Shown here: piece by piece, positions 1-64,000 of the stretch | How positions within the stretch are numbered: position 1 is the stretch's first letter | Layout of the letters: the number at the start of each line of letters is the position of its first letter | Source: Prevotella sp. | GTDB lineage: Bacteria > Bacteroidota > Bacteroidia > Bacteroidales > Bacteroidaceae | Assembly: GCA_017449495.1 (NCBI GenBank) | Contig: JAFTFO010000015.1 | Location: 18,289-82,288, forward strand | Reading direction: 5' to 3' | DNA: 64,000 nt | Position numbers and translations under genes: made by a program | Notes under the pieces: generated by a model | Told to the model about the DNA's origin: nothing | The model's input: only the letters and a program-made list of their open reading frames with translations | The model's database searches: none

Positions 1-1
1 C

Positions 2-667
2 CACGTCGAGGACGAGAAGCCCTACGCCGTCCATGTCGACGGCCGCGACCTCATCTGCCCTATCGAGCAATACGGTGTAAAGCTCCTGTCCATCGGTTTC
101 TTTGTCTCTCCAGACACAGCCACCCTCTGGCGAGGCGGCATGGCCACCAGTGCTCTGAAACAACTCATCGCCGATGCTGACTGGGGCGAGCTCGACTACT
201 TCATCCTCGACACCCCGCCTGGCACCAGCGACATCCATCTCACGCTCTTGCAGACACTCCCCATCACAGGTGCCGTCATTGTCAGCACCCCACAGGCCGT
301 CGCCCTCGCCGACGCAAGGAAAGGTATCGACATGTATCGCAACGAGAAGGTCAACGTGCCCATCCTCGGACTGGTGGAGAACATGGCGTGGTTCACCCCT
401 GCCGAATTGCCCGAGAACCGTTACTACATCTTTGGCAAGGAGGGTTGCAAACGTCTGGCTGAAGAGATGAACGTGCCCCTGCTGGCACAGATACCCCTGG
501 TGCAAAGTATCTGCGAGAACGGCGACCAAGGCACACCAGCCGCCCTCAACAGCGACTCAGCCACTGGCCTTGCCTTCATCAACCTCGCCCAAGCCGTCGT
601 CACCGTAGTCAACCGTCGCAACCGCGAACGGCCAGCTACCCAAATCGTAGGCACTAAGAACACTTAA
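2..667 (+). CDS. Mrp/ApbC family ATP-binding protein (5' end outside window)
   Basis: The open frame runs in from the left edge and stops at 667, giving about 221 residues of C-terminal sequence. It matches the P-loop ATPase Mrp/NBP35/ApbC family, which acts as an iron-sulfur cluster carrier or scaffold in the cytoplasm. Visible family features are the GVKLLSIGFF segment, the RGGM stretch, the DTPPGTSD motif (Walker B-like) and the VSTPQAVAL strand. The Walker A region and the N-terminal DUF59-type domain would lie upstream and are not seen. An internal ATG at 140 is not the real start because the family homology continues upstream of it. The gene converges on the ABC permease at 741 with a shared hairpin between them. 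Confidence 0.9.
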   Translation, partial: HVEDEKPYAVHVDGRDLICPIEQYGVKLLSIGFFVSPDTATLWRGGMATSALKQLIADADWGELDYFILDTPPGTSDIHLTLLQTLPITGAVIVSTPQAVALADARKGIDMYRNEKVNVPILGLVENMAWFTPAELPENRYYIFGKEGCKRLAEEMNVPLLAQIPLVQSICENGDQGTPAALNSDSATGLAFINLAQAVVTVVNRRNRERPATQIVGTKNT

Positions 668-683
668 AGAAATACTAACTCCG

Positions 684-734
684 CCCATACGAGAGAAGGG
701 TGAGCAATTTGTGCTCACCCTTCTCTCGTATGGG
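684..734. terminator. Bidirectional hairpin terminator between convergent genes
   Basis: An inverted repeat with arms of about 23 bases (CCCATACGAGAG... pairing with ...CTCTCGTATGGG) and a 5-base loop fills the 73-bp gap between the Mrp stop (667) and the permease stop (741). Its symmetry and position fit a terminator used from both sides. Confidence 0.8.
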
Positions 735-740
735 GCCTTC

Positions 741-2000
741 TTATGATTTCTTAGCCTTCAGTTGAAGACGAATTTCATGCTTCTTACGGAGATGGGCGAG
801 GCGCTCATCGGCATGGCGACGGGTTACACGCAACTGGTGACCATAGACAAGGCAAGCCAGACCAAAGTAGGCCGCCGCCTGAATCCAGAGGCAACGGAGT
901 TCGAGTGTCACATCACCCAAAACGGCACCTAACGTGTTCATCCGAACAAAGGCCCGTACGCCGAAGGTGCTGGGGAAGAGCCACGACACGCCCTGCCAAA
1001 CGCCAGGGATGTTAGACTGGGGCCAACTGACACCACTGAGGAACAGCAAGGGCAGCGACACGAACACCATGAGCAACATGACATTCTCACGATAGCGTAC
1101 AAGGCACGACACCGTCAGGCCGAAGAACACACAGGCCAACAGATAAGGTATCATCAGTGCGAGGAGGTCTTGCCAGTGAATCAGCGTGAGAAAGGAGAAC
1201 AGTCGGGGTACGACCATCGTGAGGTAAGCACCTGCCACGGCATAAATCATGATATAACAGAGAGCCTTGCCACAGACGATGCGGTAGACACCGCTGTAAC
1301 AGCGATGGATGGGCACCAGATCACCATAACGGCTGCGCTCACGGGAGGTGCCAGCAGAGAGGCCGATGCCCAGCACCAGCGTCTGCTGGAAGATCAGCAT
1401 CAGCACAGCAGGGATGACAAAGTTACCATAACCACCCGCAGGGTTGAAGATGGGTACGTCGGCAAAGTCGAGGGGGCGTGTGGTGATGGCGTCCTCACGG
1501 TCGGTATAGTTTCCAGATACTTTTTTCTGAATCTCGCTGCCCATCGACTGGGTGACGGCAACAGCCGTCTGATAGATGGCCTTATAGGTGAGCATCAGCG
1601 ACATATCGCAATAGACGCTGACCACAGCAGGCTGCATACGGTTGACATTGGCTGCGAAGTCGGAGGGTATGAGATAGACGCCCTTAGCCAACTGACGACT
1701 GACGAGCGACTGGGCCTCGTCGAGGTCGGCAGCATAGTAAGCCACCTTCACGTCAGGCGAGGCATCGCACTGGCGGATGAACTGTCGGGAGAGGTGGGAG
1801 TGTGACTGGTCGACAACCACCACAGGAACCTCATGCACCACCTCGTTATTGTATATCCACGAATAGAGCAGCGGATAGACCAGCGGCACAATGACACAGA
1901 AGATGAGCACGCCCTCGTCACGGAAGGCCTGTCGGATCTCCTGACGCCAGATGTAGCAGGCATCTTCTATCGCTTGGTATATATTATGGAATATAGACAT
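741..2000 (-). CDS. ABC-2 type transporter permease (second of a pair)
   Basis: The 419-residue protein has an N-terminal membrane segment (about residues 27-49), a large extracytoplasmic domain starting VPVVVVDQSHS, and a C-terminal block of about five membrane helices. This is the architecture of YhgE/YbhR-like ABC-2 permeases. It is the last gene of a minus-strand set (TolC-like, HlyD-like, permease, permease), and its start overlaps the 3' end of the upstream permease by 17 bp, so translation is probably coupled. Together the set resembles a drug or envelope-molecule efflux pump spanning both membranes. No ATP-binding subunit is encoded nearby. The substrate cannot be read from the sequence. 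Confidence 0.85.
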   Translation of the reverse strand: MSIFHNIYQAIEDACYIWRQEIRQAFRDEGVLIFCVIVPLVYPLLYSWIYNNEVVHEVPVVVVDQSHSHLSRQFIRQCDASPDVKVAYYAADLDEAQSLVSRQLAKGVYLIPSDFAANVNRMQPAVVSVYCDMSLMLTYKAIYQTAVAVTQSMGSEIQKKVSGNYTDREDAITTRPLDFADVPIFNPAGGYGNFVIPAVLMLIFQQTLVLGIGLSAGTSRERSRYGDLVPIHRCYSGVYRIVCGKALCYIMIYAVAGAYLTMVVPRLFSFLTLIHWQDLLALMIPYLLACVFFGLTVSCLVRYRENVMLLMVFVSLPLLFLSGVSWPQSNIPGVWQGVSWLFPSTFGVRAFVRMNTLGAVLGDVTLELRCLWIQAAAYFGLACLVYGHQLRVTRRHADERLAHLRKKHEIRLQLKAKKS

Positions 2001-3153
2001 AAGTGAGCATTGCGTTTTTGATCTTCGGGAGCACGAACCAGGGCAGTAGCGTAAAAGCTACGAGTGCCACCAAATGGAACCAGGCGTCGATGAGGGGGAA
2101 GCCGTTGAACACCGTAATCTGATAGAGCATATAGTAATGGCGCAGCGGGAAAAGCCATGTGAGCGCCTGAATGGGTGCATCCATGCCCATGACTGGGAAG
2201 GCGGAGCCTGCAAGGGAGAAACTCAGGACAGCCCAGAGCGAACAGATACTCATCGACATGCGCAGTGAGGGCATCAGGCCAAAGGCGAAGATGCCAAAGC
2301 CGATGGAAGCGAATACCTCAAGTACGGACAGAAGGATGATGTTGAGTGCACTACCAAGACGGGGGAAGTGCATGACATGATAGATGTAGAACTCGTAGAA
2401 GAAGATGAGCGTCAGGAACACGACGGCCTGAAGCAAGTACTTGCCGAGGATGGCCACGACGATATTGTTGTCTGCCAACGCAAGCCACTCCTTCCCTCGT
2501 CCGAACTTCAACTCCATACCTAAGCTATAGGCTGAGATAAGGAACATAAAGAGCATCATGATACCCGGCACGAACACGGTGGAGAGATAAGTATTGTAGT
2601 TGGTCCAAGGATTGGCGACTTGGTGCAGGTCGACGCGTATCGGCTGCAAGAAGGTCTGTATCTGTTCTGCCGTATAGCCTTTTGCCCGCATGGTAGCCTG
2701 TCCGACAGCGGCGGAACCGAGGTTGGAGATGGTCTTGAGATCCTTCATCAACAACGAGCCCGACATCACAGAGCCCATGTTGTAGTAGTAGGATATCTGG
2801 GGACGACGAGAGGACAGCAGTTTGTCGGCCGTACCCTTAGGGATGTAAAGGAAGGCGTATATCTCGTTCTTCTGGATGGCATGACGGGCCTCGGCCACCG
2901 AGGGATAATGGGCCACGACACGCGAACTCTGGAAGGCATCGAGACGACGGATGAGGGCTCGGGAGGTGCTGCTGTTGTCGAGGTCGACCACACCTACGGG
3001 CATGTCCTCAGGCAGCCCCTCGTCCATCAGCGACGTGAAGAAGATCATCGCCAACAGAGGGAATACGATCATCGAGAAGCCGTAGATGCGATTGACATAG
3101 AGAATCTTGCTCTCACGCTTCGCAATAGCCCAGATAAGACTTAAATACTTCAA
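1984..3153 (-). CDS. ABC-2 type transporter permease (first of a pair)
   Basis: The 389-residue protein shares the plan of its downstream partner: an N-terminal membrane helix (residues 22-42), a periplasmic domain beginning PVGVVDLDNS, then five to six helices near the C-terminus. The VVDLDNS/VVDQSHS strand is typical of YhgE/YbhS/YbhR-type ABC-2 permeases. Two different permeases side by side suggest a heterodimeric pore. The 26-bp gap to the upstream HlyD-like gene and the overlap with the downstream gene point to one transcript. The energising ATPase is not in this cluster and would have to be supplied from elsewhere. Confidence 0.85.
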   Translation of the reverse strand: MKYLSLIWAIAKRESKILYVNRIYGFSMIVFPLLAMIFFTSLMDEGLPEDMPVGVVDLDNSSTSRALIRRLDAFQSSRVVAHYPSVAEARHAIQKNEIYAFLYIPKGTADKLLSSRRPQISYYYNMGSVMSGSLLMKDLKTISNLGSAAVGQATMRAKGYTAEQIQTFLQPIRVDLHQVANPWTNYNTYLSTVFVPGIMMLFMFLISAYSLGMELKFGRGKEWLALADNNIVVAILGKYLLQAVVFLTLIFFYEFYIYHVMHFPRLGSALNIILLSVLEVFASIGFGIFAFGLMPSLRMSMSICSLWAVLSFSLAGSAFPVMGMDAPIQALTWLFPLRHYYMLYQITVFNGFPLIDAWFHLVALVAFTLLPWFVLPKIKNAMLTYVYIP

Positions 3154-3179
3154 ATCCGTTTAATCCGTCTAATCCGTTG

Positions 3180-4163
3180 TTACTTGATAATCAGTGACAT
3201 GCCTGGGCGGAGGCCGTCAAGTTTCTCCACAGGACGAGCCTTGACCTCGAAGGTCTTCAGGTCGTACTGGCCGTTGGCCTTCGTAGCCTTCCACACAGCG
3301 TAGGAGCCCTGATCCTTCAGATAGTAGACCTTCATCTTGATGTTCTTGTTGAAGGCAGGCACAAAGGCCTCGAACTCCGTACCGACCTGCATGCCGTTAA
3401 GTTCATCTTCTCGGACATTGAAGGTGCCCCAGAGATCGTCCATCACGGCGATAGACATGATGGGAGAACCTGTTCCCACGAGTTCGCCGACCTTTGGATA
3501 AACATCAGAGACCTCGCCCTCCATCTGGGCAATCTGCACCGTCTCATGAATGTAGGAGTTTACCTCCTGCACAGCACCCTTGGCACGGTTCACCTGGGCA
3601 GCGGCAGCGAGTTTATCCTCCTGACGGGCACCGTTGACAGCCATCTCGTACTGGCTCTGAGCAGCCTTGCACTGAGCCTCCATGGCCTTGTAGTTGGCGT
3701 AGGCCTCGTCACGTTTCTGGGCGCTCATCACACCCTCGTCGAAGAGACGCTGTACACGGTTATAGGACTTCTCGGCAATCTCCAGTCCAGCCTTCGCCTG
3801 CTGAAGCACACTGTAGGCGCCCTGAATCTGCTCTTTGCGGGCACCGTTCTGGGCTTTCAGCTCAAGGGCAGCAGCAGCAGCCTCTGCGCCCTGTGCCTGT
3901 TCCATCTTGGCACGCACCTCAGGCGCATCGAGGATGGCAAGGGTATCGCCTACCTTCACATAGTCACCTTCTTTAACGCGGAGCTCCAAGATACGGCCTG
4001 GCACCTTGCTCGACACACGATATTCAGTCACCTCCACCTGACCCTGCACAATCTCTGGGTCACGGTCTATCACCAGAAAGCCGATGGCGGCTACAATAAT
4101 CACTACTGCCACAAATCCGATGATGGCCAGGATAATATTCCTATGTTGGTCTTTCTCTGTCAT
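3180..4163 (-). CDS. HlyD/EmrA-type periplasmic adaptor (membrane fusion protein)
   Basis: The 327-residue protein has one N-terminal membrane helix (about residues 9-31). A biotinyl-lipoyl-like half-motif follows (SSKVPGRILELRVKEGDYVKVG, residues about 50-72), then an alanine/glutamine-rich coiled-coil hairpin (about 85-205) and a beta-barrel segment (VSDVYPKVGELV...). This is the layout of adaptors that link an inner-membrane pump to a TolC channel. It lies between the TolC-like gene (36-bp gap) and the two ABC-2 permeases, as expected for a tripartite efflux operon. Confidence 0.9.
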   Translation of the reverse strand: MTEKDQHRNIILAIIGFVAVVIIVAAIGFLVIDRDPEIVQGQVEVTEYRVSSKVPGRILELRVKEGDYVKVGDTLAILDAPEVRAKMEQAQGAEAAAAALELKAQNGARKEQIQGAYSVLQQAKAGLEIAEKSYNRVQRLFDEGVMSAQKRDEAYANYKAMEAQCKAAQSQYEMAVNGARQEDKLAAAAQVNRAKGAVQEVNSYIHETVQIAQMEGEVSDVYPKVGELVGTGSPIMSIAVMDDLWGTFNVREDELNGMQVGTEFEAFVPAFNKNIKMKVYYLKDQGSYAVWKATKANGQYDLKTFEVKARPVEKLDGLRPGMSLIIK

Positions 4164-4199
4164 GATATATACGATTTACAGATTTACAATTTAAATTGA

Positions 4200-5735
4200 T
4201 TACTCTAACACACCGAGTGACTTCTGGAGATCTACCTGCGAGAGGCGGACATCAATCTCAGCATCAATCTTCTGCGACTGGGCCTGTAGCCAGGCTGTCT
4301 GTGCCTCCATCACCGTCGTGGGTGAGATGACACCCTCGCGGAAGCCGAGGTTGGCTGTGCGCAAATTCTCATCGGCATGGGCGATATTAGCCTGAGCCAT
4401 CGAGAGTTTCTTGTTGGCCTCATCCACACGGAAAGTGTTCTGGTTCACTTGGAGCTCAATGCTCTCACGGGCCTCGGCCAACTCCAGATTGGCAATGGCG
4501 GTAGCCCCTTTCGAGGCACGGACCTTATACATCACGTCACCCCAGTTCCAGATGGGCACCCTGACGAGCACACCCACATTCCAGAACCCCCTGAACTTAC
4601 GCTCGAAGCCATTGAAGAGGCTGGGGTTCGTCACGGCATAGCCACCTGTGAGTGCCACCTGTGGCAGATTGCCAGCCTTCAGCACATTGGTAGCCTGACG
4701 AGTCAGGTCGACAGAGTTCTGCAATAGTTTCAACTCCGGACGGTTCTCTACAGCCTGCTCCACATTGAGTTCTGGCGTCAACTCCACCACAGCGATGTTC
4801 TCCTGATTCTCGTCAGCCAGTGTCACGGACTCATTCAGTGGCAGTCCACAGAGCTGACAGAGCAACATCTTCGAGAGCACCAGTCCATCGTTGACCTTGG
4901 TGAGCGTCATCTCTGCCTCGTTCACCTTGACATCGACACTCAGACCGTCGCTCTTCGTAGCCACACCCTCATCGATCATCTTATGCACATCAGCATCGAA
5001 CTTCTTCACCAGTTCGAGATAACTCTCAGCCAACCGCTGTTTATGACGGAGTGAGACCACCTGCCAATAGGCTTTGTCGATGTTGTAGAGTGTGGACTGC
5101 CGGCGCACCTCTGTTGTATTGCTGGCCATCTCTTCTCCGAGGTCAGCCATCTTGTTCATGGCGATGATACTACCACCCATGAATATCGGCTGGGAGAGCA
5201 TGACAGAACCCGCAAACATGTTTCGTGTATCTGTATCAAAGGCTTCTACGATCTCCTGACCGATGGCATTGAGGGTCTTCCCCAAGTCGGTAAAGCCTTG
5301 TCCTGCCAGCTGCTGGATGCCCTCAGGCGAGAGGCCCATAGCCCCAAGCGACTGCAGGAACTGAGGCGGCAACTGCGACATGGTCGTCGTGAAGCCCTGT
5401 TGCAAATTTCCAGCAGCAACTGTGCCCAAGTTGTTCAGTGCGGTCTTCTGATCGTTGCTGAGCAAAGATATCGGTTCGCTGGTGAACTGATAGGTACCGA
5501 TGGCGCTGACATGGGGCAGGTACTTTGTACGAGCCGACTTGCGCACATTGGCAGCCATCTCCTGCTTCAGCTTCGAGACGCCAAGCTGTTTGTTGTTGCG
5601 CAGCGCCATCACTCTACAGCTGTCGAGTGTCAACAGTCGCTGAGCGTCCATTGTGGAAGGTAAAAAGGTGAAAAGGTAAAAAGGTAAAAACCATTTTACC
5701 CAACCCTTTACCATCCTTATTCCTTTCCTCTTCAT
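4200..5735 (-). CDS. TolC-like outer membrane efflux protein
   Basis: The 511-residue protein has two OEP/TolC repeats rich in helical heptads, with the family-typical LTLDSCRVMALRNN start of the mature protein. The signal peptide is unusual: residues about 15-27 (FLPFYLFTFLPS) are encoded by a TTTTTACC-type simple repeat at 5657-5691, and another copy of the repeat lies in the leader at 5765-5778. Two starts are possible. ATG at 5735 gives MKRKGIR..., and ATG at 5714 gives MVKGWVK..., which makes a more standard signal peptide and follows a purine-rich stretch. It heads the export genes and is 48 bp downstream of the coiled-coil gene, so probably shares its promoter. Confidence 0.88.
   Translation of the reverse strand: MKRKGIRMVKGWVKWFLPFYLFTFLPSTMDAQRLLTLDSCRVMALRNNKQLGVSKLKQEMAANVRKSARTKYLPHVSAIGTYQFTSEPISLLSNDQKTALNNLGTVAAGNLQQGFTTTMSQLPPQFLQSLGAMGLSPEGIQQLAGQGFTDLGKTLNAIGQEIVEAFDTDTRNMFAGSVMLSQPIFMGGSIIAMNKMADLGEEMASNTTEVRRQSTLYNIDKAYWQVVSLRHKQRLAESYLELVKKFDADVHKMIDEGVATKSDGLSVDVKVNEAEMTLTKVNDGLVLSKMLLCQLCGLPLNESVTLADENQENIAVVELTPELNVEQAVENRPELKLLQNSVDLTRQATNVLKAGNLPQVALTGGYAVTNPSLFNGFERKFRGFWNVGVLVRVPIWNWGDVMYKVRASKGATAIANLELAEARESIELQVNQNTFRVDEANKKLSMAQANIAHADENLRTANLGFREGVISPTTVMEAQTAWLQAQSQKIDAEIDVRLSQVDLQKSLGVLE
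5657..5691. repeat. GGTAAAAA simple repeat inside the tolC-like signal peptide
   Basis: Four imperfect copies of an 8-9 bp unit (GGTAAAAA/GGTGAAAA) lie within the coding sequence and encode most of the hydrophobic core of the signal peptide. The same unit recurs in intergenic DNA at 5765-5778, 32531-32570 and 33447-33475. Confidence 0.75.
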
Positions 5736-5783
5736 TACTATCTCTTTTATGACTTTACTCTCTTACTTTTTTACCTTAATTAC

Positions 5784-6662
5784 TTACTCAAAGCTAAATG
5801 TTCGTGAGCCAATCATGTGACCGTCGGCAAAGATACTGACACGATACTGTCCACTCTCCAACATCTGCGTGACGGGCCAGAAGACAGACACACTCGTCTC
5901 CTCACCAGTGTACTCTACCACCCTACGGGCTGAACACTCTAACTGACGATTCTCGTAAGGGAACGTACCACCGCCTCCCAGCACGTTGCCGCCAGGGTTC
6001 TGGATTCGCACATAGACGGTACGATTGCCGTTGGAAGCCGTCACGTTACGGGTGATGGTGAAGCCTACCTGCATCTTCCGACAGTCCTTCAGTTTCGGTT
6101 TCTTCATGGCCTTGTCCTTCTTGTCGAGCAACGTCAGACTGATGTTTGTCGCATCGAGCTGGGCGGCAATGGCCACCTTTTCCGAGAGCGACGCCTTTTC
6201 ACTGCTCAGGCCAACCACCTGCTGGGTGCGCTGTTCCAGTTCAGCCGTCACACGGGTATTCTCCCGCTTCAGGTTCTCATTGAGACGGTTCAGTGAGTCG
6301 ATCTGCATCACGTAGTCACGCAGCACGGCCCGCACTGTGGCGAGTTCCCGTTTCAGACGGGCTATCTCACGGGCATCGTCAGCCTTCACCCGCTTCAGTT
6401 CCTCCAACAGTTTCTGGGTCTTCAGCTGTTCCTCTGTGAGCTGGGCAATGATGGAGTCATTGTTGATCTGTGTCTTCATCTCACTGTACTGCAAGGCGAA
6501 GCGCTCATATTCATTTTCCATCTCCTGCTTATCGAGGGCTGCCAGCTCCTGCATATCCTGATTCACCTGCTTCTGTTCCTGCAGGTTAATGAAAAGCCAA
6601 GCCGCTCCTGCCAACAAAACAAGAATCGCCACTACCATGAGTGGCATCATATATTTTTTCAT
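5784..6662 (-). CDS. Membrane-anchored coiled-coil protein of unknown function
   Basis: The start at 6662 (MKKYMMPLMV...) is preferred over an upstream ATG at 6716 because the latter lies beyond the predicted -7 element. The 292-residue product has an N-terminal membrane helix (about 4-27). A long charged coiled coil follows (about 30-180, with heptads such as RLNENLKRENTRV), then a C-terminal beta-rich domain of about 100 residues (VGFTITRNVTASNGNRTVYV...). I do not recognise a named function. It is first in the minus-strand group that continues into the TolC-like gene, so an envelope role is plausible but inferred only from context. Confidence 0.75.
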   Translation of the reverse strand: MKKYMMPLMVVAILVLLAGAAWLFINLQEQKQVNQDMQELAALDKQEMENEYERFALQYSEMKTQINNDSIIAQLTEEQLKTQKLLEELKRVKADDAREIARLKRELATVRAVLRDYVMQIDSLNRLNENLKRENTRVTAELEQRTQQVVGLSSEKASLSEKVAIAAQLDATNISLTLLDKKDKAMKKPKLKDCRKMQVGFTITRNVTASNGNRTVYVRIQNPGGNVLGGGGTFPYENRQLECSARRVVEYTGEETSVSVFWPVTQMLESGQYRVSIFADGHMIGSRTFSFE

Positions 6663-6685
6663 TCCTTTATCGATAAAAATCGGCT

Positions 6686-6717
6686 GCAAAGGTACACAAT
6701 TCCACTGAAACGACAAA
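6686..6717 (-). promoter_or_regulatory. Bacteroidales-type promoter for the coiled-coil/efflux operon
   Basis: On the minus strand, TTTG (6717-6714) and TACCTTTGC (6694-6686) are separated by 19 bp, matching the Bacteroides sigma-ABfr consensus TTTG-N19-21-TAnnTTTG. The predicted transcript starts about 15-20 bases before the ATG at 6662. Confidence 0.65.
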
Positions 6718-6732
6718 GAATTTTAATAAATG

Positions 6733-6764
6733 TTTGGTCATTTCAAAAAAAATAACTATATTTG
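6733..6764 (+). promoter_or_regulatory. Promoter for the DUF4492-cydAB-deoD operon
   Basis: TTTG at 6733-6736 and TATATTTG at 6757-6764 with a 20-bp spacer match the Bacteroides consensus. It is divergent from the promoter at 6686-6717. The predicted transcription start is about 15 bases before the ATG at 6782. Confidence 0.65.
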
Positions 6765-6781
6765 CCGAGTCAAAGTTGACT

Positions 6782-7009
6782 ATGCCTATGCGGAAGGACA
6801 GTTTTCTCTATCGGGCCTTCGACCTCTACTACGACGGTTTCCGGAATATGCGCCTCGGCAAGACGCTGTGGGCCATCATATTGATCAAACTATTCATCAT
6901 GTTTGCCATCTTGAAGGTGTTCTTCTTCCCCAACTTCCTGAAAGAGCATGCTCAGGGCGACGAGGCAGGCTACGTGGCGAGCGAGATTATCGAGCGAAGC
7001 CATCCCTAA
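6782..7009 (+). CDS. DUF4492 small membrane protein preceding cytochrome bd genes
   Basis: The 75-residue product (MPMRKDSFLYRAFDLYYDGF...) has one hydrophobic helix (about 26-48). DUF4492 proteins characteristically sit directly upstream of cydA in Bacteroidales, as here (43-bp gap), so a role in assembly or stability of the bd oxidase is likely but unproven. The start at 6782 was chosen because the -7 element ends at 6764. An in-frame ATG at 6734 would lie inside the promoter. Confidence 0.75.
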   Translation: MPMRKDSFLYRAFDLYYDGFRNMRLGKTLWAIILIKLFIMFAILKVFFFPNFLKEHAQGDEAGYVASEIIERSHP

Positions 7010-7052
7010 TCACCCTACCAACCCCTAACAACCCTAAAAATTTAAATAACTT

Positions 7053-8696
7053 ATGCTTCAAAACCTATTCTTAGACATTGATGCCGGGACCATCGACTGG
7101 TCGAGGGCGCAGTTTGCTCTCACGGCAATCTATCACTGGCTCTTTGTACCGTTGACCCTCGGACTGGCGGTCATCATGGGCATCATCGAGACCAAGTTCT
7201 ACCGCACTCGCGCCCCTTTCTGGCGCGACGCAGCGAAATTTTGGCAGAAGCTCTTCGGCATCAACTTCGCCATGGGTGTAGCCACAGGCATCATCCTCGA
7301 GTTCGAGTTTGGCACCAACTGGTCGAACTACTCCTGGTTCGTGGGCGACATCTTCGGAGCACCGTTGGCTGTCGAGGGCATCGTGGCCTTCTTTATGGAG
7401 TCGACCTTCGTGGCCGTCATGTACTTCGGATGGAAGAAGGTATCGCCTGGCTTCCACCTTGCTTCTACGTGGCTGACGGGCTTAGGTGCCACCATCTCCG
7501 CCTGGTGGATCCTTGTGGCCAACGCCTGGATGCAGTATCCCGTGGGCTGTGAGTTCAACCCTGACACAATGCGCAACGAGATGGTCTCCTTCTTCGACGT
7601 GGCCCTATCGCCATTTGCCGTCTCCAAGTTCTGCCACACCGTCACCTCGGCCTGGATCATCGGTGCCATCTTCTGCGTCGGCGTGTGCAGTTGGTATCTC
7701 ATGAAGAAGCGCGAGACGAAGCTCGCCACCGAGAGCATGAAGATCGGTGCCGTTGTAGGTCTCGTGGCCACATTGCTGGCTGCTATCACCGGCCACAAGT
7801 CGGGTATGGACGTGGCTGAGGTGCAGCCCATAAAACTCGCTGCAATGGAGGCCCTCTACAACGGTGGCACGGAACAGGGATTGACGGCCGTCGCCTGGGT
7901 GAATCCCTTCTGCCAGCCTGACTACGCCAACGAGGAGTCTGCCCCGCTGAAGATTGAGATGCCCTATGCCCTGTCGATCATGGCCACCAACGATCCTCAC
8001 GGCTATGTGCCTGGCATCAACGACATCCTGAACGGTTACACCCGTCCCGACGGCACCGTGGAGCCTTCTGCCGACGAGAAGATTGAGCGCGGCAAACAGG
8101 CCATCGCAGCCCTCGCCGCCTACCGTAAGGCAAGGGCTGAAGGTGCTCCTGACTCAATTGTCAATGCTCAATTGTCAATTCTCAACTCAAACATGAAGTA
8201 TTTTGGTTATGGCTACATCCGCGACAAGTCGGAGTTGGTGCCGTTTATACCAGTCAACTTCTGGGCCTTCCGCATCATGGTGGGTCTCGGATGCCTATTC
8301 ATCCTCTTCTTTGCCATCATTGTGATTCTGTCGTATAAGATACCCTACGTGTCCATCATCACCCGCCGCCTGCTGGCCACCATCGGCATCCTGCCAGAGA
8401 CCCATGCCGACATGAACGGCATCACAGGACTGCCTGCCTGGCACTACTGGCTGGCCATCGCCCTCATCCCGTTGGCTTATATCGCTTCGGAGAGCGGCTG
8501 GCTCGTGGCAGAGTTCGGCCGTCAGCCATGGACTATTCAGGACATGCTGCCCACTTGGGCTGCCGTCAGCGACCTCCACTCGTCAAGCGTGATGATTACT
8601 TTCTTCCTGTTCCTCATCCTCTTCACCACCATGCTGGCTGTAGAAATCAGCATCCTGCTCAAGCAGATCAAGAAAGGACCGGAATACGAGGGATAA
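7053..8696 (+). CDS. cydA: Cytochrome bd quinol oxidase subunit I
   Basis: The 547-residue multi-helix protein oxidises quinol and carries the b558, b595 and d haems that reduce oxygen in the inner membrane. Family signs are His28 in the AIYHWLFVP helix (E. coli His19 equivalent), the conserved FCHTVTSAW helix and the RIMVGLGC helix near residue 410. The GRQPW motif is also present (around residue 490). Residues about 367-380 (SIVNAQLSILNSN) are encoded by a CAATTGTCAAT simple repeat at 8154-8191, replacing the usual linker between membrane blocks without breaking the frame. cydB follows after 29 bp. Confidence 0.97.
   Translation: MLQNLFLDIDAGTIDWSRAQFALTAIYHWLFVPLTLGLAVIMGIIETKFYRTRAPFWRDAAKFWQKLFGINFAMGVATGIILEFEFGTNWSNYSWFVGDIFGAPLAVEGIVAFFMESTFVAVMYFGWKKVSPGFHLASTWLTGLGATISAWWILVANAWMQYPVGCEFNPDTMRNEMVSFFDVALSPFAVSKFCHTVTSAWIIGAIFCVGVCSWYLMKKRETKLATESMKIGAVVGLVATLLAAITGHKSGMDVAEVQPIKLAAMEALYNGGTEQGLTAVAWVNPFCQPDYANEESAPLKIEMPYALSIMATNDPHGYVPGINDILNGYTRPDGTVEPSADEKIERGKQAIAALAAYRKARAEGAPDSIVNAQLSILNSNMKYFGYGYIRDKSELVPFIPVNFWAFRIMVGLGCLFILFFAIIVILSYKIPYVSIITRRLLATIGILPETHADMNGITGLPAWHYWLAIALIPLAYIASESGWLVAEFGRQPWTIQDMLPTWAAVSDLHSSSVMITFFLFLILFTTMLAVEISILLKQIKKGPEYEG
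8154..8191. repeat. In-frame CAATTGTCAAT repeat within cydA
   Basis: Tandem-like copies of CAATTGTCAAT/CAATTCTCAAC sit inside the open frame and encode VNAQLSILNSN. A related AATTATCAATTTTC repeat lies at 38781-38806 at the end of the giant surface-protein gene. Confidence 0.7.
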
Positions 8697-8725
8697 TAGA
8701 AATGAAAGAATGAAAAAATGAAAAA

Positions 8726-9880
8726 ATGAAAGTTATGACATACGAATTTTTGCAGCATTACTGGTGCTTCATCGTAGCACTGTTAGGGGCCCTGTTGGTG
8801 TTTTTGCTCTTCGTGCAGGGAGCCAACTCCGTGGCCAGCAGCCTCGGCTATACGGAAGAGGGCAAGCGTCTTGTATACAACTCCACTGGCCGTAAGTGGG
8901 AGTTTACCTTTACCACGCTCGTCACCTTCGGCGGCGCCTTCTTCGCCTCCTATCCCCTCTTCTACTCAACGAGTTTCGGCGGAGCCTACTGGCTCTGGAT
9001 GATCATCCTGTTCACCTTTGTGCTCCAGGCCGTCAGCTATGAGTTCCAGAACAAGATAGGAAATTTCCTCGGGCCGAAGACCTTCCAGTTCTTCCTCACC
9101 CTCAACGGCATCATCGGCCCGCTGCTCTTAGGCGGTGCCGTCGCCACCTTCTTCGAGGGCTCGAACTTCATCGTCGAGAAGAACAACCTGATCGACCCGA
9201 CGGCCCTCACACCCGTCATCTCGCGCTGGGCCAATGCCAGCCACGGCCTCGACGCCCTGCTCAATCCCTGGGTGCTCGTCTTTGGACTGGCTGTCGTGTT
9301 CTTAGCCCGCATCTTGGGTATCCTCTACGTGATGAACAACGTCGACGACGAGGATATCCGTTCGCGAGGCTCCGTCCGTCTGATAGGTGCAGCCGTGCCC
9401 TTCCTCATCCTCTTCGTGGCTTACCTTGTCCACCTGCTGGTGAAAGACGGCTTTGCCTACAACGACGAAGGTTTCATCTATATGGAGCCATATAAGTACT
9501 TCAACAACTTCATCGACATGTGGTATCTCCTTATTATATTATTAATAGGTGTAGTGCTCGTGCTCTTCGGCATCGGCAAGACCATCGTGTCGAAGGACTA
9601 TATCGGCGGCATCTGGCCTGCCGGCATCGGCACCGTGCTCACCGTCCTGGCCCTGCTGCTCTGCTCCGCCTGGAACCACACGGCCTACTATCCCTCGACC
9701 GCCGACCTCCAGTCGTCGCTGACGATGGTCAACTCCTGCTCGAGTGAGTTCACCCTGCGCACCATGTTCTACGTTTCGCTACTCGTACCTTTCGTACTGG
9801 CTTACATCGTCTATGCCTGGCGCGCCATCGACTCGAAGAAAATCACGAAAGAGGAAATCCAAAACGACCACGCTTATTGA
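8726..9880 (+). CDS. cydB: Cytochrome bd quinol oxidase subunit II
   Basis: The 384-residue protein has about nine membrane helices and the length and helix pattern of CydB, the second core subunit of bd oxidase. It starts METHYL-type at ATG 8726 (MKVMTYEFLQHYW...), and an alternative in-frame ATG two codons later is possible. It follows cydA directly and is followed by deoD after 1 bp. The pair supports microaerobic oxygen scavenging in an otherwise anaerobic lineage. Confidence 0.96.
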   Translation: MKVMTYEFLQHYWCFIVALLGALLVFLLFVQGANSVASSLGYTEEGKRLVYNSTGRKWEFTFTTLVTFGGAFFASYPLFYSTSFGGAYWLWMIILFTFVLQAVSYEFQNKIGNFLGPKTFQFFLTLNGIIGPLLLGGAVATFFEGSNFIVEKNNLIDPTALTPVISRWANASHGLDALLNPWVLVFGLAVVFLARILGILYVMNNVDDEDIRSRGSVRLIGAAVPFLILFVAYLVHLLVKDGFAYNDEGFIYMEPYKYFNNFIDMWYLLIILLIGVVLVLFGIGKTIVSKDYIGGIWPAGIGTVLTVLALLLCSAWNHTAYYPSTADLQSSLTMVNSCSSEFTLRTMFYVSLLVPFVLAYIVYAWRAIDSKKITKEEIQNDHAY

Positions 9881-9881
9881 T

Positions 9882-10595
9882 ATGGAAAAGCCAAAGACCC
9901 CTACGCCCCATATCGGGGCCCAGTATGGCTACATCGCCGAGACCGTCATCATGGCAGGCGATCCGCTGCGTGCCAAGTTCATGGCAGAGACATTCTTGGA
10001 GAATCCCGTGCAGTTTAACAATGTCCGTGGCATGCTCGGCTTCACGGGTACCCGTCAGGGCTGTCGCGTCAGTGTGATGGGCCACGGCATAGGAATGCCC
10101 TCCATTGGCATCTATTCCTATGAGCTCTTCAACTTCTACGGCGTTGAGACCATCATCCGCGTGGGCTCAGCAGGCTCCATCCAGACCGATCTGCATCTGG
10201 GCGACCTTGTGATTGCACAGGGTGCCTGCACCAACTCCAACTATGCCGCCCAGTTCGAGTTGCCAGGGACGTTCGCACCCATCGCCGACTTCTCGTTAGT
10301 CAGAAAGGCTGCCGACACCTGCGACCGTCTGGGCTACCACTATCGAGTGGGCAATGTGCTGTCGTCGGATGTCTTCTACAATGAGAACGCCCACAACGAC
10401 AAGTGGATCTCAATGGGTGTCCTCGCTGTCGAGATGGAGGTGGCTGGTCTCTACATGAATGCGGCCCGTGCCGGTAAGCGTGCACTGGCCATCTGCACCA
10501 TCTCCGACCATATCATCACAGGCGAGGTGACCACCGCCGAGGAGCGCCAGACCACACTCACCCACATGATGGACGTCGCCTTCTCGCTGCTGTAG
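9882..10595 (+). CDS. deoD: Purine nucleoside phosphorylase, DeoD type
   Basis: The 237-residue enzyme cleaves purine (deoxy)nucleosides with phosphate in nucleotide salvage. Recognisable motifs are TPHIGA near the N-terminus, VIMAGDPLRAKFMA (phosphate-binding), RVGSAGS, VEMEVAGLY (ribose/base contacts) and TISDHI with the catalytic Asp. The start at 9882 lies just after the cydB stop at 9880, and upstream in-frame ATGs fall inside cydB. Its last about 30 coding bases plus downstream DNA are repeated at 11926-12061. Confidence 0.96.
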   Translation: MEKPKTPTPHIGAQYGYIAETVIMAGDPLRAKFMAETFLENPVQFNNVRGMLGFTGTRQGCRVSVMGHGIGMPSIGIYSYELFNFYGVETIIRVGSAGSIQTDLHLGDLVIAQGACTNSNYAAQFELPGTFAPIADFSLVRKAADTCDRLGYHYRVGNVLSSDVFYNENAHNDKWISMGVLAVEMEVAGLYMNAARAGKRALAICTISDHIITGEVTTAEERQTTLTHMMDVAFSLL

Positions 10596-10700
10596 CACCT
10601 GAAACGCACAAAAGCGCCTCTCGGAGTCCTCACAATAGACTCCTTAAGAAAATAATTCCCGAAATGCTTGCACGTTTCGGGATTTATGTGTATCTTTGCA
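10564..10700. repeat. Direct repeat copy 1 (deoD 3' end, hairpin, promoter)
   Basis: This 137-bp segment runs from the last ten codons of deoD through its stop, a short spacer, the CCCGAAA...TTTCGGG hairpin and a TATCTTTGC -7 element. It is almost identical to 11926-12061, so the two copies bracket the AAA/DUF4143 ATPase gene. Confidence 0.85.
10649..10700 (+). promoter_or_regulatory. Hairpin-plus-promoter module, copy 1
   Basis: A 52-bp unit holds an inverted repeat (CCCGAAA-N10-TTTCGGG) followed by TATCTTTGC at 10691-10699, which fits the Bacteroidales -7 element for the ATPase gene at 10783. The hairpin may also end the deoD transcript. Two more copies occur at 12010-12061 and 12427-12478. 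Confidence 0.65.
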
Positions 10701-10782
10701 ACCAAAAAAGTGCAAAATTCGTGACCATACTCCCGAATTTTATGGAAAAATCAGGAGTTAAGTCATTAATTTCAGTGGTATT

Positions 10783-11922
10783 ATGTACAAGAGAATATTT
10801 GATATTGAGGGCAAGTTAGATGAAGGAATGTTCTTGTTTGGTGCACGCCAGACGGGAAAATCAACTCTTTTGAAAGAGCGATTCAAAGGGGCGATTTATT
10901 ATGATTTGCTCAATCCAAATGTAAGAAGAGCCTTTAAGTTGAACCCCAACTCCCTTTGGGAAGCCCTTCAGGACAAACCTGTCGGAACGCTTGTTATAGT
11001 GGATGAAATCCAGAAAGTTCCTGAACTATTGGATGTGGTACATTCCCTGATGGTAGACAGAGGTCTGTTCTTCATCCTCAGTGGTTCCAGTTCAAGAAAA
11101 CTTAAGAAATCTGGGGCCAACACGCTTGGGGGACGTGCCATACCAGAAACGCTTTATCCTCTCGTCTGGCCGGAGGTGACAGACTTTCAGATAGACAAGG
11201 CTGTACAGAATGGCATGATACCCCGTCATTATTTGGTGGAAGATGCCACCAAGCGACTTTCTGGCTATGTAAAGGTGTATTTAGACGAAGAAATCAGAGA
11301 AGAAGGCGAAGTGAGGGAACTCGATGCGTTTGAACGTTTTATGGAGGTAGCTGCTATTTCCGACGGTGAAATGCTGAACTATGCCAACATTGCCTCAGAC
11401 TGCGGCGTATCTGCAAAAACGGTCAAGTCGTACTTCCAGATCCTTTACGACACGCTCATCGGTTATGAGATCCCTGCGTTCAGGAAAGAAATCAAGCGAA
11501 AGATAGTCCAAGCTCCCAGATTCTACTATTTTGATGTCGGACTTGCGAACTATCTTATGGGCCGTCATTCCCTAAAACGGGGTACTGATGATTACGGGCA
11601 TGCCTTTGAGCACTTTGTGATGCAGGAAATCATTGCTTACAAAGGCTACAACGACAAGCGAGATGTTGTTTCTTATTGGCACACGTATGACAAGAAAGAA
11701 GTTGATGCCATTATTGGAGACGCGAAAGTGGCTATCGAGATTAAATCGACAGAGCATGTAGAGACTAAGCATAAGAAAGGTCTCAAGGCTTTCAAGGAGG
11801 AGCATCCTGACTGTCGCCTGATTCTCGTTTCTCTTGACCCGATAACTCGCAAATCCGATGACAAAGAACTCATCTATGTCTTGGACTTTTTAAAGATGCT
11901 ATGGAGCGGTGAAATATTCTAA
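10783..11922 (+). CDS. AAA family ATPase with DUF4143 domain
   Basis: The 379-residue protein has Walker A (FGARQTGKSTLL, residues about 19-30), Walker B (LVIVDEIQ, about 70-77) and an arginine-finger-like SGSSSRKL segment. A C-terminal DUF4143 domain (residues about 190-350) contains a PD-(D/E)XK-like core (EVDAIIGDAKVAIEIKST). Such proteins are abundant in Bacteroidales accessory DNA and their role is not established. It appears full length. The gene is visibly AT-richer than deoD and is bracketed by two copies of the deoD 3' end, which suggests insertion here. Confidence 0.85.
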   Translation: MYKRIFDIEGKLDEGMFLFGARQTGKSTLLKERFKGAIYYDLLNPNVRRAFKLNPNSLWEALQDKPVGTLVIVDEIQKVPELLDVVHSLMVDRGLFFILSGSSSRKLKKSGANTLGGRAIPETLYPLVWPEVTDFQIDKAVQNGMIPRHYLVEDATKRLSGYVKVYLDEEIREEGEVRELDAFERFMEVAAISDGEMLNYANIASDCGVSAKTVKSYFQILYDTLIGYEIPAFRKEIKRKIVQAPRFYYFDVGLANYLMGRHSLKRGTDDYGHAFEHFVMQEIIAYKGYNDKRDVVSYWHTYDKKEVDAIIGDAKVAIEIKSTEHVETKHKKGLKAFKEEHPDCRLILVSLDPITRKSDDKELIYVLDFLKMLWSGEIF

Positions 11923-11925
11923 TTG

Positions 11926-12061
11926 ACATGATGGATGTCGCCTTCTCGCTGCTGTAGCACCTGAAATGCACAAAAGCGCCTCTCAAAGTCCTCACAATAG
12001 ACTCTTGAGAAAATAATTCCCGAAATGCTTGCACGTTTCGGGAATTTGTCGTATCTTTGCA
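11926..12061. repeat. Direct repeat copy 2 (duplicate of deoD 3' end)
   Basis: The segment begins 4 bp after the ATPase stop and repeats 10564-10700 with a handful of substitutions, including codons for MMDVAFSLL and the stop of deoD. No deoD body precedes it, so it is an orphan 3' end. It behaves like a long target duplication or attachment-type repeat. Confidence 0.85.
12010..12061 (+). promoter_or_regulatory. Hairpin-plus-promoter module, copy 2
   Basis: TTCCCGAAA-N10-TTTCGGGAA precedes TATCTTTGC at 12052-12060, placing the start of transcription almost on the ATG at 12067 of the next gene. Confidence 0.6.
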
Positions 12062-12066
12062 CCATT

Positions 12067-12393
12067 ATGAAATCAGACCGTAACATCAACCACAACTCTG
12101 ACTTCGGTTTCAAGGAACCGTTTGAGCAGGCGGAGATAGCTCGCTACTCTGATTCAGAGCGTCGTCAGTATTATGAGAGCCAGAAGGAGTATTGTGACTA
12201 TTACAGTACGATGACGACCTCCTATAACAAAGGTCATGCAGAGGGACATGCAGAAGGTCTGGCAGAAGGTCGTTTAGAAGGTATCAATGAGGCTAATCGT
12301 GAGAATGCCCGAAGAATGAAAGCCGACGGGATGACTGTGGAGCAAGTGGCAAAATATACCAACTTATCAATCAAAGAAATTGAGAAGCTGTAG
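12067..12393 (+). CDS. Shortened Rpn/PD-(D/E)XK transposase-family protein (probable remnant)
   Basis: The 108-residue product starts MKSDRNINHNSDFGFK, resembling the N-terminus of the Rpn/PD-(D/E)XK nuclease family transposases (usually PYTDFGFKKLFG...). It then jumps directly to the family's C-terminal part: EQAEIARYSDSERRQYY, the G-H/L-AEG repeats and a final helix-turn-helix-like MTVEQVAKYTNLSIKEIEKL. The nuclease core between these ends is missing, yet the frame is intact. The start at 12067 lies right after the -7 element. It is probably non-functional as a nuclease, though the coiled-coil tail may still be made. Confidence 0.65.
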   Translation: MKSDRNINHNSDFGFKEPFEQAEIARYSDSERRQYYESQKEYCDYYSTMTTSYNKGHAEGHAEGLAEGRLEGINEANRENARRMKADGMTVEQVAKYTNLSIKEIEKL

Positions 12394-12426
12394 CCGACAT
12401 TAACATTCCAATTTTACTTACTTTAT

Positions 12427-12478
12427 AAAATAATTCCCGAAATGCTTGCACGTTTCGGGAATTTGTCGTATCTTTGCA
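12427..12478 (+). promoter_or_regulatory. Hairpin-plus-promoter module, copy 3
   Basis: This third copy of the 52-bp unit has TATCTTTGC at 12469-12477 and would drive the structured RNA/leader and the BspA-like genes downstream. Confidence 0.6.
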
Positions 12479-12483
12479 GCATC

Positions 12484-12757
12484 GCTTGTTAGCCCTCAGG
12501 GGTGAAAGCGGGCGGTCTTATATATGAGAAAGACGTTTTCGGACGTCTGTCGTTGTGCATAACGAACTTCGCAAACTCGACACCACAGCAGACAGATGAC
12601 AACGAGGCGTCTACGTGGGGCGTTTCTATATACCTTATTAATATATAGTTCGTTCTGGCGTGGGCTAACTGCGTTGTCTATCCTGTGTGGTGGGGCAATG
12701 CGAAGGCCTGTTATGCCAGGATGGGCAGAGAAACAGACACCTACGCCTTTTTTGTAT
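12484..12757 (+). ncRNA. Candidate structured RNA or long 5' leader
   Basis: No gene is seen between 12394 and 12850. Downstream of the promoter at 12469 the DNA shows nested pairing: a local hairpin (AGACGT 12531-12536 with ACGTCT 12542-12547), a stem TATCCTG/CAGGAT (12679-12685 with 12717-12722) and an outer stem AGGCGT (12605-12610) with ACGCCT (12743-12748). The outer stem is followed at once by six T residues, like an intrinsic terminator. It could be an independent RNA of about 270 nt or an attenuator-type leader of the BspA-like gene at 12851. I do not recognise a known family. Confidence 0.4.
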
Positions 12758-12850
12758 CATAAGCTAACAATAACTTTTTGATAAACGGCTGTCTTGGGGG
12801 TGTTGGTCAGCAAAAAGGAAAGTGACAATTAACTTCTAAAAAACAAGCTT

Positions 12851-14446
12851 ATGAAAAGTAGCAAACTATTATTGCTGATTTTAACGATGCTGACTATGGC
12901 TGTCAGCGCGAGTGCCGACGATTTCTTCACAGAAGAAGGAATCCAATATTATTACTTAGATGGTAATAACGTGGAAATAGGTCTCGTGACCAGTGACTCA
13001 AAGTATGGACTTTACACCCCAGCAGATTTTGTGATACCTGAAAAGGTGACCCATGGCGGTGTTGAATACACTGTAACGAGGGTTGGCGAAAGGTTGTTGA
13101 CAAGTTGGAGATATCTCACATCGATTACTATCCCCAAGACGATCACGTATATAGGCCATAATGCCTTCTTGGGGTGCGAAAATGCTGTTTTCATATCCGA
13201 GATAGAGGATCCATTTGAAATAGAAGAGAGTGTTTTTTTATACTGCTATAATAATCCTCTCTATGTTCCATACGGCACCAAGGCGAAATATCAGTCAACG
13301 CTTTGTTGGAGTTATTTTACGAATATCATTGACCCCGCTGAGTCAGAAGAGCCCGTGACGGTCACAGCCAATAATTATGCCATTGAGTATGGTGACCCAC
13401 TACCAGCATTTGAATATACTACAGAAGGGGCTGAGTTAAAAGGTTCACCCAGCATTTATTGTGACGCTACAGAAGCCTCTCCTGTAGGCACCTATACGAT
13501 TAAGGTGGAAAAAGGCAGTGTGACTAATAATAAGGTAACCTTTGTGGATGGTACACTGACTATCACTAAAGCCCCGCTGACAATTACAGCAGGCAATTAT
13601 ACAAAAAAACAGGGAGAAGACAATCCCGAGTTTGCTCTAACCTACGCTGGCTTTAAGAACAATGAGACAGAAACTGTGTTGACGAAGCAACCGATAGTGG
13701 CTTGTTCTGCCACGAAAGACTCACCCGCAGGCGATTATGAGGTAATGGTTTCCGATGCAGAAGCAGAAAACTATGAGATTACCTACGTGTCCGGTAATCT
13801 GACTATTGAGGAAGTTGAAGTTGTTGATAATCCTGACAATCCGGGTGATGCAGATGAGGAGGGCTTCTTCTTTGAAGAGGGCATCCGATATGACAAGCTG
13901 GGGAATCACAATGTGGAGATCACACTTATTACTGATGAATCGAAATATGGATCGACAGTTTATACCGAAGGGGATTTCGTGATACCTGAGAAAGTGACTC
14001 ACGACGGTGTAGAATACACCATAACCAGAGTGGGAGAAAGGCTTTTAACAAGTTGGGCTTATCTTACCTCACTGACCATCCCCCAAACCATCACCCATAT
14101 CGGACATAATGCCTTCTTGGGCTGTTCAGGCTTAACGGCAGTTTATGTTTATACCACAGACCCCTGCATACTAGGTTCATCTGCTGATGATGTCTCGTCG
14201 GTATTCATGCACGTAGATAAAGAAAACTGCGCACTTTATGTTCCAAAAGACTGTATTGAAAAGTATCGTGCAGCGGAGGGCTGGAAGGATTTCTTAAACA
14301 TCGTGGAGTTGGAAGACACGGGGATTGAGTCCGTCCAAAAGACATCAGCCCAGCCCTCTGCCGTCTATAATCTGAATGGCCAGCGTGTGGTAAAAAAAGC
14401 CAAGGGCGTATATATCATTAATGGGAAGAAGGTTTTTGTGAAGTGA
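12851..14446 (+). CDS. BspA-like leucine-rich repeat surface protein with MBG-like domains
   Basis: The 531-residue protein has a signal peptide (MKSSKLLLLILTMLTMAVSASA). A BspA/LRR_5 block follows (about 25-165), then two MBG-like immunoglobulin-fold repeats (about 168-240 and 241-322, each ending GTLTI/GNLTI). A second BspA block (about 340-480) is closely similar to the first (DFFTEEGIQYYYLDG vs GFFFEEGIRYDKLG). It ends with the short tail VYNLNGQRVVKKAKGVYIINGKKVFVK-like signature that recurs in other exported proteins here. Likely cell-surface adhesion or substrate binding. The two halves look like an internal duplication around the MBG pair. Confidence 0.85.
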   Translation: MKSSKLLLLILTMLTMAVSASADDFFTEEGIQYYYLDGNNVEIGLVTSDSKYGLYTPADFVIPEKVTHGGVEYTVTRVGERLLTSWRYLTSITIPKTITYIGHNAFLGCENAVFISEIEDPFEIEESVFLYCYNNPLYVPYGTKAKYQSTLCWSYFTNIIDPAESEEPVTVTANNYAIEYGDPLPAFEYTTEGAELKGSPSIYCDATEASPVGTYTIKVEKGSVTNNKVTFVDGTLTITKAPLTITAGNYTKKQGEDNPEFALTYAGFKNNETETVLTKQPIVACSATKDSPAGDYEVMVSDAEAENYEITYVSGNLTIEEVEVVDNPDNPGDADEEGFFFEEGIRYDKLGNHNVEITLITDESKYGSTVYTEGDFVIPEKVTHDGVEYTITRVGERLLTSWAYLTSLTIPQTITHIGHNAFLGCSGLTAVYVYTTDPCILGSSADDVSSVFMHVDKENCALYVPKDCIEKYRAAEGWKDFLNIVELEDTGIESVQKTSAQPSAVYNLNGQRVVKKAKGVYIINGKKVFVK

Positions 14447-14489
14447 TATTCCGATAAATAGAGAAACAATAATTTAGAATAAGAAGATT

Positions 14490-15014
14490 ATGAAACAGAA
14501 AAGAATGATCTTTACCTTATTGACTGTGGCTGCCTTTTGGTGCGTTTCTCCACAGTATGTTTCAGCACGTACTAAGGCTGAAAAGGCAGTAACTCAGGCT
14601 AAGTCTGCCAGTAAGCAATTGGAGTTCATGGGCATCCCTGTGCATCAGTCTAAAAATCAACTTATAGCCCAGTTGAAGACAAAGGGTTTTACGGAGAAAA
14701 AGGATGCAAAAGGAAAGCCGATGCTTTGTGGCACCTATGATGGAAAGGAAGTAAAGGCAAGAGTTTTCACCTATACCATCATGATAGAGGATCTGAAGCA
14801 CTACACGCTGGCTCAGGCTAAGACTCGCTTTGAAGCACTACTTACAAAGACGAAGGCAACCTATGGAAATGGAAAGTTCACATCAAACTCCTCCAATTTT
14901 AAAGTCTACGAAATAAAGTGCCAAGGCGGAACAGTGTCCGTGATGCTCACTAACGAAGATGAAATGCACGGCAAAAGCAACCTTTACGTCGTGGGCATTG
15001 GCTTCTATAAGTAG
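14490..15014 (+). CDS. Secreted protein of unknown function
   Basis: The 174-residue product has a signal peptide (MKQKRMIFTLLTVAAFWCVSPQYVSA) and a compact alpha/beta mature domain with alternating lysine-rich strands (MLCGTYDGKEVKARVF, VYEIKCQGGTVSVML). I do not recognise a named family. It sits between two BspA-like genes with gaps of 43 and about 56 bp and no promoter-like element of its own, so probably belongs to the same transcript. Confidence 0.7.
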   Translation: MKQKRMIFTLLTVAAFWCVSPQYVSARTKAEKAVTQAKSASKQLEFMGIPVHQSKNQLIAQLKTKGFTEKKDAKGKPMLCGTYDGKEVKARVFTYTIMIEDLKHYTLAQAKTRFEALLTKTKATYGNGKFTSNSSNFKVYEIKCQGGTVSVMLTNEDEMHGKSNLYVVGIGFYK

Positions 15015-15070
15015 ATGGTCTCGTTACAATAACATTGATAACATGAGACAATAGTTAAAATGACATGTTT

Positions 15071-18000
15071 ATGAAACAGAAAATAAATATTTTACTGACT
15101 CTGATGCTACTCTTTTCTGAAAGCGTCAATTGCACCATCATTACTTTTGCTGATGCCAAGGTTAAAGCTATTTGTGTTAGGAAATGGGACATAACTGGTG
15201 ATGGTGAACTTGATACAGGTGAGGCTGCACATGTTACAGCGATTGGTAGTGAATTCACAGGTAACAATGAAATCACAAGTTTTGATGAATTGAAGTATTT
15301 CACTGGACTAGAGATGATTGGCAGAGGGACTTTTAGTGGCTGTAATAATCTTACTTCTGTTGTCATTCCAGAAAATGTGGAATGGATTGGAGATCAGTCG
15401 TTTTATTGTAAGAATCTGAAAAAAATAACCATTCCCAAAAGCGTAAAAAAAATCGAGGAAGGAGCTTTTATATGTGATGATCTTTCTTCTATTCACATCA
15501 CAGATTTGGCATCTTGGTGTGGAATCGATTTTGGGTCATATGGCTTTGGGAATCCTCTTCCTCATGTTAAGCATTTCTACCTGAATGATTCTGAGATTAT
15601 TGATTTGGTAATTCCAGAAGGGGTCCAGAAATTTGGTACAGCTTTTAGGGGGTGTAATACCTTCACTTCTGTGAAAATCCCTAATAGTGTGAATACTATT
15701 GAAAACGGTGCCTTTTCTGGCTGCCAAAACCTGATAAGAGTTGAAATTGGCGATGGTGTTCAGGCTATAGGAGATGAGGCATTTTATAATTGTATTAAAC
15801 TTCCTTCTGTTACAATACCCGGAAATGTGACTAGCATTGGAAGAGAGGCTTTCGCAAAATGTCAAAGTCTGTCACAAGTAAATATTTGCAATGGTGTTCA
15901 GATTCTTGGTTATGGAGCGTTCAAAGGCTGTATAAACCTTCCCTCTATCGAGTTTCCAAATAGTTTGGAAGTGATAGAACATGAAGCCTTTGAAGGGTGT
16001 GAAAAGTTATCAAAGATTGTATTGGGAAACGGACTAAAGAAGGTAGCGAGAGCATTTCCTCAAAGTTTGACAGAAGTGCATATATCCGATTTAGCCTCCT
16101 GGTGTCGAATTAATTTTCCAGATGGTGGGGATCCGCTTGCTATAGCTAAACATCTGTATATGGACGGGAAAGAACTAAGGAACGCAGTCATTCCAGATGG
16201 AGTGACTTCATTAGGGACAGGCTTCTCAGAGTGCCTAAGTCTTGTTAGTGTGACCATTCCTAATTCTGTAAAAGAAATCAATGAACATGATTTTGTGCAT
16301 TGCACTAATCTAGAATCGGTAAAAATAGGTGATGGAGTTATTTCAATTGGAAAAGGTGCTTTTGGGTATTGTAGTAGTTTGAAAGAAGTGGAATTAGGTT
16401 CCGCACTTAAAACTATAGGAGAAGAGGCATTTTATCAATGTAGTAATTTGCCGTCAATCGTGATTCCAGATATGGTTGTTACTATTGGAAGATGTGCTTT
16501 TGAAAATTGTTATTCATTGACTGAGGTTTCATTGGGTAAAAGGGTGAAGAATATTAAAGAAGACGCATTTCGTGCGATTAGTAAAACTGCAGAGATTATT
16601 ATATCCGATTTAGCTGCGTGGTGTAATACTAATATAGAAAAATACGAGACAAATCTTCAGTATTATGCAAGGCGAATGTTTTTTAATGGTGAGGAGATAA
16701 AGAATCTGATAATCCCCAATACCGTGAAAGATTTTGGAACAGCCTTTGTATTTTGTAAAAGTATTGAGTCAGTAAAAATCCCAATAAGTGTGGAGACCAT
16801 TAGCGATTATGCTTTCCGAGACTGTGTTAATCTATATAAAATAGAGATTGGAGATGGAGTAAAGAGTATTGGCGATGGCTCTTTTTTAAATTGTGTGAAG
16901 TTATCAGAGGTTCACATTGTTGATGTAGCTGCATATTGTAATATAGAATACGCAAATCCAAATTCTCTAATTAATTCACACCCCCTTTACATAGCGAGGC
17001 ACCTTTTTATGGATGGCGAGGAAGTCGAAGACTTGGTTATTCCTAATAGTGTAGCAGGGTTTGGAATGGCTTTTCGCAACTGCTTAAGTTTAAAGGCGGT
17101 TGTTATTGGCAATAAGGTAAAAGCCATTGAAAAGGATGCATTCAATGGATGTGGTAGTCTGAAAGAGGTGGATTTTGCAGACTATTCTGTTTTAAAAGAA
17201 ATAAAAGACGAAGCATTCTCGGGTTGCCCATTAGTAAAGGTCACTCTTCCTTCCACATTACAATCTTTGGGATCTGGTGTTTTTGCTTATTGCGACAAAT
17301 TATCGGATATTTATGCTAATATGGAGTATCCATTTGAGATTCTTGAGAATGTTTTTACTTCCACAACTTATAATAATGCTGTATTGCATGTTATAAGTAA
17401 TAAAAGTGCCGAAAAATACAGGGAGACCTTTGCTTGGTCGAAGTTTTTCCATATCGTTAAGATAGGCGATGAGCCAGGTGACGGTGATGGGGGAAAAGAA
17501 AGTGATAATTATAAAAAAGGCGGTGGTGGTGGAGGCTCCATCACTACCCGCACCTATAATTATGACATTACAGCACAAGGTAAAGGAAATGTAGTGGTTG
17601 ACAAGAAAGAAGAGAGTACTGGGGCAGATAAGGGATGGACATCGTCGTTTGGTGGTCTAAACCTGCGTAACGAGCAGAAGATGGTAGAGATTGTTCATTA
17701 TCCAGACAGTGGTGTCCCCTTCAAGTTCATACCTGATGCGGGTTATGCGGTAAAGCAAGTTCAATTCTGTCCAGAAAAGGATGGAACGTTGAAGGATGTA
17801 ACGAACGATATTGTTTTTGACAGCAGTATCTCTGGTTATACATATAAGGCATTCGATAAGGATACAGGTCCAAAGCTGGTAGTTACTTTTGAGGCAACCA
17901 CTCCAGATCAGCCAGCAACATCACATATAGGGGATACCTTTACGGAAGAAGGTACTGAATATGAAATAAAGGCAGACGGTTCTGTGGCAATAAAGAAAGT

Positions 18001-20341
18001 GAATAACGATGTTTCGGGCAGTTACACAATTCCAGAGACAATAACGTATAATGGCTCAGTATATCAAGTAACAAGCATTGGCAATAATGCCTTTGAAGGA
18101 TGCACAGGCTTGACAGCTGTATCTATCCCAGGGAGTGTAAACACCATCGGTGACGATGCCTTTTCAATTTGTGACAACTTGGCATCCATAACAATAGGAG
18201 AGGGTGTTAGGACCATAGGGAGTCAAGCGTTTTACCAATGTCTGGCCTTAACGACTGTCACTATACCAAGTAGTATAACAGGTATTGGGGAGTACGCTTT
18301 TGCAAGATGTAATTTGACCTCAGTCATTTCTAATATAGAGACACCTTTTGAAATATCGGATAAAGTATTCTACTATTCTACAACTTATGTAGATGCTATT
18401 TTGACGGTGCTCGCAGGTAAGGTGAGTGCCTATAGGAATACGGCAGGGTGGAAGGAGTTCAAAAACATCAAGGACGTGAACGGTGATACTGGCGAAACAA
18501 CAAATCCACAGCCGACAACGCTGAAAGACGGCGATGCGTTTGAGGCGACAGTGGGTGAAACAACATTCACAATAAAGGTGCTTAATGCTTCCGACAAGAC
18601 CTGTCAGATTGGTGCAGACAACAGAGGCGATGCCATCGTCTCTGGGGGAAGTAACTGGGATGGCGTTATTCCAAGTAAGGTGAATGGTACCGACAATCAG
18701 GAATACACGGTTATAGGTATCGGCAACAGGGCTTTCTTCGAAGATGGCGGCATTGTAACCTTGATACTTCCTGAATCCCTCCTGCAAATCTCGGAAGGTG
18801 CCTTCATGCGCTGCGAAAACCTGATGTACGTCACAATTCCGGCAGGCCTGAAGACAGTCGAAGGTTTAGTCTTCAACGGTCAGGAGGTTCTGACGGAGGT
18901 GATTTCTCTGATAGAGGATCCGCAGACTCTTAACGGTACTCTTGACTTTGGAGGACGAAATGGCAACAATGCGACGCTGATTGTTCCGGCAGGGAAGGTA
19001 AGCGCTTATAGGAATACGCCAGGCTGGGACTCGTTCAAGATTATCAAGGACGTGAACGGCAATACCGATGAACCACAGCCAGAAGAGCCCCAGCCAGAAC
19101 CACAACCAGAGCCACAACCAGAAGGATTGAAGGTCGGTGATGCCTTTATCGTATATATTGGCGAGGTAATGAACACATATGTATTGACAAGTGAAAACAC
19201 CGTCAACTTGAATAAGTGGGGCGTGAATGGAAGCAGTAAGGCAGAGATACCGTCGAAGGTCACTTATGAGGACGTTGAATATACAATCACGGGTATTCTG
19301 GGAACTGCGACAGGTAACCCTGAGCAACCCAACATGCCAGTCTTTGGATCTAACGTAACGGAGGTGATCATCCCAAATACTGTGACTTCTATCGGATCCT
19401 GTGCCTTCTGGTATTGTGAGAACCTGGCCTCTGTATCTATACCCAACTCTGTGACTGTCATTGGTGACAATGCATTCTTAGGCAGCGCTCTGAACTCTGT
19501 TACCATACCAGCCAGCGTGAATACGATTGGCGAATATGCCTTTACCAGTTGTTTTGACCTCTCTAAGGTTGTGGCAGAGGGTGAGACACCAGTAAACATC
19601 TCTGGCGCTCCTCGTTTCAACCTAGACATCCTGCAAACGGCCATCCTTTATGTACCCAGTGGCACAGCGGCTGTCTATCAGAATGCAGGATGGAACTTCA
19701 CAAATATTGTTGAGGATGGTGGGACCACTCCGGAGCCGCAGCCAGAACCTGAGAAAGAATTTACTGACAATGGTGCTACTTATACCATCGGAGATGATCA
19801 TACTGCGACAATAGACTTCGTAGATAATCTGTCTGGTAGCTATGAAGTACCAGAAAAGGTTGTATACAACGGTGTGGAATACCAGCTGGTAGGCATCTCA
19901 AAGGGTGCTTTTGAGAACCAGGTGAATCTGACCGAGATTACCATTCCTGGATCCATCGTGTCCATTGGCGAGAATGCTTTTGCAGGATGCGTTAACCTGA
20001 AAGCCATCTATATCTATGCCGCGGAGCCAGCTAACTTGGCAACGGCAACAGTAAGGACAAGGGCAGAAGCGGCATCCTCAGTGTTCGAGGGCGTCGACAA
20101 GGAAACTTGTGTACTCTATGTGCCGAAGGGCTGTGTGGAGAGATATCGTGCCGCTGAAGGCTGGGGCGAGTTCACCCATATCGAAGAGATGGATGGTACA
20201 GGCATCAGCAGTCTGACACCTGACAGGAATACGTTTGATGTCTACGATATGAGTGGCCGTAAGGTTCGCACTGCTGCCACATCGCTTGACGGACTGCCAA
20301 ATAGCATCTACATCGTGAACGGAAAGAAGGTGATGAAATAA
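15071..20341 (+). CDS. Very large BspA-like leucine-rich repeat surface protein
   Basis: The product of about 1,756 residues has a signal peptide and an EF-hand/dockerin-like stretch (WDITGDGELDTGEAA, residues about 38-52). Long runs of LRR_5/BspA repeats (SIGxxAFxGCxxLxxVxIPxSV) follow. Four copies of a DLA(S/A)WC...GTAF module alternate with the repeats in the first 650 residues. A glycine linker (GGGGGGS, about 817) separates an AT-rich first part from a less AT-rich second part, and EPQPEPQP linkers (about 1336 and 1554) join further BspA units. The protein ends in the shared NGKKVMK-type tail. ATG 15071 was preferred over 15065 by signal-peptide shape. Likely surface-exposed binding protein. 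Confidence 0.88.
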   Translation: MKQKINILLTLMLLFSESVNCTIITFADAKVKAICVRKWDITGDGELDTGEAAHVTAIGSEFTGNNEITSFDELKYFTGLEMIGRGTFSGCNNLTSVVIPENVEWIGDQSFYCKNLKKITIPKSVKKIEEGAFICDDLSSIHITDLASWCGIDFGSYGFGNPLPHVKHFYLNDSEIIDLVIPEGVQKFGTAFRGCNTFTSVKIPNSVNTIENGAFSGCQNLIRVEIGDGVQAIGDEAFYNCIKLPSVTIPGNVTSIGREAFAKCQSLSQVNICNGVQILGYGAFKGCINLPSIEFPNSLEVIEHEAFEGCEKLSKIVLGNGLKKVARAFPQSLTEVHISDLASWCRINFPDGGDPLAIAKHLYMDGKELRNAVIPDGVTSLGTGFSECLSLVSVTIPNSVKEINEHDFVHCTNLESVKIGDGVISIGKGAFGYCSSLKEVELGSALKTIGEEAFYQCSNLPSIVIPDMVVTIGRCAFENCYSLTEVSLGKRVKNIKEDAFRAISKTAEIIISDLAAWCNTNIEKYETNLQYYARRMFFNGEEIKNLIIPNTVKDFGTAFVFCKSIESVKIPISVETISDYAFRDCVNLYKIEIGDGVKSIGDGSFLNCVKLSEVHIVDVAAYCNIEYANPNSLINSHPLYIARHLFMDGEEVEDLVIPNSVAGFGMAFRNCLSLKAVVIGNKVKAIEKDAFNGCGSLKEVDFADYSVLKEIKDEAFSGCPLVKVTLPSTLQSLGSGVFAYCDKLSDIYANMEYPFEILENVFTSTTYNNAVLHVISNKSAEKYRETFAWSKFFHIVKIGDEPGDGDGGKESDNYKKGGGGGGSITTRTYNYDITAQGKGNVVVDKKEESTGADKGWTSSFGGLNLRNEQKMVEIVHYPDSGVPFKFIPDAGYAVKQVQFCPEKDGTLKDVTNDIVFDSSISGYTYKAFDKDTGPKLVVTFEATTPDQPATSHIGDTFTEEGTEYEIKADGSVAIKKVNNDVSGSYTIPETITYNGSVYQVTSIGNNAFEGCTGLTAVSIPGSVNTIGDDAFSICDNLASITIGEGVRTIGSQAFYQCLALTTVTIPSSITGIGEYAFARCNLTSVISNIETPFEISDKVFYYSTTYVDAILTVLAGKVSAYRNTAGWKEFKNIKDVNGDTGETTNPQPTTLKDGDAFEATVGETTFTIKVLNASDKTCQIGADNRGDAIVSGGSNWDGVIPSKVNGTDNQEYTVIGIGNRAFFEDGGIVTLILPESLLQISEGAFMRCENLMYVTIPAGLKTVEGLVFNGQEVLTEVISLIEDPQTLNGTLDFGGRNGNNATLIVPAGKVSAYRNTPGWDSFKIIKDVNGNTDEPQPEEPQPEPQPEPQPEGLKVGDAFIVYIGEVMNTYVLTSENTVNLNKWGVNGSSKAEIPSKVTYEDVEYTITGILGTATGNPEQPNMPVFGSNVTEVIIPNTVTSIGSCAFWYCENLASVSIPNSVTVIGDNAFLGSALNSVTIPASVNTIGEYAFTSCFDLSKVVAEGETPVNISGAPRFNLDILQTAILYVPSGTAAVYQNAGWNFTNIVEDGGTTPEPQPEPEKEFTDNGATYTIGDDHTATIDFVDNLSGSYEVPEKVVYNGVEYQLVGISKGAFENQVNLTEITIPGSIVSIGENAFAGCVNLKAIYIYAAEPANLATATVRTRAEAASSVFEGVDKETCVLYVPKGCVERYRAAEGWGEFTHIEEMDGTGISSLTPDRNTFDVYDMSGRKVRTAATSLDGLPNSIYIVNGKKVMK

Positions 20342-20352
20342 AATAGTGATTC

Positions 20353-20385
20353 AAGCCTCACCGCCTTTCGCGGTGGGGCTTTTAT
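20353..20385 (+). terminator. Terminator of the BspA-like operon
   Basis: AAGCCTCACCGC-CTTTC-GCGGTGGGGCTT with one G-T pair is followed by TTTA, directly after the stop codon at 20341. Confidence 0.8.
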
Positions 20386-20930
20386 GTTGGAATAGTTTAG
20401 AGCAACTATGACGACGAATTGTTATTGCAAAAATATGTATTACAAAATCATTCAAAATGGCATAAGCCTACATAATCACAACTAAATAGTTGATTTTCTG
20501 ATAGTTTACTTATGTAGGCTATATGTCTATACCTACATCATGCCTACATTATAGGCCTAAAAAGCGAAATTTATTAACGTACAAAGTCGGATAAAGGATG
20601 GCTGTTCATGATAGTTTAGACAGTCTGAACTGACAGTTTACTTAGACTAAACTGTCAGTTTTCCCTGTATGAACTGTCAGTTCAAGCCGTTTGTGCTATT
20701 GTTTGACTGCCTGTATAATAAGAGTTTAGTTACTATTTTAGCCAATAAAGGTTATTGTTTTTATAAAATAATGTAGGCTTAATGTAGGTATAAGCATATA
20801 GCCTACATTATATAACTATCTGTATTTCTGCAATTTTAGTCAAAGTATGTAGGATTAATGCAAAAGTGAATAATTAAAATGAATAGAAATATTTCGCTAT
20901 CACAAAAAGTTGAAAATATCATACATAATA
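20386..20930. other. AT-rich intergenic region with CCTACAT/ATGTAGG motif cluster
   Basis: No gene is seen in this 545-bp stretch between convergent operons. It contains about eight copies of CCTACAT or its complement ATGTAGG (around 20465, 20512, 20530, 20539, 20771, 20782, 20802, 20846), some arranged as inverted pairs. It also contains several AACTGTCAGTT/AACTGACAGTT palindromes at 20625-20690. These could be protein-binding sites or the debris of an inserted element. Confidence 0.5.
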
Positions 20931-20966
20931 ATGGGCAATTCTCCAGATTGACGGAGAATTGCCCAT
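20931..20966 (-). terminator. Terminator downstream of the metal ATPase
   Basis: ATGGGCAATTCTCC and its exact complement GGAGAATTGCCCAT are separated by 8 bases, 42 bp beyond the 3' end of the ATPase C-terminal frame. Confidence 0.7.
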
Positions 20967-21007
20967 GAAATGACGCAGTAGAGAGCGACGATAACAGGAA
21001 GTCAGCT

Positions 21008-21763
21008 TTAAGAAACCCGCAATGCCCGCATGGCGTTGAGAACGGCGAGGACGGTGACACCTACGTCGGCGAAAACGGCCATCCACATGGTAGCGAGGCC
21101 AAAGGTGGCGAGAATGAGGACGGCCACCTTGACGCCGATAGCAAACCAGACGTTCTGGCGGGCGATGGCCAAGGTGCGACGGGCGATGCGGATGGCGAGG
21201 GCAATCTTGGAAGGTTTGTCGTCCATCAGCACCACGTCGGCTGCCTCGATAGCAGCATCGGAGCCGAGACCACCCATCGCAATGCCGACATCGGCACGGG
21301 CAAGGACGGGGGCATCGTTGATACCGTCGCCGACGAAAGCGATGGTATCGTGGCGTGTGGAGTGAGGAGTGTGGAGTGAGATTTGTTCAATCATCTTAAC
21401 TTTGTCGGCAGGCAAGAGTTCAGCGTGGTATTCGGAGAGGTTCAACTGCTTTGCGACTTGCTCGGCCACCTCGCGACGGTCGCCAGTCAGCATCACGGTC
21501 TTCGAGACGCCCAAAGACTGCAACTGGGCTATGGCCTCAGCGCTATCGGACTTCACCTGATCGTTGATGACGATATGGCCGGCATACTCGCCATCGATGG
21601 CGACATGGATAACGGTACCCACACGATGCTCGTCGTGGCAATGCGGACAGTCATGCCATTTCGCACCAACGGCATCCATCATCTTCGTATTGCCAACACA
21701 GACGACACGACCCTCGACCCGAGCACGGATGCCGTGGCCAGCGATCTCCTCGACATCACTCAC
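21008..21763 (-). CDS. Metal-transporting P-type ATPase, C-terminal part (frameshifted from N-terminal part)
   Basis: The 251-residue frame has the second half of a heavy-metal P1B-ATPase: the nucleotide-binding domain (GHGIRARVEGR, VGNTKMM), the MLTGDRREVAEQVA and VGDGINDAPVLARADVGIAMG hinge motifs, and the last two membrane helices. Its family homology actually begins upstream of the GTG at 21763, in the frame reading KELLHLAAHVEHFTTHPIG (the HP motif), which overlaps the tail of the N-terminal frame. The listed GTG overlaps the upstream stop as GTGA, so reinitiation is conceivable, but no ribosome site is evident. A GTGTGGAGTGAG-type repeat adds [11 protein letters not shown] (coding) at 21356-21382. 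Confidence 0.8.
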   Translation of the reverse strand: MSDVEEIAGHGIRARVEGRVVCVGNTKMMDAVGAKWHDCPHCHDEHRVGTVIHVAIDGEYAGHIVINDQVKSDSAEAIAQLQSLGVSKTVMLTGDRREVAEQVAKQLNLSEYHAELLPADKVKMIEQISLHTPHSTRHDTIAFVGDGINDAPVLARADVGIAMGGLGSDAAIEAADVVLMDDKPSKIALAIRIARRTLAIARQNVWFAIGVKVAVLILATFGLATMWMAVFADVGVTVLAVLNAMRALRVS

Positions 21764-23103
21764 CGTGCAACCATCGGTAGCCTCATCAGGGAAGGCATCG
21801 CGCAGGGCAGCACCAATGGGATGGGTGGTGAAGTGTTCGACGTGGGCAGCGAGGTGGAGGAGTTCTTTTTCGTGGAGTGAGGAGTGAGGAGTGAGGTATG
21901 TTCAGAGGTGGATTCTTGATGGACGGCGGTGACGGCAAACTGGCCTTGGGTGAGCGTACCCGTCTTGTCAAACACCACGGTATCGACCTTGGCCAGCACG
22001 TCCATATAGTTGGCACCCTTGACGAGGATGCCCTTCCGCGAGGCTCCGCCGATGCCACCGAAGAAGGTAAGCGGCACACTGATGACCAGGGCACAAGGGC
22101 AAGAGACGACGAGGAACATCAGGGCTCTGTACAACCATGTGGCGAAGTCGCCACCCAGCAACGTCGGCACGATGGCGAGGGCCAGGGCGGCAAAGACGAC
22201 GACAGGAGTATAGATGCGGGCAAAGCGGGTGATGAAGGTCTCGCTCTGTGACTTATGCTCGCCGGCATTCTCCACGAGGTTGATGATCTTAGACACGGTG
22301 CTCTCGCCGAAAGGCTTGGTGACGCGCACCCTGATAACGCCGGAGAGATTGACGCAGCCGGAGATGACCTCATCGCCCTCTCCGACCTCGCGAGGCAGCG
22401 ACTCACCCGTCAGAGCTACAGTGTTCAGGGCCGATGTGCCCTCGATAACCACACCGTCGAGCGGCACTTTCTCGCCTGGGCGAATCACGATGACGGAACC
22501 CACAGCGACGTCCTCTGGTGAGAGGTCTTTGTCCCCCACATGCGCCACGTCAGGTCGGATATCCATCAGGTGGGCAATGCTCTCACGGCTCTTGCCCTCG
22601 GCATAGCCCTCGAAGAGCTCGCCGACTTGGAAGAAGAGCATCACGAATACGGCCTCGGGGAACTCCGTCTCAGCCCCAGGCAGGAAGCCGATGCAGAGGG
22701 CACCGATAGTAGCGACGGACATTAGGAAATGCTCGTTGAACGCATCGCCGTGGGTAATGCCCTCCCAAGCCTCGTGCAGCGTCTCGTGGCCTATTAATAA
22801 ATAAGGTACGAGGTAGACCAGCAACAGTTGCCACTTGTTTAAGTGAAGAGTGAAGAGTGAAGAGTGAAGAATGGAGCTGTGCTCGATGAGGAAAGCGATG
22901 ATCAGGAGAACGACGGTGATGCCAATAAGCAGGAGTTGCTTACGAAGGCCACCCTCCTCGTGATGGTGATGCTCGTGCTCCTCGTGATGGTGATGATGTT
23001 CGTGCTCGTGATGATGATGTTCATGCTTGTGAGTATTCTCACTCCTCACTCCACACTCCTCACTCCCCGAGCAACAATGTTGATGTTCATGTAAATGTGC
23101 CAT
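21760..23103 (-). CDS. Metal-transporting P-type ATPase, N-terminal part (Zn/Cd/Co-type)
   Basis: The 447-residue frame starts with a histidine-rich tail (HEHHHHEHEHHHHH), then six membrane helices, the ALTGES actuator loop, the SCPCALVISVP metal-binding helix (about residue 350) and DKTGT phosphorylation site (about 390). After residue about 410 it loses homology and stops at 21760, while the correct continuation is found one frame away. The switch falls in three tandem 7-bp CCTCACT units (coding sense) at 21866-21899. Further GAGTGAAGAGTGAAG-type inserts encode HSSILHSSLFTLHLN (about 22845-22875) and EECGVRSENT (about 23040-23072). CPC with a His-rich N-terminus suggests zinc or cadmium export. 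The promoter is probably at 23207. Confidence 0.82.
   Translation of the reverse strand: MAHLHEHQHCCSGSEECGVRSENTHKHEHHHHEHEHHHHHEEHEHHHHEEGGLRKQLLLIGITVVLLIIAFLIEHSSILHSSLFTLHLNKWQLLLVYLVPYLLIGHETLHEAWEGITHGDAFNEHFLMSVATIGALCIGFLPGAETEFPEAVFVMLFFQVGELFEGYAEGKSRESIAHLMDIRPDVAHVGDKDLSPEDVAVGSVIVIRPGEKVPLDGVVIEGTSALNTVALTGESLPREVGEGDEVISGCVNLSGVIRVRVTKPFGESTVSKIINLVENAGEHKSQSETFITRFARIYTPVVVFAALALAIVPTLLGGDFATWLYRALMFLVVSCPCALVISVPLTFFGGIGGASRKGILVKGANYMDVLAKVDTVVFDKTGTLTQGQFAVTAVHQESTSEHTSLLTPHSTKKNSSTSLPTSNTSPPIPLVLPCAMPSLMRLPMVAR
21866..21899. repeat. 7-bp tandem repeat at the ATPase frameshift
   Basis: On the plus strand AGTGAGG units are repeated (GGAGTGAGGAGTGAGGAGTG...). They lie exactly where homology leaves the N-terminal frame and resumes in another frame. 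The unit length is 7 (1 modulo 3), so a change in copy number changes the frame. Confidence 0.75.
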
Positions 23104-23206
23104 ATCTTTGCAGTTTTATCATTTCTGGCTGCAAAGACAGTGCAAGCCGAATGCAATCGAGTTCACTCGAATTGCTGAGGCGCAGCCTGTCTTCGCAATT
23201 TCAATT

Positions 23207-23215
23207 GCAAAGGTA
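23207..23215 (-). promoter_or_regulatory. -7 element upstream of the metal ATPase
   Basis: The minus strand reads TACCTTTGC about 104 bp before the ATG at 23103. A weaker TGTCTTTGC lies nearer at 23132. The leader between contains TTCACTCGAATTGC and related short inverted repeats. Confidence 0.5.
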
Positions 23216-23244
23216 CGGCACATTTTATGCAATCGGGTTGCAAA

Positions 23245-24768
23245 CTACTCGTAGCACTCGAAAATCTGGTCGACCGTCTTCTCCGGCATCTTCTTGGTGA
23301 AGAGGCTGACGAGCCAGACGACTGGGAAACCGCCCACCATCGCGATGGCACCGCAGTTGATGGGATTGATCGGATTGCCGATGAGCATGTTGACGACCGT
23401 GATGCCCACACCCCAGATGAAGCAGGCCCAGACGGAAGCCTTGGTGACACGCTTCGAATAGAGGCCCAGCATGAAGGGTGCTAAGAAAGCACCAGCCAGA
23501 GCACCCCAGGAGATACCCATCAACTGGGCAATGAACGTCGGCGGATTGAGGGCGATGAGCAGGGAGATGGCAATGAAGAACATAATCAGCACACGCATCA
23601 CCACCACCTTACGACGCTCGATCTTCTCAGCCACGACATCGTCGATGCTACCCTCTTCGACCTCGCCGGGCAGTGATTTCTTGTCGCGATAGATGAGGTC
23701 GAGGGTCATCGTAGACGAAGAGGTAAGTACGAGCGAAGCCAGCGTTGACATCGAAGCCGACAGCACCAGCAGCACCACGAGGGCGATGAGGATATCAGGC
23801 AACGTGACAAGCATCGAGGGCACGATCGAGTCGAAGGCCAACTTACCATTAGGCAGTACGGGCGGCATGCCGAACAGACGACCGAAGCCACCGAGGAAGT
23901 AGCAGCCGCCAGCCACGATGAGGGCGAAGACGGTAGAGATGATCGTGCCGCGCTTGATGGCACTCTCGTCAGTGATCGAGTAGAACTTACCCACCATCTG
24001 GGGCAAGCCCCACGTGCCGAGCGAGGTCAGGATGACCACACCCAACAGGTTCCAGGGATCGGGGCCGAACCAAGAGGCAAAGCCACCATTCACAGCAGGA
24101 TCGGCATCGCTGGGCTGTGCTGCCAACTTATCGACAGCAGCCACCAGTCCGCCCTGCACATTGAGCACTGCCACGATGACAGCCACGATGCCGAAGAGCA
24201 TGATGATGCCCTGGATAAAGTCATTCATAGCCGTAGCCTTATAGCCGCCGAGGATGACATAGACCGCCGTCAGGATGGCCATAATCACCACACAATACTC
24301 GTAGGGGATGCCGAAGCCCATCTCAAAGAGCGTCGAGATGCCCTTATACACACCAGCGGTATAGGGAATGAGGAACACGAAGGCGATGATGGAGGCTGCC
24401 ACGCGCAATCCCTGATCGCCGAAACGGGTGCCGAAGAAGTCGGGCATGGTACGGCTCTCGATATGCTGCGTCATCAACTTCGTACGACGACCAAGGACGA
24501 GCCACGCCAAGAGCGAGCCAATGACGGCATTGCCGATACCAATCCACGTGGACGAAAGACCGTACTTCCATCCGAACTGTCCGGCATAGCCCACGAAGAC
24601 CACTGCCGAGAAATAAGACGTTCCGTAGGCAAAGGCCGTCAGCCACGGGCCGACAGCACGACCACCCAACACGAAACCGTCAACACTACTGGCCTGCTTG
24701 CGGGAATAGATTCCCACGCCTACCATCACGACCAGGAAAATGATGGTCAGCAATACTTTTATAAACAT
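23245..24768 (-). CDS. Sodium:solute symporter (SSS family)
   Basis: The 507-residue inner-membrane protein has about 13 hydrophobic helices. It shows SSS-family signatures: SVDGFVLGGRAVGPW near the N-terminus, TAFAYGTSYFSAVVFVGYAG in helix 2 and the ADxxSTLxS-like SASMSTLASLVLTSSS in the C-terminal half. Members import proline, pantothenate, sugars or organic acids with sodium; the substrate here is not evident. It lies 12 bp downstream of the porin gene, suggesting a two-gene operon that brings a solute across both membranes. Confidence 0.9.
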   Translation of the reverse strand: MFIKVLLTIIFLVVMVGVGIYSRKQASSVDGFVLGGRAVGPWLTAFAYGTSYFSAVVFVGYAGQFGWKYGLSSTWIGIGNAVIGSLLAWLVLGRRTKLMTQHIESRTMPDFFGTRFGDQGLRVAASIIAFVFLIPYTAGVYKGISTLFEMGFGIPYEYCVVIMAILTAVYVILGGYKATAMNDFIQGIIMLFGIVAVIVAVLNVQGGLVAAVDKLAAQPSDADPAVNGGFASWFGPDPWNLLGVVILTSLGTWGLPQMVGKFYSITDESAIKRGTIISTVFALIVAGGCYFLGGFGRLFGMPPVLPNGKLAFDSIVPSMLVTLPDILIALVVLLVLSASMSTLASLVLTSSSTMTLDLIYRDKKSLPGEVEEGSIDDVVAEKIERRKVVVMRVLIMFFIAISLLIALNPPTFIAQLMGISWGALAGAFLAPFMLGLYSKRVTKASVWACFIWGVGITVVNMLIGNPINPINCGAIAMVGGFPVVWLVSLFTKKMPEKTVDQIFECYE

Positions 24769-24780
24769 ACTTTTTCTTTT

Positions 24781-25875
24781 TTAAAACGCGACTTGGACTT
24801 GTGCCTGCAGCCAGTTGTAGTCCTGACTGCTGATGTTCTCACCACAGAGGCAGCGGGTGTACTGCAGTTGCAGACGGCACTTCTTATAGAACCAGTACTG
24901 CAAGCCGATGGTCAGGTTAGTCTGATCCCAGCCGTCCACCTTCGTGTTACGATCGAAGGTCTCACCCGAAGCCACGATGTCGAGCGCATCGACCACAGGG
25001 ATGCAGGTAGTGACATAGCCACCCATGCTGCCCACCTCGCCGTCCTTACCTCCGAGCCATTCTGCCCGGACACTGGCGGGACGGGCCTCCTTGTATTGAG
25101 CAGGAGAATAGGCCGTTGTCTTATACTCCACACCCACCGAGTAGCGGTTGCGCTTATAGTTGTCGCCCACCTGGATATCGGGGTTCCATGCAGCCGTACC
25201 CACGGCACAGCCTGTACCCAGATAGCCAGAACCCACGATGCGGAAGCCATCGAAGGGGCGCAGTTCCAGTTTGGCGATAAAGTCTTTCTGATTGTTCTGG
25301 TCTTTACGGTTGATACCTTGTCCACTCATCAGAGCCAGTTCGTAGTGAATCAGGCCTTTGGCCAGATCACCATAGATCTCAAGTCCCATGTCACGACCGT
25401 AGTTCACGCCATTCAGCGGGTCTGGTCCTTCACCAGCCAGATAGAGCACGGCCTGCGAGTAGACATCGATGAGTTCCAATTGTGTCGGTGAGAGCGGGTT
25501 CTCCATCGAATAGGAGTGTTTGAACTGTCCGAGGCGGACGGTCAGTGCCTTGTTGTTAGAGATTCTGTAATCGGTGTAAAACTCCTGAACCACGCTGGAG
25601 AAATCGTGCATAAACATAAACGACCAGCGGTCAGTGATACGTGCTTTAGCCCATAGCAATGTGCGTTTAAGGTTGTAGGAGTTGGTCTTTTTGCCGTTGA
25701 TGTCCTGGTAACTCCAGCCACCCTGGGCATAACCGTTAAAAGTGATACGACTCGTGAAATCCTTCAGCCAGTCGGTTTCACCGTCACTGTTCTTCGATTG
25801 GCCCATTGCGGCCACACTACTGAACACTGCCAGCATCACTGCCAGTGTCCTTACTTTGCAAGTTTTCTTTCTCAT
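24781..25875 (-). CDS. OprO/OprP-like outer membrane porin
   Basis: The 364-residue protein has a signal peptide (MRKKTCKVRTLAVMLAVFSSVAAMGQ). Alternating beta strands follow, with the family-typical FNGYAQGGWSY, RITDRWSFMFMHDFS, RLGQFKHSYSMENPLSPT and QYWFYKKCRLQLQYTR segments and a final aromatic strand ending VQVAF. This fits phosphate-selective porin O/P proteins. In Bacteroidetes these often serve other solutes, and the neighbouring sodium symporter suggests a shared substrate. Confidence 0.88.
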   Translation of the reverse strand: MRKKTCKVRTLAVMLAVFSSVAAMGQSKNSDGETDWLKDFTSRITFNGYAQGGWSYQDINGKKTNSYNLKRTLLWAKARITDRWSFMFMHDFSSVVQEFYTDYRISNNKALTVRLGQFKHSYSMENPLSPTQLELIDVYSQAVLYLAGEGPDPLNGVNYGRDMGLEIYGDLAKGLIHYELALMSGQGINRKDQNNQKDFIAKLELRPFDGFRIVGSGYLGTGCAVGTAAWNPDIQVGDNYKRNRYSVGVEYKTTAYSPAQYKEARPASVRAEWLGGKDGEVGSMGGYVTTCIPVVDALDIVASGETFDRNTKVDGWDQTNLTIGLQYWFYKKCRLQLQYTRCLCGENISSQDYNWLQAQVQVAF

Positions 25876-25912
25876 TTCTTCATTTGTTAAGAATTAAATA
25901 GTTCTTGCGGGT

Positions 25913-25921
25913 GCAAAAGTA
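25913..25921 (-). promoter_or_regulatory. -7 element of the porin-symporter operon
   Basis: The minus strand reads TACTTTTGC about 38 bp before the ATG at 25875. Confidence 0.55.
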
Positions 25922-25996
25922 CAACAATTAATACAAACAAACGAATAAAACGGAAGAAATTTTAGCAAACAAGTATCAAAAAGCAAACAAAAAGCG

Positions 25997-27484
25997 CTAT
26001 TTCACGACAGAAAGCTTTCCGCCATGAATATAGAGGCCTTTCCGTGAAGGCTTTGGGATGCGAAGTCCTTGGAGGGTGTACCATGCTTCGTCAGGTGATT
26101 CACGGACAATGGAACGGACCGCCGTCCACCCGTCACCTCTGACGGGGATGGTAGTATTGAGGTCATCCTCGCAGCTCTCCCGGTCTGGGTCGCCATAGTT
26201 ACTCTTGTCCTCCAACAAACTGTGCACCATCTGCGTCAACTCGTCGAAGGACACGCCATACGCATTGAGGTAGCTGTTGATCTGCATGTCGTTCTTCATC
26301 TGGGGCAAGTACTCCTCGTACTTCTCCAGGAACTCCTGTTGATGAGGATTCTCAGGTTCATTGCCCATTACATGCATCTTAAACAACTCAGCAAAAAGAT
26401 CTGATATCTCCTGATTGTATGTATTACCGTAGACGAGGTTTACCAATCCTTGTCTCATTCTGTTCTCAGCCAAAGAAGCGAAATCGTCGATACCTGGCAA
26501 TTCTGAGATATAACGTGTCTGGATACGCATGGTAGCTCCATCGTCGTTAAGCGTCAACAGCCGATAGGGATTAGGATAGGCCGCACAAGAAGCCGTACAG
26601 ATGTCAAAGATGGTACGTGTCAGGTCATTATTGGAATCCTTTGCAATATCGGAGGCGTGGACATGACCAGAAAACGCCACGCTAACACCTGCATTGGATA
26701 GACGCCTACATACGCTCCGATAGTCATAATATATATAGCTATCACCCTCTGCGGGTACCCCTAATTTCACAGTATAGGTAGAACTAAACTTTTCAACATT
26801 CGTTACATGAGGGAACATCGTGTGGTGCATCATCACGAAAACCAGTTTTCCCGCATTCTTTGCTGTCTGTGCCCGTTCAGTCACCCAGTCAAAGGTGGCC
26901 TTGGAAATGACCCCATTCAAGGGGTCATCTTCGTGTCCCGAGTCGATGCCGATGATCACTAACCCGTCTATGGGTTCACAGCACCAGGTCAGCGTCTCGG
27001 GGTCACGCTCCACATCGTCACCATAGCCGAAGTCCTTATATAGCTCAGCAAACTGCTGGGCATTAATGGTATCAGCCTCATAGGCATTATCGCCGTCGTA
27101 GTAGAGCGCCTCGTCCGTACCCATATCATGGTTGCCGGGAATGACCAGCGCCTTGATACCGGCAGCCTTCAACTCCTGTAGCTTCTGCACGACATACTGA
27201 TGACTAACCCATTCCCCGTCTTTTGTCAGATCGCCGGATATCAAAAAAAGGTCTGGCTTCTCCCGCAAGGCGATGGCAATGGCCTCGTCATAGATGTTAC
27301 GGCTATAGTCGTTGAGCTTTCGGTCATAGTAGATGGCCTCCTCCCAAGCCTCCCCTTCATTGATGAGCAGCCCCGGTCCCATCACATGAGGGTCGGAGAT
27401 CAACATGATGCGAGTCTTGGCAGCAATGTTCAGGCCACACCAAGTCAAGCACAAACAGAAGGTTATCACAGCTAATCGTCTCAT
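25997..27484 (-). CDS. Secreted metallophosphoesterase (calcineurin-like)
   Basis: The 495-residue protein has a signal peptide (to about residue 22) and the metal-binding motif series: SDPHVMGPG, ISGDLTKDGE, IPGNHDMG, MMHHT and FSGHVHASD. This identifies a two-metal phosphodiesterase or phosphatase. A helical C-terminal region of about 150 residues follows. The protein ends in WYTLQGLRI...KGLYIHGGKLSVVK, the same kind of C-terminal tail seen in the BspA-like proteins, so export to the surface is likely. The substrate is unknown. Confidence 0.9.
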   Translation of the reverse strand: MRRLAVITFCLCLTWCGLNIAAKTRIMLISDPHVMGPGLLINEGEAWEEAIYYDRKLNDYSRNIYDEAIAIALREKPDLFLISGDLTKDGEWVSHQYVVQKLQELKAAGIKALVIPGNHDMGTDEALYYDGDNAYEADTINAQQFAELYKDFGYGDDVERDPETLTWCCEPIDGLVIIGIDSGHEDDPLNGVISKATFDWVTERAQTAKNAGKLVFVMMHHTMFPHVTNVEKFSSTYTVKLGVPAEGDSYIYYDYRSVCRRLSNAGVSVAFSGHVHASDIAKDSNNDLTRTIFDICTASCAAYPNPYRLLTLNDDGATMRIQTRYISELPGIDDFASLAENRMRQGLVNLVYGNTYNQEISDLFAELFKMHVMGNEPENPHQQEFLEKYEEYLPQMKNDMQINSYLNAYGVSFDELTQMVHSLLEDKSNYGDPDRESCEDDLNTTIPVRGDGWTAVRSIVRESPDEAWYTLQGLRIPKPSRKGLYIHGGKLSVVK

Positions 27485-27514
27485 CTTTTTACCTGAATAT
27501 ATCCTATTTTGGGT

Positions 27515-27523
27515 GCAAAGTTA
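27515..27523 (-). promoter_or_regulatory. -7 element of the metallophosphoesterase gene
   Basis: The minus strand reads TAACTTTGC 31 bp before the ATG at 27484, divergent from the topB promoter. Confidence 0.55.
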
Positions 27524-27566
27524 CAAAGAAAAACCGAAACACCACGTGTATTTCACAAAAATTGAC

Positions 27567-27574
27567 TACCTTTG
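27567..27574 (+). promoter_or_regulatory. -7 element of topB
   Basis: TACCTTTG is followed by CAGG, 32 bp before the ATG at 27606. Confidence 0.55.
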
Positions 27575-27605
27575 CAGGCAGTTTAAAAACGAAATATAAT
27601 CATAG

Positions 27606-29510
27606 ATGATTGTATGCATTGCAGAGAAGCCCAGTGTGGCAAGGGATATTGCACGGATTATCGGTGCGAACACCTCCCACGACGGCTATATGGAAGGTAA
27701 CGGCTATCAGGTGACCTGGACATTCGGTCATCTGTGTACGCTGAAGGAGCCGGGCGACTACACCCAGGCTTGGAAGCCGTGGGCACTGACACAGCTGCCG
27801 ATGATTCCCCAGCGCTTTGGCATCAAACTGATTCCTGACCGTGGTATCGAGAAGCAGTTTGCGATCATAGAGAAGTTGATGCAGGCGGCCGACGGTATCG
27901 TGAACTGCGGTGATGCCGGACAGGAGGGAGAGCTCATCCAGCGCTGGGTGATGCAGAAGGCACAGGCCAAATGTCCTGTGAAGCGACTGTGGATATCGTC
28001 GATGACCGATGAGGCCATCCGCGAAGGATTCGCCCAACTGAAAGATCAGCAGGACTACCAGCCACTCTATCTGGCAGGTCTCTCACGAGCCATTGGCGAC
28101 TGGCTCTTGGGCATGAACGCCACCCGCCTCTATACTTTGAAGTATGGACAGAACCGTCAGGTACTATCCATAGGTCGTGTACAGACCCCTACCCTCGCCC
28201 TGATTGTGAACCGACAGAAGGAAATCGAGAACTTCAAGCCTGAACCTTTCTGGGTTTTGGCAACCGTCTATCGTGACACCACCTTCACGGCGACGTCAGG
28301 GAAGTTCACTTCAAAAGAGGAAGGTGAGAAGGCCTTCGAGACCATCGAGGGCAAGCCCTTCACGGTGACGAAGGTAGAGAAGAAAGAAGGAAAGGAACAG
28401 CCACCACAACTCTACGACCTCACCTCGTTGCAGGTCGACTGCAACCGTAAGTTCAGCTACTCAGCCGAGATGACGCTGAACCTCATCCAGAGTCTCTACG
28501 AGAAGAAGTTCACCACCTACCCTCGTGTGGACACACAGTATCTGTCCGACGATATCTATCCGAAGTGTCCGCAAACCATGAACGGCCTCTACCAGACTAA
28601 GTTTGGTGGCATAGCCCCCTATGCAGAATTGATCAAGCCCATCGGCGGAAAGCCACTGAAGAAGAGCAAACGTGTCTTCGACACCTCCAAGGTGACCGAT
28701 CACCACGCCATCATTCCGACGGGCGTCATTCCACAGAACCTCAGCGACGCAGAACGCAACGTGTTCGACCTCGTGGCCCGTCGTTTCATCGGCGTATTCC
28801 TGCCAGACTGTAAGTTCTCGACAACAACGGTCATCGGCGAGGTTAATGGAGAAGAGGACAAAGTGGAGTTCAAGGTCACCGGTAAAGAGATTCTTGATCC
28901 AGGCTGGCGTGTGGTCCAGGGAACCCACGGGGACAGGTCCGATGAGTCATCAGATGACTCAGGCGGACCTGTCCCCTCGGGTTCCGACCCCGAGCGCACG
29001 CTGCCCACCTTCGTAAAAGGAGAAACGGGCGACCACAAGCCGACGCTCACTGAGAAATGGACCACGCCACCACCTTATTATAATGAGGCCTCGTTGCTTC
29101 GGGCCATGGAGACAGCCGGCAAGTTCGTGGAAGACGAGACATTACGCGCCGCCATGAAGGAGAACGGTATCGGCCGTCCGTCGAGTCGGGCCGGCATCAT
29201 CGAGACCCTCTTTAAGCGTCACTATATCAAACGTGACCGCAAGCGTCTCATCGCCACACCGACAGGCATCGAGTTGATAGACCTGATTCGCGAGGAGCTG
29301 TTGAAGAGTTGTGAACTGACAGGCATCTGGGAGAAGAAACTGCGCGACATCGAGCATCAGAAATACGACGCCCAGCAGTTTATCGATGAGCTGAAGCAAC
29401 AGGTGACCGACATCGTGCATGAGGTGATGACAGATACCAGCAACCGGCGGGTGACCGTCCTCTCCGATGCAGAACTGAAAAAGCTAAAGTCACCACCTAA
29501 AAAGCAATAA
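27606..29510 (+). CDS. topB: DNA topoisomerase III
   Basis: The 634-residue type IA topoisomerase relaxes and decatenates DNA by cutting one strand. The Toprim domain shows IAEKPSVARDIA and GDAGQEGELI (metal-binding acidic residues). The active-site tyrosine is in TTYPRVDTQYLS (about residue 303), and the C-terminal cap has YNEASLLRAMETAGKFV and GIGRPSSRAGIIETL. Between GWRVVQGT and ERTLPTFVKGE an in-frame near-palindrome (28921-28984) adds DRSDESSDDSGGPVPS, absent from the expected family pattern. In Bacteroidales topB copies may be chromosomal or on conjugative elements; no conjugation genes are seen here. Confidence 0.95.
   Translation: MIVCIAEKPSVARDIARIIGANTSHDGYMEGNGYQVTWTFGHLCTLKEPGDYTQAWKPWALTQLPMIPQRFGIKLIPDRGIEKQFAIIEKLMQAADGIVNCGDAGQEGELIQRWVMQKAQAKCPVKRLWISSMTDEAIREGFAQLKDQQDYQPLYLAGLSRAIGDWLLGMNATRLYTLKYGQNRQVLSIGRVQTPTLALIVNRQKEIENFKPEPFWVLATVYRDTTFTATSGKFTSKEEGEKAFETIEGKPFTVTKVEKKEGKEQPPQLYDLTSLQVDCNRKFSYSAEMTLNLIQSLYEKKFTTYPRVDTQYLSDDIYPKCPQTMNGLYQTKFGGIAPYAELIKPIGGKPLKKSKRVFDTSKVTDHHAIIPTGVIPQNLSDAERNVFDLVARRFIGVFLPDCKFSTTTVIGEVNGEEDKVEFKVTGKEILDPGWRVVQGTHGDRSDESSDDSGGPVPSGSDPERTLPTFVKGETGDHKPTLTEKWTTPPPYYNEASLLRAMETAGKFVEDETLRAAMKENGIGRPSSRAGIIETLFKRHYIKRDRKRLIATPTGIELIDLIREELLKSCELTGIWEKKLRDIEHQKYDAQQFIDELKQQVTDIVHEVMTDTSNRRVTVLSDAELKKLKSPPKKQ
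28921..28984. repeat. In-frame GGGGACAGGTCC palindrome within topB
   Basis: Arms of about 30 bases (GAACCCACGGGGACAGGTCC with GGACCTGTCCCCTCGGGTTC) and a very short loop lie inside the reading frame. The GGGGACAGGTC core resembles the palindromic repeats associated with REP-type tyrosine transposases. Confidence 0.8.
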
Positions 29511-29550
29511 ATCGGCCAACTGTTCGTTATTTACATAACGACTTATGACA

Positions 29551-29692
29551 AGAAGATATAGGAAGATAGATGAAGATAGCCGCCTTCAGCGGCAGAAGAT
29601 AGAATACAATACTCAGTCGGCAGATATGATGCGCCCAAGACATTTGTCTTCTATCTTCCTCTATCTTCTTCTATTTTCTTCCATCTTCTCTC
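29551..29692. repeat. GAAGATAG inverted low-complexity element at the start of the OmpA-family gene
   Basis: The left part (29551-29602) has GAAGATA(T/G)AG-type units plus a GCCGCCTTCAGCGGC hairpin. The right part (29645-29692) has the complementary CTATCTTCCTCTATCTTC units and encodes the signal peptide. The hairpin segment at 29572-29602 closely matches the complement of 62411-62445. Confidence 0.75.
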
Positions 29693-31716
29693 TCGTGCTA
29701 ACCAGTTGTGGGGCAGATCAGGCCATGAAGAAAGGTGACAAGTTCTATGCCGTCGGCGAATATTTCGACGCCGCCACACAATACCGTAAGGCTTACACGC
29801 AGACATCTAATAAGGAGAAAGCCCTCAAAGGGCAGCGGGCCATGAAGGTAGCCGACTGCTACCGTCGCATCCACTTCACCTCAAAGGCTATCACCGCCTA
29901 TCAGAACGCCATCCGCTATAAGCAGGACGACTCCCTGACACACTTCTATTTAGGTCAGCTGCACATGAGGAACGGCAATTACAAAGAGGCTGCAAAACAG
30001 TTCCAGATGGCTATCGACAGTCTACAGTCTACCGCCGACGATAGACACTTCCTCTTAGCCAAGAACGGACTGAAGGCCGCCCAACAGGCTCCCCTGTGGA
30101 GGAAAGACGGCTCTGCCTATACCATCAAGCGCATGGACCTCTTCAATTCCCGCCGGGCAGAGTTCTCCCCCATGCTCAGTGGCGACCAGAACGAACAACT
30201 TTACTTCACCTCCACCCGCAACCAGGCCCAAGGCGATGAATACAGTGGCATCACCGGTTCCAAGAATGCCGACATCTTCTTCTCGCAGAAAGACGACAAG
30301 GGAAGATGGAGCAAGCCCCAGACCATCGACTCAGAGCTGAACTCCGCTATGGACGAGGGAGCCTGCTGTTTCTCACCTGACGGCAGGAGTATGTATCTGA
30401 CTGTCTGCAAGACCGACCCCAGCTATCCGCGCTATGCCACCATCGCCGTCTCAAGTCGCAGCGATGCCTCATGGAGCAAGCCGACAGAGCTGACCATCTC
30501 GAAGGACACCCTCTCCAGCTTCGCCCACCCCGCCGTCTCTCCCGATGGTGAGTGGCTCTATTTCGTCAGCGACATGCCCGGAGGCGTGGGAGGCTACGAC
30601 ATCTGGCGTTGCAGGCTGACCAACAATAAAGAGCTCGGTTCACCAGAGAACTTAGGCGAACCCATCAACACGCCCGGTGACGAGATGTTCCCGACTTTCC
30701 GACCCAATGGTGACCTCTACTTCTCTTCCGATGGTCATCCCGGCTTCGGCGGACTCGACATCTTTGTGGCCGACAGCCTTAAGATAGAACACCTCGGCTT
30801 CCCCATGAACTCACAGGGCGATGACTTCGGCATGACCTTCGAGGGACGCCTCAACACAGGCTATTTCTGCTCGAACCGCGGTGACACCCGTGGCTACGAC
30901 CACCTCTACAGTTTCTACAACCCTGAGATTGTACAGACTGTCAAGGGCTGGGTGTACGAACAGGATGGCTACGAGCTGACCGCCGCCCAGGTATATATGG
31001 TAGGCAACGACGGCACCAACCTGAAACTGAGTGTCAGGGGCGACGGTTCCTTCACCCAGCAGATCAAGCCCCATGTAGACTACGTGCTACTGGCCACCTG
31101 CAAAGGATTCCTGAACCATCAGGAACAGTTGCGGGTAGAACCCGTCACCGAATCAGAAGAATATGTACTACAGTTCCCCCTTGCCAACATCTCCGCCCCC
31201 GTGCTGATCGATAATATCTTCTACGACTTCGACAAGGCGACCTTACGTCCGGAGTCAACTGCTGCCCTCGATGAACTGGTCAGGCTACTCAACGAGAACC
31301 CCAACATCACCATCGAGCTCTCCGCCCACACTGACTATAAGGGCTCTGATGCTTACAATGAAAGACTCTCCCAGCGACGTGCAGAGAGTGTGGTGAACTA
31401 CCTGATCGAACACGGCATTGCCACAGACCGGCTGACGCCGAAAGGCTATGGCGAGGGAAAGCCCAAGACCATCAAGCGGAAGGTAGCAGAGAAATATTCG
31501 TTCCTCAAGGAGGGCGATGTGCTGACAGAATCATTCATCACCGCACTCCCTGAGGAACAGCAGGAACAGTGCAACCAGTTAAACCGGCGCACAGAGTTTA
31601 TTGTATTGCGGACAACTTACGGGCTGTTTGATAAGGCAGGTAGACTAATACAAACCCCACAACCAAAAGAATCATCCAAGGATTCAGATGAACCTCAGTC
31701 GTCGGAACTGTGGTAA
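29626..31716 (+). CDS. OmpA-family lipoprotein with TPR and PD40/WD40-like repeats
   Basis: Starting at ATG 29626 the protein is about 696 residues. A lipoprotein signal ends LVLTSC (Cys28), TPR-like helices follow (about 35-150), then PD40/beta-propeller repeats (about 165-400, e.g. ACCFSPDGRSMYLTV, AVSPDGEWLYFVSD). A short beta domain precedes a C-terminal OmpA peptidoglycan-binding domain (about 550-670, with ELSAHTDYKGSDAYNERLSQRRAESV). An ATG at 29545 is in frame but would put a charged stretch before the signal. The signal peptide core SSIFLYLLLFSSIF is encoded by the CTATCTTC repeat. The 3' end overlaps the convergent DUF5056 gene by 119 bp. Confidence 0.88.
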   Translation: MMRPRHLSSIFLYLLLFSSIFSLVLTSCGADQAMKKGDKFYAVGEYFDAATQYRKAYTQTSNKEKALKGQRAMKVADCYRRIHFTSKAITAYQNAIRYKQDDSLTHFYLGQLHMRNGNYKEAAKQFQMAIDSLQSTADDRHFLLAKNGLKAAQQAPLWRKDGSAYTIKRMDLFNSRRAEFSPMLSGDQNEQLYFTSTRNQAQGDEYSGITGSKNADIFFSQKDDKGRWSKPQTIDSELNSAMDEGACCFSPDGRSMYLTVCKTDPSYPRYATIAVSSRSDASWSKPTELTISKDTLSSFAHPAVSPDGEWLYFVSDMPGGVGGYDIWRCRLTNNKELGSPENLGEPINTPGDEMFPTFRPNGDLYFSSDGHPGFGGLDIFVADSLKIEHLGFPMNSQGDDFGMTFEGRLNTGYFCSNRGDTRGYDHLYSFYNPEIVQTVKGWVYEQDGYELTAAQVYMVGNDGTNLKLSVRGDGSFTQQIKPHVDYVLLATCKGFLNHQEQLRVEPVTESEEYVLQFPLANISAPVLIDNIFYDFDKATLRPESTAALDELVRLLNENPNITIELSAHTDYKGSDAYNERLSQRRAESVVNYLIEHGIATDRLTPKGYGEGKPKTIKRKVAEKYSFLKEGDVLTESFITALPEEQQEQCNQLNRRTEFIVLRTTYGLFDKAGRLIQTPQPKESSKDSDEPQSSELW

Positions 31717-31981
31717 GGAACACCTCGAAGCTCGTCAGAGCCGTTGTCATCCAAACCATCATAGTCGCCTTCAGGCTCTCCCATCCTCCTAAGAGGATGA
31801 ACAGTGCCAGACCCACCACGACACAGAAGAGTGTCCACAGCCGTGTGAGTCTACGCTCGGTGTTCACACCGGTGGCAGGCAGTTGTCCCATCACCCGCTC
31901 GGTGAAACCGTTATCTTCAATCTGCTGCTGGGCAGCCTCCTTGAAGAAATCCCTGATTAATAAATCGTCTTTATCTGTCAT
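31598..31981 (-). CDS. DUF5056 membrane protein, possible anti-sigma partner
   Basis: The 127-residue protein has a soluble N-terminal part (MTDKDDLLIRDFFKEAAQQQIEDNGFTERVM) and three hydrophobic helices (about 47-66, 72-88, 98-117). DUF5056 proteins typically follow an ECF sigma gene in Bacteroidales, as here (11-bp overlap with the sigma frame), consistent with an anti-sigma or sensor role by inference. Its final 119 bp overlap the 3' end of the OmpA-family gene on the opposite strand. Confidence 0.75.
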   Translation of the reverse strand: MTDKDDLLIRDFFKEAAQQQIEDNGFTERVMGQLPATGVNTERRLTRLWTLFCVVVGLALFILLGGWESLKATMMVWMTTALTSFEVFLTTVPTTEVHLNPWMILLVVGFVLVYLPYQTARKLSAIQ

Positions 31982-32531
31982 AACCGTTTTGTCTTAAGTA
32001 GTTCGTCATCTTTTCTTTTCCACGTTTCAAATATGATTTCACGGTATTCTCTTTTATCCCAGTGATCTGACTGATCTGTTCTACCGGATAGCCGTCGATC
32101 AACTGCAACGTGATACACGTCCGTTCATCAGACTTCAGCAGGGCGAGGGCTGCATAGATATCCATCTTCAGTGTGGAGGAAGGCGTGTGGAGTGTGGAGG
32201 AAGGAATGTCTGCCAACTGAGTATCCTCACTACTCACTTCACACTCCACCCTCCTCGACTTCCTCTTTTCGTCGTAGAACACATTATAGGCAATGCGCAT
32301 CAGCCAGGTGGAGAAACTCGACAGGCCGCGGAACTTCGTGATGTTCACATAGGCCTTGATGAAGGTCTCCTGAGCCAGGTCGTCGCTCAGCATCTCGTCA
32401 CCCAGCGTCTGGTTCAAGAAGAACCGACGCACAGGTGACTGATACTTCCTGACAAGCTGGTCAAAGGCCTTCTTGTTATGGAATACCGCCACCTGCGTCA
32501 CGAGAGCCATATCACTGAGCGCCGCCATCAC
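31971..32531 (-). CDS. ECF-type RNA polymerase sigma factor
   Basis: The 186-residue protein has region 2 (about 15-85, with DDLAQETFIKAYVNITKFRG and FSTWLMRIAYNVF) and region 4 (about 128-180, with LKSDERTCITLQLIDGYPVEQISQITGIKENTVKSYLKRG). The linker between them contains VECEVSSED...SSTLHTPSSTLK, encoded by GTGTGGAGG-type repeats in inverted orientation (32171-32204 and 32226-32256). The downstream DUF5056 gene overlaps it by 11 bp. Target genes are unknown. Confidence 0.92.
   Translation of the reverse strand: MMAALSDMALVTQVAVFHNKKAFDQLVRKYQSPVRRFFLNQTLGDEMLSDDLAQETFIKAYVNITKFRGLSSFSTWLMRIAYNVFYDEKRKSRRVECEVSSEDTQLADIPSSTLHTPSSTLKMDIYAALALLKSDERTCITLQLIDGYPVEQISQITGIKENTVKSYLKRGKEKMTNYLRQNGYDR
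32171..32256. repeat. Inverted GTGTGGAG repeats in the sigma-factor linker
   Basis: GTGTGGAGGAAGGCGTGTGG (plus strand, from 32171) and the complementary CACTTCACACTCCACCCTCC (from 32235) flank about 20 bases. Both arms are translated in frame. Confidence 0.7.
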
Positions 32532-32564
32532 TCTTTACCTTTTTATTTTCTTACCTTTTTACCT

Positions 32565-32756
32565 TTACACCAGTTTCTTCTCCGGCATCACAATCCACAG
32601 CACGAAGTAGAAGATGACTCCACAGAAAGCCGTGAAAAGCGTCAGGAATGCGTAGGCAATTCGTACCATAACGGGATCAAAGTCGAAATACTCAGCTAAG
32701 CCACCACAGACTCCCGCAAAAACTCTGTCGTTAGAGCGCATTAATTTCTTTTCCAT
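32565..32756 (-). CDS. PspC domain small membrane protein
   Basis: The 63-residue protein has the PspC pattern MRSNDRVFAGVCGGLAEYF followed by one long hydrophobic helix (about 29-57). PspC proteins sense or respond to envelope stress. It sits 4 bp downstream of the membrane protein gene at 32761 and 33 bp upstream of the sigma gene, in the same orientation. TTTACC simple repeats fill the gap to the sigma gene. Confidence 0.88.
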   Translation of the reverse strand: MEKKLMRSNDRVFAGVCGGLAEYFDFDPVMVRIAYAFLTLFTAFCGVIFYFVLWIVMPEKKLV

Positions 32757-32760
32757 AATT

Positions 32761-33429
32761 CTAAATATCTTGAGGGTTATTATTCATGTCTTGATTCTCA
32801 CGTGCCTTCTTGACAGAGGTCTTGGCAATGACCACCTTACCGAGTCCGATGAAGAACACCAATGCACCGATGCCGAAGCCCACCGTGCCTGCTGTGTAGC
32901 CAAGGAAGAACATCAGTCCTATGCCGAGGAACAACTGGCGGATACCCTTGTTGTATTCTTCATCCTCCGCCTCAGCCTGCTCCTCTCTCAGCAGATTCTC
33001 AGGTATGGGCTGTCCGTTCTGTACGGCCATCTGGGCCAGCTTATAGCGCTCGCGCCTGTTCTTATTTACATATCGTATCACCACGATGATGATGATGATC
33101 GGGATGAGCACGAACAGGACGAAAAGGATTCCCATGCCCAAGAGCAATGCAAAGATCAGTTCACCATCAATGTTACTCATCACCTCGTGTATCACACCCT
33201 TAACGTCTTCGTCTGAGAGTGAGACGTTCACGTTCCTATTTATGGCATCATCGTTGTTATACGTCGTGTCTACAGCGGTTGTGTCAGAAAAGGCTTCGAT
33301 AGCGTCCTGATTGTTTTTAGTAGAATCCGTCTGCTCCGTACGGGGCGAATGACGGTGGTTCTGTGCTACTGCCTCAACATTCATGCTGAGCGAAAGCACC
33401 ATAGCGATTGCAATTAAATACTTCTTCAT
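32761..33429 (-). CDS. Membrane protein with C-terminal DUF6249-like region
   Basis: The 222-residue protein has a signal peptide (to about residue 22), a low-complexity polar stretch (about 23-70) and a strongly hydrophobic helix (ALLLGMGILFVLFVLIPIII, about 95-120). A charged coiled segment (RYVNKNRRERYKLAQMAVQNGQPIPENLL) and two more helices follow. The KLAQMAVQNGQPIPENLL pattern is the hallmark of DUF6249-type proteins. It heads the operon with PspC, the ECF sigma factor and DUF5056, a set that looks like an envelope-stress module. Confidence 0.75.
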   Translation of the reverse strand: MKKYLIAIAMVLSLSMNVEAVAQNHRHSPRTEQTDSTKNNQDAIEAFSDTTAVDTTYNNDDAINRNVNVSLSDEDVKGVIHEVMSNIDGELIFALLLGMGILFVLFVLIPIIIIIVVIRYVNKNRRERYKLAQMAVQNGQPIPENLLREEQAEAEDEEYNKGIRQLFLGIGLMFFLGYTAGTVGFGIGALVFFIGLGKVVIAKTSVKKARENQDMNNNPQDI

Positions 33430-33516
33430 ATCGTTTCTCCTTTTATATTTTGCTTTTTTACTTTTTTACCTTTAATCTTTCTTTGTCTGTTTGACGAAAC
33501 AAATCATTAATAAGTT

Positions 33517-33525
33517 GCAAAGATA
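33517..33525 (-). promoter_or_regulatory. -7 element of the envelope/sigma operon
   Basis: The minus strand reads TATCTTTGC about 88 bp before the ATG at 33429. TTTACC/TTTAC simple repeats lie in the leader (33447-33475). Confidence 0.5.
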
Positions 33526-33568
33526 TCAAATAATCTTTGAAAATCTGTGTTATCTGTGGCTTTTTTCT

Positions 33569-33576
33569 TAATTTTG
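33569..33576 (+). promoter_or_regulatory. -7 element of the rRNA methyltransferase-thyA operon
   Basis: TAATTTTG(C) ends 8 bp before the ATG at 33585, predicting a nearly leaderless mRNA. Confidence 0.5.
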
Positions 33577-33584
33577 CATCGAAA

Positions 33585-34871
33585 ATGATAGAATTACCAG
33601 AGGATTTCAAGCATGAGACACGGTTGGTCATGGGCGAACAGCGCTTCAACCGCTTCCTGGAGGCACTCAACGAGGAGCCCCCTACAAGCATACGCCTCAA
33701 TCCGCTGCACAGGGGGACTGTCCCTTGTGTGAGTAGCGTAGCGGATTACACAGGGACTGTCCCCTCTGTGCAACAGGTTCCCTGGTGCGAGGAAGGCTAT
33801 TACCTCGACGGTCGTCCCCAGTTCACCTTCGACCCGCTCTTCCATGCGGGCTGCTACTACGTGCAGGAAGCCTCATCGATGTTCATCACCCACATCCTCC
33901 GACGTGTAACAGAGGGACGGTTCTTTTGTGACATCACTGGCGATGTCACAAAAGAACCGTCCCTCTGTTACACCCTCGACCTCTGCGCTGCCCCCGGTGG
34001 CAAGTCCACCGCAGCCATCAGCGTACTTCCCGAGGGTAGTACGCTCGTCAGCAACGAGCCCGTCCCTACCCGTGCACAGATTCTGTTGGAGAACATCACG
34101 AAGTGGGGCTGGCCCAACTGCATTGTCACCAACAACTACCCCCGTGACTTCCGGAAAGCAAAGGCCAAGTTCGACATCATCCTCTGCGACGTGCCCTGCT
34201 CTGGTGAAGGCATGTTCCGCAAGGACCCCAACGCCATCAGCGAGTGGAGTCTGCAGAACGTGGAGAAGTGCTGGCGATTGCAACGGGAGATTGTCGCCGA
34301 CGCCTGGGAGTGTCTGAATCCCGGTGGACTATTAATATATAGTACCTGTACATATAATATAAAAGAGAACGAGGAGAACGTGCGTTGGATCATGGAGACC
34401 TACGACGCCGAAGCCCTCCCCGTCCCTACCCTGCCCGAGTGGAACATCACGGGTTCGTTACTCGAGGGCTTCGATGCCCCAGTCTACCGTTTTATCCCCG
34501 GCTACACCCGAGGCGAAGGACTCTTCATGTGCGCTTTGGTTAAACGAGGAGTGAGGAGTGAGGAGTGTGGAATGAGGAGTGTCAAGCGTTTAACACAGGG
34601 ATTGAAGGTAATCTCACCCCTCACTCCACACTCCACACTCCACGAGACAAAAGCCGACCTCTCCTACCCCGACGCCCTGCGCTACCTCCGCGGCGAAGCC
34701 CTCGTGCTGCCCGCCGACACCCCTCGGGGTCTGGTCACCGTCACCTATAAGGGTGTTCCCCTCGGTCCCGTCAAGAATATCGGCAACCGCGCCAACAACC
34801 TCTACCCGAAGCCCTGGCGCATCAAGACCACTCACCTACCTTCAGAAGAAATAACAATATTAGAAATATGA
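33585..34871 (+). CDS. RsmF/NSUN-type rRNA (cytosine-5)-methyltransferase
   Basis: Starting at ATG 33585 the protein is 428 residues. SAM-binding motif I is [12 protein letters not shown] (about 131), and catalytic motifs are [13 protein letters not shown] (about 205) and YSTCTYN (about 253). A C-terminal PUA-like domain (YLRGEALVL...[17 protein letters not shown]) points to the RsmF/YebU branch that modifies 16S rRNA. Three in-frame inserts are present: near-palindrome at 33707-33771 (residues about 41-62), a perfect palindrome at 33904-33973 (about 107-130, just before motif I) and a GAGGAGTG/CACTCCTC inverted repeat at 34548-34654 (linker to the PUA-like domain). The stop overlaps the thyA start (ATGA). 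Confidence 0.93.
33707..33771. repeat. In-frame GGGGACTGTCCC near-palindrome
   Basis: GCACAGGGGGACTGTCCCTT and AGGGACTGTCCCCTCTGTGC form imperfect arms around GTAGCGTAGCGGATTAC. They are read through in frame as part of the methyltransferase. Confidence 0.75.
33904..33973. repeat. Perfect 32-bp-arm palindrome inside the methyltransferase gene
   Basis: The arm beginning GTGTAACAGAGGGACGGTTC pairs exactly with the arm ending GAACCGTCCCTCTGTTACAC, with a 6-base loop (ACTGGC). The GGGACGGTTCTTTTGTGAC core resembles palindromes tied to REP-type (IS200-like) transposases. It is translated in frame. Confidence 0.9.
34548..34654. repeat. GAGGAGTG inverted repeat inside the methyltransferase gene
   Basis: Left: tandem GAGGAGTG units (34548-34581). 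Right: complementary CTCACTCCACACTCCAC units (34619-34644). Both are translated ([13 protein letters not shown] and [11 protein letters not shown]). Confidence 0.75.
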
Positions 34872-35662
34872 AACAGTATCTCGACATCCTCAACCGCATC
34901 CTGACCGAAGGCGTCCAAAAGGACGACCGCACAGGCACCGGCACCATCAGCATCTTCGGCACCCAGAGTCGCTATAATCTCGATGACGGGTTCCCCTGCC
35001 TGACCACCAAGAAACTCCATCTGAAGTCGATCATCTACGAACTGCTGTGGTTCCTCCGTGGCGACACCAACGTCCACTGGCTGCAGGAGCGCGGCGTCCG
35101 CATCTGGAACGAGTGGGCCGACGAGAATGGAGAACTCGGTCCCGTCTACGGTCACCAGTGGCGTTCTTGGCCCGACTACAAGGGGGGCACCATCGACCAG
35201 ATCCAGTATGTGATTGACCAGTTGAAGCACAACCCCAACTCCCGCCGTATGATCGTCTCGGCCTGGAACGTGGCCGAGGTCAACGAGATGGCCCTGCCGC
35301 CCTGTCACACCATCTTCCAGTTCTACGTGGCCGGCGACCGTCTGTCGCTCCAGCTCTACCAGCGCTCTGCCGACACCTTCCTCGGCGTGCCGTTCAACAT
35401 CGCCTCCTACGCCCTGCTGCTTCAGATGATGGCACAGGTGACGGGCTTCAAGCCGGGCGAGTTCATCCACACCACGGGTGACACCCACCTCTATCTGAAC
35501 CATATCGAACAGGCCAAGCTCCAGCTCACCCGTGAGCCGCGTCCCCTGCCGACGATGAAGATCAACCCCGACGTGAAGAATCTCTTCGACTTCCAGTTCG
35601 AAGACTTCGAACTCGTGGGCTACGACCCTCATCCACATATCAAGGCAGAAGTGAGTGTATAA
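34868..35662 (+). CDS. thyA: Thymidylate synthase
   Basis: The 264-residue enzyme makes dTMP from dUMP using methylene-tetrahydrofolate. It contains the folate/dUMP-binding [13 protein letters not shown] start and [14 protein letters not shown]. The active-site segment [13 protein letters not shown] (catalytic Cys) and the [25 protein letters not shown] signature are also present. Its ATG overlaps the stop of the methyltransferase, and folA follows after 116 bp, the usual thyA-folA pairing that links dTMP synthesis with regeneration of tetrahydrofolate. Confidence 0.98.
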
Positions 35663-35670
35663 TTTTTGTT

Positions 35671-35767
35671 GACGGCTTACAGTTTACGGTTTACAGATGA
35701 AATGCTGGCTAGCCATTCACTGACTCCGATGTAATCAACTGTAAACCGTAAACTGTAAACTGTAAAC
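35671..35767. repeat. GTTTACAG inverted repeat between thyA and folA
   Basis: GGCTTACAGTTTACGGTTTACAG and the complementary CTGTAAACCGTAAACTGTAAACTGTAAAC units flank about 40 bases. No gene lies here. It belongs to the same low-complexity inverted-repeat style seen inside several genes. Confidence 0.7.
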
Positions 35768-35778
35768 AAAGAAAGAAT

Positions 35779-36261
35779 ATGATTACCATTATAGCAGCGG
35801 TGGCGAAGGACAGGGCCATCGGAAATAAGAACAAACTGATCTATTGGTTGCCGAACGATCTGAAGCGTTTCAAGGCACTCACCACGGGTCATACCATCAT
35901 CATGGGGCGTAACACCTACCTCTCCCTGCCTAAGGGCGCCCTCCCCAACCGTCGTAACATCGTCCTCACCCGCAGTCAGACCGCCTTCCCAGGCTGTGAC
36001 GTCTACTCTTCCCTCGAAGAGGCCCTCTCCCACTGCGCCCCCGGCGAGGATATCTACATCATCGGCGGTGCCAGTGTCTACCGTCAGGCCTTGCCTCTCG
36101 CCGACCGGCTCTGCCTTACAGAGATCGACGACACCCCTGCCGAGGCCGACACCTTCTTTCCACCTTACGAAGAGGAGTGGCAGGAAGACTGGCGCGAAGA
36201 CCATGACATCGACGAGAAGCACGCCTACCGCTACGCCTTCGTCGACTACATCCGCAAATGA
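35779..36261 (+). CDS. folA: Dihydrofolate reductase
   Basis: The 160-residue enzyme reduces dihydrofolate with NADPH. Visible motifs are MITIIAAVAKDRAIGNKNKLIYWLPNDLKRFK (substrate and cofactor site with the active-site acidic residue in LPNDLKRF), TTGHTIIMGRNTYLSLP and IYIIGGASVYRQALPLADRLCLTEID. It completes the folate cycle started by ThyA immediately upstream. The stop codon lies inside the terminator hairpin shared with the convergent ccsA-like gene. Confidence 0.97.
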   Translation: MITIIAAVAKDRAIGNKNKLIYWLPNDLKRFKALTTGHTIIMGRNTYLSLPKGALPNRRNIVLTRSQTAFPGCDVYSSLEEALSHCAPGEDIYIIGGASVYRQALPLADRLCLTEIDDTPAEADTFFPPYEEEWQEDWREDHDIDEKHAYRYAFVDYIRK

Positions 36262-36295
36262 ATCATCCCCGCCAATGAGCGGGGATGATTCATTT
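36256..36295. terminator. Bidirectional hairpin embracing both convergent stop codons
   Basis: AAATGAATCATCCCCGC and its exact complement GCGGGGATGATTCATTT flank six bases. The folA stop lies in the left arm and the ccsA-like stop (36295-36297) begins at the right arm's last base. Confidence 0.85.
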
Positions 36296-37080
36296 CAACT
36301 GCTATAGGTATGTACGCTACTTCCTTGGGCCGACGGCAGATAGTTGATGCCCCACCAACACATCTGCAACAACACAAACGACACAAGCAGTATCCATAAC
36401 GCCAGCCGTGGCTGGTGGTTAGGGATACGACGGTAATGTATATAAATAAGGTACGCGAACCAAGTGATGGCCGCCCACGTCTCCTTCGGGTCCCACGACC
36501 AGTAGTGTCCCCACGCCTCCTTGGCCCAGAGGGCTCCGAAGAGCATGCCGAAGGTCATGAAGGCGAAGCCCACATACACCATATTGTCGGTAATCTCAAA
36601 CTCCTCATCAGTAGCCGGCTTCTTCTTGAAGAACAGCAGATACACTGCCATCACCGTTGCGGCACCTAACAGGGCATAGGCAAACATATAGACAATGACA
36701 TGTGGTGCGAACCACGGACTCTGCAAGGCCGGCATCAGCGCCTTCGAATGGATCTCAGGCTTGAAGAGGTTCACCATGATGAATATCAGCGACATCAGGG
36801 TAGAGAACGACAGGATCCACTTGTACTTCCAGCGCGAATAGACCATCAATCCCGCAAAGGGCAGGAAAAACGAATACCAGAGGCGTGTCTCACCCATCGT
36901 CCGAAGGGGCGGACGCTCCAGTGAGATCCACATCGAGATGATGAAACTGAAGAACACCAGCAGACCTATGACGGTCGTCGTATAGGCCAGCCCCACTTTT
37001 TGACGCCACGCCGCATAGGCTCCCACGCCCCACAGCAGCAACGCCGTCACCGCAAAATAAACAAAATAACTCCAGTCCAT
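36295..37080 (-). CDS. ccsA: Cytochrome c biogenesis protein CcsA-like
   Basis: The 261-residue protein has about eight membrane helices and the haem-binding WWD-type motif GHYWSWDPKETWAAITWFAYLIYIH (about residues 195-219). It acts with a ResB/Ccs1 partner to move haem to apocytochrome c outside the inner membrane (system II). The partner gene lies directly upstream with a 3-bp gap. Confidence 0.93.
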   Translation of the reverse strand: MDWSYFVYFAVTALLLWGVGAYAAWRQKVGLAYTTTVIGLLVFFSFIISMWISLERPPLRTMGETRLWYSFFLPFAGLMVYSRWKYKWILSFSTLMSLIFIMVNLFKPEIHSKALMPALQSPWFAPHVIVYMFAYALLGAATVMAVYLLFFKKKPATDEEFEITDNMVYVGFAFMTFGMLFGALWAKEAWGHYWSWDPKETWAAITWFAYLIYIHYRRIPNHQPRLALWILLVSFVLLQMCWWGINYLPSAQGSSVHTYSS

Positions 37081-37083
37081 ACG

Positions 37084-37959
37084 CTATCTCTTTCTTGCTC
37101 CTGTAATCATCATCAGCAATCCGCCTGCCAGCATCATATAGATACCGCCGTAGACATAGGGCAGCCACGGGTCGCTCACCAGTTCGAGTATCGAGGTGTT
37201 GCTTCGGGCTCCCATCGACGTGTCATAGCCATACTGGTAGATCTTCCAGCCATCCACTTCAGCGGGTTTGTTCACATCGACGGTGGTCAGGAACTTCTCC
37301 CCTTTCTTCGTCAGGATCTCTATCTCTGAGGCAAAGCGCTTCGGAGAGCCGTCATCATAGGTCTCCATGATAAACTGCTTCAGTTCGATGGCCAGCGCCA
37401 GCTCCTTCACATGTCCCTGCTGATCCAGTGCCCGCCACTCCGGCTCACCGATGGCGGTGATCATCTTCAGTCGCTGCATGTCTGCATTGCCGAGCGTAGC
37501 TGTCGTCATCGTGATAAACAGCCCGAGATGGAACAAGGCGGCTACGATCTTCGTCGGCGACTTCAGGCGGAAGCCACTCTTCAGGACCACCAGTCCGACG
37601 ATCAGCGCCATATAGACATAGGTAAGCACGAATGGCCAGAACGTCAGCATATTGTAAATCCACTGCCCGTTCACCGTCTGGCGCGTCAGTCCCATGACGA
37701 CCGTGAGTACCACGGCATAGCACATCACCGGCACTGCCGCCTGATACGTCGAGAGGAAGCGGAAGGCATAGACCTTACCACACAACAGATGGATGCCCAC
37801 GATGATGGCCACGAACAGGGCCAGCACAATCCCGTTGACAGGCCAGGCGAAGGCATCCCATACGACAGGGCCGACGCTCAACTCCAGCAGCAGTCCCGCC
37901 ACAATCAGGCCTCCCCCGATGAGGAAGCCTTCCTTCATTGTCCAAGGTTTATTCCACAT
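37084..37959 (-). CDS. ResB/Ccs1-like cytochrome c biogenesis protein
   Basis: The 291-residue protein has about five hydrophobic helices, a periplasmic domain (about 150-265, KMITAIGEPEWRALDQQG...VDGWKIYQYGYDTSMG) and a last helix (YGGIYMMLAGGLLMMITGA). The YQYGYD...SILELVSDPWLPYVYGG pattern resembles the C-terminal part of ResB. It is shorter than classical ResB, as is usual for Bacteroidetes versions. It pairs with the CcsA-like gene downstream. Confidence 0.82.
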   Translation of the reverse strand: MWNKPWTMKEGFLIGGGLIVAGLLLELSVGPVVWDAFAWPVNGIVLALFVAIIVGIHLLCGKVYAFRFLSTYQAAVPVMCYAVVLTVVMGLTRQTVNGQWIYNMLTFWPFVLTYVYMALIVGLVVLKSGFRLKSPTKIVAALFHLGLFITMTTATLGNADMQRLKMITAIGEPEWRALDQQGHVKELALAIELKQFIMETYDDGSPKRFASEIEILTKKGEKFLTTVDVNKPAEVDGWKIYQYGYDTSMGARSNTSILELVSDPWLPYVYGGIYMMLAGGLLMMITGARKR

Positions 37960-37967
37960 TTTTCTTA

Positions 37968-38774
37968 TTATTCAAAAATCGGTAACGACATCAACTGCTG
38001 CATCAGCGTCTGAGCCATCCGCACATGACCCTCATCGTTCGGATGCAGCCGGTCGTTCTCCGCGTTATGGAAATAGCGTGCCATCTCGTCCATCAGGGGA
38101 TAGAGGCCGCAAAGTGCGTTCAGGTCGATCACGGGCACCGCCCAGATGTTACCAGCCTCCTTCACCGACTGCACATAGGCATCGATATACTCACCACATT
38201 TGTTGGTATAGTCCTCTCTCGGTTGCCAGTTCTTCTCGTTAGCATAGAACTCAGCACGGTGGATGGGTGTCAGCAGCACGATCTGCTTCGTCGGATACAT
38301 CCGCTTCACGCAGTCCAAGGCGATGTTGATCCGTCCCCGATAGGTAGAGTCACTCATCACCGGATAGCGGTGCCGACGGTCCACCAGATGCTTCGACTCA
38401 TGGATGCCCGCCATCACCTGTTCCTCCTGCTCCGTGAACCACTCGCCGATGGGCACCCCACTGTTGTAGTCGTTCGTGCCGATGAAGATCAGGATCGCGT
38501 CCACCGAGTCGCCATGCTCCTCCTGTAGCATCCTTGCCTGACGGGGGATGTCGTTCCACTGCCGTCCGCTCCTCCCGTAGACATACGGTGTGATGCCGAG
38601 CCAGTCCTCGAGGAATCCCCAGTACTTTTTCTTCGACCCGTTGTTCCTCGGGTCCGTGATCGAGTCACCGAAATAGGCCACCCGCTTCCCCTGCCAGGGA
38701 TGCCAACTCAGATCCTGTGCCATCGCAGGCACAGCCAGCACAGCTAACAGGAGTATTGTCAGTATTCGTTTCAT
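37968..38774 (-). CDS. SGNH/GDSL hydrolase, exported
   Basis: ATG 38774 (MKRILTILLLAVLAVPAMAQ) gives a clean signal peptide; ATG 38780 two codons upstream is less likely. The 268-residue enzyme shows block I FGDSITD (nucleophile Ser), block III IFIGTNDY and block V DRLHPNDEGHVRMA (catalytic Asp/His). Family members remove acyl groups from carbohydrates or lipids. It is 8 bp upstream of the ResB-like gene and could share its transcript. Confidence 0.9.
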   Translation of the reverse strand: MKRILTILLLAVLAVPAMAQDLSWHPWQGKRVAYFGDSITDPRNNGSKKKYWGFLEDWLGITPYVYGRSGRQWNDIPRQARMLQEEHGDSVDAILIFIGTNDYNSGVPIGEWFTEQEEQVMAGIHESKHLVDRRHRYPVMSDSTYRGRINIALDCVKRMYPTKQIVLLTPIHRAEFYANEKNWQPREDYTNKCGEYIDAYVQSVKEAGNIWAVPVIDLNALCGLYPLMDEMARYFHNAENDRLHPNDEGHVRMAQTLMQQLMSLPIFE

Positions 38775-38780
38775 ACACAA

Positions 38781-38806
38781 TTATCAATTTTCAATTATCA
38801 ATTTTC
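38781..38806. repeat. AATTATCAATTTTC simple repeat at the end of the giant gene
   Basis: Two to three units of ATTATCAATTTTCA overlap the last codons and stop of the giant surface protein (…GEKIDN stop), so the repeat supplies its terminus. Confidence 0.7.
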
Positions 38807-41800
38807 TCTCCGATGACTACATTTGTCTTACCCGTCACGTCGGCCGCATTACCACCGCCATAGACATTGCCACGGATGTCGGCACCAACAACGGGCCTCT
38901 TGGGAACGGTGCCGTTGGGGAGCCTCTCCGACTCGAAATCCTCTTCGGTGGTCGTACCGATGTTAACATAGGTGTTACCAACCACCTTGGCCGCATTACC
39001 ACCGCCAAAGACATTGTTGATGACGCCCATCTTACCGGCTTTGTGAGGCAGGATGATGTCCTTCACCCAGCTAAGGTTCTCAGGCACAGTCTCCGTCGTG
39101 GCTTTCACATCGTAGTCGTCAGCCCTACCTTCATCCACAATCACCTCATTGATGTTCACCGTCGGGTTACCCGTCACAGTAGCCGTCCGTCCATAGCCAC
39201 CGCCATAGATATTACCAATACTGGTGAAGGAACGGACATTGACACGAGGCGACGGATAGTCGGCACCAAAACTATCAGGTATGGTATACGGAGCCTCGTT
39301 ACCACCGCCATAGAGTTCACCGATGACGAGCGGGGTTTCGCACTCGGGATTCTCCTCGATGTTCACAGTGATGCTGCCGTCGATGGTGCCGGAACTCATG
39401 TTACCGCCGAACACACGTCCAAACTTACCACTGGTCAGTGTCAGGCTGACATCATTGCCTACATTAGCCTCACGGGAACCGGCATAGATCTCCTCGATCC
39501 AGTCGTTCGGCATACAGCCCAGCACGATCTCGGCACCACCTTCCATCACAGCTTCCTTACCGCCGCCGTAGACGTTGCCGACGTCAAGCTTATCACAGCA
39601 GCCCGGATCGCTGGTATTGGCTACATTCCTGACAGAGGTACCGCCACGGACATTACCCAGAGTGTTACTGCCACCATAGACATTGTTGACATTACCGGCC
39701 ATCAGACGGACGGATGTCTTACCAGTACCATATTCTTCCGTAGTGCCTGTCTTGTAGCCGATGTTCGCGCCAGGGTTATCTGCACCAGCACCGTAACCAC
39801 CACCAAACACGTTGTCGATGATCTCCGTACCCTTAATCAGCACATTCGTAGCCGGCGTGGCAGCGCCATAGCCACCGCCATACACCTCCTCGATGCTCGT
39901 CAGGTCACAACCCTCGATGATCACCTCGGCATACTCCTCATCGCTGGTGGGGACATAGTCGGCCTGGTTACCACCGCCAAAGACCTTAGCCACATCGTAC
40001 GAGTCATCCACCTTGGCATTGATAGCGGACGTATTCTCGTTCTGGGTGCCATGCACATATACCAGGACATGTCCCTTCGGTGTTCCGTTCACATTGTTGG
40101 CACCGAAGACATTGCCCTTGACAACGCAACCCTTCTTCGTCGGATCGTTCGGCGACGGGGTGTACGTCTTGTTACCTGTAGCAGCCGTCGTGATGGTGGT
40201 CGTTCCATTCAGGTTCACGTTGACATCGCCATAGACTAAAGCCTCAATCGCAGTGATGTTGTTGGTTGCATCAGCCATTCGGCCCAGTCCGCCACCATAG
40301 GCATTGCGGATGGTTCCACCAAGCAGGTTGACCGTCGTTGTGGGATGAACGGTTTCTGTTTCTACAGTTCCATCAGCGTTAGTATGACCAACGGTGCTTG
40401 TCGTGTTCGTGTTGGCCAGCGAACCGCCGCCATACACATCCTCTTCGACCGTTCCACCCTTGATGTTGACAACGACACTGCCTTTAGTAAGACCTAACTC
40501 ACCACCACCAAAGACGGAGCCTTTAACGGTAGCACTTCCGTCGATGGTCACATCGGGATGGGTGGCCAAGGCCAGTGTTTCAAGATAGGTTGAGTAAGTG
40601 GGCTCATCCACGAAATAATCCCATACAAATGAGGAACCTGGTTTATAATATTCCCAAGTTTCATTCTCTTTACCTGCAGGGAAGTCAGTAGTATTAGTAT
40701 AGACCGTCATACGTCTTGACCTTAGTGAATGATCTGTGTTCTCCTTATCGAAATGAGGTGTGACACCCTTACCGGCACCAAAGACGTTCTCACCGATTTT
40801 AGCATTACCCTGCACATTGACATCACATATACCACCACCTAACAAGATAGATGGTTCGTTGTTTGTGTCAAGGCCATATTTGCCCACTGAGGCAATCTCA
40901 CCGCCGCCATAGACACTATGTCCGACCTGGGCAGTGCCTTCGACCGTGACTTTAGTGTCACCACGAACCAGAGCCGAGTAGCCGTGCGTCTCTAAGCCAG
41001 CACCGGCACCGAAGACGTTGCCTTTGACTTCTGCATTACCGTCAACCTTCACTTCAGTATCAGTCTCCACACGGCCTACCTCACCGCCACCATAGACGTT
41101 GCCGTTCACGGTGCCACCGCTGATATTGACATTCGTGCCATACACGATAGCAGCCTCACACCAGAATGTATTGGAAAGACCCTTGCCTGCGCCAAACACA
41201 TGGCCCTTGTCGGAACTGCCCTCCGTACCTATCTTACCACCAGTGACAGTCACATCACAAACACCAGTGTTATTGTACGGATCGCCCCATGTAAAAGTCC
41301 TCATGTCAGTAGTAACTGTATATGTTCCTACAGACGCCATCTCACCGCCGCCGTAGACATTCTCCTTCACCGAGCCGTCCTTCACCTCGACAGTGGTTGT
41401 ACCGTCCACACGGCCTGCCAACTGCATGGGAATGTAATCAACACCATCATAGGTCGTCTTTGTCGTGTAGTCATCACTACCATAGCCACCCCCGAAGAGG
41501 TCGCCATTGACAGTGCCGCCCTCAACAGACACCTTGGAAGTGGTATGCACGGTACCCAGCTCACCACCACCATAGACATTGTTCTTGATGACGGCATCGC
41601 CGCTGATCTTCACCTCGGTACTCTTCACCTTGGCCAACTTCGGCCAGATGGGGTTAATATCGCCATTGAGCAGCGTCAGTCGTCCCATAGAGCCACCGAA
41701 CACGTTACCGCCCTTGGTATGGGTGTCTGTCGACTCCACATCGTTACCAATGATACCGCCACTAACATTCACCTTGACATGACCACGTGTGAAACCACCT

Positions 41801-44800
41801 ACGCTATTGCCGTTGTCATCCTTGCCGTCTTCACGCATCACACCGTAAGGTTTCTCGTTATCGACTACTTCATCAACTAAGTAGAGACCATAGCCCACGG
41901 AGGCCAATCGACCGCCACCATAGACAGAGCCCAGCATGGTGCCGCCAGTGATATTCACTTCGACGTCACCGCCGACATTACCAGCCGTGAGGGCATCACC
42001 ACCGAAGCCACGACCACCGCCGAACACATTGCCGTCGAAGCCTGAATAGCCCAAGGTGCCGATGTTGGCTCCATCGCCAATGGTCACCGTTGAGTTCTTC
42101 ATCACGTGTCCATCCTCACCGCCGCCGAAGACGGAGCCATAGATCTTGGCCGTACCGGATACACTGACCTCTGCATTCTCTACGTTGGTGTCCTTATTGA
42201 AGAAGATACGTTGGTCACCCTTACCGGCACCAAAGAGGTTACAGATAACGGGGTGAGCCTGAATCTCATCCTCCGTACGTGGCACACCAATCGTACCACC
42301 CGTCATCGTGACTTTGGCAGTACCCAGCACGTTCGTCGCCTCACAGCCGCCATAGACACTCGTCAAGATATGACCACCGCTGATAGTGACTTTCGTATTA
42401 CCCTTGACGGTTCCCGCACTGTTGAGGTAAACGCTTCTGCCCAATGTATTATCGAAGTAAGGCACGCTACCCGAGCCTCCGCCGAACACGTTGCCATAGT
42501 AGGTATGACCATCCTTGGCGATATAAGAACCGCCCTCGGCATATTCTGTACAGCCCTCATCATAATAATACTTGCCGTCTTTCAGATACTTCGCATACGG
42601 GTCGTATGGAGCACCACTCGATGGATCATACTCCCAGTGGGCACAGCCTGCGAGCGACGTCGAAGCCCAGTCGCCATCTGAATAACGACCGTTAGCGCCT
42701 TCGCCTTCACCAATCTGACAGTTACCCTTTATCTTAACATCGGTATCGTACTGTACCAGACCGTTCTCACTGCCGCCATAGACGGAGCCTTTGACGAAGG
42801 CATTGCCTTCGATAGTCACATCTGTATGGGTGGCTAATGCCAGTGTTTGAATAAACTCAATATACTTGTCCCTGTTGGGGAAGTACTCCCAAACATTCTC
42901 ATGCTCCGTATCAGAATACTCCCAATATGCACTATTAGACGTATTATACTTCTCTGAATCATAGGCCATCATACGCTTAGGTCTATTCTCATTATCAGCA
43001 TAAGTATAATTCTCAGGCAGAATACCCTTACCGGCGCCAAAGACATGGCCCCAGTCATCGGGTTTGTCCGTTCCGTCTGTTATCTCCGGATGATACATCT
43101 TCATACCGTCAGGTCCGATTTCGGCATTATCCTTCACAATAACCGTGCAATAGCCACTATGTTGACCTTCTTTTACTTGTGCCAATGCCACCGGCACTCC
43201 GTTAACGACTTGATACCTGGCCACCGAGGCAATTTCGCCACCGCCATAGACATTACCCTTCACCTTGGCCTTACCCTGAATGGTGACAGCAGGATTACCA
43301 CGTACCAGTGCGGCGTAGCCATGAGTCTCCTTACCCTTGCCACCACCGAACACACTTCCTGCGATGACAGGTAAACTTGTCAATCCTTCAGGCACATCAT
43401 CAGCAGCAAGACCGATGGTCACCACGGTGTTCTTCTCCACACGGCCAATCTCACCGCCACCATAGACATTACCCCCTATCGTGCCGTTGCCGATGATGAC
43501 ATTCGTTCCGCCATTAGGATGGTCTACACCATCGCCATCAACTCCCACCATGGCTTTCGCACACGTGAATTCGTCTGCTTCACCCTTGCCGCCGCCGAAC
43601 ACATTACCGGTAATCTTTGCAGCGTTACGGGTCAAAGTTTCTTCCACCTCATTTCCTTCAGCATCCAGCTTCACCCATTTGCCAGTTCCAATCTCCACAT
43701 ATGTGTTACCGACAATGTCTGCCAGGTTACCACCGCCATAGATGTTACCGATGGTTCCGACAGGAAGGATTCCGTCGCCAGTGCCTTCCTCGATGCTCTC
43801 AACCTTATAAGCCTGATGGCTGTAATCTTCATGATCACCTACAGTAGGATTGAACTTTGCGAGGATCCTGCCCGGTTCCATGTTGACATTGATATGCGGG
43901 TTACCTACGAGTTTGGCCTGATAGCCACCGCCGAAGATATTGCCGATATAGGTGGCAGAGATCACATTGATGCGCGGATCTGCATACAATCGTGTACCAG
44001 ACTCTTTAACCGTTTTATCAGCATTGTAGCCATATACTGAATAATCTGCCAGATAGCCACCGGCATACAATGATCCAATACGGATCGGCTCACAACCACC
44101 CTCCTTGATCGTGACAGTGATAGAGCCATTGACAGCACCACTGGTGTTGTTACCACCGAACACACGTTCCAATGACGAGCCGTTAGTGATGGTAAGGCTG
44201 ATATTACCATTGAAATCAGCATCTTTGGCACCACCGAACATCTCCGTGACACCCTTTGCACAATCCGCTGACACCTCAGCATCTGCATCGCTATAGGCAT
44301 TCTTACCGCCACCGTAGGACGTAGTCACCTCCATCGGACAATCATCATACATGGCCGAGTAGGTAGAAGAAAGCTTCGCCCTGACGTTACCTTTCGAGTT
44401 ACTGCCACCATAGGAAGTATGGACCGTTCCGCCTTTCACCACCAGTGTAGCGATACCAGAGCCAAATTGTATGTCTGTGGCAGCCAATCTCTTATCTTTA
44501 TTTGCTCCTCCTTCATCATTATAATCTTCCCATTGAACGGCCTCATAGGGGTCTGCCTGCGTACCAGAACCCTGACCAGAGGTCTTAGGATAGTCTGCAT
44601 AGGTATAATAACCCACGTTGGCACCGGGATTCTGATACCATACTGTTGATCCGCCTTCCTGGAGCGAGTAATCATCATAGCCGTTACCGCCACCGAAGGC
44701 CTCATCGATCTCGTAGACACGGTTTATTTCCACGTAAGTGGCTGGCACAGGGGCTGCGTTACCACCACCATACACCTGTTTGATACTGGTCAAACCACAG

Positions 44801-47800
44801 CCGTCGATATATACTTCAGGACGGGCAGCGTCGACCGTCGCCTTATTAGCATCATTATATGTAAAGAGGGCGTCTACCGGCTCATACTTCGCCAGGTTAC
44901 CACCGCCATAGACGGCAGCTACATCGTAAGCGTTTGTATTCTTATCTGCTTTGTCAGCGATGTTTTCTCCTCCAATCTTTTGCGTGGCATAGACATAAAC
45001 CTGTACCTTACCCTTCGGTGTACCGTTCAGGTTGTTACAGCCGAAAACGCGACTCACAGCACAACCCTTAGCGTCTTCATCCATATCACCATTCACCTTC
45101 TTGATATTGTTCAGTTCCACCTTCACATCACCATACACCATAGCCTCAACGGGTGAGACATAACCAGTCTGATCTGCTGTGCCATATTCCTTTTGGCCCA
45201 AGCCACCACCGTAGGCATCACCACCAATGGTTCCGCCTGTCAGATTGACGATTGTCGTCTTGCTGGCAGAGGTCTTACCTGTGGCCCAGGTTTTATTTGT
45301 TTCATCCCAGTTACCGGTCTGCGTGCTGGCCAGAGCACCGCCGCCATAGACGTCATGGGTAATCTGTCCATCTGTCACGCTGACCTTTACGGCACCTCTG
45401 ACGTAACCGACTTCACCACCGCCAAAGACGGAGTTGTCGACTGTTCCGCCAGCAATGGTCACCTTGGTATCACCCCACACATGACCACTCTCACTACCGC
45501 CATAGACGGAGCCTTTGATTGTAGCCGTACCGCTAATGGTTAACTCTGTATTATTAGTGAAGATCACCCGGTCATAGTTAGGATATTCTGCGGGGTCTAC
45601 CACCTGACCACGACCGGCTGCAAACACCATGCCGTTCCCATTACCGTCGACGCCGACCTGGCCACCACTGATGGTCACCGTACATATACCTGTAGCATTA
45701 TCAGCCAAGACAGCAGGCACATAGTCGTTATCTTTATAGGGGTCATCATCGCCCTTGGTAGTTCTTGAATACCCACCGACGGAGCCCATGGCACCGCCAC
45801 CATAGATATTGCGTACCACATGACCACCGTCCATCGTAACCGTGGTATTACCACGCACAATACCTGACGTTTTGTTGAAGTAATTCTTGCCGTCTACGGT
45901 AAAGTAGTCCGTACCGCAGCCACCACCGTAGACATTGCCTCGGTTGGGGAACGCTACACCGCTCAAGCCATTGACTGCCGTACCTGATGCGATACCAATC
46001 GTACCACTATGAATGGCAACATTGGCATTGCCCAAGACATGACCGTTCTCACCACTGCCGTAGATGGAACCATTAATCTGAGGACCAGTCTCTGAACCTT
46101 GGATTCCAATGATCACATTTGCTGTATTGACCCAGGCCAACTTGTTGTTGGGGTCTTGACCATCCTTAGCCATCTGTACGTCACCACGAGATGAGCCGAA
46201 CACCATACCGTTCTCGTCACCATCGGTACCGATGGTGCCGCCAGTGATAGTAATCTCGGCAGTACCACCAGAAGTACAACTGCCCGGACTGCCATCGTCG
46301 CGAAGAGTAAAGTCCCCTACAGAACCGTAGGATCCACCACCATATACATTATGGTATATCGTCGGAGTGGTTGACTCTCCCTTCTCAATTGTAACAGAAG
46401 TATTACCCTTGACAAGACCGGCTCCTGCTTCTGACAGATTACCCTTACCACTACCATAGACGTTTCCAATCTTATCTCCACCTTTCTTTGTCACACGGTC
46501 GCCGACCTCACCACCGTTGATAGTGATCGTAGCATTGCCTTCTACGACGGCAACCTCTCCACCGCCATAGACGCTGCCATTCACATGACCACCACTCATG
46601 GTGATGGTTGTAGTCTTGGTCAAGCCAAATCGCAGGTCGTTGTTCGGACTACCCTTACCACCACCGTAGACATCACCGATGGTGAAATTGGATGAGGTTA
46701 ACGCACCACTTTCCGTGGTAGCACCGATGGTGCCGCCATCAATAGTGATATTGATATGGCCGTGAGTATCAGTTCCCTCATCGACTTGCATCTTACCATA
46801 TTTCTCTGTATTTGTAGCATCAGCGAAATTCGTTCCCACAGAAGCCAAGCGTCCACCTCCGAACACTGTGCCGAGCATGGTGCCGTTGTGAATGTTGACG
46901 CTCACATTACCTCCAACGACACCGGCGGTCAGGGCTGTTTCACTGAAACCACGACCACCGCCGAATACGTTTCCATCGACACCAGAGGTGCCTGTCGTAC
47001 CAATAATAACCTTCGAGTAGGGGTATTCTGTCGAACCAATGGTGATAGTGCCGCCAATGTTCGTCTCGACATTGCCAAGCACGTGACCGTCCTCACCACC
47101 ACCAAAGGTGGAACCGTAGATACGGGCATTGCCTGAGATATTGACTTGCGTACTGGCTACATTGGTCCACGTATTGAAGTTGATACGCTGATCACCCTTT
47201 CCGGCTCCATAGAGGCTACAGGTGACAGGATGACCCTGCATCTGGTCTAAAGTACGTGGCACACCCACAGTACCACCCGTCATGTTGATGGTGCAACTGC
47301 CAGTTACGTTGGTCAATTCGTTACCGCCATACACACTGGTCAGGATATGGCCGCCCGTAATATCCACTACGGTATTACGATATACCGCACCGGCAGAACT
47401 AAGCCAAAGTCCGTCTGAGTATCCGTTTACATCCACAGAACTTCCAGCCTCTTTGGGAGTCCAGTTAGGATTCTTTCTATATGGATAGTAACCACGGCCA
47501 CCACCGAACACATTACCATAGAAGGTATGACCGTCAGTCGCATAATCTGGTGTACCGTTTCCGTCTGAGTCTTTGTAAATATCATAAGGTTCATGGTCTC
47601 CCAAATAGTCCCAACTGTCACATTCCAAGTCGGTGCCCTCAGGTACTATATAGTCCTCTCCCCATACAGATGCATCATGACGGCCTCCTGTTGCATTCTT
47701 GCCACAACCAATCTGACCACCCGCAATCGTCACATGGGTATCCTCCCGCACATGACCGTTCTCACTGCCACCATAGACGGAGCCCTTTACGAGAGCGTTG

Positions 47801-50616
47801 CCATCGATTTTCACCTCGGTATCATTGGTCAATGCCAGCGTCTCAATAAAGGCTATATAAGCAGTCTCACCAGCAAAATATTCCCATTTACTGTGATTGT
47901 CACCTTCACGAATCATACGTGAAGGTTTATTCTCATCATCTGTATAAGCATAAACCAAAGGAAGAATACCCTTACCAGCGCCAAACACATGGCCTGCGTC
48001 ATCAGGTCCATCCTCTTTCTTCATCTGCATCGCAGAACTGGGACCGATCTCGGCATTGCCCTGAATCGTGACAGAACTATTTCCACCGCTTACTAACTCG
48101 TACGGCATTCCTACAGCCACTCCATGAGCCGCTGCTTCTGCCTCATCTTTGGCAACATTAAACCTGCCCACCGAAGCAATCTCGCCACCGCCATAGACGT
48201 TGTTTCTCACCTTGGCATTACCCTGAACGATGACTTTTGCATCGCCACGCACCAGAGCGGCATAGCCATGAGTACGTAAGCCCTTGCCTGCACCGAACAC
48301 ATCTTCTTTGATCTCTGGAGCGCTTGATTCTCCAGACGCAAGACCTATCATCACCTTCGTATCATGTTCCACTCGGCCAATCTGTCCTCCACCATAGACG
48401 GAACCAGTCACCGTACCGTTACCGATGACGACATTTGTACTGCCAATGCCTTGGTCGACGATTCCAACCATGGCTTTCTCGCACTCGAAGGTATCATCTT
48501 TTCCTTTACCACCGCCGAACACACTACCGCCGATCTTGACCTTAGCAGTACCCTCAGCCACAGCCTTATACACCTCTTCATCCTTATCATACTCCGCACA
48601 GATATTCACATGCGTATCACCAGTGACATCAGCCTCATTACCGCCGCCAAAGACATTGCCGGTGATGTTGGCACCCAGAACAGTCTGATCCTCACTCATT
48701 GTATAGCTACTTGTAGACTTATTGTAGCTCTCGTGCAATTGGACCGTAGTCTCTGTGCCGATATTCACCGTGGTGCTACCTTCGACTACAGCCTCGTTGC
48801 CACCGCCATAGACATCGCCAATTGTCCCCAGTTCGGACGAAGAACCCGTTGCCGTTCCTTTAATCATATTGATGTTCACCGTCGGATTGCCGTGTATCAT
48901 CGCATCCGAACCTAAGCCGCCACCAAACACTTTACCGATACGTGTGGCAGAAATGACATTCAGCACAGGATCAGCGTATGGGAACGAGTGAGTTGCATCA
49001 CTTGTAGGATTTGCTACTGGGGCTTTATAATTTTCATCGCTTGTATCTGTTATAGCATGCATTGCTGCCGTCCTTGGCAGATAGACAGGCTTGCCGACAG
49101 TATTGGTCTCTCCGCTGTCATAATAACCATAGATGGAATAAGCAGCCTCATTGCCACCAAGGTATAGCTCATCGATTTCAATAGGACGGCAACCTGTCTC
49201 CTCAATATTCACAATGATGTGACCAAGGATAGCACCACCCAGGTTGTTACCACCGAACACCTTGCCGAAGCTACCGCTGGTGATGGTCAGTTCCACATTG
49301 CCCTTCACATTGGCTTCGTCGGCACCACCATATAGTTCTGCGGTCTTGGCCTCAGGCATACAACCCATGACCAGTATCACATCGCCTTCGATGTCGGCAT
49401 ACTTACCGGCACCCACCACCTTATCTACTCTCAAAGCGCAACAATAGCCTGCGTCACCGTCAGATAAGGGGTTCGTCGTCAAGTTGATGCTGCCCTTGAT
49501 GACACCTTTCATGTTACTGCCGCCATATGCCTCATGAATAAGACCAGCCTGAAGCAGGGTATTGGGAATACCTGTACCATAGGTCACTAAATCTCCGTTG
49601 CTATTCTTATATTGTCCCACGTCGGCACCGGGGTTGGCTGAACCATCACTCAAGTTATCCTTTCCGTTGCCACCACCATAGACATATCCAATTTCGTAGG
49701 CACCCAATATTTCCACGTTCGATTCAGGAACAGAAGCAGCATTGCCACCGCCATAGACCGTTTCTATGCTCGTCAGCTCACAGCCTTCGATGATAACCTG
49801 TGTCTTGGCCCCATTGGTGGTGGTCGTCGTGGAAGTGTTTGGTGTCATTGGCACATATGCCGCCTCATTACCACCGCCATATACGGCCTTCACATCGTAA
49901 GCGCCCGTAACAGTCTCAGCACTTGTGTTGCGTACATTTGTCTTTATATTTTCCGTCGCTGCGCTCTGAGTAGCATACACATGTACTTCCACATTTCCTT
50001 TAGGGGTACCGTTCACATTGTTACAGCCAAAGATGTTGCCTCCAACGATACAGCCTTTGGCTGTCTCAGCAATAGAACTGTATACGTCTCCAGACTTTGT
50101 TCCATTCAGAACGACCATCACATCACCATAGACCAACGGCACCTTTTCTTCAACGCCAGCAACAGCCTGGGTCTTAATCGTTGTAGTTGTTACAAAGCCA
50201 TCTTGGCCTTCAGTCAATCCATGTTCTGAATTGTAAGCATCGGCTTCTTCTTGACTATAATAAACAGCAGCCGTTCCTTCCTTAGCTAACTGTCCCAGTC
50301 CGCCACCATAGGCATTGCCTCCTATCGTACCGCCCGTCAAGTTAACAGTAGTTGTATTAGCAGTCGTCGATGAGATTGCCTCGCTATCTGTGTCATAGCC
50401 TGTAACATTGTTGATATTGGTGTCTGCAAAGGCGCCACCGCCATAGACATCTCCAGTCACTGTACCGGCACTCATGTTTACCGTCACATTGCCGCCGACG
50501 GTTGCCAGATTGCCGCCACCGAAGACGGAGCCGTTAACCGTGACCTGGCCCATTGCCACACCATTCACCAGCAGCATCGCCGCCATAAGCACTGATTTCA
50601 GTCTGTTTCCGTTCAT
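38791..50616 (-). CDS. Giant YGGG-repeat surface protein
   Basis: ATG 50616 (MNGNRLKSVLMAAMLLVNGVAMGQ) gives a typical signal peptide; the in-frame ATG at 50679 does not. The product is about 3,941 residues. It consists almost entirely of units of the form (V/I)xGxTxVNI...GxVxGxVYGGG, suggesting a long beta-solenoid on the cell surface. A long-range period is also visible: the landmark GC(N/A)N(N/L)NGTPKG block occurs near 50,020, 45,030 and 40,090, so units of about 1,650 residues (4.95 kb) are repeated about 2.3 times. No C-terminal sorting domain is visible, and the end lies in a simple repeat, so the protein may be truncated. Confidence 0.85.
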   Translation of the reverse strand: MNGNRLKSVLMAAMLLVNGVAMGQVTVNGSVFGGGNLATVGGNVTVNMSAGTVTGDVYGGGAFADTNINNVTGYDTDSEAISSTTANTTTVNLTGGTIGGNAYGGGLGQLAKEGTAAVYYSQEEADAYNSEHGLTEGQDGFVTTTTIKTQAVAGVEEKVPLVYGDVMVVLNGTKSGDVYSSIAETAKGCIVGGNIFGCNNVNGTPKGNVEVHVYATQSAATENIKTNVRNTSAETVTGAYDVKAVYGGGNEAAYVPMTPNTSTTTTTNGAKTQVIIEGCELTSIETVYGGGNAASVPESNVEILGAYEIGYVYGGGNGKDNLSDGSANPGADVGQYKNSNGDLVTYGTGIPNTLLQAGLIHEAYGGSNMKGVIKGSINLTTNPLSDGDAGYCCALRVDKVVGAGKYADIEGDVILVMGCMPEAKTAELYGGADEANVKGNVELTITSGSFGKVFGGNNLGGAILGHIIVNIEETGCRPIEIDELYLGGNEAAYSIYGYYDSGETNTVGKPVYLPRTAAMHAITDTSDENYKAPVANPTSDATHSFPYADPVLNVISATRIGKVFGGGLGSDAMIHGNPTVNINMIKGTATGSSSELGTIGDVYGGGNEAVVEGSTTVNIGTETTVQLHESYNKSTSSYTMSEDQTVLGANITGNVFGGGNEADVTGDTHVNICAEYDKDEEVYKAVAEGTAKVKIGGSVFGGGKGKDDTFECEKAMVGIVDQGIGSTNVVIGNGTVTGSVYGGGQIGRVEHDTKVMIGLASGESSAPEIKEDVFGAGKGLRTHGYAALVRGDAKVIVQGNAKVRNNVYGGGEIASVGRFNVAKDEAEAAAHGVAVGMPYELVSGGNSSVTIQGNAEIGPSSAMQMKKEDGPDDAGHVFGAGKGILPLVYAYTDDENKPSRMIREGDNHSKWEYFAGETAYIAFIETLALTNDTEVKIDGNALVKGSVYGGSENGHVREDTHVTIAGGQIGCGKNATGGRHDASVWGEDYIVPEGTDLECDSWDYLGDHEPYDIYKDSDGNGTPDYATDGHTFYGNVFGGGRGYYPYRKNPNWTPKEAGSSVDVNGYSDGLWLSSAGAVYRNTVVDITGGHILTSVYGGNELTNVTGSCTINMTGGTVGVPRTLDQMQGHPVTCSLYGAGKGDQRINFNTWTNVASTQVNISGNARIYGSTFGGGEDGHVLGNVETNIGGTITIGSTEYPYSKVIIGTTGTSGVDGNVFGGGRGFSETALTAGVVGGNVSVNIHNGTMLGTVFGGGRLASVGTNFADATNTEKYGKMQVDEGTDTHGHINITIDGGTIGATTESGALTSSNFTIGDVYGGGKGSPNNDLRFGLTKTTTITMSGGHVNGSVYGGGEVAVVEGNATITINGGEVGDRVTKKGGDKIGNVYGSGKGNLSEAGAGLVKGNTSVTIEKGESTTPTIYHNVYGGGSYGSVGDFTLRDDGSPGSCTSGGTAEITITGGTIGTDGDENGMVFGSSRGDVQMAKDGQDPNNKLAWVNTANVIIGIQGSETGPQINGSIYGSGENGHVLGNANVAIHSGTIGIASGTAVNGLSGVAFPNRGNVYGGGCGTDYFTVDGKNYFNKTSGIVRGNTTVTMDGGHVVRNIYGGGAMGSVGGYSRTTKGDDDPYKDNDYVPAVLADNATGICTVTISGGQVGVDGNGNGMVFAAGRGQVVDPAEYPNYDRVIFTNNTELTISGTATIKGSVYGGSESGHVWGDTKVTIAGGTVDNSVFGGGEVGYVRGAVKVSVTDGQITHDVYGGGALASTQTGNWDETNKTWATGKTSASKTTIVNLTGGTIGGDAYGGGLGQKEYGTADQTGYVSPVEAMVYGDVKVELNNIKKVNGDMDEDAKGCAVSRVFGCNNLNGTPKGKVQVYVYATQKIGGENIADKADKNTNAYDVAAVYGGGNLAKYEPVDALFTYNDANKATVDAARPEVYIDGCGLTSIKQVYGGGNAAPVPATYVEINRVYEIDEAFGGGNGYDDYSLQEGGSTVWYQNPGANVGYYTYADYPKTSGQGSGTQADPYEAVQWEDYNDEGGANKDKRLAATDIQFGSGIATLVVKGGTVHTSYGGSNSKGNVRAKLSSTYSAMYDDCPMEVTTSYGGGKNAYSDADAEVSADCAKGVTEMFGGAKDADFNGNISLTITNGSSLERVFGGNNTSGAVNGSITVTIKEGGCEPIRIGSLYAGGYLADYSVYGYNADKTVKESGTRLYADPRINVISATYIGNIFGGGYQAKLVGNPHINVNMEPGRILAKFNPTVGDHEDYSHQAYKVESIEEGTGDGILPVGTIGNIYGGGNLADIVGNTYVEIGTGKWVKLDAEGNEVEETLTRNAAKITGNVFGGGKGEADEFTCAKAMVGVDGDGVDHPNGGTNVIIGNGTIGGNVYGGGEIGRVEKNTVVTIGLAADDVPEGLTSLPVIAGSVFGGGKGKETHGYAALVRGNPAVTIQGKAKVKGNVYGGGEIASVARYQVVNGVPVALAQVKEGQHSGYCTVIVKDNAEIGPDGMKMYHPEITDGTDKPDDWGHVFGAGKGILPENYTYADNENRPKRMMAYDSEKYNTSNSAYWEYSDTEHENVWEYFPNRDKYIEFIQTLALATHTDVTIEGNAFVKGSVYGGSENGLVQYDTDVKIKGNCQIGEGEGANGRYSDGDWASTSLAGCAHWEYDPSSGAPYDPYAKYLKDGKYYYDEGCTEYAEGGSYIAKDGHTYYGNVFGGGSGSVPYFDNTLGRSVYLNSAGTVKGNTKVTISGGHILTSVYGGCEATNVLGTAKVTMTGGTIGVPRTEDEIQAHPVICNLFGAGKGDQRIFFNKDTNVENAEVSVSGTAKIYGSVFGGGEDGHVMKNSTVTIGDGANIGTLGYSGFDGNVFGGGRGFGGDALTAGNVGGDVEVNITGGTMLGSVYGGGRLASVGYGLYLVDEVVDNEKPYGVMREDGKDDNGNSVGGFTRGHVKVNVSGGIIGNDVESTDTHTKGGNVFGGSMGRLTLLNGDINPIWPKLAKVKSTEVKISGDAVIKNNVYGGGELGTVHTTSKVSVEGGTVNGDLFGGGYGSDDYTTKTTYDGVDYIPMQLAGRVDGTTTVEVKDGSVKENVYGGGEMASVGTYTVTTDMRTFTWGDPYNNTGVCDVTVTGGKIGTEGSSDKGHVFGAGKGLSNTFWCEAAIVYGTNVNISGGTVNGNVYGGGEVGRVETDTEVKVDGNAEVKGNVFGAGAGLETHGYSALVRGDTKVTVEGTAQVGHSVYGGGEIASVGKYGLDTNNEPSILLGGGICDVNVQGNAKIGENVFGAGKGVTPHFDKENTDHSLRSRRMTVYTNTTDFPAGKENETWEYYKPGSSFVWDYFVDEPTYSTYLETLALATHPDVTIDGSATVKGSVFGGGELGLTKGSVVVNIKGGTVEEDVYGGGSLANTNTTSTVGHTNADGTVETETVHPTTTVNLLGGTIRNAYGGGLGRMADATNNITAIEALVYGDVNVNLNGTTTITTAATGNKTYTPSPNDPTKKGCVVKGNVFGANNVNGTPKGHVLVYVHGTQNENTSAINAKVDDSYDVAKVFGGGNQADYVPTSDEEYAEVIIEGCDLTSIEEVYGGGYGAATPATNVLIKGTEIIDNVFGGGYGAGADNPGANIGYKTGTTEEYGTGKTSVRLMAGNVNNVYGGSNTLGNVRGGTSVRNVANTSDPGCCDKLDVGNVYGGGKEAVMEGGAEIVLGCMPNDWIEEIYAGSREANVGNDVSLTLTSGKFGRVFGGNMSSGTIDGSITVNIEENPECETPLVIGELYGGGNEAPYTIPDSFGADYPSPRVNVRSFTSIGNIYGGGYGRTATVTGNPTVNINEVIVDEGRADDYDVKATTETVPENLSWVKDIILPHKAGKMGVINNVFGGGNAAKVVGNTYVNIGTTTEEDFESERLPNGTVPKRPVVGADIRGNVYGGGNAADVTGKTNVVIGEKIDN

Positions 50617-50659
50617 CACGATATGTCTGTATTTCTTATTCTTGAGTCGTATCTTTATA

Positions 50660-50959
50660 TTATTTGTATATCTCCTCACTCACGGCGCGGATGTTCATAC
50701 CCGTGTGCTCGTCTTCTTCGTAGTCAGTAAGCATCTGGGCTATCTCCTCGGGGTGGAAGGTCATGTCGATGTTGAAGTCTGCAGAACGCCGCCAAATCAT
50801 ATAGAGCGTTGTTGTCTTGCCATATTGCCGTGCACGGTTGATGGTGAAATACTCGCCAGCATCAATCAGGCCTTCCACAGCCTCAAAACGCTTCTTCGAG
50901 TTCACCATATAATGCCTTTCTGGGTTGCAACTGCCTGTTATATTGAACTTCTTCCTCAT
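50660..50959 (-). pseudogene. Truncated, internally deleted AAA-type ATPase remnant
   Basis: The 99-residue frame starts MRKKFNITGSCNPERHYMV and keeps the P-loop-like INRARQYGKTTTL. It then jumps from IWRR to DFNIDMTFHPEEIAQMLTDYEEDEHTGM, a region that in the AAA-ATPase family lies over a hundred residues further on. It stops right after VSEEIYK, where relatives continue YTSGYPFLVSRLC. The P-loop is present but the rest of the ATPase is not, so it is probably non-functional. It lies between the tail-bearing KilA-N gene and the giant gene. Confidence 0.75.
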
Positions 50960-51018
50960 TGCCTTCTCTTGTTCTTTATCTTGAATTCTCTATTCTTACT
51001 TTCCAATTCTTATATTCT

Positions 51019-51066
51019 TCACTGCTCAATATTCACCGTCGTGCTGCCACTGACAGGGCCATCGTC
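51019..51066. repeat. Tail repeat E (KilA-N gene 3' end)
   Basis: The coding sense GTCAGTGGCAGCACGACGG... is followed by AATATTGAGCAGTGA and then AGAATATAAGAATTGGAA after the stop. The last two parts are shared almost exactly with the YhcG gene end at 51926. Confidence 0.85.
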
Positions 51067-51888
51067 GCTGCCACCAAAGAGACTTCTATTGCTGTCATCG
51101 TTGAGCACTTTCATTTGCTGGATGGCTATCTGGTTGAGTTTCACAAGTCGCTCACCCTGAGGAACGCCGTCATTGATAAGCACAGCATTGATGTTCTCCA
51201 TATTAGAGAGGCATATCAGTTCGTTAATGGTGGCATAATCACGAATATTACCCTTCAGTTCTGGGTTGGCATCCCTCCACTGTTTAGCAGTCATGCCGAA
51301 CATAGCAACGTTCAGCACATCAGCCTCCTCGGCATAGATAATACTGGCCTGCGCCTTGGTCACTTCTGCTGGTACGAGGTTCTGCTTGATGGCGTCGGTA
51401 TGTATGCGGTAGTTGATCTTAGACAGCTCGCGCTTGGCCGACCATCCAAGTTGTTTTTGCTCCTCAGCCTTCAGCCGCTGGAACTCCATAACCAAGTAGA
51501 GTTCAAACTCTACAGACACCCAGTTAGCAAACTTAAAGGCGATATCTGTTATGGCATAAGTTCCACCATTACGACCCGTAGTAGATGTAATTCCAATAGC
51601 CGATGTCAATTCCACCCATCTTGAAGGACTCATTGTGAAGGAGTTACTACCTGCCTCTGTCAAAAGGGGGTCGAATTCGACCCCGTTAAATTGGGGGTTA
51701 TGCAGTCTCTCCCAAAGCCCCAGATACTCCAGGGTGTTCTTCTGACGCATCCAGTTCTTGACAACATCCTTAGGCTCTGCAGCATTTCTCTGCTTGGCTA
51801 TGTCTGTGATGCAGAGGTAGTCTGTGCCATTGACCTTCATCGTCCTTATACTCATGTCCTTGACTATTATCTCACCTTTCTTTGCCAT
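51019..51888 (-). CDS. KilA-N domain protein with a GSTTVNIEQ tail
   Basis: The 289-residue protein has an N-terminal KilA-N DNA-binding domain (DYLCITDIAKQRNAAEPKDVVKNWMRQKNTLEYLGLWE, about 20-120). A helical C-terminal domain (NINAVLINDGVPQGERLVKLNQIAIQQMKVL, about 235-265) is common in Bacteroidales relatives. Relatives would be expected to end soon after MKVLNDD. Here the frame continues GGSDDGPVSGSTTVNIEQ, which matches the repeat vocabulary of the neighbouring giant proteins. The role is unknown; the family is frequent in mobile and phage-like DNA. Confidence 0.85.
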   Translation of the reverse strand: MAKKGEIIVKDMSIRTMKVNGTDYLCITDIAKQRNAAEPKDVVKNWMRQKNTLEYLGLWERLHNPQFNGVEFDPLLTEAGSNSFTMSPSRWVELTSAIGITSTTGRNGGTYAITDIAFKFANWVSVEFELYLVMEFQRLKAEEQKQLGWSAKRELSKINYRIHTDAIKQNLVPAEVTKAQASIIYAEEADVLNVAMFGMTAKQWRDANPELKGNIRDYATINELICLSNMENINAVLINDGVPQGERLVKLNQIAIQQMKVLNDDSNRSLFGGSDDGPVSGSTTVNIEQ

Positions 51889-51925
51889 ATCTTGTTCTTA
51901 TTCCACATTCCAATTCTTATATTCT

Positions 51926-51970
51926 TCACTGCTCTATATTCACCGTCGTGCTGCCTTCTACATTACCCTG
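51926..51970. repeat. Tail repeat D (YhcG gene 3' end)
   Basis: The coding sense GAAGGCAGCACGACGGTGAA is followed by TATAGAGCAGTGA and AGAATATAAGAATTGGAA beyond the stop. Confidence 0.85.
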
Positions 51971-53125
51971 GTCACCATTCACTATGGAGTTGCTCTCAAA
52001 TTCCGCCTCAATATCCTCGATACTTGGCAGCGTAGAACGCAAGTCATGAGGCAAAGCCTGACCAAGTTCATAGTCGGAGATACCTATTGGCTTGCAGATG
52101 TCCCTTAATGCGTATTCTGCCTTAATCTTATCCTTAGTTTTGCATAGCAATAACCCAATGGTCTTATTATCACCTTCGCGACAGAGGATATCATCTACAG
52201 CAGAGCAATAGAAGTTGAGTTTTCCGATGTATTCCGGTTTAAACTCAGTATCCTTCAGTTCTATCACCATGTAACGGTGCATGAAGGCATTATACATCAG
52301 CAAATCTATATAATAATCGTCGCCAGAAACAGATATATGGTACTGACGGCCCATAAAGCCAAATCCTGCTCCCATTTCAACGAGGAACTGCTGGACATGC
52401 TTTACTAAACCAATCTCCACGTCACGCTCATTGTATTCGTCCGTAAAAGTGAGCATGTCAAAGATATAAGGATCTTTAAGCAATGATTTTACACCTTCGG
52501 CCTCAGTTGTTGGCAAAGTCGCATCAAAGTTGTTGGCTAATGCACCATGTTTACCATAGAGGTCAAGCTTAATTGCTTCAGCAAGGTAATCTTTGCTCCA
52601 ATGAGAAGTAAGACACTGTATCATGTACCAATAGCGAGCCTTAATATCTTTCACACGTTGCATAAGAATTACATTATGCGTCCAATGGATATGCCGGATT
52701 GGCAACGAGAAATTGTATTCCGGTAATTGTGCAACCGCCGGTTGCACAATTGTATTATTATGCAATTGAGTTGTCAAACCTGAATTATCTTGCAATTTTG
52801 CAACTGCCGGTTGCACAACCGCCTTTGTCATTGTCAATTCTTGGTTATATTCCAAGAAAAACTCAATCATACATCTGAGATTCCTGACAGAGAATCCTTT
52901 CTCACGCGGATATTCATTCTTCATGTCTTGTGACAGCCGGACAAGCGTACCCTTTCCCCATCCTTCTGCCTGCTGGGCAGAATATAGCATTTTCCCCAGA
53001 TCCCAATACATCCGAAGCAATTCCTCATTGGCAGCATAGATCGCTCTTTGCTGTGCCAACTCTACACGTCTTCTCACTTGTTTGAGCAACATGGAGTAGT
53101 TTAATATGCCATTCTCTATATCCAT
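51926..53125 (-). CDS. YhcG/DUF1016 PD-(D/E)XK nuclease family protein with a GSTTVNIEQ tail
   Basis: The 399-residue protein has the DUF1016 N-terminal helical region (LLRMYWDLGKMLYSAQQAEGWGKGTLVRLSQDM...FSVRNLRCMIEFF). A C-terminal nuclease-like domain follows (GFGFMGRQYHISVSGDDYYIDLLMYN and YMVIELKDTEFKPEYIGKLNFY, with the D...ExK core). Residues about 100-135 contain a doubled VVQPAVAKL/IVQPAVAQL segment encoded by near-palindromic DNA (52725-52751 and 52799-52815). The family end SIEDIEAEFESN is extended by GDQGNVEGSTTVNIEQ. Restriction or recombination roles have been proposed for the family; none is shown here. Confidence 0.85.
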   Translation of the reverse strand: MDIENGILNYSMLLKQVRRRVELAQQRAIYAANEELLRMYWDLGKMLYSAQQAEGWGKGTLVRLSQDMKNEYPREKGFSVRNLRCMIEFFLEYNQELTMTKAVVQPAVAKLQDNSGLTTQLHNNTIVQPAVAQLPEYNFSLPIRHIHWTHNVILMQRVKDIKARYWYMIQCLTSHWSKDYLAEAIKLDLYGKHGALANNFDATLPTTEAEGVKSLLKDPYIFDMLTFTDEYNERDVEIGLVKHVQQFLVEMGAGFGFMGRQYHISVSGDDYYIDLLMYNAFMHRYMVIELKDTEFKPEYIGKLNFYCSAVDDILCREGDNKTIGLLLCKTKDKIKAEYALRDICKPIGISDYELGQALPHDLRSTLPSIEDIEAEFESNSIVNGDQGNVEGSTTVNIEQ

Positions 53126-53149
53126 AGTTTTTATATCTTTCTACATTCT

Positions 53150-53208
53150 TCACTCCTCGATATTCACCGTGGTGCTGCCGCTGACGGCGCCTTCATTGCC
53201 ACCGCCAT
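53150..53208. repeat. Tail repeat C (native-looking 3' end of the 1.8k-residue gene)
   Basis: The coding sense reads GGCGGTGGCAATGAAGGCGC... to GGCAGCACCACGGTGAATAT and the stop, then AGAATGTAGAAAG. Here the tail is a natural continuation of the YGGG repeats, so it is the likely source of the tails on the neighbouring unrelated genes. Confidence 0.75.
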
Positions 53209-56200
53209 AGACATTGCCATTGATAATTGTATTCTTCTTCAGGTTTACCTCTGTGTTTCCTGTGACAGGGGCACTGTTGCCGCCACCATAGACATTATAG
53301 GCGTTATAGCCCTCCGTCTTCTGGCTAATAGCCTCAATGGTTACCTCGGTATTACCTGTGACACCCGAAGCATCGCCACCACCGAAGATACCGCCCTCCT
53401 GTTTGGTGGTTATCTCACCCTCGTCATCAAGTTCATAACCCTTGATAAGTGTGTTGCCATCGATGTTCAATTTCACAGTACCCGTGACCCTTCCAAGGTC
53501 GGATAACGGGGTAGAAGTATAGATGAGATGGGTATCGCCGCTATCGTAGAAATATTGTAGTGAAGAGCCGGTCAGTGTAAACTTACTGGCATCGTTGGTC
53601 CAGGTGTATTTCACAGTGGCGGGATACTTCACTTGGTCATCATTGAACACACCGGCATTACTATCGTAGTGAGGAGCGACTACAAAGTTCTCATTGTTCA
53701 TTACATCAATGGTAGGTGTTGTGGCTGAGAAACCAGCCCCAAACGCACTACCCTCCACTGTGCAATTGGTGAGTGTAGAAATAACATTGCCATTTACAGA
53801 CCCCAGACTACCGCCGCCATAGAAGTTCTTGCTGATAGTACAGTCGGTCAGTGTGGAGGTGACATCCTTTGTCGAGGCAAGCGACAACGACGCATAGTTG
53901 ACGTAGAAACGACCAACCCTGTTGGAACCGTCAGAATTAATGATATATTCATACTCATAACTGGTGCCAATTCCACCATATGTCGAATTATAAGCACGTT
54001 TGTAATTCCCGTCTCTCCATGTATTCCACGTATTTTCATTAGATATATTTGTATCTATATGACCATATCGATTATAGGCATTACCACCAAATCCAGCTCC
54101 GAAATAGTTTCCAAAGTAACAACCAGTAGCATTGGTGGTGACAGTCTTGCCCGTAGCCATGTCGCCGAACTTCGGACCGCCATAAAAATTGGTCACCCAA
54201 CTATTAGTAATGGTAGTGTTGATGTTACCTGTAATCGCCTTTGTTGGATTGATGCCGCCACCATAGAAAGCTTTGATGTCGGCTCCATTGATGAGCCATG
54301 TTACATCTCCATCAATAAGTTGCATACCTGCGCCTGCTACTTCGCCAAAGCGTCCACCATCAATATAGCACTCTGCATTTTCTTTATAATAGGGAGCATT
54401 TGGAGTATAAATGCCAGAGAGATAGAACTTGTTGTAGTCACCACCTGATGCAGAGATGGGAGTCTTAGGTGTTTTTAAGGATGTATTGGTATGGCATCCG
54501 TTATTGAATTCATTAAACCATACATTGCCGCCAACATGGATGTAGGGCGTGTTGCCAGCCTCCGAAGAGCCTGTCTTTTCTGTTGAGACAATCTGCTCGA
54601 TGACACCACCCATCAGAATCAGAGGAGCAGAAATAGTCTTTATATTCTTCTGGCCATATTCAAACTGGCTAAGGCGTATTAGGGCAGTATTTGTTATTTC
54701 AAACCACCCTTTAGGTTTGAAAATACCAGCCTGCCTATATGCTGAAGATCCATAAGGCTTCAAGGCCAACGCAATTGCTGGCATCGTGATGAAGTCAAAA
54801 CGGATGGGTGTAGTATTTCGGCGTCCGCTGTGGGCATAGAACAGGCAGTAGTCTGGCTCGTTGTCGAAATTCAGGTCAGCCGACATGATAGTCATCGGGT
54901 ATACATTGTTGCCTCCCGGGGCAGATTCACCAAAATCCTTATGATAGTTGCCTACTAAGACGATAGCTTTGTCATAGACGTTATTCGAACTGCTCGGAGC
55001 CAGTGCCGCCCGCGCATTGTCGAAAGTGGTGTAGACCACCTGATTGTCACCGTTGATGGGATAGGAACTGCCATTGGTGTAGTGGGCTGTAGTAGACTGT
55101 TTCTCTGCATAACCAGTACTATAGGTCACATCGAGGGCGGCATCAGCCAGATATACACAGTCAGCCCAATAGGGTTCGATGTCAATAGCGGTTACACCGT
55201 CGGGCACTTCGTAGTACGCCCCTTGTGAGAACACCCTATTGCTGCCATCAGTACCGTAAAGATCCTTGTTGGTGCATTTGCGATCAACGAAATTGTAGGC
55301 TGGCGCATCAATGCCTTCGGTGAAACTACCAGGAGTTCCGCCTGTAAAGTCAGAAATCTTCCATCCCGTCACCACCTTGTTGTGGGTATAATTGCCCGTG
55401 CCCACCTCATTATAATAAGGTAGTTGCACCTTGCGGTAGTTGAAGTCGTAGTGTTCCGTATCCTTGTCGGTGATGTTAAGTGTAAGGCTGCTCTTGCCCT
55501 CTCTCAGTGCAGCACCAATGGGATAACCTGTACCCAAACTAATATTGACCTCCAGAGTGCCAAACTTGCGCCCCTTGTTGTGGTTCACTTTCTCATCGCC
55601 AATATCAACGGCATTGGCAGCGTCATGGTTCACTACCGACGGGTAGGTACCCTGTAGCTTAAGAATGGGGTAAGGCGTGTCCGTGCCAATTTGCGATGGC
55701 TCCAGCACCCACTTGGCCATGATATTGTTTTCACCCTTGCCGTCGTCGGCATTGCCCGTAATATACCATGCAGCCAACTCACGGTTGGAGTTCAGCGTAT
55801 GGCGGAAGAACTCAAAGCGATCCAGATAGCGGTCTTCAGCACCAAGGGCACAATTATAGTGGTCAATGCTGCCGACATAAGGTCGGTTGAAACGGAAGTA
55901 ATTATAATTGTTCAATCCCCGGTTCGTGTCGTTTGCAGAGAAGTTGTTGATGCTCTTACCATTGTAAACGGGCGCCTTGTCGCCCGTGGCGGTGATGTCG
56001 CCGTAAAACATACAGTTCATTACCATCGTCATCAGGTTAGCAGAAGTTGAAGCATAATTGTTATAGCCCACAATACCACCGACGTAAGTACCTCCGGTGA
56101 TATTTGCATAACTGAAACAGTTGATGACACGTGCAGCACCATCAAGAAGTCCGACAAGCCCACCACAGTAGTCATCAGAGCTTCCAACACTGCCACTCAA

Positions 56201-58681
56201 AATACCCACATTATATATTCTGGCATTTTCTGTTGCTTCGGCACAGATGGCTCCTACCTTACCACTGGCGCTGATACTGACGTTCTGCAAATTCAGATTA
56301 CGTACAACAGATGATCCGCTCATCTTTGCAAAAAGTGGTGCAGAGAGTCCACTAATAGTATGGTTGTCTCCATCGAGCCAACCTTTAAAATCGGTAATAT
56401 CAGCAGGTACATTATCAGAACAGTCAGCCGTCAGCCTATAATTGCCCGAAGCATCAGCAATCTCCGACAATGAGGATATCTCAGTAAAACTGGATGGAGT
56501 TGTAGACAAAGGATACAAGTTGAATGCCACACTTTTATTGTTACTTAACTTCTTTTCAACTGTGAATACACGTTCAACCTTGTCTACTGTTAAGGTATAA
56601 CTTCCTACATCCACAAAGGCTTCACATTTCACGGTGCCTAAAGTATTGGATACTGGCATACTGTTGACTGAGACTGCCAGTTTACCATCTCCATTGGTGC
56701 TGTTATCAGTAGTGGTAACATAACTATTGATACCACTCACAGTCCACTTGTATTTCACTGGTAACTTGGTATAAGTTTTTGCTATTTCAAGGTCTCTGTT
56801 ATTAACAGGAGATCCAACTATGTTACGGGAATAGTACGTAGTTGCAGTGAAATTATAAGTACCTATTCCCGATGCGTCGTTAGGACCGTTGAGCGTCCAA
56901 TCGCTCTTGAGACGATTCTCGGCCTCATAAGCATATATTTTCCATTTCGAATCGCCATTACCTTTCCAAAGACTGATTACTTTTGGTGTAGTATAGACAT
57001 TCCATGCACAGCATATTCCATCATTGATAATACCGTTGTCACCTTCGCTGCGTCCCACCACAAACTGCAAGTCGTAAGGAATGATAGTCTGGCAGACTCC
57101 ATAGGTATTATGGTTCGCTGGCTGATAAAGGCGGAATTTGTATCGATTGTCGTCAATTGGCAGTGATGTACTTCCAACCTTTATGACACCATAGTTGGAG
57201 CCATGTGTAAAGTCGGAAGCATCATAATAAAGGTAGCGTCCTGTTTCTATATTTTTAAAGGACACAAAGCCTTCTGCGTCTGCTTCAACCTTCCAACTAA
57301 TCTGTTCATTGGGATCAATATCGGGATCTGTTAAGACGTCTTTCTTACTCTCAGGATTTACCGCATCATCCACACTCATGTCATTAGTATCATACGGAAA
57401 ACGGTAGTTGGCTTCCTTTGTGTAGAAAAGGAGGTAATTCTTGGCAGGGTCTGGAGTCAGTGCCGCTGGTTGTATCTTCAAAGTCACATCAACATCAACC
57501 GCAACATGATTGTTTGCGGCAATGGGGTCACATGAGGTGAGGGTGTAGTTGGCTGTTACTGACACATCGCCAGAGGTCTGCTTGCTGTAGATGACGGCAT
57601 TTGTCTCGTCAATATCCCATGATGTACCCCGACTGGTATTGGTGGTTGACTTAAACGTAAGTCTCTGGAATATACGGGAGTCCTTTTTATCAATAACTTT
57701 CTGATTGGTTTTACCGGCATCATCTTTAAGAATAGTTGCTGTGATGTTGTGGATATAATAAACACGCATAAAAGTAACCAATTGTGGGGAGCGAACAGTA
57801 TAGGAAACGTCTTTTGGTCCTTCCCACTTGTTGTTATTCTCTTCAATGGTCATCTCACAGACGGCGTATTTGTTGGAAAGGTTCTCTGGTTCATCAAGGA
57901 CAGGAGTACCTCCGCTATTTAGACCTACTATCTTAGTGGTCCCTTGCTTTTGCAGTCTGGTTTTATCGCCATCAGTTACAAGGTCCCATTTGGTGGAGGG
58001 CTTGTCAGAAAGTATAAGCGTACCATTAGCCTCACAGAGATAGTACATATCATTGGTGAGGTATCCTTCTGATGAATATACCCATATAGAGTAGCCGTTT
58101 CCATCATAAACGTTTTCATAACGGAAAGTTCCGTCATTTGCCACTGCCGCATGACGCTGTTTCATATATCCTTTGCCGTTAGCATGGAGGGCATAATAAG
58201 TGTAGGTAACAGCATCTCCTGGCCCTTTTGCGCCTTCACCTCTCTTCTGTACCTGAAAGTTAGCGCTCTTCACCCAGAAGGCAAGTTTTGGGTCGATGGC
58301 AGCGGTATATGTACGCTTTGAGGATATGTCCTTGAAGTCATCACTTACAAGGTCGAGTTTGTCAGAGGCTGTGACGGCGCGGGTGGAGCTGATGTCGGCG
58401 GGGGCGACGGCATAGACCTCGAGGCCGTCCTTCGCCAGGGTATAGCCGTCGGAGGGAGTCACAGAGATGGTCACCTTACACGTGCCGTCCTGATCTTCTT
58501 GAGCAATCAGAATCGTGCCGCCCGTCAGCCCTTCTTTCTGGCTGATGGTGATCGTGCCGTCTGTGCTGGGATTCAGTTCCAAGCCCTTCTCTCCGTATAA
58601 CACCTTTACGTCTGCCCATGCCCCGATGCTGACCATCATCAGCAGGGCGATGGAAAGAAATCTCATCAATGTCTTATTCAT
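53150..58681 (-). CDS. Large surface protein with GLUG-like and YGGG repeats
   Basis: ATG 58681 (MNKTLMRFLSIALLMMVSIGAWA) gives a clear signal peptide; the in-frame ATG at 58708 lies next to the previous gene's stop. The 1,843-residue product has an N-terminal domain typical of Prevotella surface proteins (DVKVLYGEKGLEL...SDGYTLAKDGLEVYAV). A RICIN-like stretch (about 170-290) and GLUG-type repeats follow (about 770-880, e.g. GGLVGLLDGAARVINCFSYANITGG, VGGIVGYNN). The C-terminal region of about 300 residues has YGGG units and ends VYGGGNEGAVSGSTTVNIEE. It could be the first part of the same ancestral protein family as the giant downstream. Confidence 0.85.
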   Translation of the reverse strand: MNKTLMRFLSIALLMMVSIGAWADVKVLYGEKGLELNPSTDGTITISQKEGLTGGTILIAQEDQDGTCKVTISVTPSDGYTLAKDGLEVYAVAPADISSTRAVTASDKLDLVSDDFKDISSKRTYTAAIDPKLAFWVKSANFQVQKRGEGAKGPGDAVTYTYYALHANGKGYMKQRHAAVANDGTFRYENVYDGNGYSIWVYSSEGYLTNDMYYLCEANGTLILSDKPSTKWDLVTDGDKTRLQKQGTTKIVGLNSGGTPVLDEPENLSNKYAVCEMTIEENNNKWEGPKDVSYTVRSPQLVTFMRVYYIHNITATILKDDAGKTNQKVIDKKDSRIFQRLTFKSTTNTSRGTSWDIDETNAVIYSKQTSGDVSVTANYTLTSCDPIAANNHVAVDVDVTLKIQPAALTPDPAKNYLLFYTKEANYRFPYDTNDMSVDDAVNPESKKDVLTDPDIDPNEQISWKVEADAEGFVSFKNIETGRYLYYDASDFTHGSNYGVIKVGSTSLPIDDNRYKFRLYQPANHNTYGVCQTIIPYDLQFVVGRSEGDNGIINDGICCAWNVYTTPKVISLWKGNGDSKWKIYAYEAENRLKSDWTLNGPNDASGIGTYNFTATTYYSRNIVGSPVNNRDLEIAKTYTKLPVKYKWTVSGINSYVTTTDNSTNGDGKLAVSVNSMPVSNTLGTVKCEAFVDVGSYTLTVDKVERVFTVEKKLSNNKSVAFNLYPLSTTPSSFTEISSLSEIADASGNYRLTADCSDNVPADITDFKGWLDGDNHTISGLSAPLFAKMSGSSVVRNLNLQNVSISASGKVGAICAEATENARIYNVGILSGSVGSSDDYCGGLVGLLDGAARVINCFSYANITGGTYVGGIVGYNNYASTSANLMTMVMNCMFYGDITATGDKAPVYNGKSINNFSANDTNRGLNNYNYFRFNRPYVGSIDHYNCALGAEDRYLDRFEFFRHTLNSNRELAAWYITGNADDGKGENNIMAKWVLEPSQIGTDTPYPILKLQGTYPSVVNHDAANAVDIGDEKVNHNKGRKFGTLEVNISLGTGYPIGAALREGKSSLTLNITDKDTEHYDFNYRKVQLPYYNEVGTGNYTHNKVVTGWKISDFTGGTPGSFTEGIDAPAYNFVDRKCTNKDLYGTDGSNRVFSQGAYYEVPDGVTAIDIEPYWADCVYLADAALDVTYSTGYAEKQSTTAHYTNGSSYPINGDNQVVYTTFDNARAALAPSSSNNVYDKAIVLVGNYHKDFGESAPGGNNVYPMTIMSADLNFDNEPDYCLFYAHSGRRNTTPIRFDFITMPAIALALKPYGSSAYRQAGIFKPKGWFEITNTALIRLSQFEYGQKNIKTISAPLILMGGVIEQIVSTEKTGSSEAGNTPYIHVGGNVWFNEFNNGCHTNTSLKTPKTPISASGGDYNKFYLSGIYTPNAPYYKENAECYIDGGRFGEVAGAGMQLIDGDVTWLINGADIKAFYGGGINPTKAITGNINTTITNSWVTNFYGGPKFGDMATGKTVTTNATGCYFGNYFGAGFGGNAYNRYGHIDTNISNENTWNTWRDGNYKRAYNSTYGGIGTSYEYEYIINSDGSNRVGRFYVNYASLSLASTKDVTSTLTDCTISKNFYGGGSLGSVNGNVISTLTNCTVEGSAFGAGFSATTPTIDVMNNENFVVAPHYDSNAGVFNDDQVKYPATVKYTWTNDASKFTLTGSSLQYFYDSGDTHLIYTSTPLSDLGRVTGTVKLNIDGNTLIKGYELDDEGEITTKQEGGIFGGGDASGVTGNTEVTIEAISQKTEGYNAYNVYGGGNSAPVTGNTEVNLKKNTIINGNVYGGGNEGAVSGSTTVNIEE

Positions 58682-58714
58682 ATCTCGTGTCATAACTTTC
58701 ATTTCCACTTTTCA

Positions 58715-58752
58715 CTATTTATTATTCACCGTCGTGCTGCCACTGATTCGGT
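58715..58752. repeat. Tail repeat B (RhuM gene 3' end, diverged)
   Basis: The coding sense ATCAGTGGCAGCACGACGGT is followed by GAATAATAAATAG, a diverged end compared with the other tails. Confidence 0.75.
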
Positions 58753-59668
58753 TTATGAGTTCCGTTGCCGTTATGTCGTGCATTAGGGTGAAGGCGAACC
58801 ACTTCCTCCCCAAATCCTTCAGCGAGGCCCCGATGTGATACACCTCCTCGTCTATCAACAAGAAACGGTCGTGAGCACGATTGAAGTGCTCTATAGCAAT
58901 GGGCGCATACTGCTCATTATGGCGTTCGATGTCCAACTGCAGCTGCTGGCTGACATGCTGCGTGTATATCGTAGCACTTACACCTTCGACTCGTTTATCA
59001 AGCATAGCCAGCACCGAGTCATCCACATAATTATCTATTAATACGACGCGACTCTTTGCCTTACGAACCAGGTCGTTCACAAAGCGGTAGGCATCGAATA
59101 TCTGGCCGTCGTAGAAAATTCCCTCTACAGGAGGCTGATTCGTCCGCACGAAGAAGTCTATCTTCTCCTGATGGTCAGCCAGAGCTGACTCTATCTTTTG
59201 AAGCCTATTTTGCTGAGTTTCCAGCTTTGTGTCAATTCGCTGCTCTAAGAACATCAGTTGTCGATTAAAAGCATAGCCATGAAGAAGATGCTCCCTTATA
59301 ACGCCTGTAGCCCACTGACGGAATTTAGTACCACGCAATGACTTGACACGGTATCCTACAGAGATAATGACATCAAGATTATAATATGCAACTTCATGGG
59401 TCTGCTTTTTCCCGTCTATGGCACCATGTTGGGTGGTAGTTCGATTTTTTCGAACAACCACTTTCTCGTCCAATTCTCCTTCTTTGAAGATATTAGAAAT
59501 ATGGAAACTAATTGTGGACTTTGCCTTTTGGAAAAGAGCCACAATCTGCTGCTGCGTCAGCCACACGGTATCATCCTCCAGCCTGACCTCGATTCTTACA
59601 GTCTCATCAGGCTGGTAGAGAATGATCTCTCCCTGCTGCACTGTCTGTGGATGTATCTCGTTCGCCAT
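58715..59668 (-). CDS. RhuM family protein with a GSTTVN tail
   Basis: The 317-residue protein has the RhuM-type DNA-binding region (DDTVWLTQQQIVALFQKAKSTISFHISNIFKEGEL and YYNLDVIISVGYRVKSLRGTKFRQWA). A C-terminal phospholipase-D-like domain seen in some relatives follows (VVLIDNYVDDSVLAML...HNEQYAPIAIEHFNRAHDRFLLIDEEVYHIGASLKDLGRKWFAF). It ends LINRISGSTTVNNK, again adding the repeat-derived tail. The role is unknown. Its stop is 34 bp before the next gene's start. Confidence 0.85.
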   Translation of the reverse strand: MANEIHPQTVQQGEIILYQPDETVRIEVRLEDDTVWLTQQQIVALFQKAKSTISFHISNIFKEGELDEKVVVRKNRTTTQHGAIDGKKQTHEVAYYNLDVIISVGYRVKSLRGTKFRQWATGVIREHLLHGYAFNRQLMFLEQRIDTKLETQQNRLQKIESALADHQEKIDFFVRTNQPPVEGIFYDGQIFDAYRFVNDLVRKAKSRVVLIDNYVDDSVLAMLDKRVEGVSATIYTQHVSQQLQLDIERHNEQYAPIAIEHFNRAHDRFLLIDEEVYHIGASLKDLGRKWFAFTLMHDITATELINRISGSTTVNNK

Positions 59669-59738
59669 ATACTTCTTATCTTACCTCTTCCGTCTTACAT
59701 CTTACATTTTACATCAATTCTCAATGTTCACCTTTGGA

Positions 59739-59972
59739 TCACAAAGTGTCTGTGACAATTTCATCGTTAAACATCTGATATAAAGCCACAGGTCCCAAAT
59801 GCCACATTTTTGTTTGCTCACATTCAAGGTTCTTGTATGTCATGGAGTTATAGAACTTCCTCAATCCGTCAAGCAAGTCGACAGCATTCTCATCCACGTA
59901 TTTACCTACAACAGCGGACACCTTTCCTGGTAGCAGCAGAAACACATTCTTATCAGTAATCTCTGGTATCAT
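59739..59972 (-). CDS. Small protein of unknown function next to a DUF3791-like gene
   Basis: The 77-residue protein (MIPEITDKNVFLLLPGKVSAVVGKYV...) is mostly helical with a conserved-looking ECEQTKMWHLGPVALYQMFNDEIV end. I do not recognise a family with confidence. It follows the DUF3791-like gene by 22 bp, an arrangement often seen in small toxin-antitoxin-like groups of Bacteroidales, but that is inference. Just after its stop, in another frame, a degenerate copy of the tail (KVNIEN stop) is visible at 59718-59740. Confidence 0.55.
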   Translation of the reverse strand: MIPEITDKNVFLLLPGKVSAVVGKYVDENAVDLLDGLRKFYNSMTYKNLECEQTKMWHLGPVALYQMFNDEIVTDTL

Positions 59973-59994
59973 ATCGTCACCTCCTTGCTTTCTA

Positions 59995-60210
59995 TCATTG
60001 TCCTCTTTTCTTTATATATTCATCAATATCCTGCATCAGCCATGAGGCGCCTTGTGTATGAAGCACGTCATAGTGCTTCGCTAAGTACTCTGTCACTCCA
60101 TTCTTGTCGAACAGTTCTAACGCCTCACTGCCCGACAGTCCTTTCTCCATCTTGTATTGCTCCAAGCAGAAAGAGACAAAGTACAACATATCAAATTCTT
60201 CTTTTCCCAT
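59995..60210 (-). CDS. DUF3791-like small protein
   Basis: Starting at ATG 60210 the product is 71 residues (MGKEEFDMLYFVSFCLEQYK...). It has the DUF3791 pattern of an N-terminal helix, SGSEALELFDKNGVTEYL and a final YDVLHTQGASWLMQDIDEYIKKRG. A longer frame from a TTG at 60243 would overlap the upstream gene's tail and is unlikely. DUF3791 genes commonly sit beside small ADP-ribosyltransferase-like or other partners; the adjacent 77-residue gene may be that partner. Confidence 0.65.
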   Translation of the reverse strand: MGKEEFDMLYFVSFCLEQYKMEKGLSGSEALELFDKNGVTEYLAKHYDVLHTQGASWLMQDIDEYIKKRGQ

Positions 60211-60232
60211 ATCCAAGTTTACATTTCTTCCA

Positions 60233-60268
60233 TCACTGCTCAATATTCACCGTCGTGCTGCCACTGAC
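60233..60268. repeat. Tail repeat A (AAA/PD-(D/E)XK gene 3' end)
   Basis: The coding sense GTCAGTGGCAGCACGACGGT is followed by GAATATTGAGCAGTGA; similarity to the other tails fades after the stop. Confidence 0.85.
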
Positions 60269-61156
60269 CTCTATCCGGCACGTATGCTGCTTGGTCTGGC
60301 GGTCGTAGTTGATGCCCACGAGCAACAGGCGGTCTGTGTATTCCTGCAATTTGGCGGGATAGTCCTTACGCAGGATCTGTGAGATGGCCGTATCGGCATC
60401 CTTGTTCACCTTCAACTCCAGAACGATAGCCGGTGAATCGACGTTTTTGCGAGGAATGAGCACCATGTCGGCAAATCCCTTTCCTGTTGCCAGTTCTCGG
60501 TGCATCACATAATCATTCTTGGCATAGTAGTAGGCGATGGAAAGCACACAGGCCAGCGAGTTCTCTGCTGAAGCAGAGCGACCATAGGTCGAGCGCTCAT
60601 TGTTATAGCTCAGGATACTGGTGTTCTCGTCATGAGCTGCTTCGATGCCACGGGCCACAGCCTCCTCGTCGCCATCGAGTGTTGCCTGAAGCAACTGCTC
60701 CGAAGCGTTGAGAGCCTTCACAACCTCCGTCCAGTTATTATCCTCAACGGCATTCACCATCTCGCCCGCCACCTCCTTATTGGGAATGTAACACTCGCTC
60801 TTCTGCCAACTATAGCTAAGATAGCCCAGGTGGATGAGTACCGTCAGCGCATCGTCCTTGCTGCGTATGATGGACATGTCGTTCTGGAACTTGGTTGGGT
60901 TCACCTTGCAGCGTCCTCCCGCCAGCATATAGATAATGTCATCCTTCAAACCATCGAAGTTCATATTGATATAACCAGCCACGGCATCAAAGGCACCCGT
61001 AGCGGCCCAGAAACTGCGACAACGAGTCACGCAGCCGAACCGCCGCTCCGTGAAAAGCGTACCGTTCACCACTGCAATCAGTCCCGACTTATCCACGTAC
61101 TCCCCATTTCGGGCAGACTGGAACCCGACATTACCTATATTGATATATGTTCCCAT
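60233..61156 (-). CDS. AAA-ATPase-like/PD-(D/E)XK protein, internally shortened, with a GSTTVNIEQ tail
   Basis: The 307-residue frame starts MGTYINIGNVGFQSARNGEYVDKSGLIAVVN...CVTRCRSF, the family N-terminus where the P-loop (FGKS) normally follows. It then jumps to WAATGAFDAVAGYINMNFDGL, about 250 residues further in relatives, so the ATPase core is lost. The C-terminal nuclease-like part is kept (GKGFADMVLIPRKN, AIVLELKVNKDADTAISQI, LLLVGINYDRQTKQHTCRIE). Relatives end soon after CRIE; here it continues VSGSTTVNIEQ. It is first in the minus-strand array. Confidence 0.8.
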   Translation of the reverse strand: MGTYINIGNVGFQSARNGEYVDKSGLIAVVNGTLFTERRFGCVTRCRSFWAATGAFDAVAGYINMNFDGLKDDIIYMLAGGRCKVNPTKFQNDMSIIRSKDDALTVLIHLGYLSYSWQKSECYIPNKEVAGEMVNAVEDNNWTEVVKALNASEQLLQATLDGDEEAVARGIEAAHDENTSILSYNNERSTYGRSASAENSLACVLSIAYYYAKNDYVMHRELATGKGFADMVLIPRKNVDSPAIVLELKVNKDADTAISQILRKDYPAKLQEYTDRLLLVGINYDRQTKQHTCRIEVSGSTTVNIEQ

Positions 61157-61190
61157 AACCGTTTTTCGCGTTCATCTTATATAATATAAT

Positions 61191-61199
61191 GCAAAAGTA
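61191..61199 (-). promoter_or_regulatory. -7 element upstream of the minus-strand array
   Basis: The minus strand reads TACTTTTGC 35 bp before the ATG at 61156. No comparable element was found in the short gaps (6-70 bp) between the following array genes, so a very long transcript is possible. Confidence 0.5.
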
Positions 61200-61274
61200 A
61201 ACAAAATATCAGAGACAGACAAGCTTTTAGATTAAAAATTTCTTAAATATAGGGTTTTGACGATATATTTTCAG

Positions 61275-61282
61275 TACCTTTG
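61275..61282 (+). promoter_or_regulatory. -7 element of the HU-like gene
   Basis: TATATTTTCAGTACCTTTGC ends 29 bp before the ATG at 61312. The same TATATTTT-AGTACCTTTGC pattern precedes the VirE-like gene. Confidence 0.55.
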
Positions 61283-61311
61283 CGGAAAATTCTTTAAAAA
61301 TCATACTAATT

Positions 61312-61932
61312 ATGCCAAGGAAGAGAAGCGGATTTCCGTATGAGGTCCACCCGACGCCAGCAAAAGGGAAGGACGGCCGGAACATCGTCTACGCCAAGCC
61401 CGCCAGAGGGTACAAGCTCGACATCAAGGCCCTCGACAAGTACTGCAGTGAGAACTACCAGACCAGGGACGGTGAACTGGAGTTCGTGTTCAACCAGTTT
61501 CTGAAGGGTGCTGCCGAACTGATGGCGAGGGGCTACCGCATCGAGACGCCCATCGGCTCGTTCGTGCCGAAGTTAGGACTGCGGCGGGAGATTACGAATG
61601 CCGACGAGGTGGAGAACAGCGACGTGATGCTGACGGGTGTGGACTACAACCCGGGCAAAATCTGGAACAAGGCCATCGAGGGCTGGCTCTTCGACGGTTT
61701 CCTGCGGGTAGACAACCCCAACGTACTGGAACTGCTGAAGAACACGGAACATCTGGAGCAGGCCCTGAGGGAGTGCCTGAAACAGGGCTACGTCACCGCC
61801 AAGTCGTTTGCATATCACGCCAGCCTGACCTCCTACTCGGCCCGCAAGCAGCTGGAGGCCTGGACCAAGGGGGAGAACCCGAGGCTGATGAAGTCGAAAA
61901 TGGGGCAGTTGGACATTTATACGGAAGTGTGA
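61312..61932 (+). CDS. HU-like DNA-binding protein
   Basis: The 206-residue protein begins with basic MPRKRSGFPYEVHPTPAKGKDGRN and continues with an HU/IHF-like domain. The helical part is DIKALDKYCSENYQTRDGELEFVFNQFLKGAAELM, and the beta-arm part is GYRIETPIGSFVPKLGLRREI. A C-terminal region of about 100 residues carries a helix-turn-helix-like SFAYHASLTSYSARKQLEAW. HU-type proteins of this kind often precede VirE/primase-like genes in Bacteroidales, as here. Its stop overlaps the first unit of a 10-bp minisatellite. Confidence 0.8.
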   Translation: MPRKRSGFPYEVHPTPAKGKDGRNIVYAKPARGYKLDIKALDKYCSENYQTRDGELEFVFNQFLKGAAELMARGYRIETPIGSFVPKLGLRREITNADEVENSDVMLTGVDYNPGKIWNKAIEGWLFDGFLRVDNPNVLELLKNTEHLEQALRECLKQGYVTAKSFAYHASLTSYSARKQLEAWTKGENPRLMKSKMGQLDIYTEV

Positions 61933-62009
61933 AGATAGAGGAAGATAGAGGAAGATAGAGGAAGATAGAGGAAGATAGAGGAAGATAGAGGAAGATAGAA
62001 GAAGATAAG
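61931..62009. repeat. Minisatellite of 10-bp GAAGATAGAG units
   Basis: About seven perfect or near-perfect GAAGATAGAG units in tandem begin at the stop codon of the HU-like gene. Related units recur at 62324-62362, and the complement fills 62406-62550. There are no spacers, so this is not a CRISPR array. Confidence 0.9.
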
Positions 62010-62071
62010 ATATTTAAAATCGCGCCCTTCGCGCCCCTTTGATGGTTAAACAATTGATTTTCAGCAGAGTA

Positions 62072-62106
62072 ATAGGGGCGCGATGGGTTGATTATCGCGC
62101 CCCTAT
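62072..62106. promoter_or_regulatory. GGGGCGCG hairpin and CGCGCCCC motif cluster
   Basis: ATAGGGGCGCGAT (62072-62084) and its exact complement ATCGCGCCCCTAT (62094-62106) flank 9 bases. Further CGCGCCCC copies lie at about 62022-62038 and 62107-62126. The GC content contrasts sharply with the flanks. It could be a terminator for the HU-like gene or a protein-binding site. Confidence 0.5.
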
Positions 62107-62144
62107 CGCGCCCCAACCGCGCCCCTCAAAAATTTTAACGTTAG

Positions 62145-62210
62145 CGTTTGGGTATACGCAAACAACCGTTTGAGTATACGCAAACGGTCATTTGAGCCAA
62201 GGCAAACGGT
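62145..62210. promoter_or_regulatory. Three tandem 22-bp iteron-like repeats
   Basis: Three consecutive 22-bp units begin at 62145, 62167 and 62189, each with the form C(G/A)TTTGxGxx...GCAAACxxx. The first two share TATACGCAAAC exactly, and the third is diverged. The same 11-mer occurs in inverted orientation at 62577-62587 inside the promoter of the VirE-like gene. Confidence 0.75.
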
Positions 62211-62405
62211 AGTAAGGATAGGGTAAAACCCCTGTGATGATGCCTGATAACCCCTATAAACAGGCGCAAGTATCCCTGTTACAAGGCATCAATAACAACG
62301 TAAGGAGGCATCTATGACTATATAAGAAGATAGAGGAAGATAGAGGAAGATAGAAGAAGATAAAGGACAATAGTTTTGCTGCAGAATCATCATGGACAGG
62401 GTATT

Positions 62406-62550
62406 GTCTTCTATCTTCAGCCGCTGAAAAGCGGCTATCTTCTTCTATCTTCCTCTATCTTCCTCTATCTTCCTCTATCTTCCTCTATCTTCCTCTATCT
62501 TCTTCTATCTTCTTCTATCTTCTTTTATCTTCCTCTATCTCCTTCTATCT
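62406..62550. repeat. CTATCTTCCT minisatellite with GCCGC/GCGGC hairpin
   Basis: Tandem complements of GAAGATAGAG follow a GCCGCTGAAAAGCGGC hairpin (about 62420-62435). With 62324-62362 it forms a long inverted repeat. The rest of 62210-62405 shows no gene or other feature I recognise. Confidence 0.85.
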
Positions 62551-62569
62551 ACAATTAAACCTTTAATTA

Positions 62570-62601
62570 TTTGGCGGTTTGCGTATATTTTAGTACCTTT
62601 G
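62570..62601 (+). promoter_or_regulatory. Promoter of the VirE-like gene with embedded TATACGCAAAC motif
   Basis: TTTG (62570-62573) and TACCTTTG (62594-62601) with a 20-bp spacer match the Bacteroides consensus. GTTTGCGTATA, the inverted iteron core, lies in the spacer at 62577-62587, where a bound protein could block transcription. Confidence 0.6.
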
Positions 62602-62632
62602 CAGACGATAAGCAAGAACGAAAAAGACATCT

Positions 62633-64000
62633 ATGAAAATTACGAAGATCAAGACCAAAGCAGGGGCCTTCGGAGCCCCTACCACCACAGACCTCGACGC
62701 CGTTGTGGAGCGCATGCGCTCACCGAAGACGAAGGAGGCCGCCGACCGTGTCGCTGCCATCGCACTGAAGTCGAGGCTCGCCATCGAGAAGGGCGCCGCC
62801 CGTTATCTGCTGCTCGACAACGACCGCCTGCCTTACCTCGTGTTCAGCGCCACCTTCGGACGCGAAGGCTTCGACAAGCCCAACTCGCTGACGGGTCTGC
62901 TGTTGCTGAACATCCCGTGTCCGCAGGGGGCGAGGCAGATCGGCGAACTGCGCAGGCGCGTCAGTCAGATACCCTACACACTGCTGGCCTTCGCGGGGGT
63001 GAGCGGCGTGACGCTGAAGGTAGTGGTACGTTGCGACTGCAAAGATACTAAAAACATTGACAAAGACGATTATATTGGATTCCTGCGGGATGCTCACGAG
63101 AACGCGGCCAGACTGTACACCTCGTTAGCGATGTGCGACCTGCTGGTGGGAGAGCAGTCGCTCACGCGGGGTTGTCGACTGAGTTACGATCCGCAGCTCT
63201 ACTACAACCCCGAAGCACAGCCGATGCCCGTTGTCCGTGAGGCCCATGATCCGTTGGGAGCATACGCCGGCACAAAGGCCGACGATGACGGCACCGTCGT
63301 GTGGTACCCCGACTCCGACGAGCAGAACAGGATCGAGCTGGAGTTCCAGACCTGCCTCTCGAAGGCCATCGACGATCAGCCGGAGAACATGGCGGCCTGC
63401 CTGCAGGCGCTGGCCGACTACTGCGCGAAAGCCTGTCTCGCAGAGGAGGGCTGTACGGTGCGTGCCGCGTGGAATGCCCGTTTCAAACCGATCGGCACTG
63501 ACGTCATCCGCAAGACGTTCAGAAACGCCTATAAAAAACCTTACAATGGCAGGCCTGTTTCGCAGATGAACGAGAAGGAGCGCATCATGCGGAGTATCGA
63601 GGACTTCCTGAGCCGTCGCTACGAACTACGCTACAACGTGGTGAAGCAGGTGACGGAGTTCCGCCCCAACGACCTGCGCTTCAAGCAATGGAAGCCGCTG
63701 ACAGACAGGGACTTGCGCAGCCTCGTCGTCGAGGAGATGAAGGAGGGCGGCGAGAGTTGGATGAACGACATACGGACTTACGTCGAGAGTGCCCACGTGC
63801 AGGACTACAATCCCATCCATGAGTTCCTCGCTGCCTGCGGCTCCTGGGACGGTAAGACGAACTACATCGAGGACTTCGCCCGCCGACTGCCCACGAGTTA
63901 TGAGCACTGGCCGAAGTACTTCCACCGCTGGCTGCTGGCGATGGTGGCGCAGGCGCTCGACCTGAACCGCGACTACGGCAACTCGATGGTGCCGCTGCTC
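62633..64000 (+). CDS. BT4734/VirE-family protein, N-terminal part (3' end outside window)
   Basis: ATG 62633 opens a frame that runs off the right edge (456 codons seen). The N-terminal part (KAGAFGAPTTTDLDAVVERMRSPKTKEAADR...) and a primase-like SGVTLKVVVRCD region resemble the BT4734/VirE N-terminal domain. The stretch near the edge (HEFLAACGSWDGKTNYIEDFARRL...RWLLAMVAQ) resembles the start of the VirE/DUF5906 helicase-like domain, whose P-loop would lie beyond the window. Such proteins occur in phage and mobile elements as primase-helicase-like enzymes. The promoter with the iteron motif is 30 bp upstream. Confidence 0.85.
   Translation, partial: MKITKIKTKAGAFGAPTTTDLDAVVERMRSPKTKEAADRVAAIALKSRLAIEKGAARYLLLDNDRLPYLVFSATFGREGFDKPNSLTGLLLLNIPCPQGARQIGELRRRVSQIPYTLLAFAGVSGVTLKVVVRCDCKDTKNIDKDDYIGFLRDAHENAARLYTSLAMCDLLVGEQSLTRGCRLSYDPQLYYNPEAQPMPVVREAHDPLGAYAGTKADDDGTVVWYPDSDEQNRIELEFQTCLSKAIDDQPENMAACLQALADYCAKACLAEEGCTVRAAWNARFKPIGTDVIRKTFRNAYKKPYNGRPVSQMNEKERIMRSIEDFLSRRYELRYNVVKQVTEFRPNDLRFKQWKPLTDRDLRSLVVEEMKEGGESWMNDIRTYVESAHVQDYNPIHEFLAACGSWDGKTNYIEDFARRLPTSYEHWPKYFHRWLLAMVAQALDLNRDYGNSMVPLL

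Follow-up and report, generated by a model that had tools for sequence, protein, structure and literature searches.

Unrelated accessory genes in the window, the 64,000-nucleotide stretch of Prevotella sp. DNA analysed here, end in a peptide resembling the one that a nearby surface-protein gene encodes at its 3′ end. These tails are probably scars left by insertion with long target duplication. We observe the tails and their local character, a second array in another genome, flanking duplications around the same families elsewhere, and relatives of YhcG and KilA-N loci that lack the insert. Because local duplications flank such genes elsewhere and insert-lacking relatives exist, the tails are most likely target duplications of inserting, nearly bare ORFs. 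In the proposed mechanism, a nearly bare ORF (RhuM, YhcG, KilA-N or a similar stand-alone gene) would insert where one gene meets the next and would come to have a copy of the local target DNA on either side (here the final 8-20 codons of the surface gene, its stop and the spacer), so that the upstream neighbour would remain whole. A newcomer whose own stop was lost at the join would read into the second copy and thereby acquire a surface-derived C-terminal peptide. The array could then be built by several such insertions, with the repeated tails of the locus later recombining among themselves. The window array may have arisen by the same process as the duplications elsewhere; the order of insertion events, the enzyme involved and the reason for frame keeping we can only infer.

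The array lies on the minus strand and starts with a PDDEXK_9 gene (60233..61156; Pfam PF08011, E 2.2e-9), in which the native end ...TKQHTCRIE is followed by the tail VSGSTTVNIEQ (~60233-60268, core match at 60243). The earlier note had described an AAA/PD-(D/E)XK gene here; the PDDEXK part stands, but the AAA part is mostly missing, and the protein measures 307 aa, whereas 12 relatives have 520-584 aa and the L127 protein 409 aa. The first place of this gene counts against the proposed mechanism, as it leaves no upstream source for its tail. Next come a small DUF3791 gene without a tail (59995..60243; Pfam PF12668) and a 77-aa gene without a Pfam match (59739..59972), after which the degenerate copy noticed earlier is present but weak, as a non-coding tail-like stretch (~59707-59740). 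The RhuM-family gene (58715..59668; PADLOC PDC-S05) is native up to ...RI and then carries the tail SGSTTVNNK (~58715-58744). Surface protein A (53150..58708), with VYGGGN-type repeats, ends in ...SGSTTVNIEE, the tail-type sequence, and its length, given before as 1,843 residues, is 1,852 aa from the first GTG. It is followed by the YhcG/DUF1016 nuclease-family gene (51926..53125; PDC-S02), with a tail at ~51926-51988 and a flanking repeat score of 26, and by the KilA-N gene (51019..51888; PDC-S22), with a tail at ~51019-51075 that shows 80% similarity to the end of surface protein A over 66 bp. KilA-N is flanked by a 48-bp direct repeat (score 45), the 5′ copy of which (51908..51955) holds the YhcG tail, stop and spacer, and the 3′ copy (51001..51048) the KilA-N tail, stop and spacer. 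Beyond it are an apparent AAA-ATPase gene remnant of 99 aa (50660..50959), recognised by eye against the L054 gene and without a Pfam match, and surface protein B (38791..50679; 3,962 aa), which contains an internal tail-type motif at 48761-48780. The defence-like genes of the window, KilA-N, YhcG, RhuM and an ATPase, correspond to the PADLOC phage-defence candidates PDC-S22, S02, S05 and S01. A Pfam scan of eight array genes found no transposase domain; YhcG carries the YhcG_C PDDEXK domain, and its nuclease activity is a prediction.

The core GGCAGCACGACGGTGAATAT, allowing up to 3 mismatches, has six matches in the window, each of them on the minus strand (51029, 51936, 53160, 58722, 60243, and 48761 inside the 3,962-aa ORF), and none in 100 shuffles. 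The C-terminus is GSTTVNIEQ in KilA-N, YhcG and PDDEXK_9, GSTTVNNK in RhuM and GSTTVNIEE in the surface protein, confirming for KilA-N, YhcG, RhuM and the decayed PDDEXK_9 the earlier observation that unrelated accessory proteins end like the surface gene. The similarity of KilA-N and YhcG beyond the stop is also borne out, with 47 of 48 bp identical across the tail and past the stop codon. As a point against the proposed mechanism, the accessory tails in the window resemble the end of surface protein A no more than they resemble one another. Homology to relatives extends roughly to the start of the peptide and no further, in agreement with the earlier view that these families normally end before the tail, and no relative of the accessory proteins aligned to the tails. 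Alignment of full-length KilA-N relatives stops near residue 271 of 289; that of YhcG relatives reaches to about residue 379 and stops by residue 391 of 399 at the latest (375-389 for the six closest). Eleven of 12 AAA-PDDEXK relatives end at most 8 residues past the C-x-I position and one ends 21 past it, and RhuM relatives outside the tail-bearing clade (n=4) have the C-termini ...IR, ...LY or ...IEKD. The tail sequence is local. All five copies of an 18-base core (up to 1 mismatch) found in the genome's own assembly (47 contigs, 68% complete) lie inside the array, and the exact 30-base tail pattern is found in 0 stretches of a species-level genome collection. A genus-level search of 200 genomes with the 30-mer tail, allowing up to 3 mismatches, matched only the genome of origin, and positions 50400-53300 of the window gave no megablast match to plasmids.

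All eight clear fused tails (4 in the window, 1 in G013 and 3 in G259) keep the surface reading frame, as read from their peptides, where random joining would predict one third; independent joins number at most six, because the RhuM joins coincide. Plain target duplication offers no explanation for such frame keeping, which would suit a functional peptide under selection, perhaps a tag for sorting or interaction. We consider such a function very improbable, as the peptide was not found in sampled relatives away from surface genes, a PDDEXK_9 relative (L127/G032) has surface-gene-start-like sequence in place of the tail, and the tail copy in L055 is non-coding: RhuM there retains its own stop, and after it the end of the surface gene and its spacer recur as a 123-bp copy (93.5%). 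Among the ORFs searched for the peptide pattern (105 RhuM, 44 YhcG, 37 KilA-N and 4 AAA, window-locus copies included), it turned up in the window array and, beside a surface gene, in G013, and nowhere else; the pattern missed the G259 tails and a degenerate G032 tail, both also beside surface genes. Relatives bearing the peptide without a surface gene, which the earlier note had named as evidence against its reading, did not appear among these ORFs.

The G259 array has the order surface A, RhuM, YhcG, 166-aa gene, 179-aa gene, surface B, and three of its four accessory genes bear tails of that genome's own type. Tails are more similar within genomes (mean score 28.5, 17 pairs) than between them (17.7, 38 pairs; p 0.0003), with weak clustering in G013, whose RhuM tail scores 23 against the window RhuM tail and 19 against its own surface end. 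The window array is unlikely to be an assembly chimera, a possibility raised before, because tails occur also in G013 and G259, and the separate G259 array with its own tail version further disfavours it. An apparent copied gene end after RhuM in L071 turned out on inspection to be tandem RhuM genes. The RhuM join falls on the identical residue in the window, in G013, in G259 and in the L127/G032 copy, which is degenerate, yet the tails vary from genome to genome, as expected if they were homogenised locally. This would fit cassette exchange by homologous recombination, in which shared surface-gene leaders and tails would let whole units (leader, ORF and tail) swap, duplicate and move within or between strains, the first fusions being rare accidents that later spread in frame. 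Such exchange would preserve the reading frame, and surface-type codons seem, by eye, to stand at the N-terminus of the L063 RhuM (MTQDM...). We regard it as unlikely all the same, since it leaves unexplained that the same families are flanked elsewhere by duplicated hsdM, promoter or terminator DNA. Surface genes also stand in tandem, separated by accessory genes, an arrangement consistent with a whole surface gene having once followed each accessory gene and lost its body, so that its last codons became fused to the accessory ORF; internal repeats could favour such deletions. This history appears improbable, as it requires one lost surface gene per tail (four in the window, three in G259) and leaves the insert-lacking relatives at single genes elsewhere unexplained.

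Insertion with long target duplication is also consistent with the surroundings of relatives of RhuM, YhcG and KilA-N. Direct repeats around the gene, counted as positive at a score of 20 or more, were detected for 23 of 143 such accessory genes sampled, roughly one in six (two of the 23 being the window's own), compared with 18 among 996 control ORFs, while permuted pairs gave 2 in 713 (Fisher 1e-11); the remaining 120 accessory genes had no detectable duplication in this test. An initial version (42/174) was inflated by tandem paralogues, and the second omits 31 such genes, among them L139, which serves as an example only. Eight of the 18 control positives were checked, and five of these are themselves PADLOC defence candidates. 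In clear cases each repeat duplicates 30 to about 130 bp of local DNA, which differs by site (hsdM/hsdS, pepP-mdh, terminator- and promoter-like stretches); for the positives L078 and L098, the repeat is RhuM's own sequence and not target DNA. In the window array the test flags KilA-N and YhcG and does not flag RhuM and PDDEXK_9. For AAA-PDDEXK_9 genes elsewhere (30 loci, 13 genes found by motif, 12 with flanks), none of the 12 testable genes has a flanking repeat, and therefore this family is not counted as support. The cassette capture proposed earlier is upheld in one part, repeated insertion leaving surface-gene terminal codons, by the genome-wise clustering of tails and a second genome with tails; a dedicated capture site at the surface gene or its tail is not upheld, given the quite different local DNA that flanks the same families elsewhere and the non-coding tail copy of L055.

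Integron gene cassettes form one-orientation arrays of one-gene units, several of which end in a common short sequence. Integron-like site-specific recombination, with the tail as a recombination site borne by each cassette, would account for the single orientation, the short common sequence at gene ends and the one-gene units seen here. It is largely contradicted by the present evidence and can be given hardly any weight: the three tails folded form no hairpin (z -0.37, -0.04, 0.55), positions 50000-62500 have no Rfam match, and no integrase is among the Pfam matches of the eight array genes scanned. Moreover, the tail sequence varies between genomes, the duplications elsewhere are unrelated in sequence, and the repeat is local target sequence.

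At two sites, a gene flanked by duplicated target DNA can be compared with relatives lacking the insert, which are other species, not sister strains. The YhcG gene of G127 (L143, 69% to the window YhcG) is located between hsdM and hsdS, and the last 30 bp of hsdM recur after it with 29 of 30 bp matching; the insert consists of the ORF, preceded by 25 bp and followed by 7 bp. In G019 (L311, hsdM 73% identical) the stretch is present once, and hsdM runs via ATGA directly into hsdS. The KilA-N gene of G118 (L195), between the divergent pepP and mdh genes, is flanked by a 117-bp repeat that takes in the promoter region together with the first few bases of pepP. KilA-N is found in none of 29 related pepP loci; mdh lies 152-406 bp from pepP in 15 of them and was not found in the available stretch in 14.

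Insertion with long target duplication is known from Helicobacter pylori restriction-modification genes, where passages in two articles credit it to Nobusato et al. 2000 and describe long, variable direct repeats of target DNA, revealed by an insert-lacking genome (PMC1643837, PMC3031569). Similar to the case in those passages, the inserts here are flanked by long, variable direct target repeats (48 bp for the window KilA-N), and an insert-lacking genome with a single-copy stretch was compared for YhcG at hsdM/hsdS; at pepP-mdh, the comparison with relatives covers the absence of the KilA-N insert. Unlike the Helicobacter genes as described there, the Bacteroidales inserts belong to candidate defence families of single genes, the duplicated DNA can include codons that join the newcomer's reading frame, and several insertions would have occurred at one surface-gene boundary. 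The tails are most likely explained by a process of this known kind, which reaches wider than a surface-gene cassette system. Rpn (YhgA-like) proteins are also encoded by single PD-(D/E)XK nuclease genes, their overexpression raises RecA-independent recombination, and rpnC seems to have moved into the gap between panC and panD on two occasions; the passages on this migration and on the target site do not mention target duplication (PMC5350276). Rpn and the window genes have the single-gene form in common, while the PDDEXK nuclease of YhcG is predicted and belongs to a different protein family.

It is conceivable, though somewhat short of an even chance, that PDC-S02 YhcG, PDC-S05 RhuM, PDC-S22 KilA-N and the PDC-S01 DUF4143 ATPase are mobile single ORFs, which would insert at gene boundaries without transposon ends and with long target duplications sparing both neighbours, perhaps via their own nuclease or DNA-binding activity, and would give in-frame chimeras at repeat-rich surface genes. 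If this is true, insertion scars turn into protein tails at surface genes, and single defence-like genes may have a route into genomes, and towards assembly into islands, that needs neither integrases nor transposons. Local direct repeats around genes would then be a way to spot such insertions, and odd ends of such proteins could be insertion scars, not functional domains.

A second case in the window is found on the plus strand at deoD. An AAA_14/DUF4143 ATPase gene (10783..11922; PDC-S01) has a copy of the deoD 3′ end on either side. The first copy (10564..10700) comprises the final deoD codons, the stop and the downstream region, and the second, 93% identical, is directly 3′ of the ATPase gene (11926..12061; G000:C23:30214-30349). 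A third, shorter copy is present at 12421-12478 (G000:C23:30709-30766). In G033, a second deoD 3′ end is located on another contig.

The array on the minus strand of the window runs from 61156 down to 38791 and comprises a decayed PDDEXK_9 gene, a DUF3791 gene, a 77-aa gene, RhuM, surface protein A (53150..58708), YhcG/DUF1016, KilA-N, an AAA remnant, and surface protein B (38791..50679). Four accessory proteins of this array carry a surface-type C-terminal peptide (the tail), resembling the 3′ end of the neighboring surface-protein gene (GSTTVNIEE). The DNA core of the tail is present in six copies in the window and in none of 100 shuffles, and all five copies of an 18-base core (one mismatch at most) in the genome as assembled (68% complete) lie inside the array. 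The end of surface protein A and the KilA-N tail match at 80% over 66 bp. A CTCTATCTTC-like unit also occurs in runs past an HU-like gene, at about 61930-62370.

Relatives of KilA-N and YhcG are found in 60 and 77 of 150 genus genomes, respectively (own genome included in both counts). Alignment to full-length KilA-N relatives ends near residue 271 of 289, and alignment to YhcG relatives is over by residue 391 of 399. The C-termini of relatives are ..NRNLLK for KilA-N, ..IE.EF or similar for YhcG, and ..IR, ..LY, or ..IEKD for RhuM, while 11 of 12 AAA-PDDEXK relatives end in ..CRIE or a few residues beyond. A PDDEXK_9 relative at locus L127 (genome G261, with an identical protein in G032) loses homology to the window gene at the same CRI, and its remaining codons resemble the beginning of a surface gene located two genes further along. 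The tail is best read as a duplicated target, and this relative points in that direction too. All eight clear fused tails are in the surface frame, representing at most six independent joins, as the RhuM joins coincide. Target duplication leaves this frame unexplained. Our guesses are that selection favors translation terminating at the former stop, close to where the next gene begins, or that recombination spread one good join.

Counting the own genome, 18 of the 149 genomes searched have the surface gene, and 17 loci from 15 of these 18 were fetched for comparison. Five loci (L045, L049, L052, L054, and L055) have accessory genes enclosed by a pair of surface genes, and two other loci (L053 and L060) contain two surface genes in succession with no recognized accessory gene between them. 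In G013 (L052, the same record as L061), the surface protein ends in VEGSTEVNIEE and the next gene, RhuM, in RIGGSTEVNIE. At L055, RhuM retains its native stop, and the DNA after it is a non-coding copy (123 bp, 93.5% identical) of the end of the surface gene plus spacer. The L049 RhuM ends in SSSATA, which could at most be a degenerate tail; in L054 the resemblance to the tail is short and non-coding, and inspection of the L045 YhcG gene end revealed no tail-like resemblance. L055 (G072:C14:38000-57857) contains an island of ~11 kb, bounded by a surface gene on either side, that includes three RhuM genes and three YhcG-like genes, some of them flanked by repeats that by eye resemble surface-gene start sequences.

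A second array was found in G259 (L063/L323), in the order surface A, RhuM, YhcG, a 166-aa gene, a 179-aa gene, and surface B. The ends are VSGNATVNIQN for surface A, SSNGTANGEE for RhuM, GGGDEAPVSGNGTLKIED for YhcG, and VFGDGNEGIASGNGTLKIEN for the 179-aa gene; the same comparison of gene ends found no tail on the 166-aa gene. Eleven gene ends of three genomes group by genome (score 28.5 within vs 17.7 between, label permutation p 0.0003), a grouping driven by the window and G259; the G013 RhuM end scores 19 against its own surface end vs 23 against the window RhuM end. The N-terminus of the G259 RhuM (L063, 1149-2093; MTQDMSN...) resembles the start of a neighboring gene (MTQDMRK..., 3442), and from sequence it looks as if neighbor-derived codons are present at this N-terminus as well.

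To search for direct repeats on both sides of an ORF, we locally aligned the 5′ flank (-300 to +30) with the 3′ flank (-75 to +300); an ORF was positive if this gave a non-simple repeat with a score of at least 20. For RhuM we sampled 80 loci in named Bacteroidales records (7 without a usable reading frame), and for YhcG and KilA-N at most 30 homologue loci per family within the genus; genes with a same-family neighbor (31), redundant genes (8), and genes with short flanks (8) were omitted. Positives were 23 of 143 accessory genes vs 18 of 996 controls vs 2 of 713 permuted pairs (Fisher 1e-11), distributed as RhuM 14/72, YhcG 5/37, KilA-N 4/32, and AAA 0/2. The 23 include two genes of the window, and in some (L078, L098) the repeat is RhuM's own sequence. 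As examples, identical stretches of 47 bp (L139, the repeat ending in TTTGC) and 36 bp (L097, terminator-like) flank two RhuM genes, and the L097 stop comes from the repeat. For the L063 YhcG (2204-3445), the repeat corresponds, at 76/77 bp, to the 5′ part of the gene that follows. Of eight control positives compared to PADLOC, five match phage-defence candidates: PDC-S01 (the window ATPase, L074, and L110), PDC-S27 (L085), and PDC-S05 (L198); Pfam identifies one more of the eight, L076, as an ATPase. The L048 and L071 proteins came from simple-repeat matches and are outside the 18 control positives. Another scan covered the window and forty 20-kb stretches of G045 and the own genome (578 ORFs); 10 matches scored at least 18, four of them for window ORFs (KilA-N, YhcG, the ATPase, and a small ORF beside it), and neither RhuM nor PDDEXK_9 of the window was flagged at this cut-off. 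The shared factor is not the surface gene but the kind of inserted ORF, combined with local duplication.

Restriction-modification genes of Helicobacter are reported to have undergone insertion with long target duplication (cited in PMC1643837 and PMC3031569). The nearest functional idea is the Rpn nucleases, with the two reported rpnC insertions (PMC5350276). In the open-licence literature, we found no paper combining target duplication, direct repeats, and KilA-N, none joining RhuM, KilA-N, and Bacteroid, and none joining target duplication, toxin-antitoxin, phage defense, and Bacteroid; a paper on target duplication in Prevotella concerns other elements, and among the titles listed for 'long target duplication' none names these families. 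Negatives from open-licence papers do not prove novelty.

Relatives without the insert were compared at two boundaries, where hsdM, hsdS, pepP, and mdh were named by eye. In G127 (L143) the order is hsdM, YhcG, hsdS, and the last 30 bp of hsdM are repeated after YhcG (29/30); the insert is the YhcG ORF, preceded by 25 bp and followed by 7 bp. G019 (L311, hsdM 73% identical) has a single copy of the 30-bp stretch, with two substitutions relative to the first copy, and an ATGA overlap of hsdM and hsdS; in G073 (L310) hsdS directly follows hsdM. At this boundary, G023 and G100 (L312, L313) have a different 345-aa gene, DUF1016-like by eye, and G072 (L309) a 229-aa gene. In G118 (L195), a 117-bp repeat flanks KilA-N between divergent pepP and mdh. 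A search with part of pepP matched 121 of 150 genomes; among the best 29 loci besides G118, mdh lies 152-406 bp from pepP in 15 and was not found in 14, and no KilA-N was found in any of the 29.

The window contains a further duplication, in which the 3′ end of deoD and the region downstream of it (10564-10700) are repeated at 11926-12061 (93%), directly 3′ of the ATPase gene. Within 10564-12478, a small ORF (12025-12393) follows the ATPase, with another, third copy of the terminator/promoter-like portion behind it. We fetched ten deoD loci from relatives (L264-L273): the deoD-end motif was matched once in six (L264, L265, L267-L270), and the other four (L266, L271, L272, L273) contain deoD but gave no match within the allowed mismatches. 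Besides L264 (G033:C32), G033 has a further deoD 3′ end on another contig (L263, G033:C63, about 18549), perhaps another insertion at deoD. Part of the deoD duplication belongs to a dispersed repeat of promoter- or terminator-like character. This repeat (around CCCGAAATGCTTGCACGTTTCGGG then TATCTTTGC) is seen at about 10650-10703 of the window and on contigs C24, C46, and C47 of the own genome, and several copies lie within about 22 kb of G018 (contig C12).
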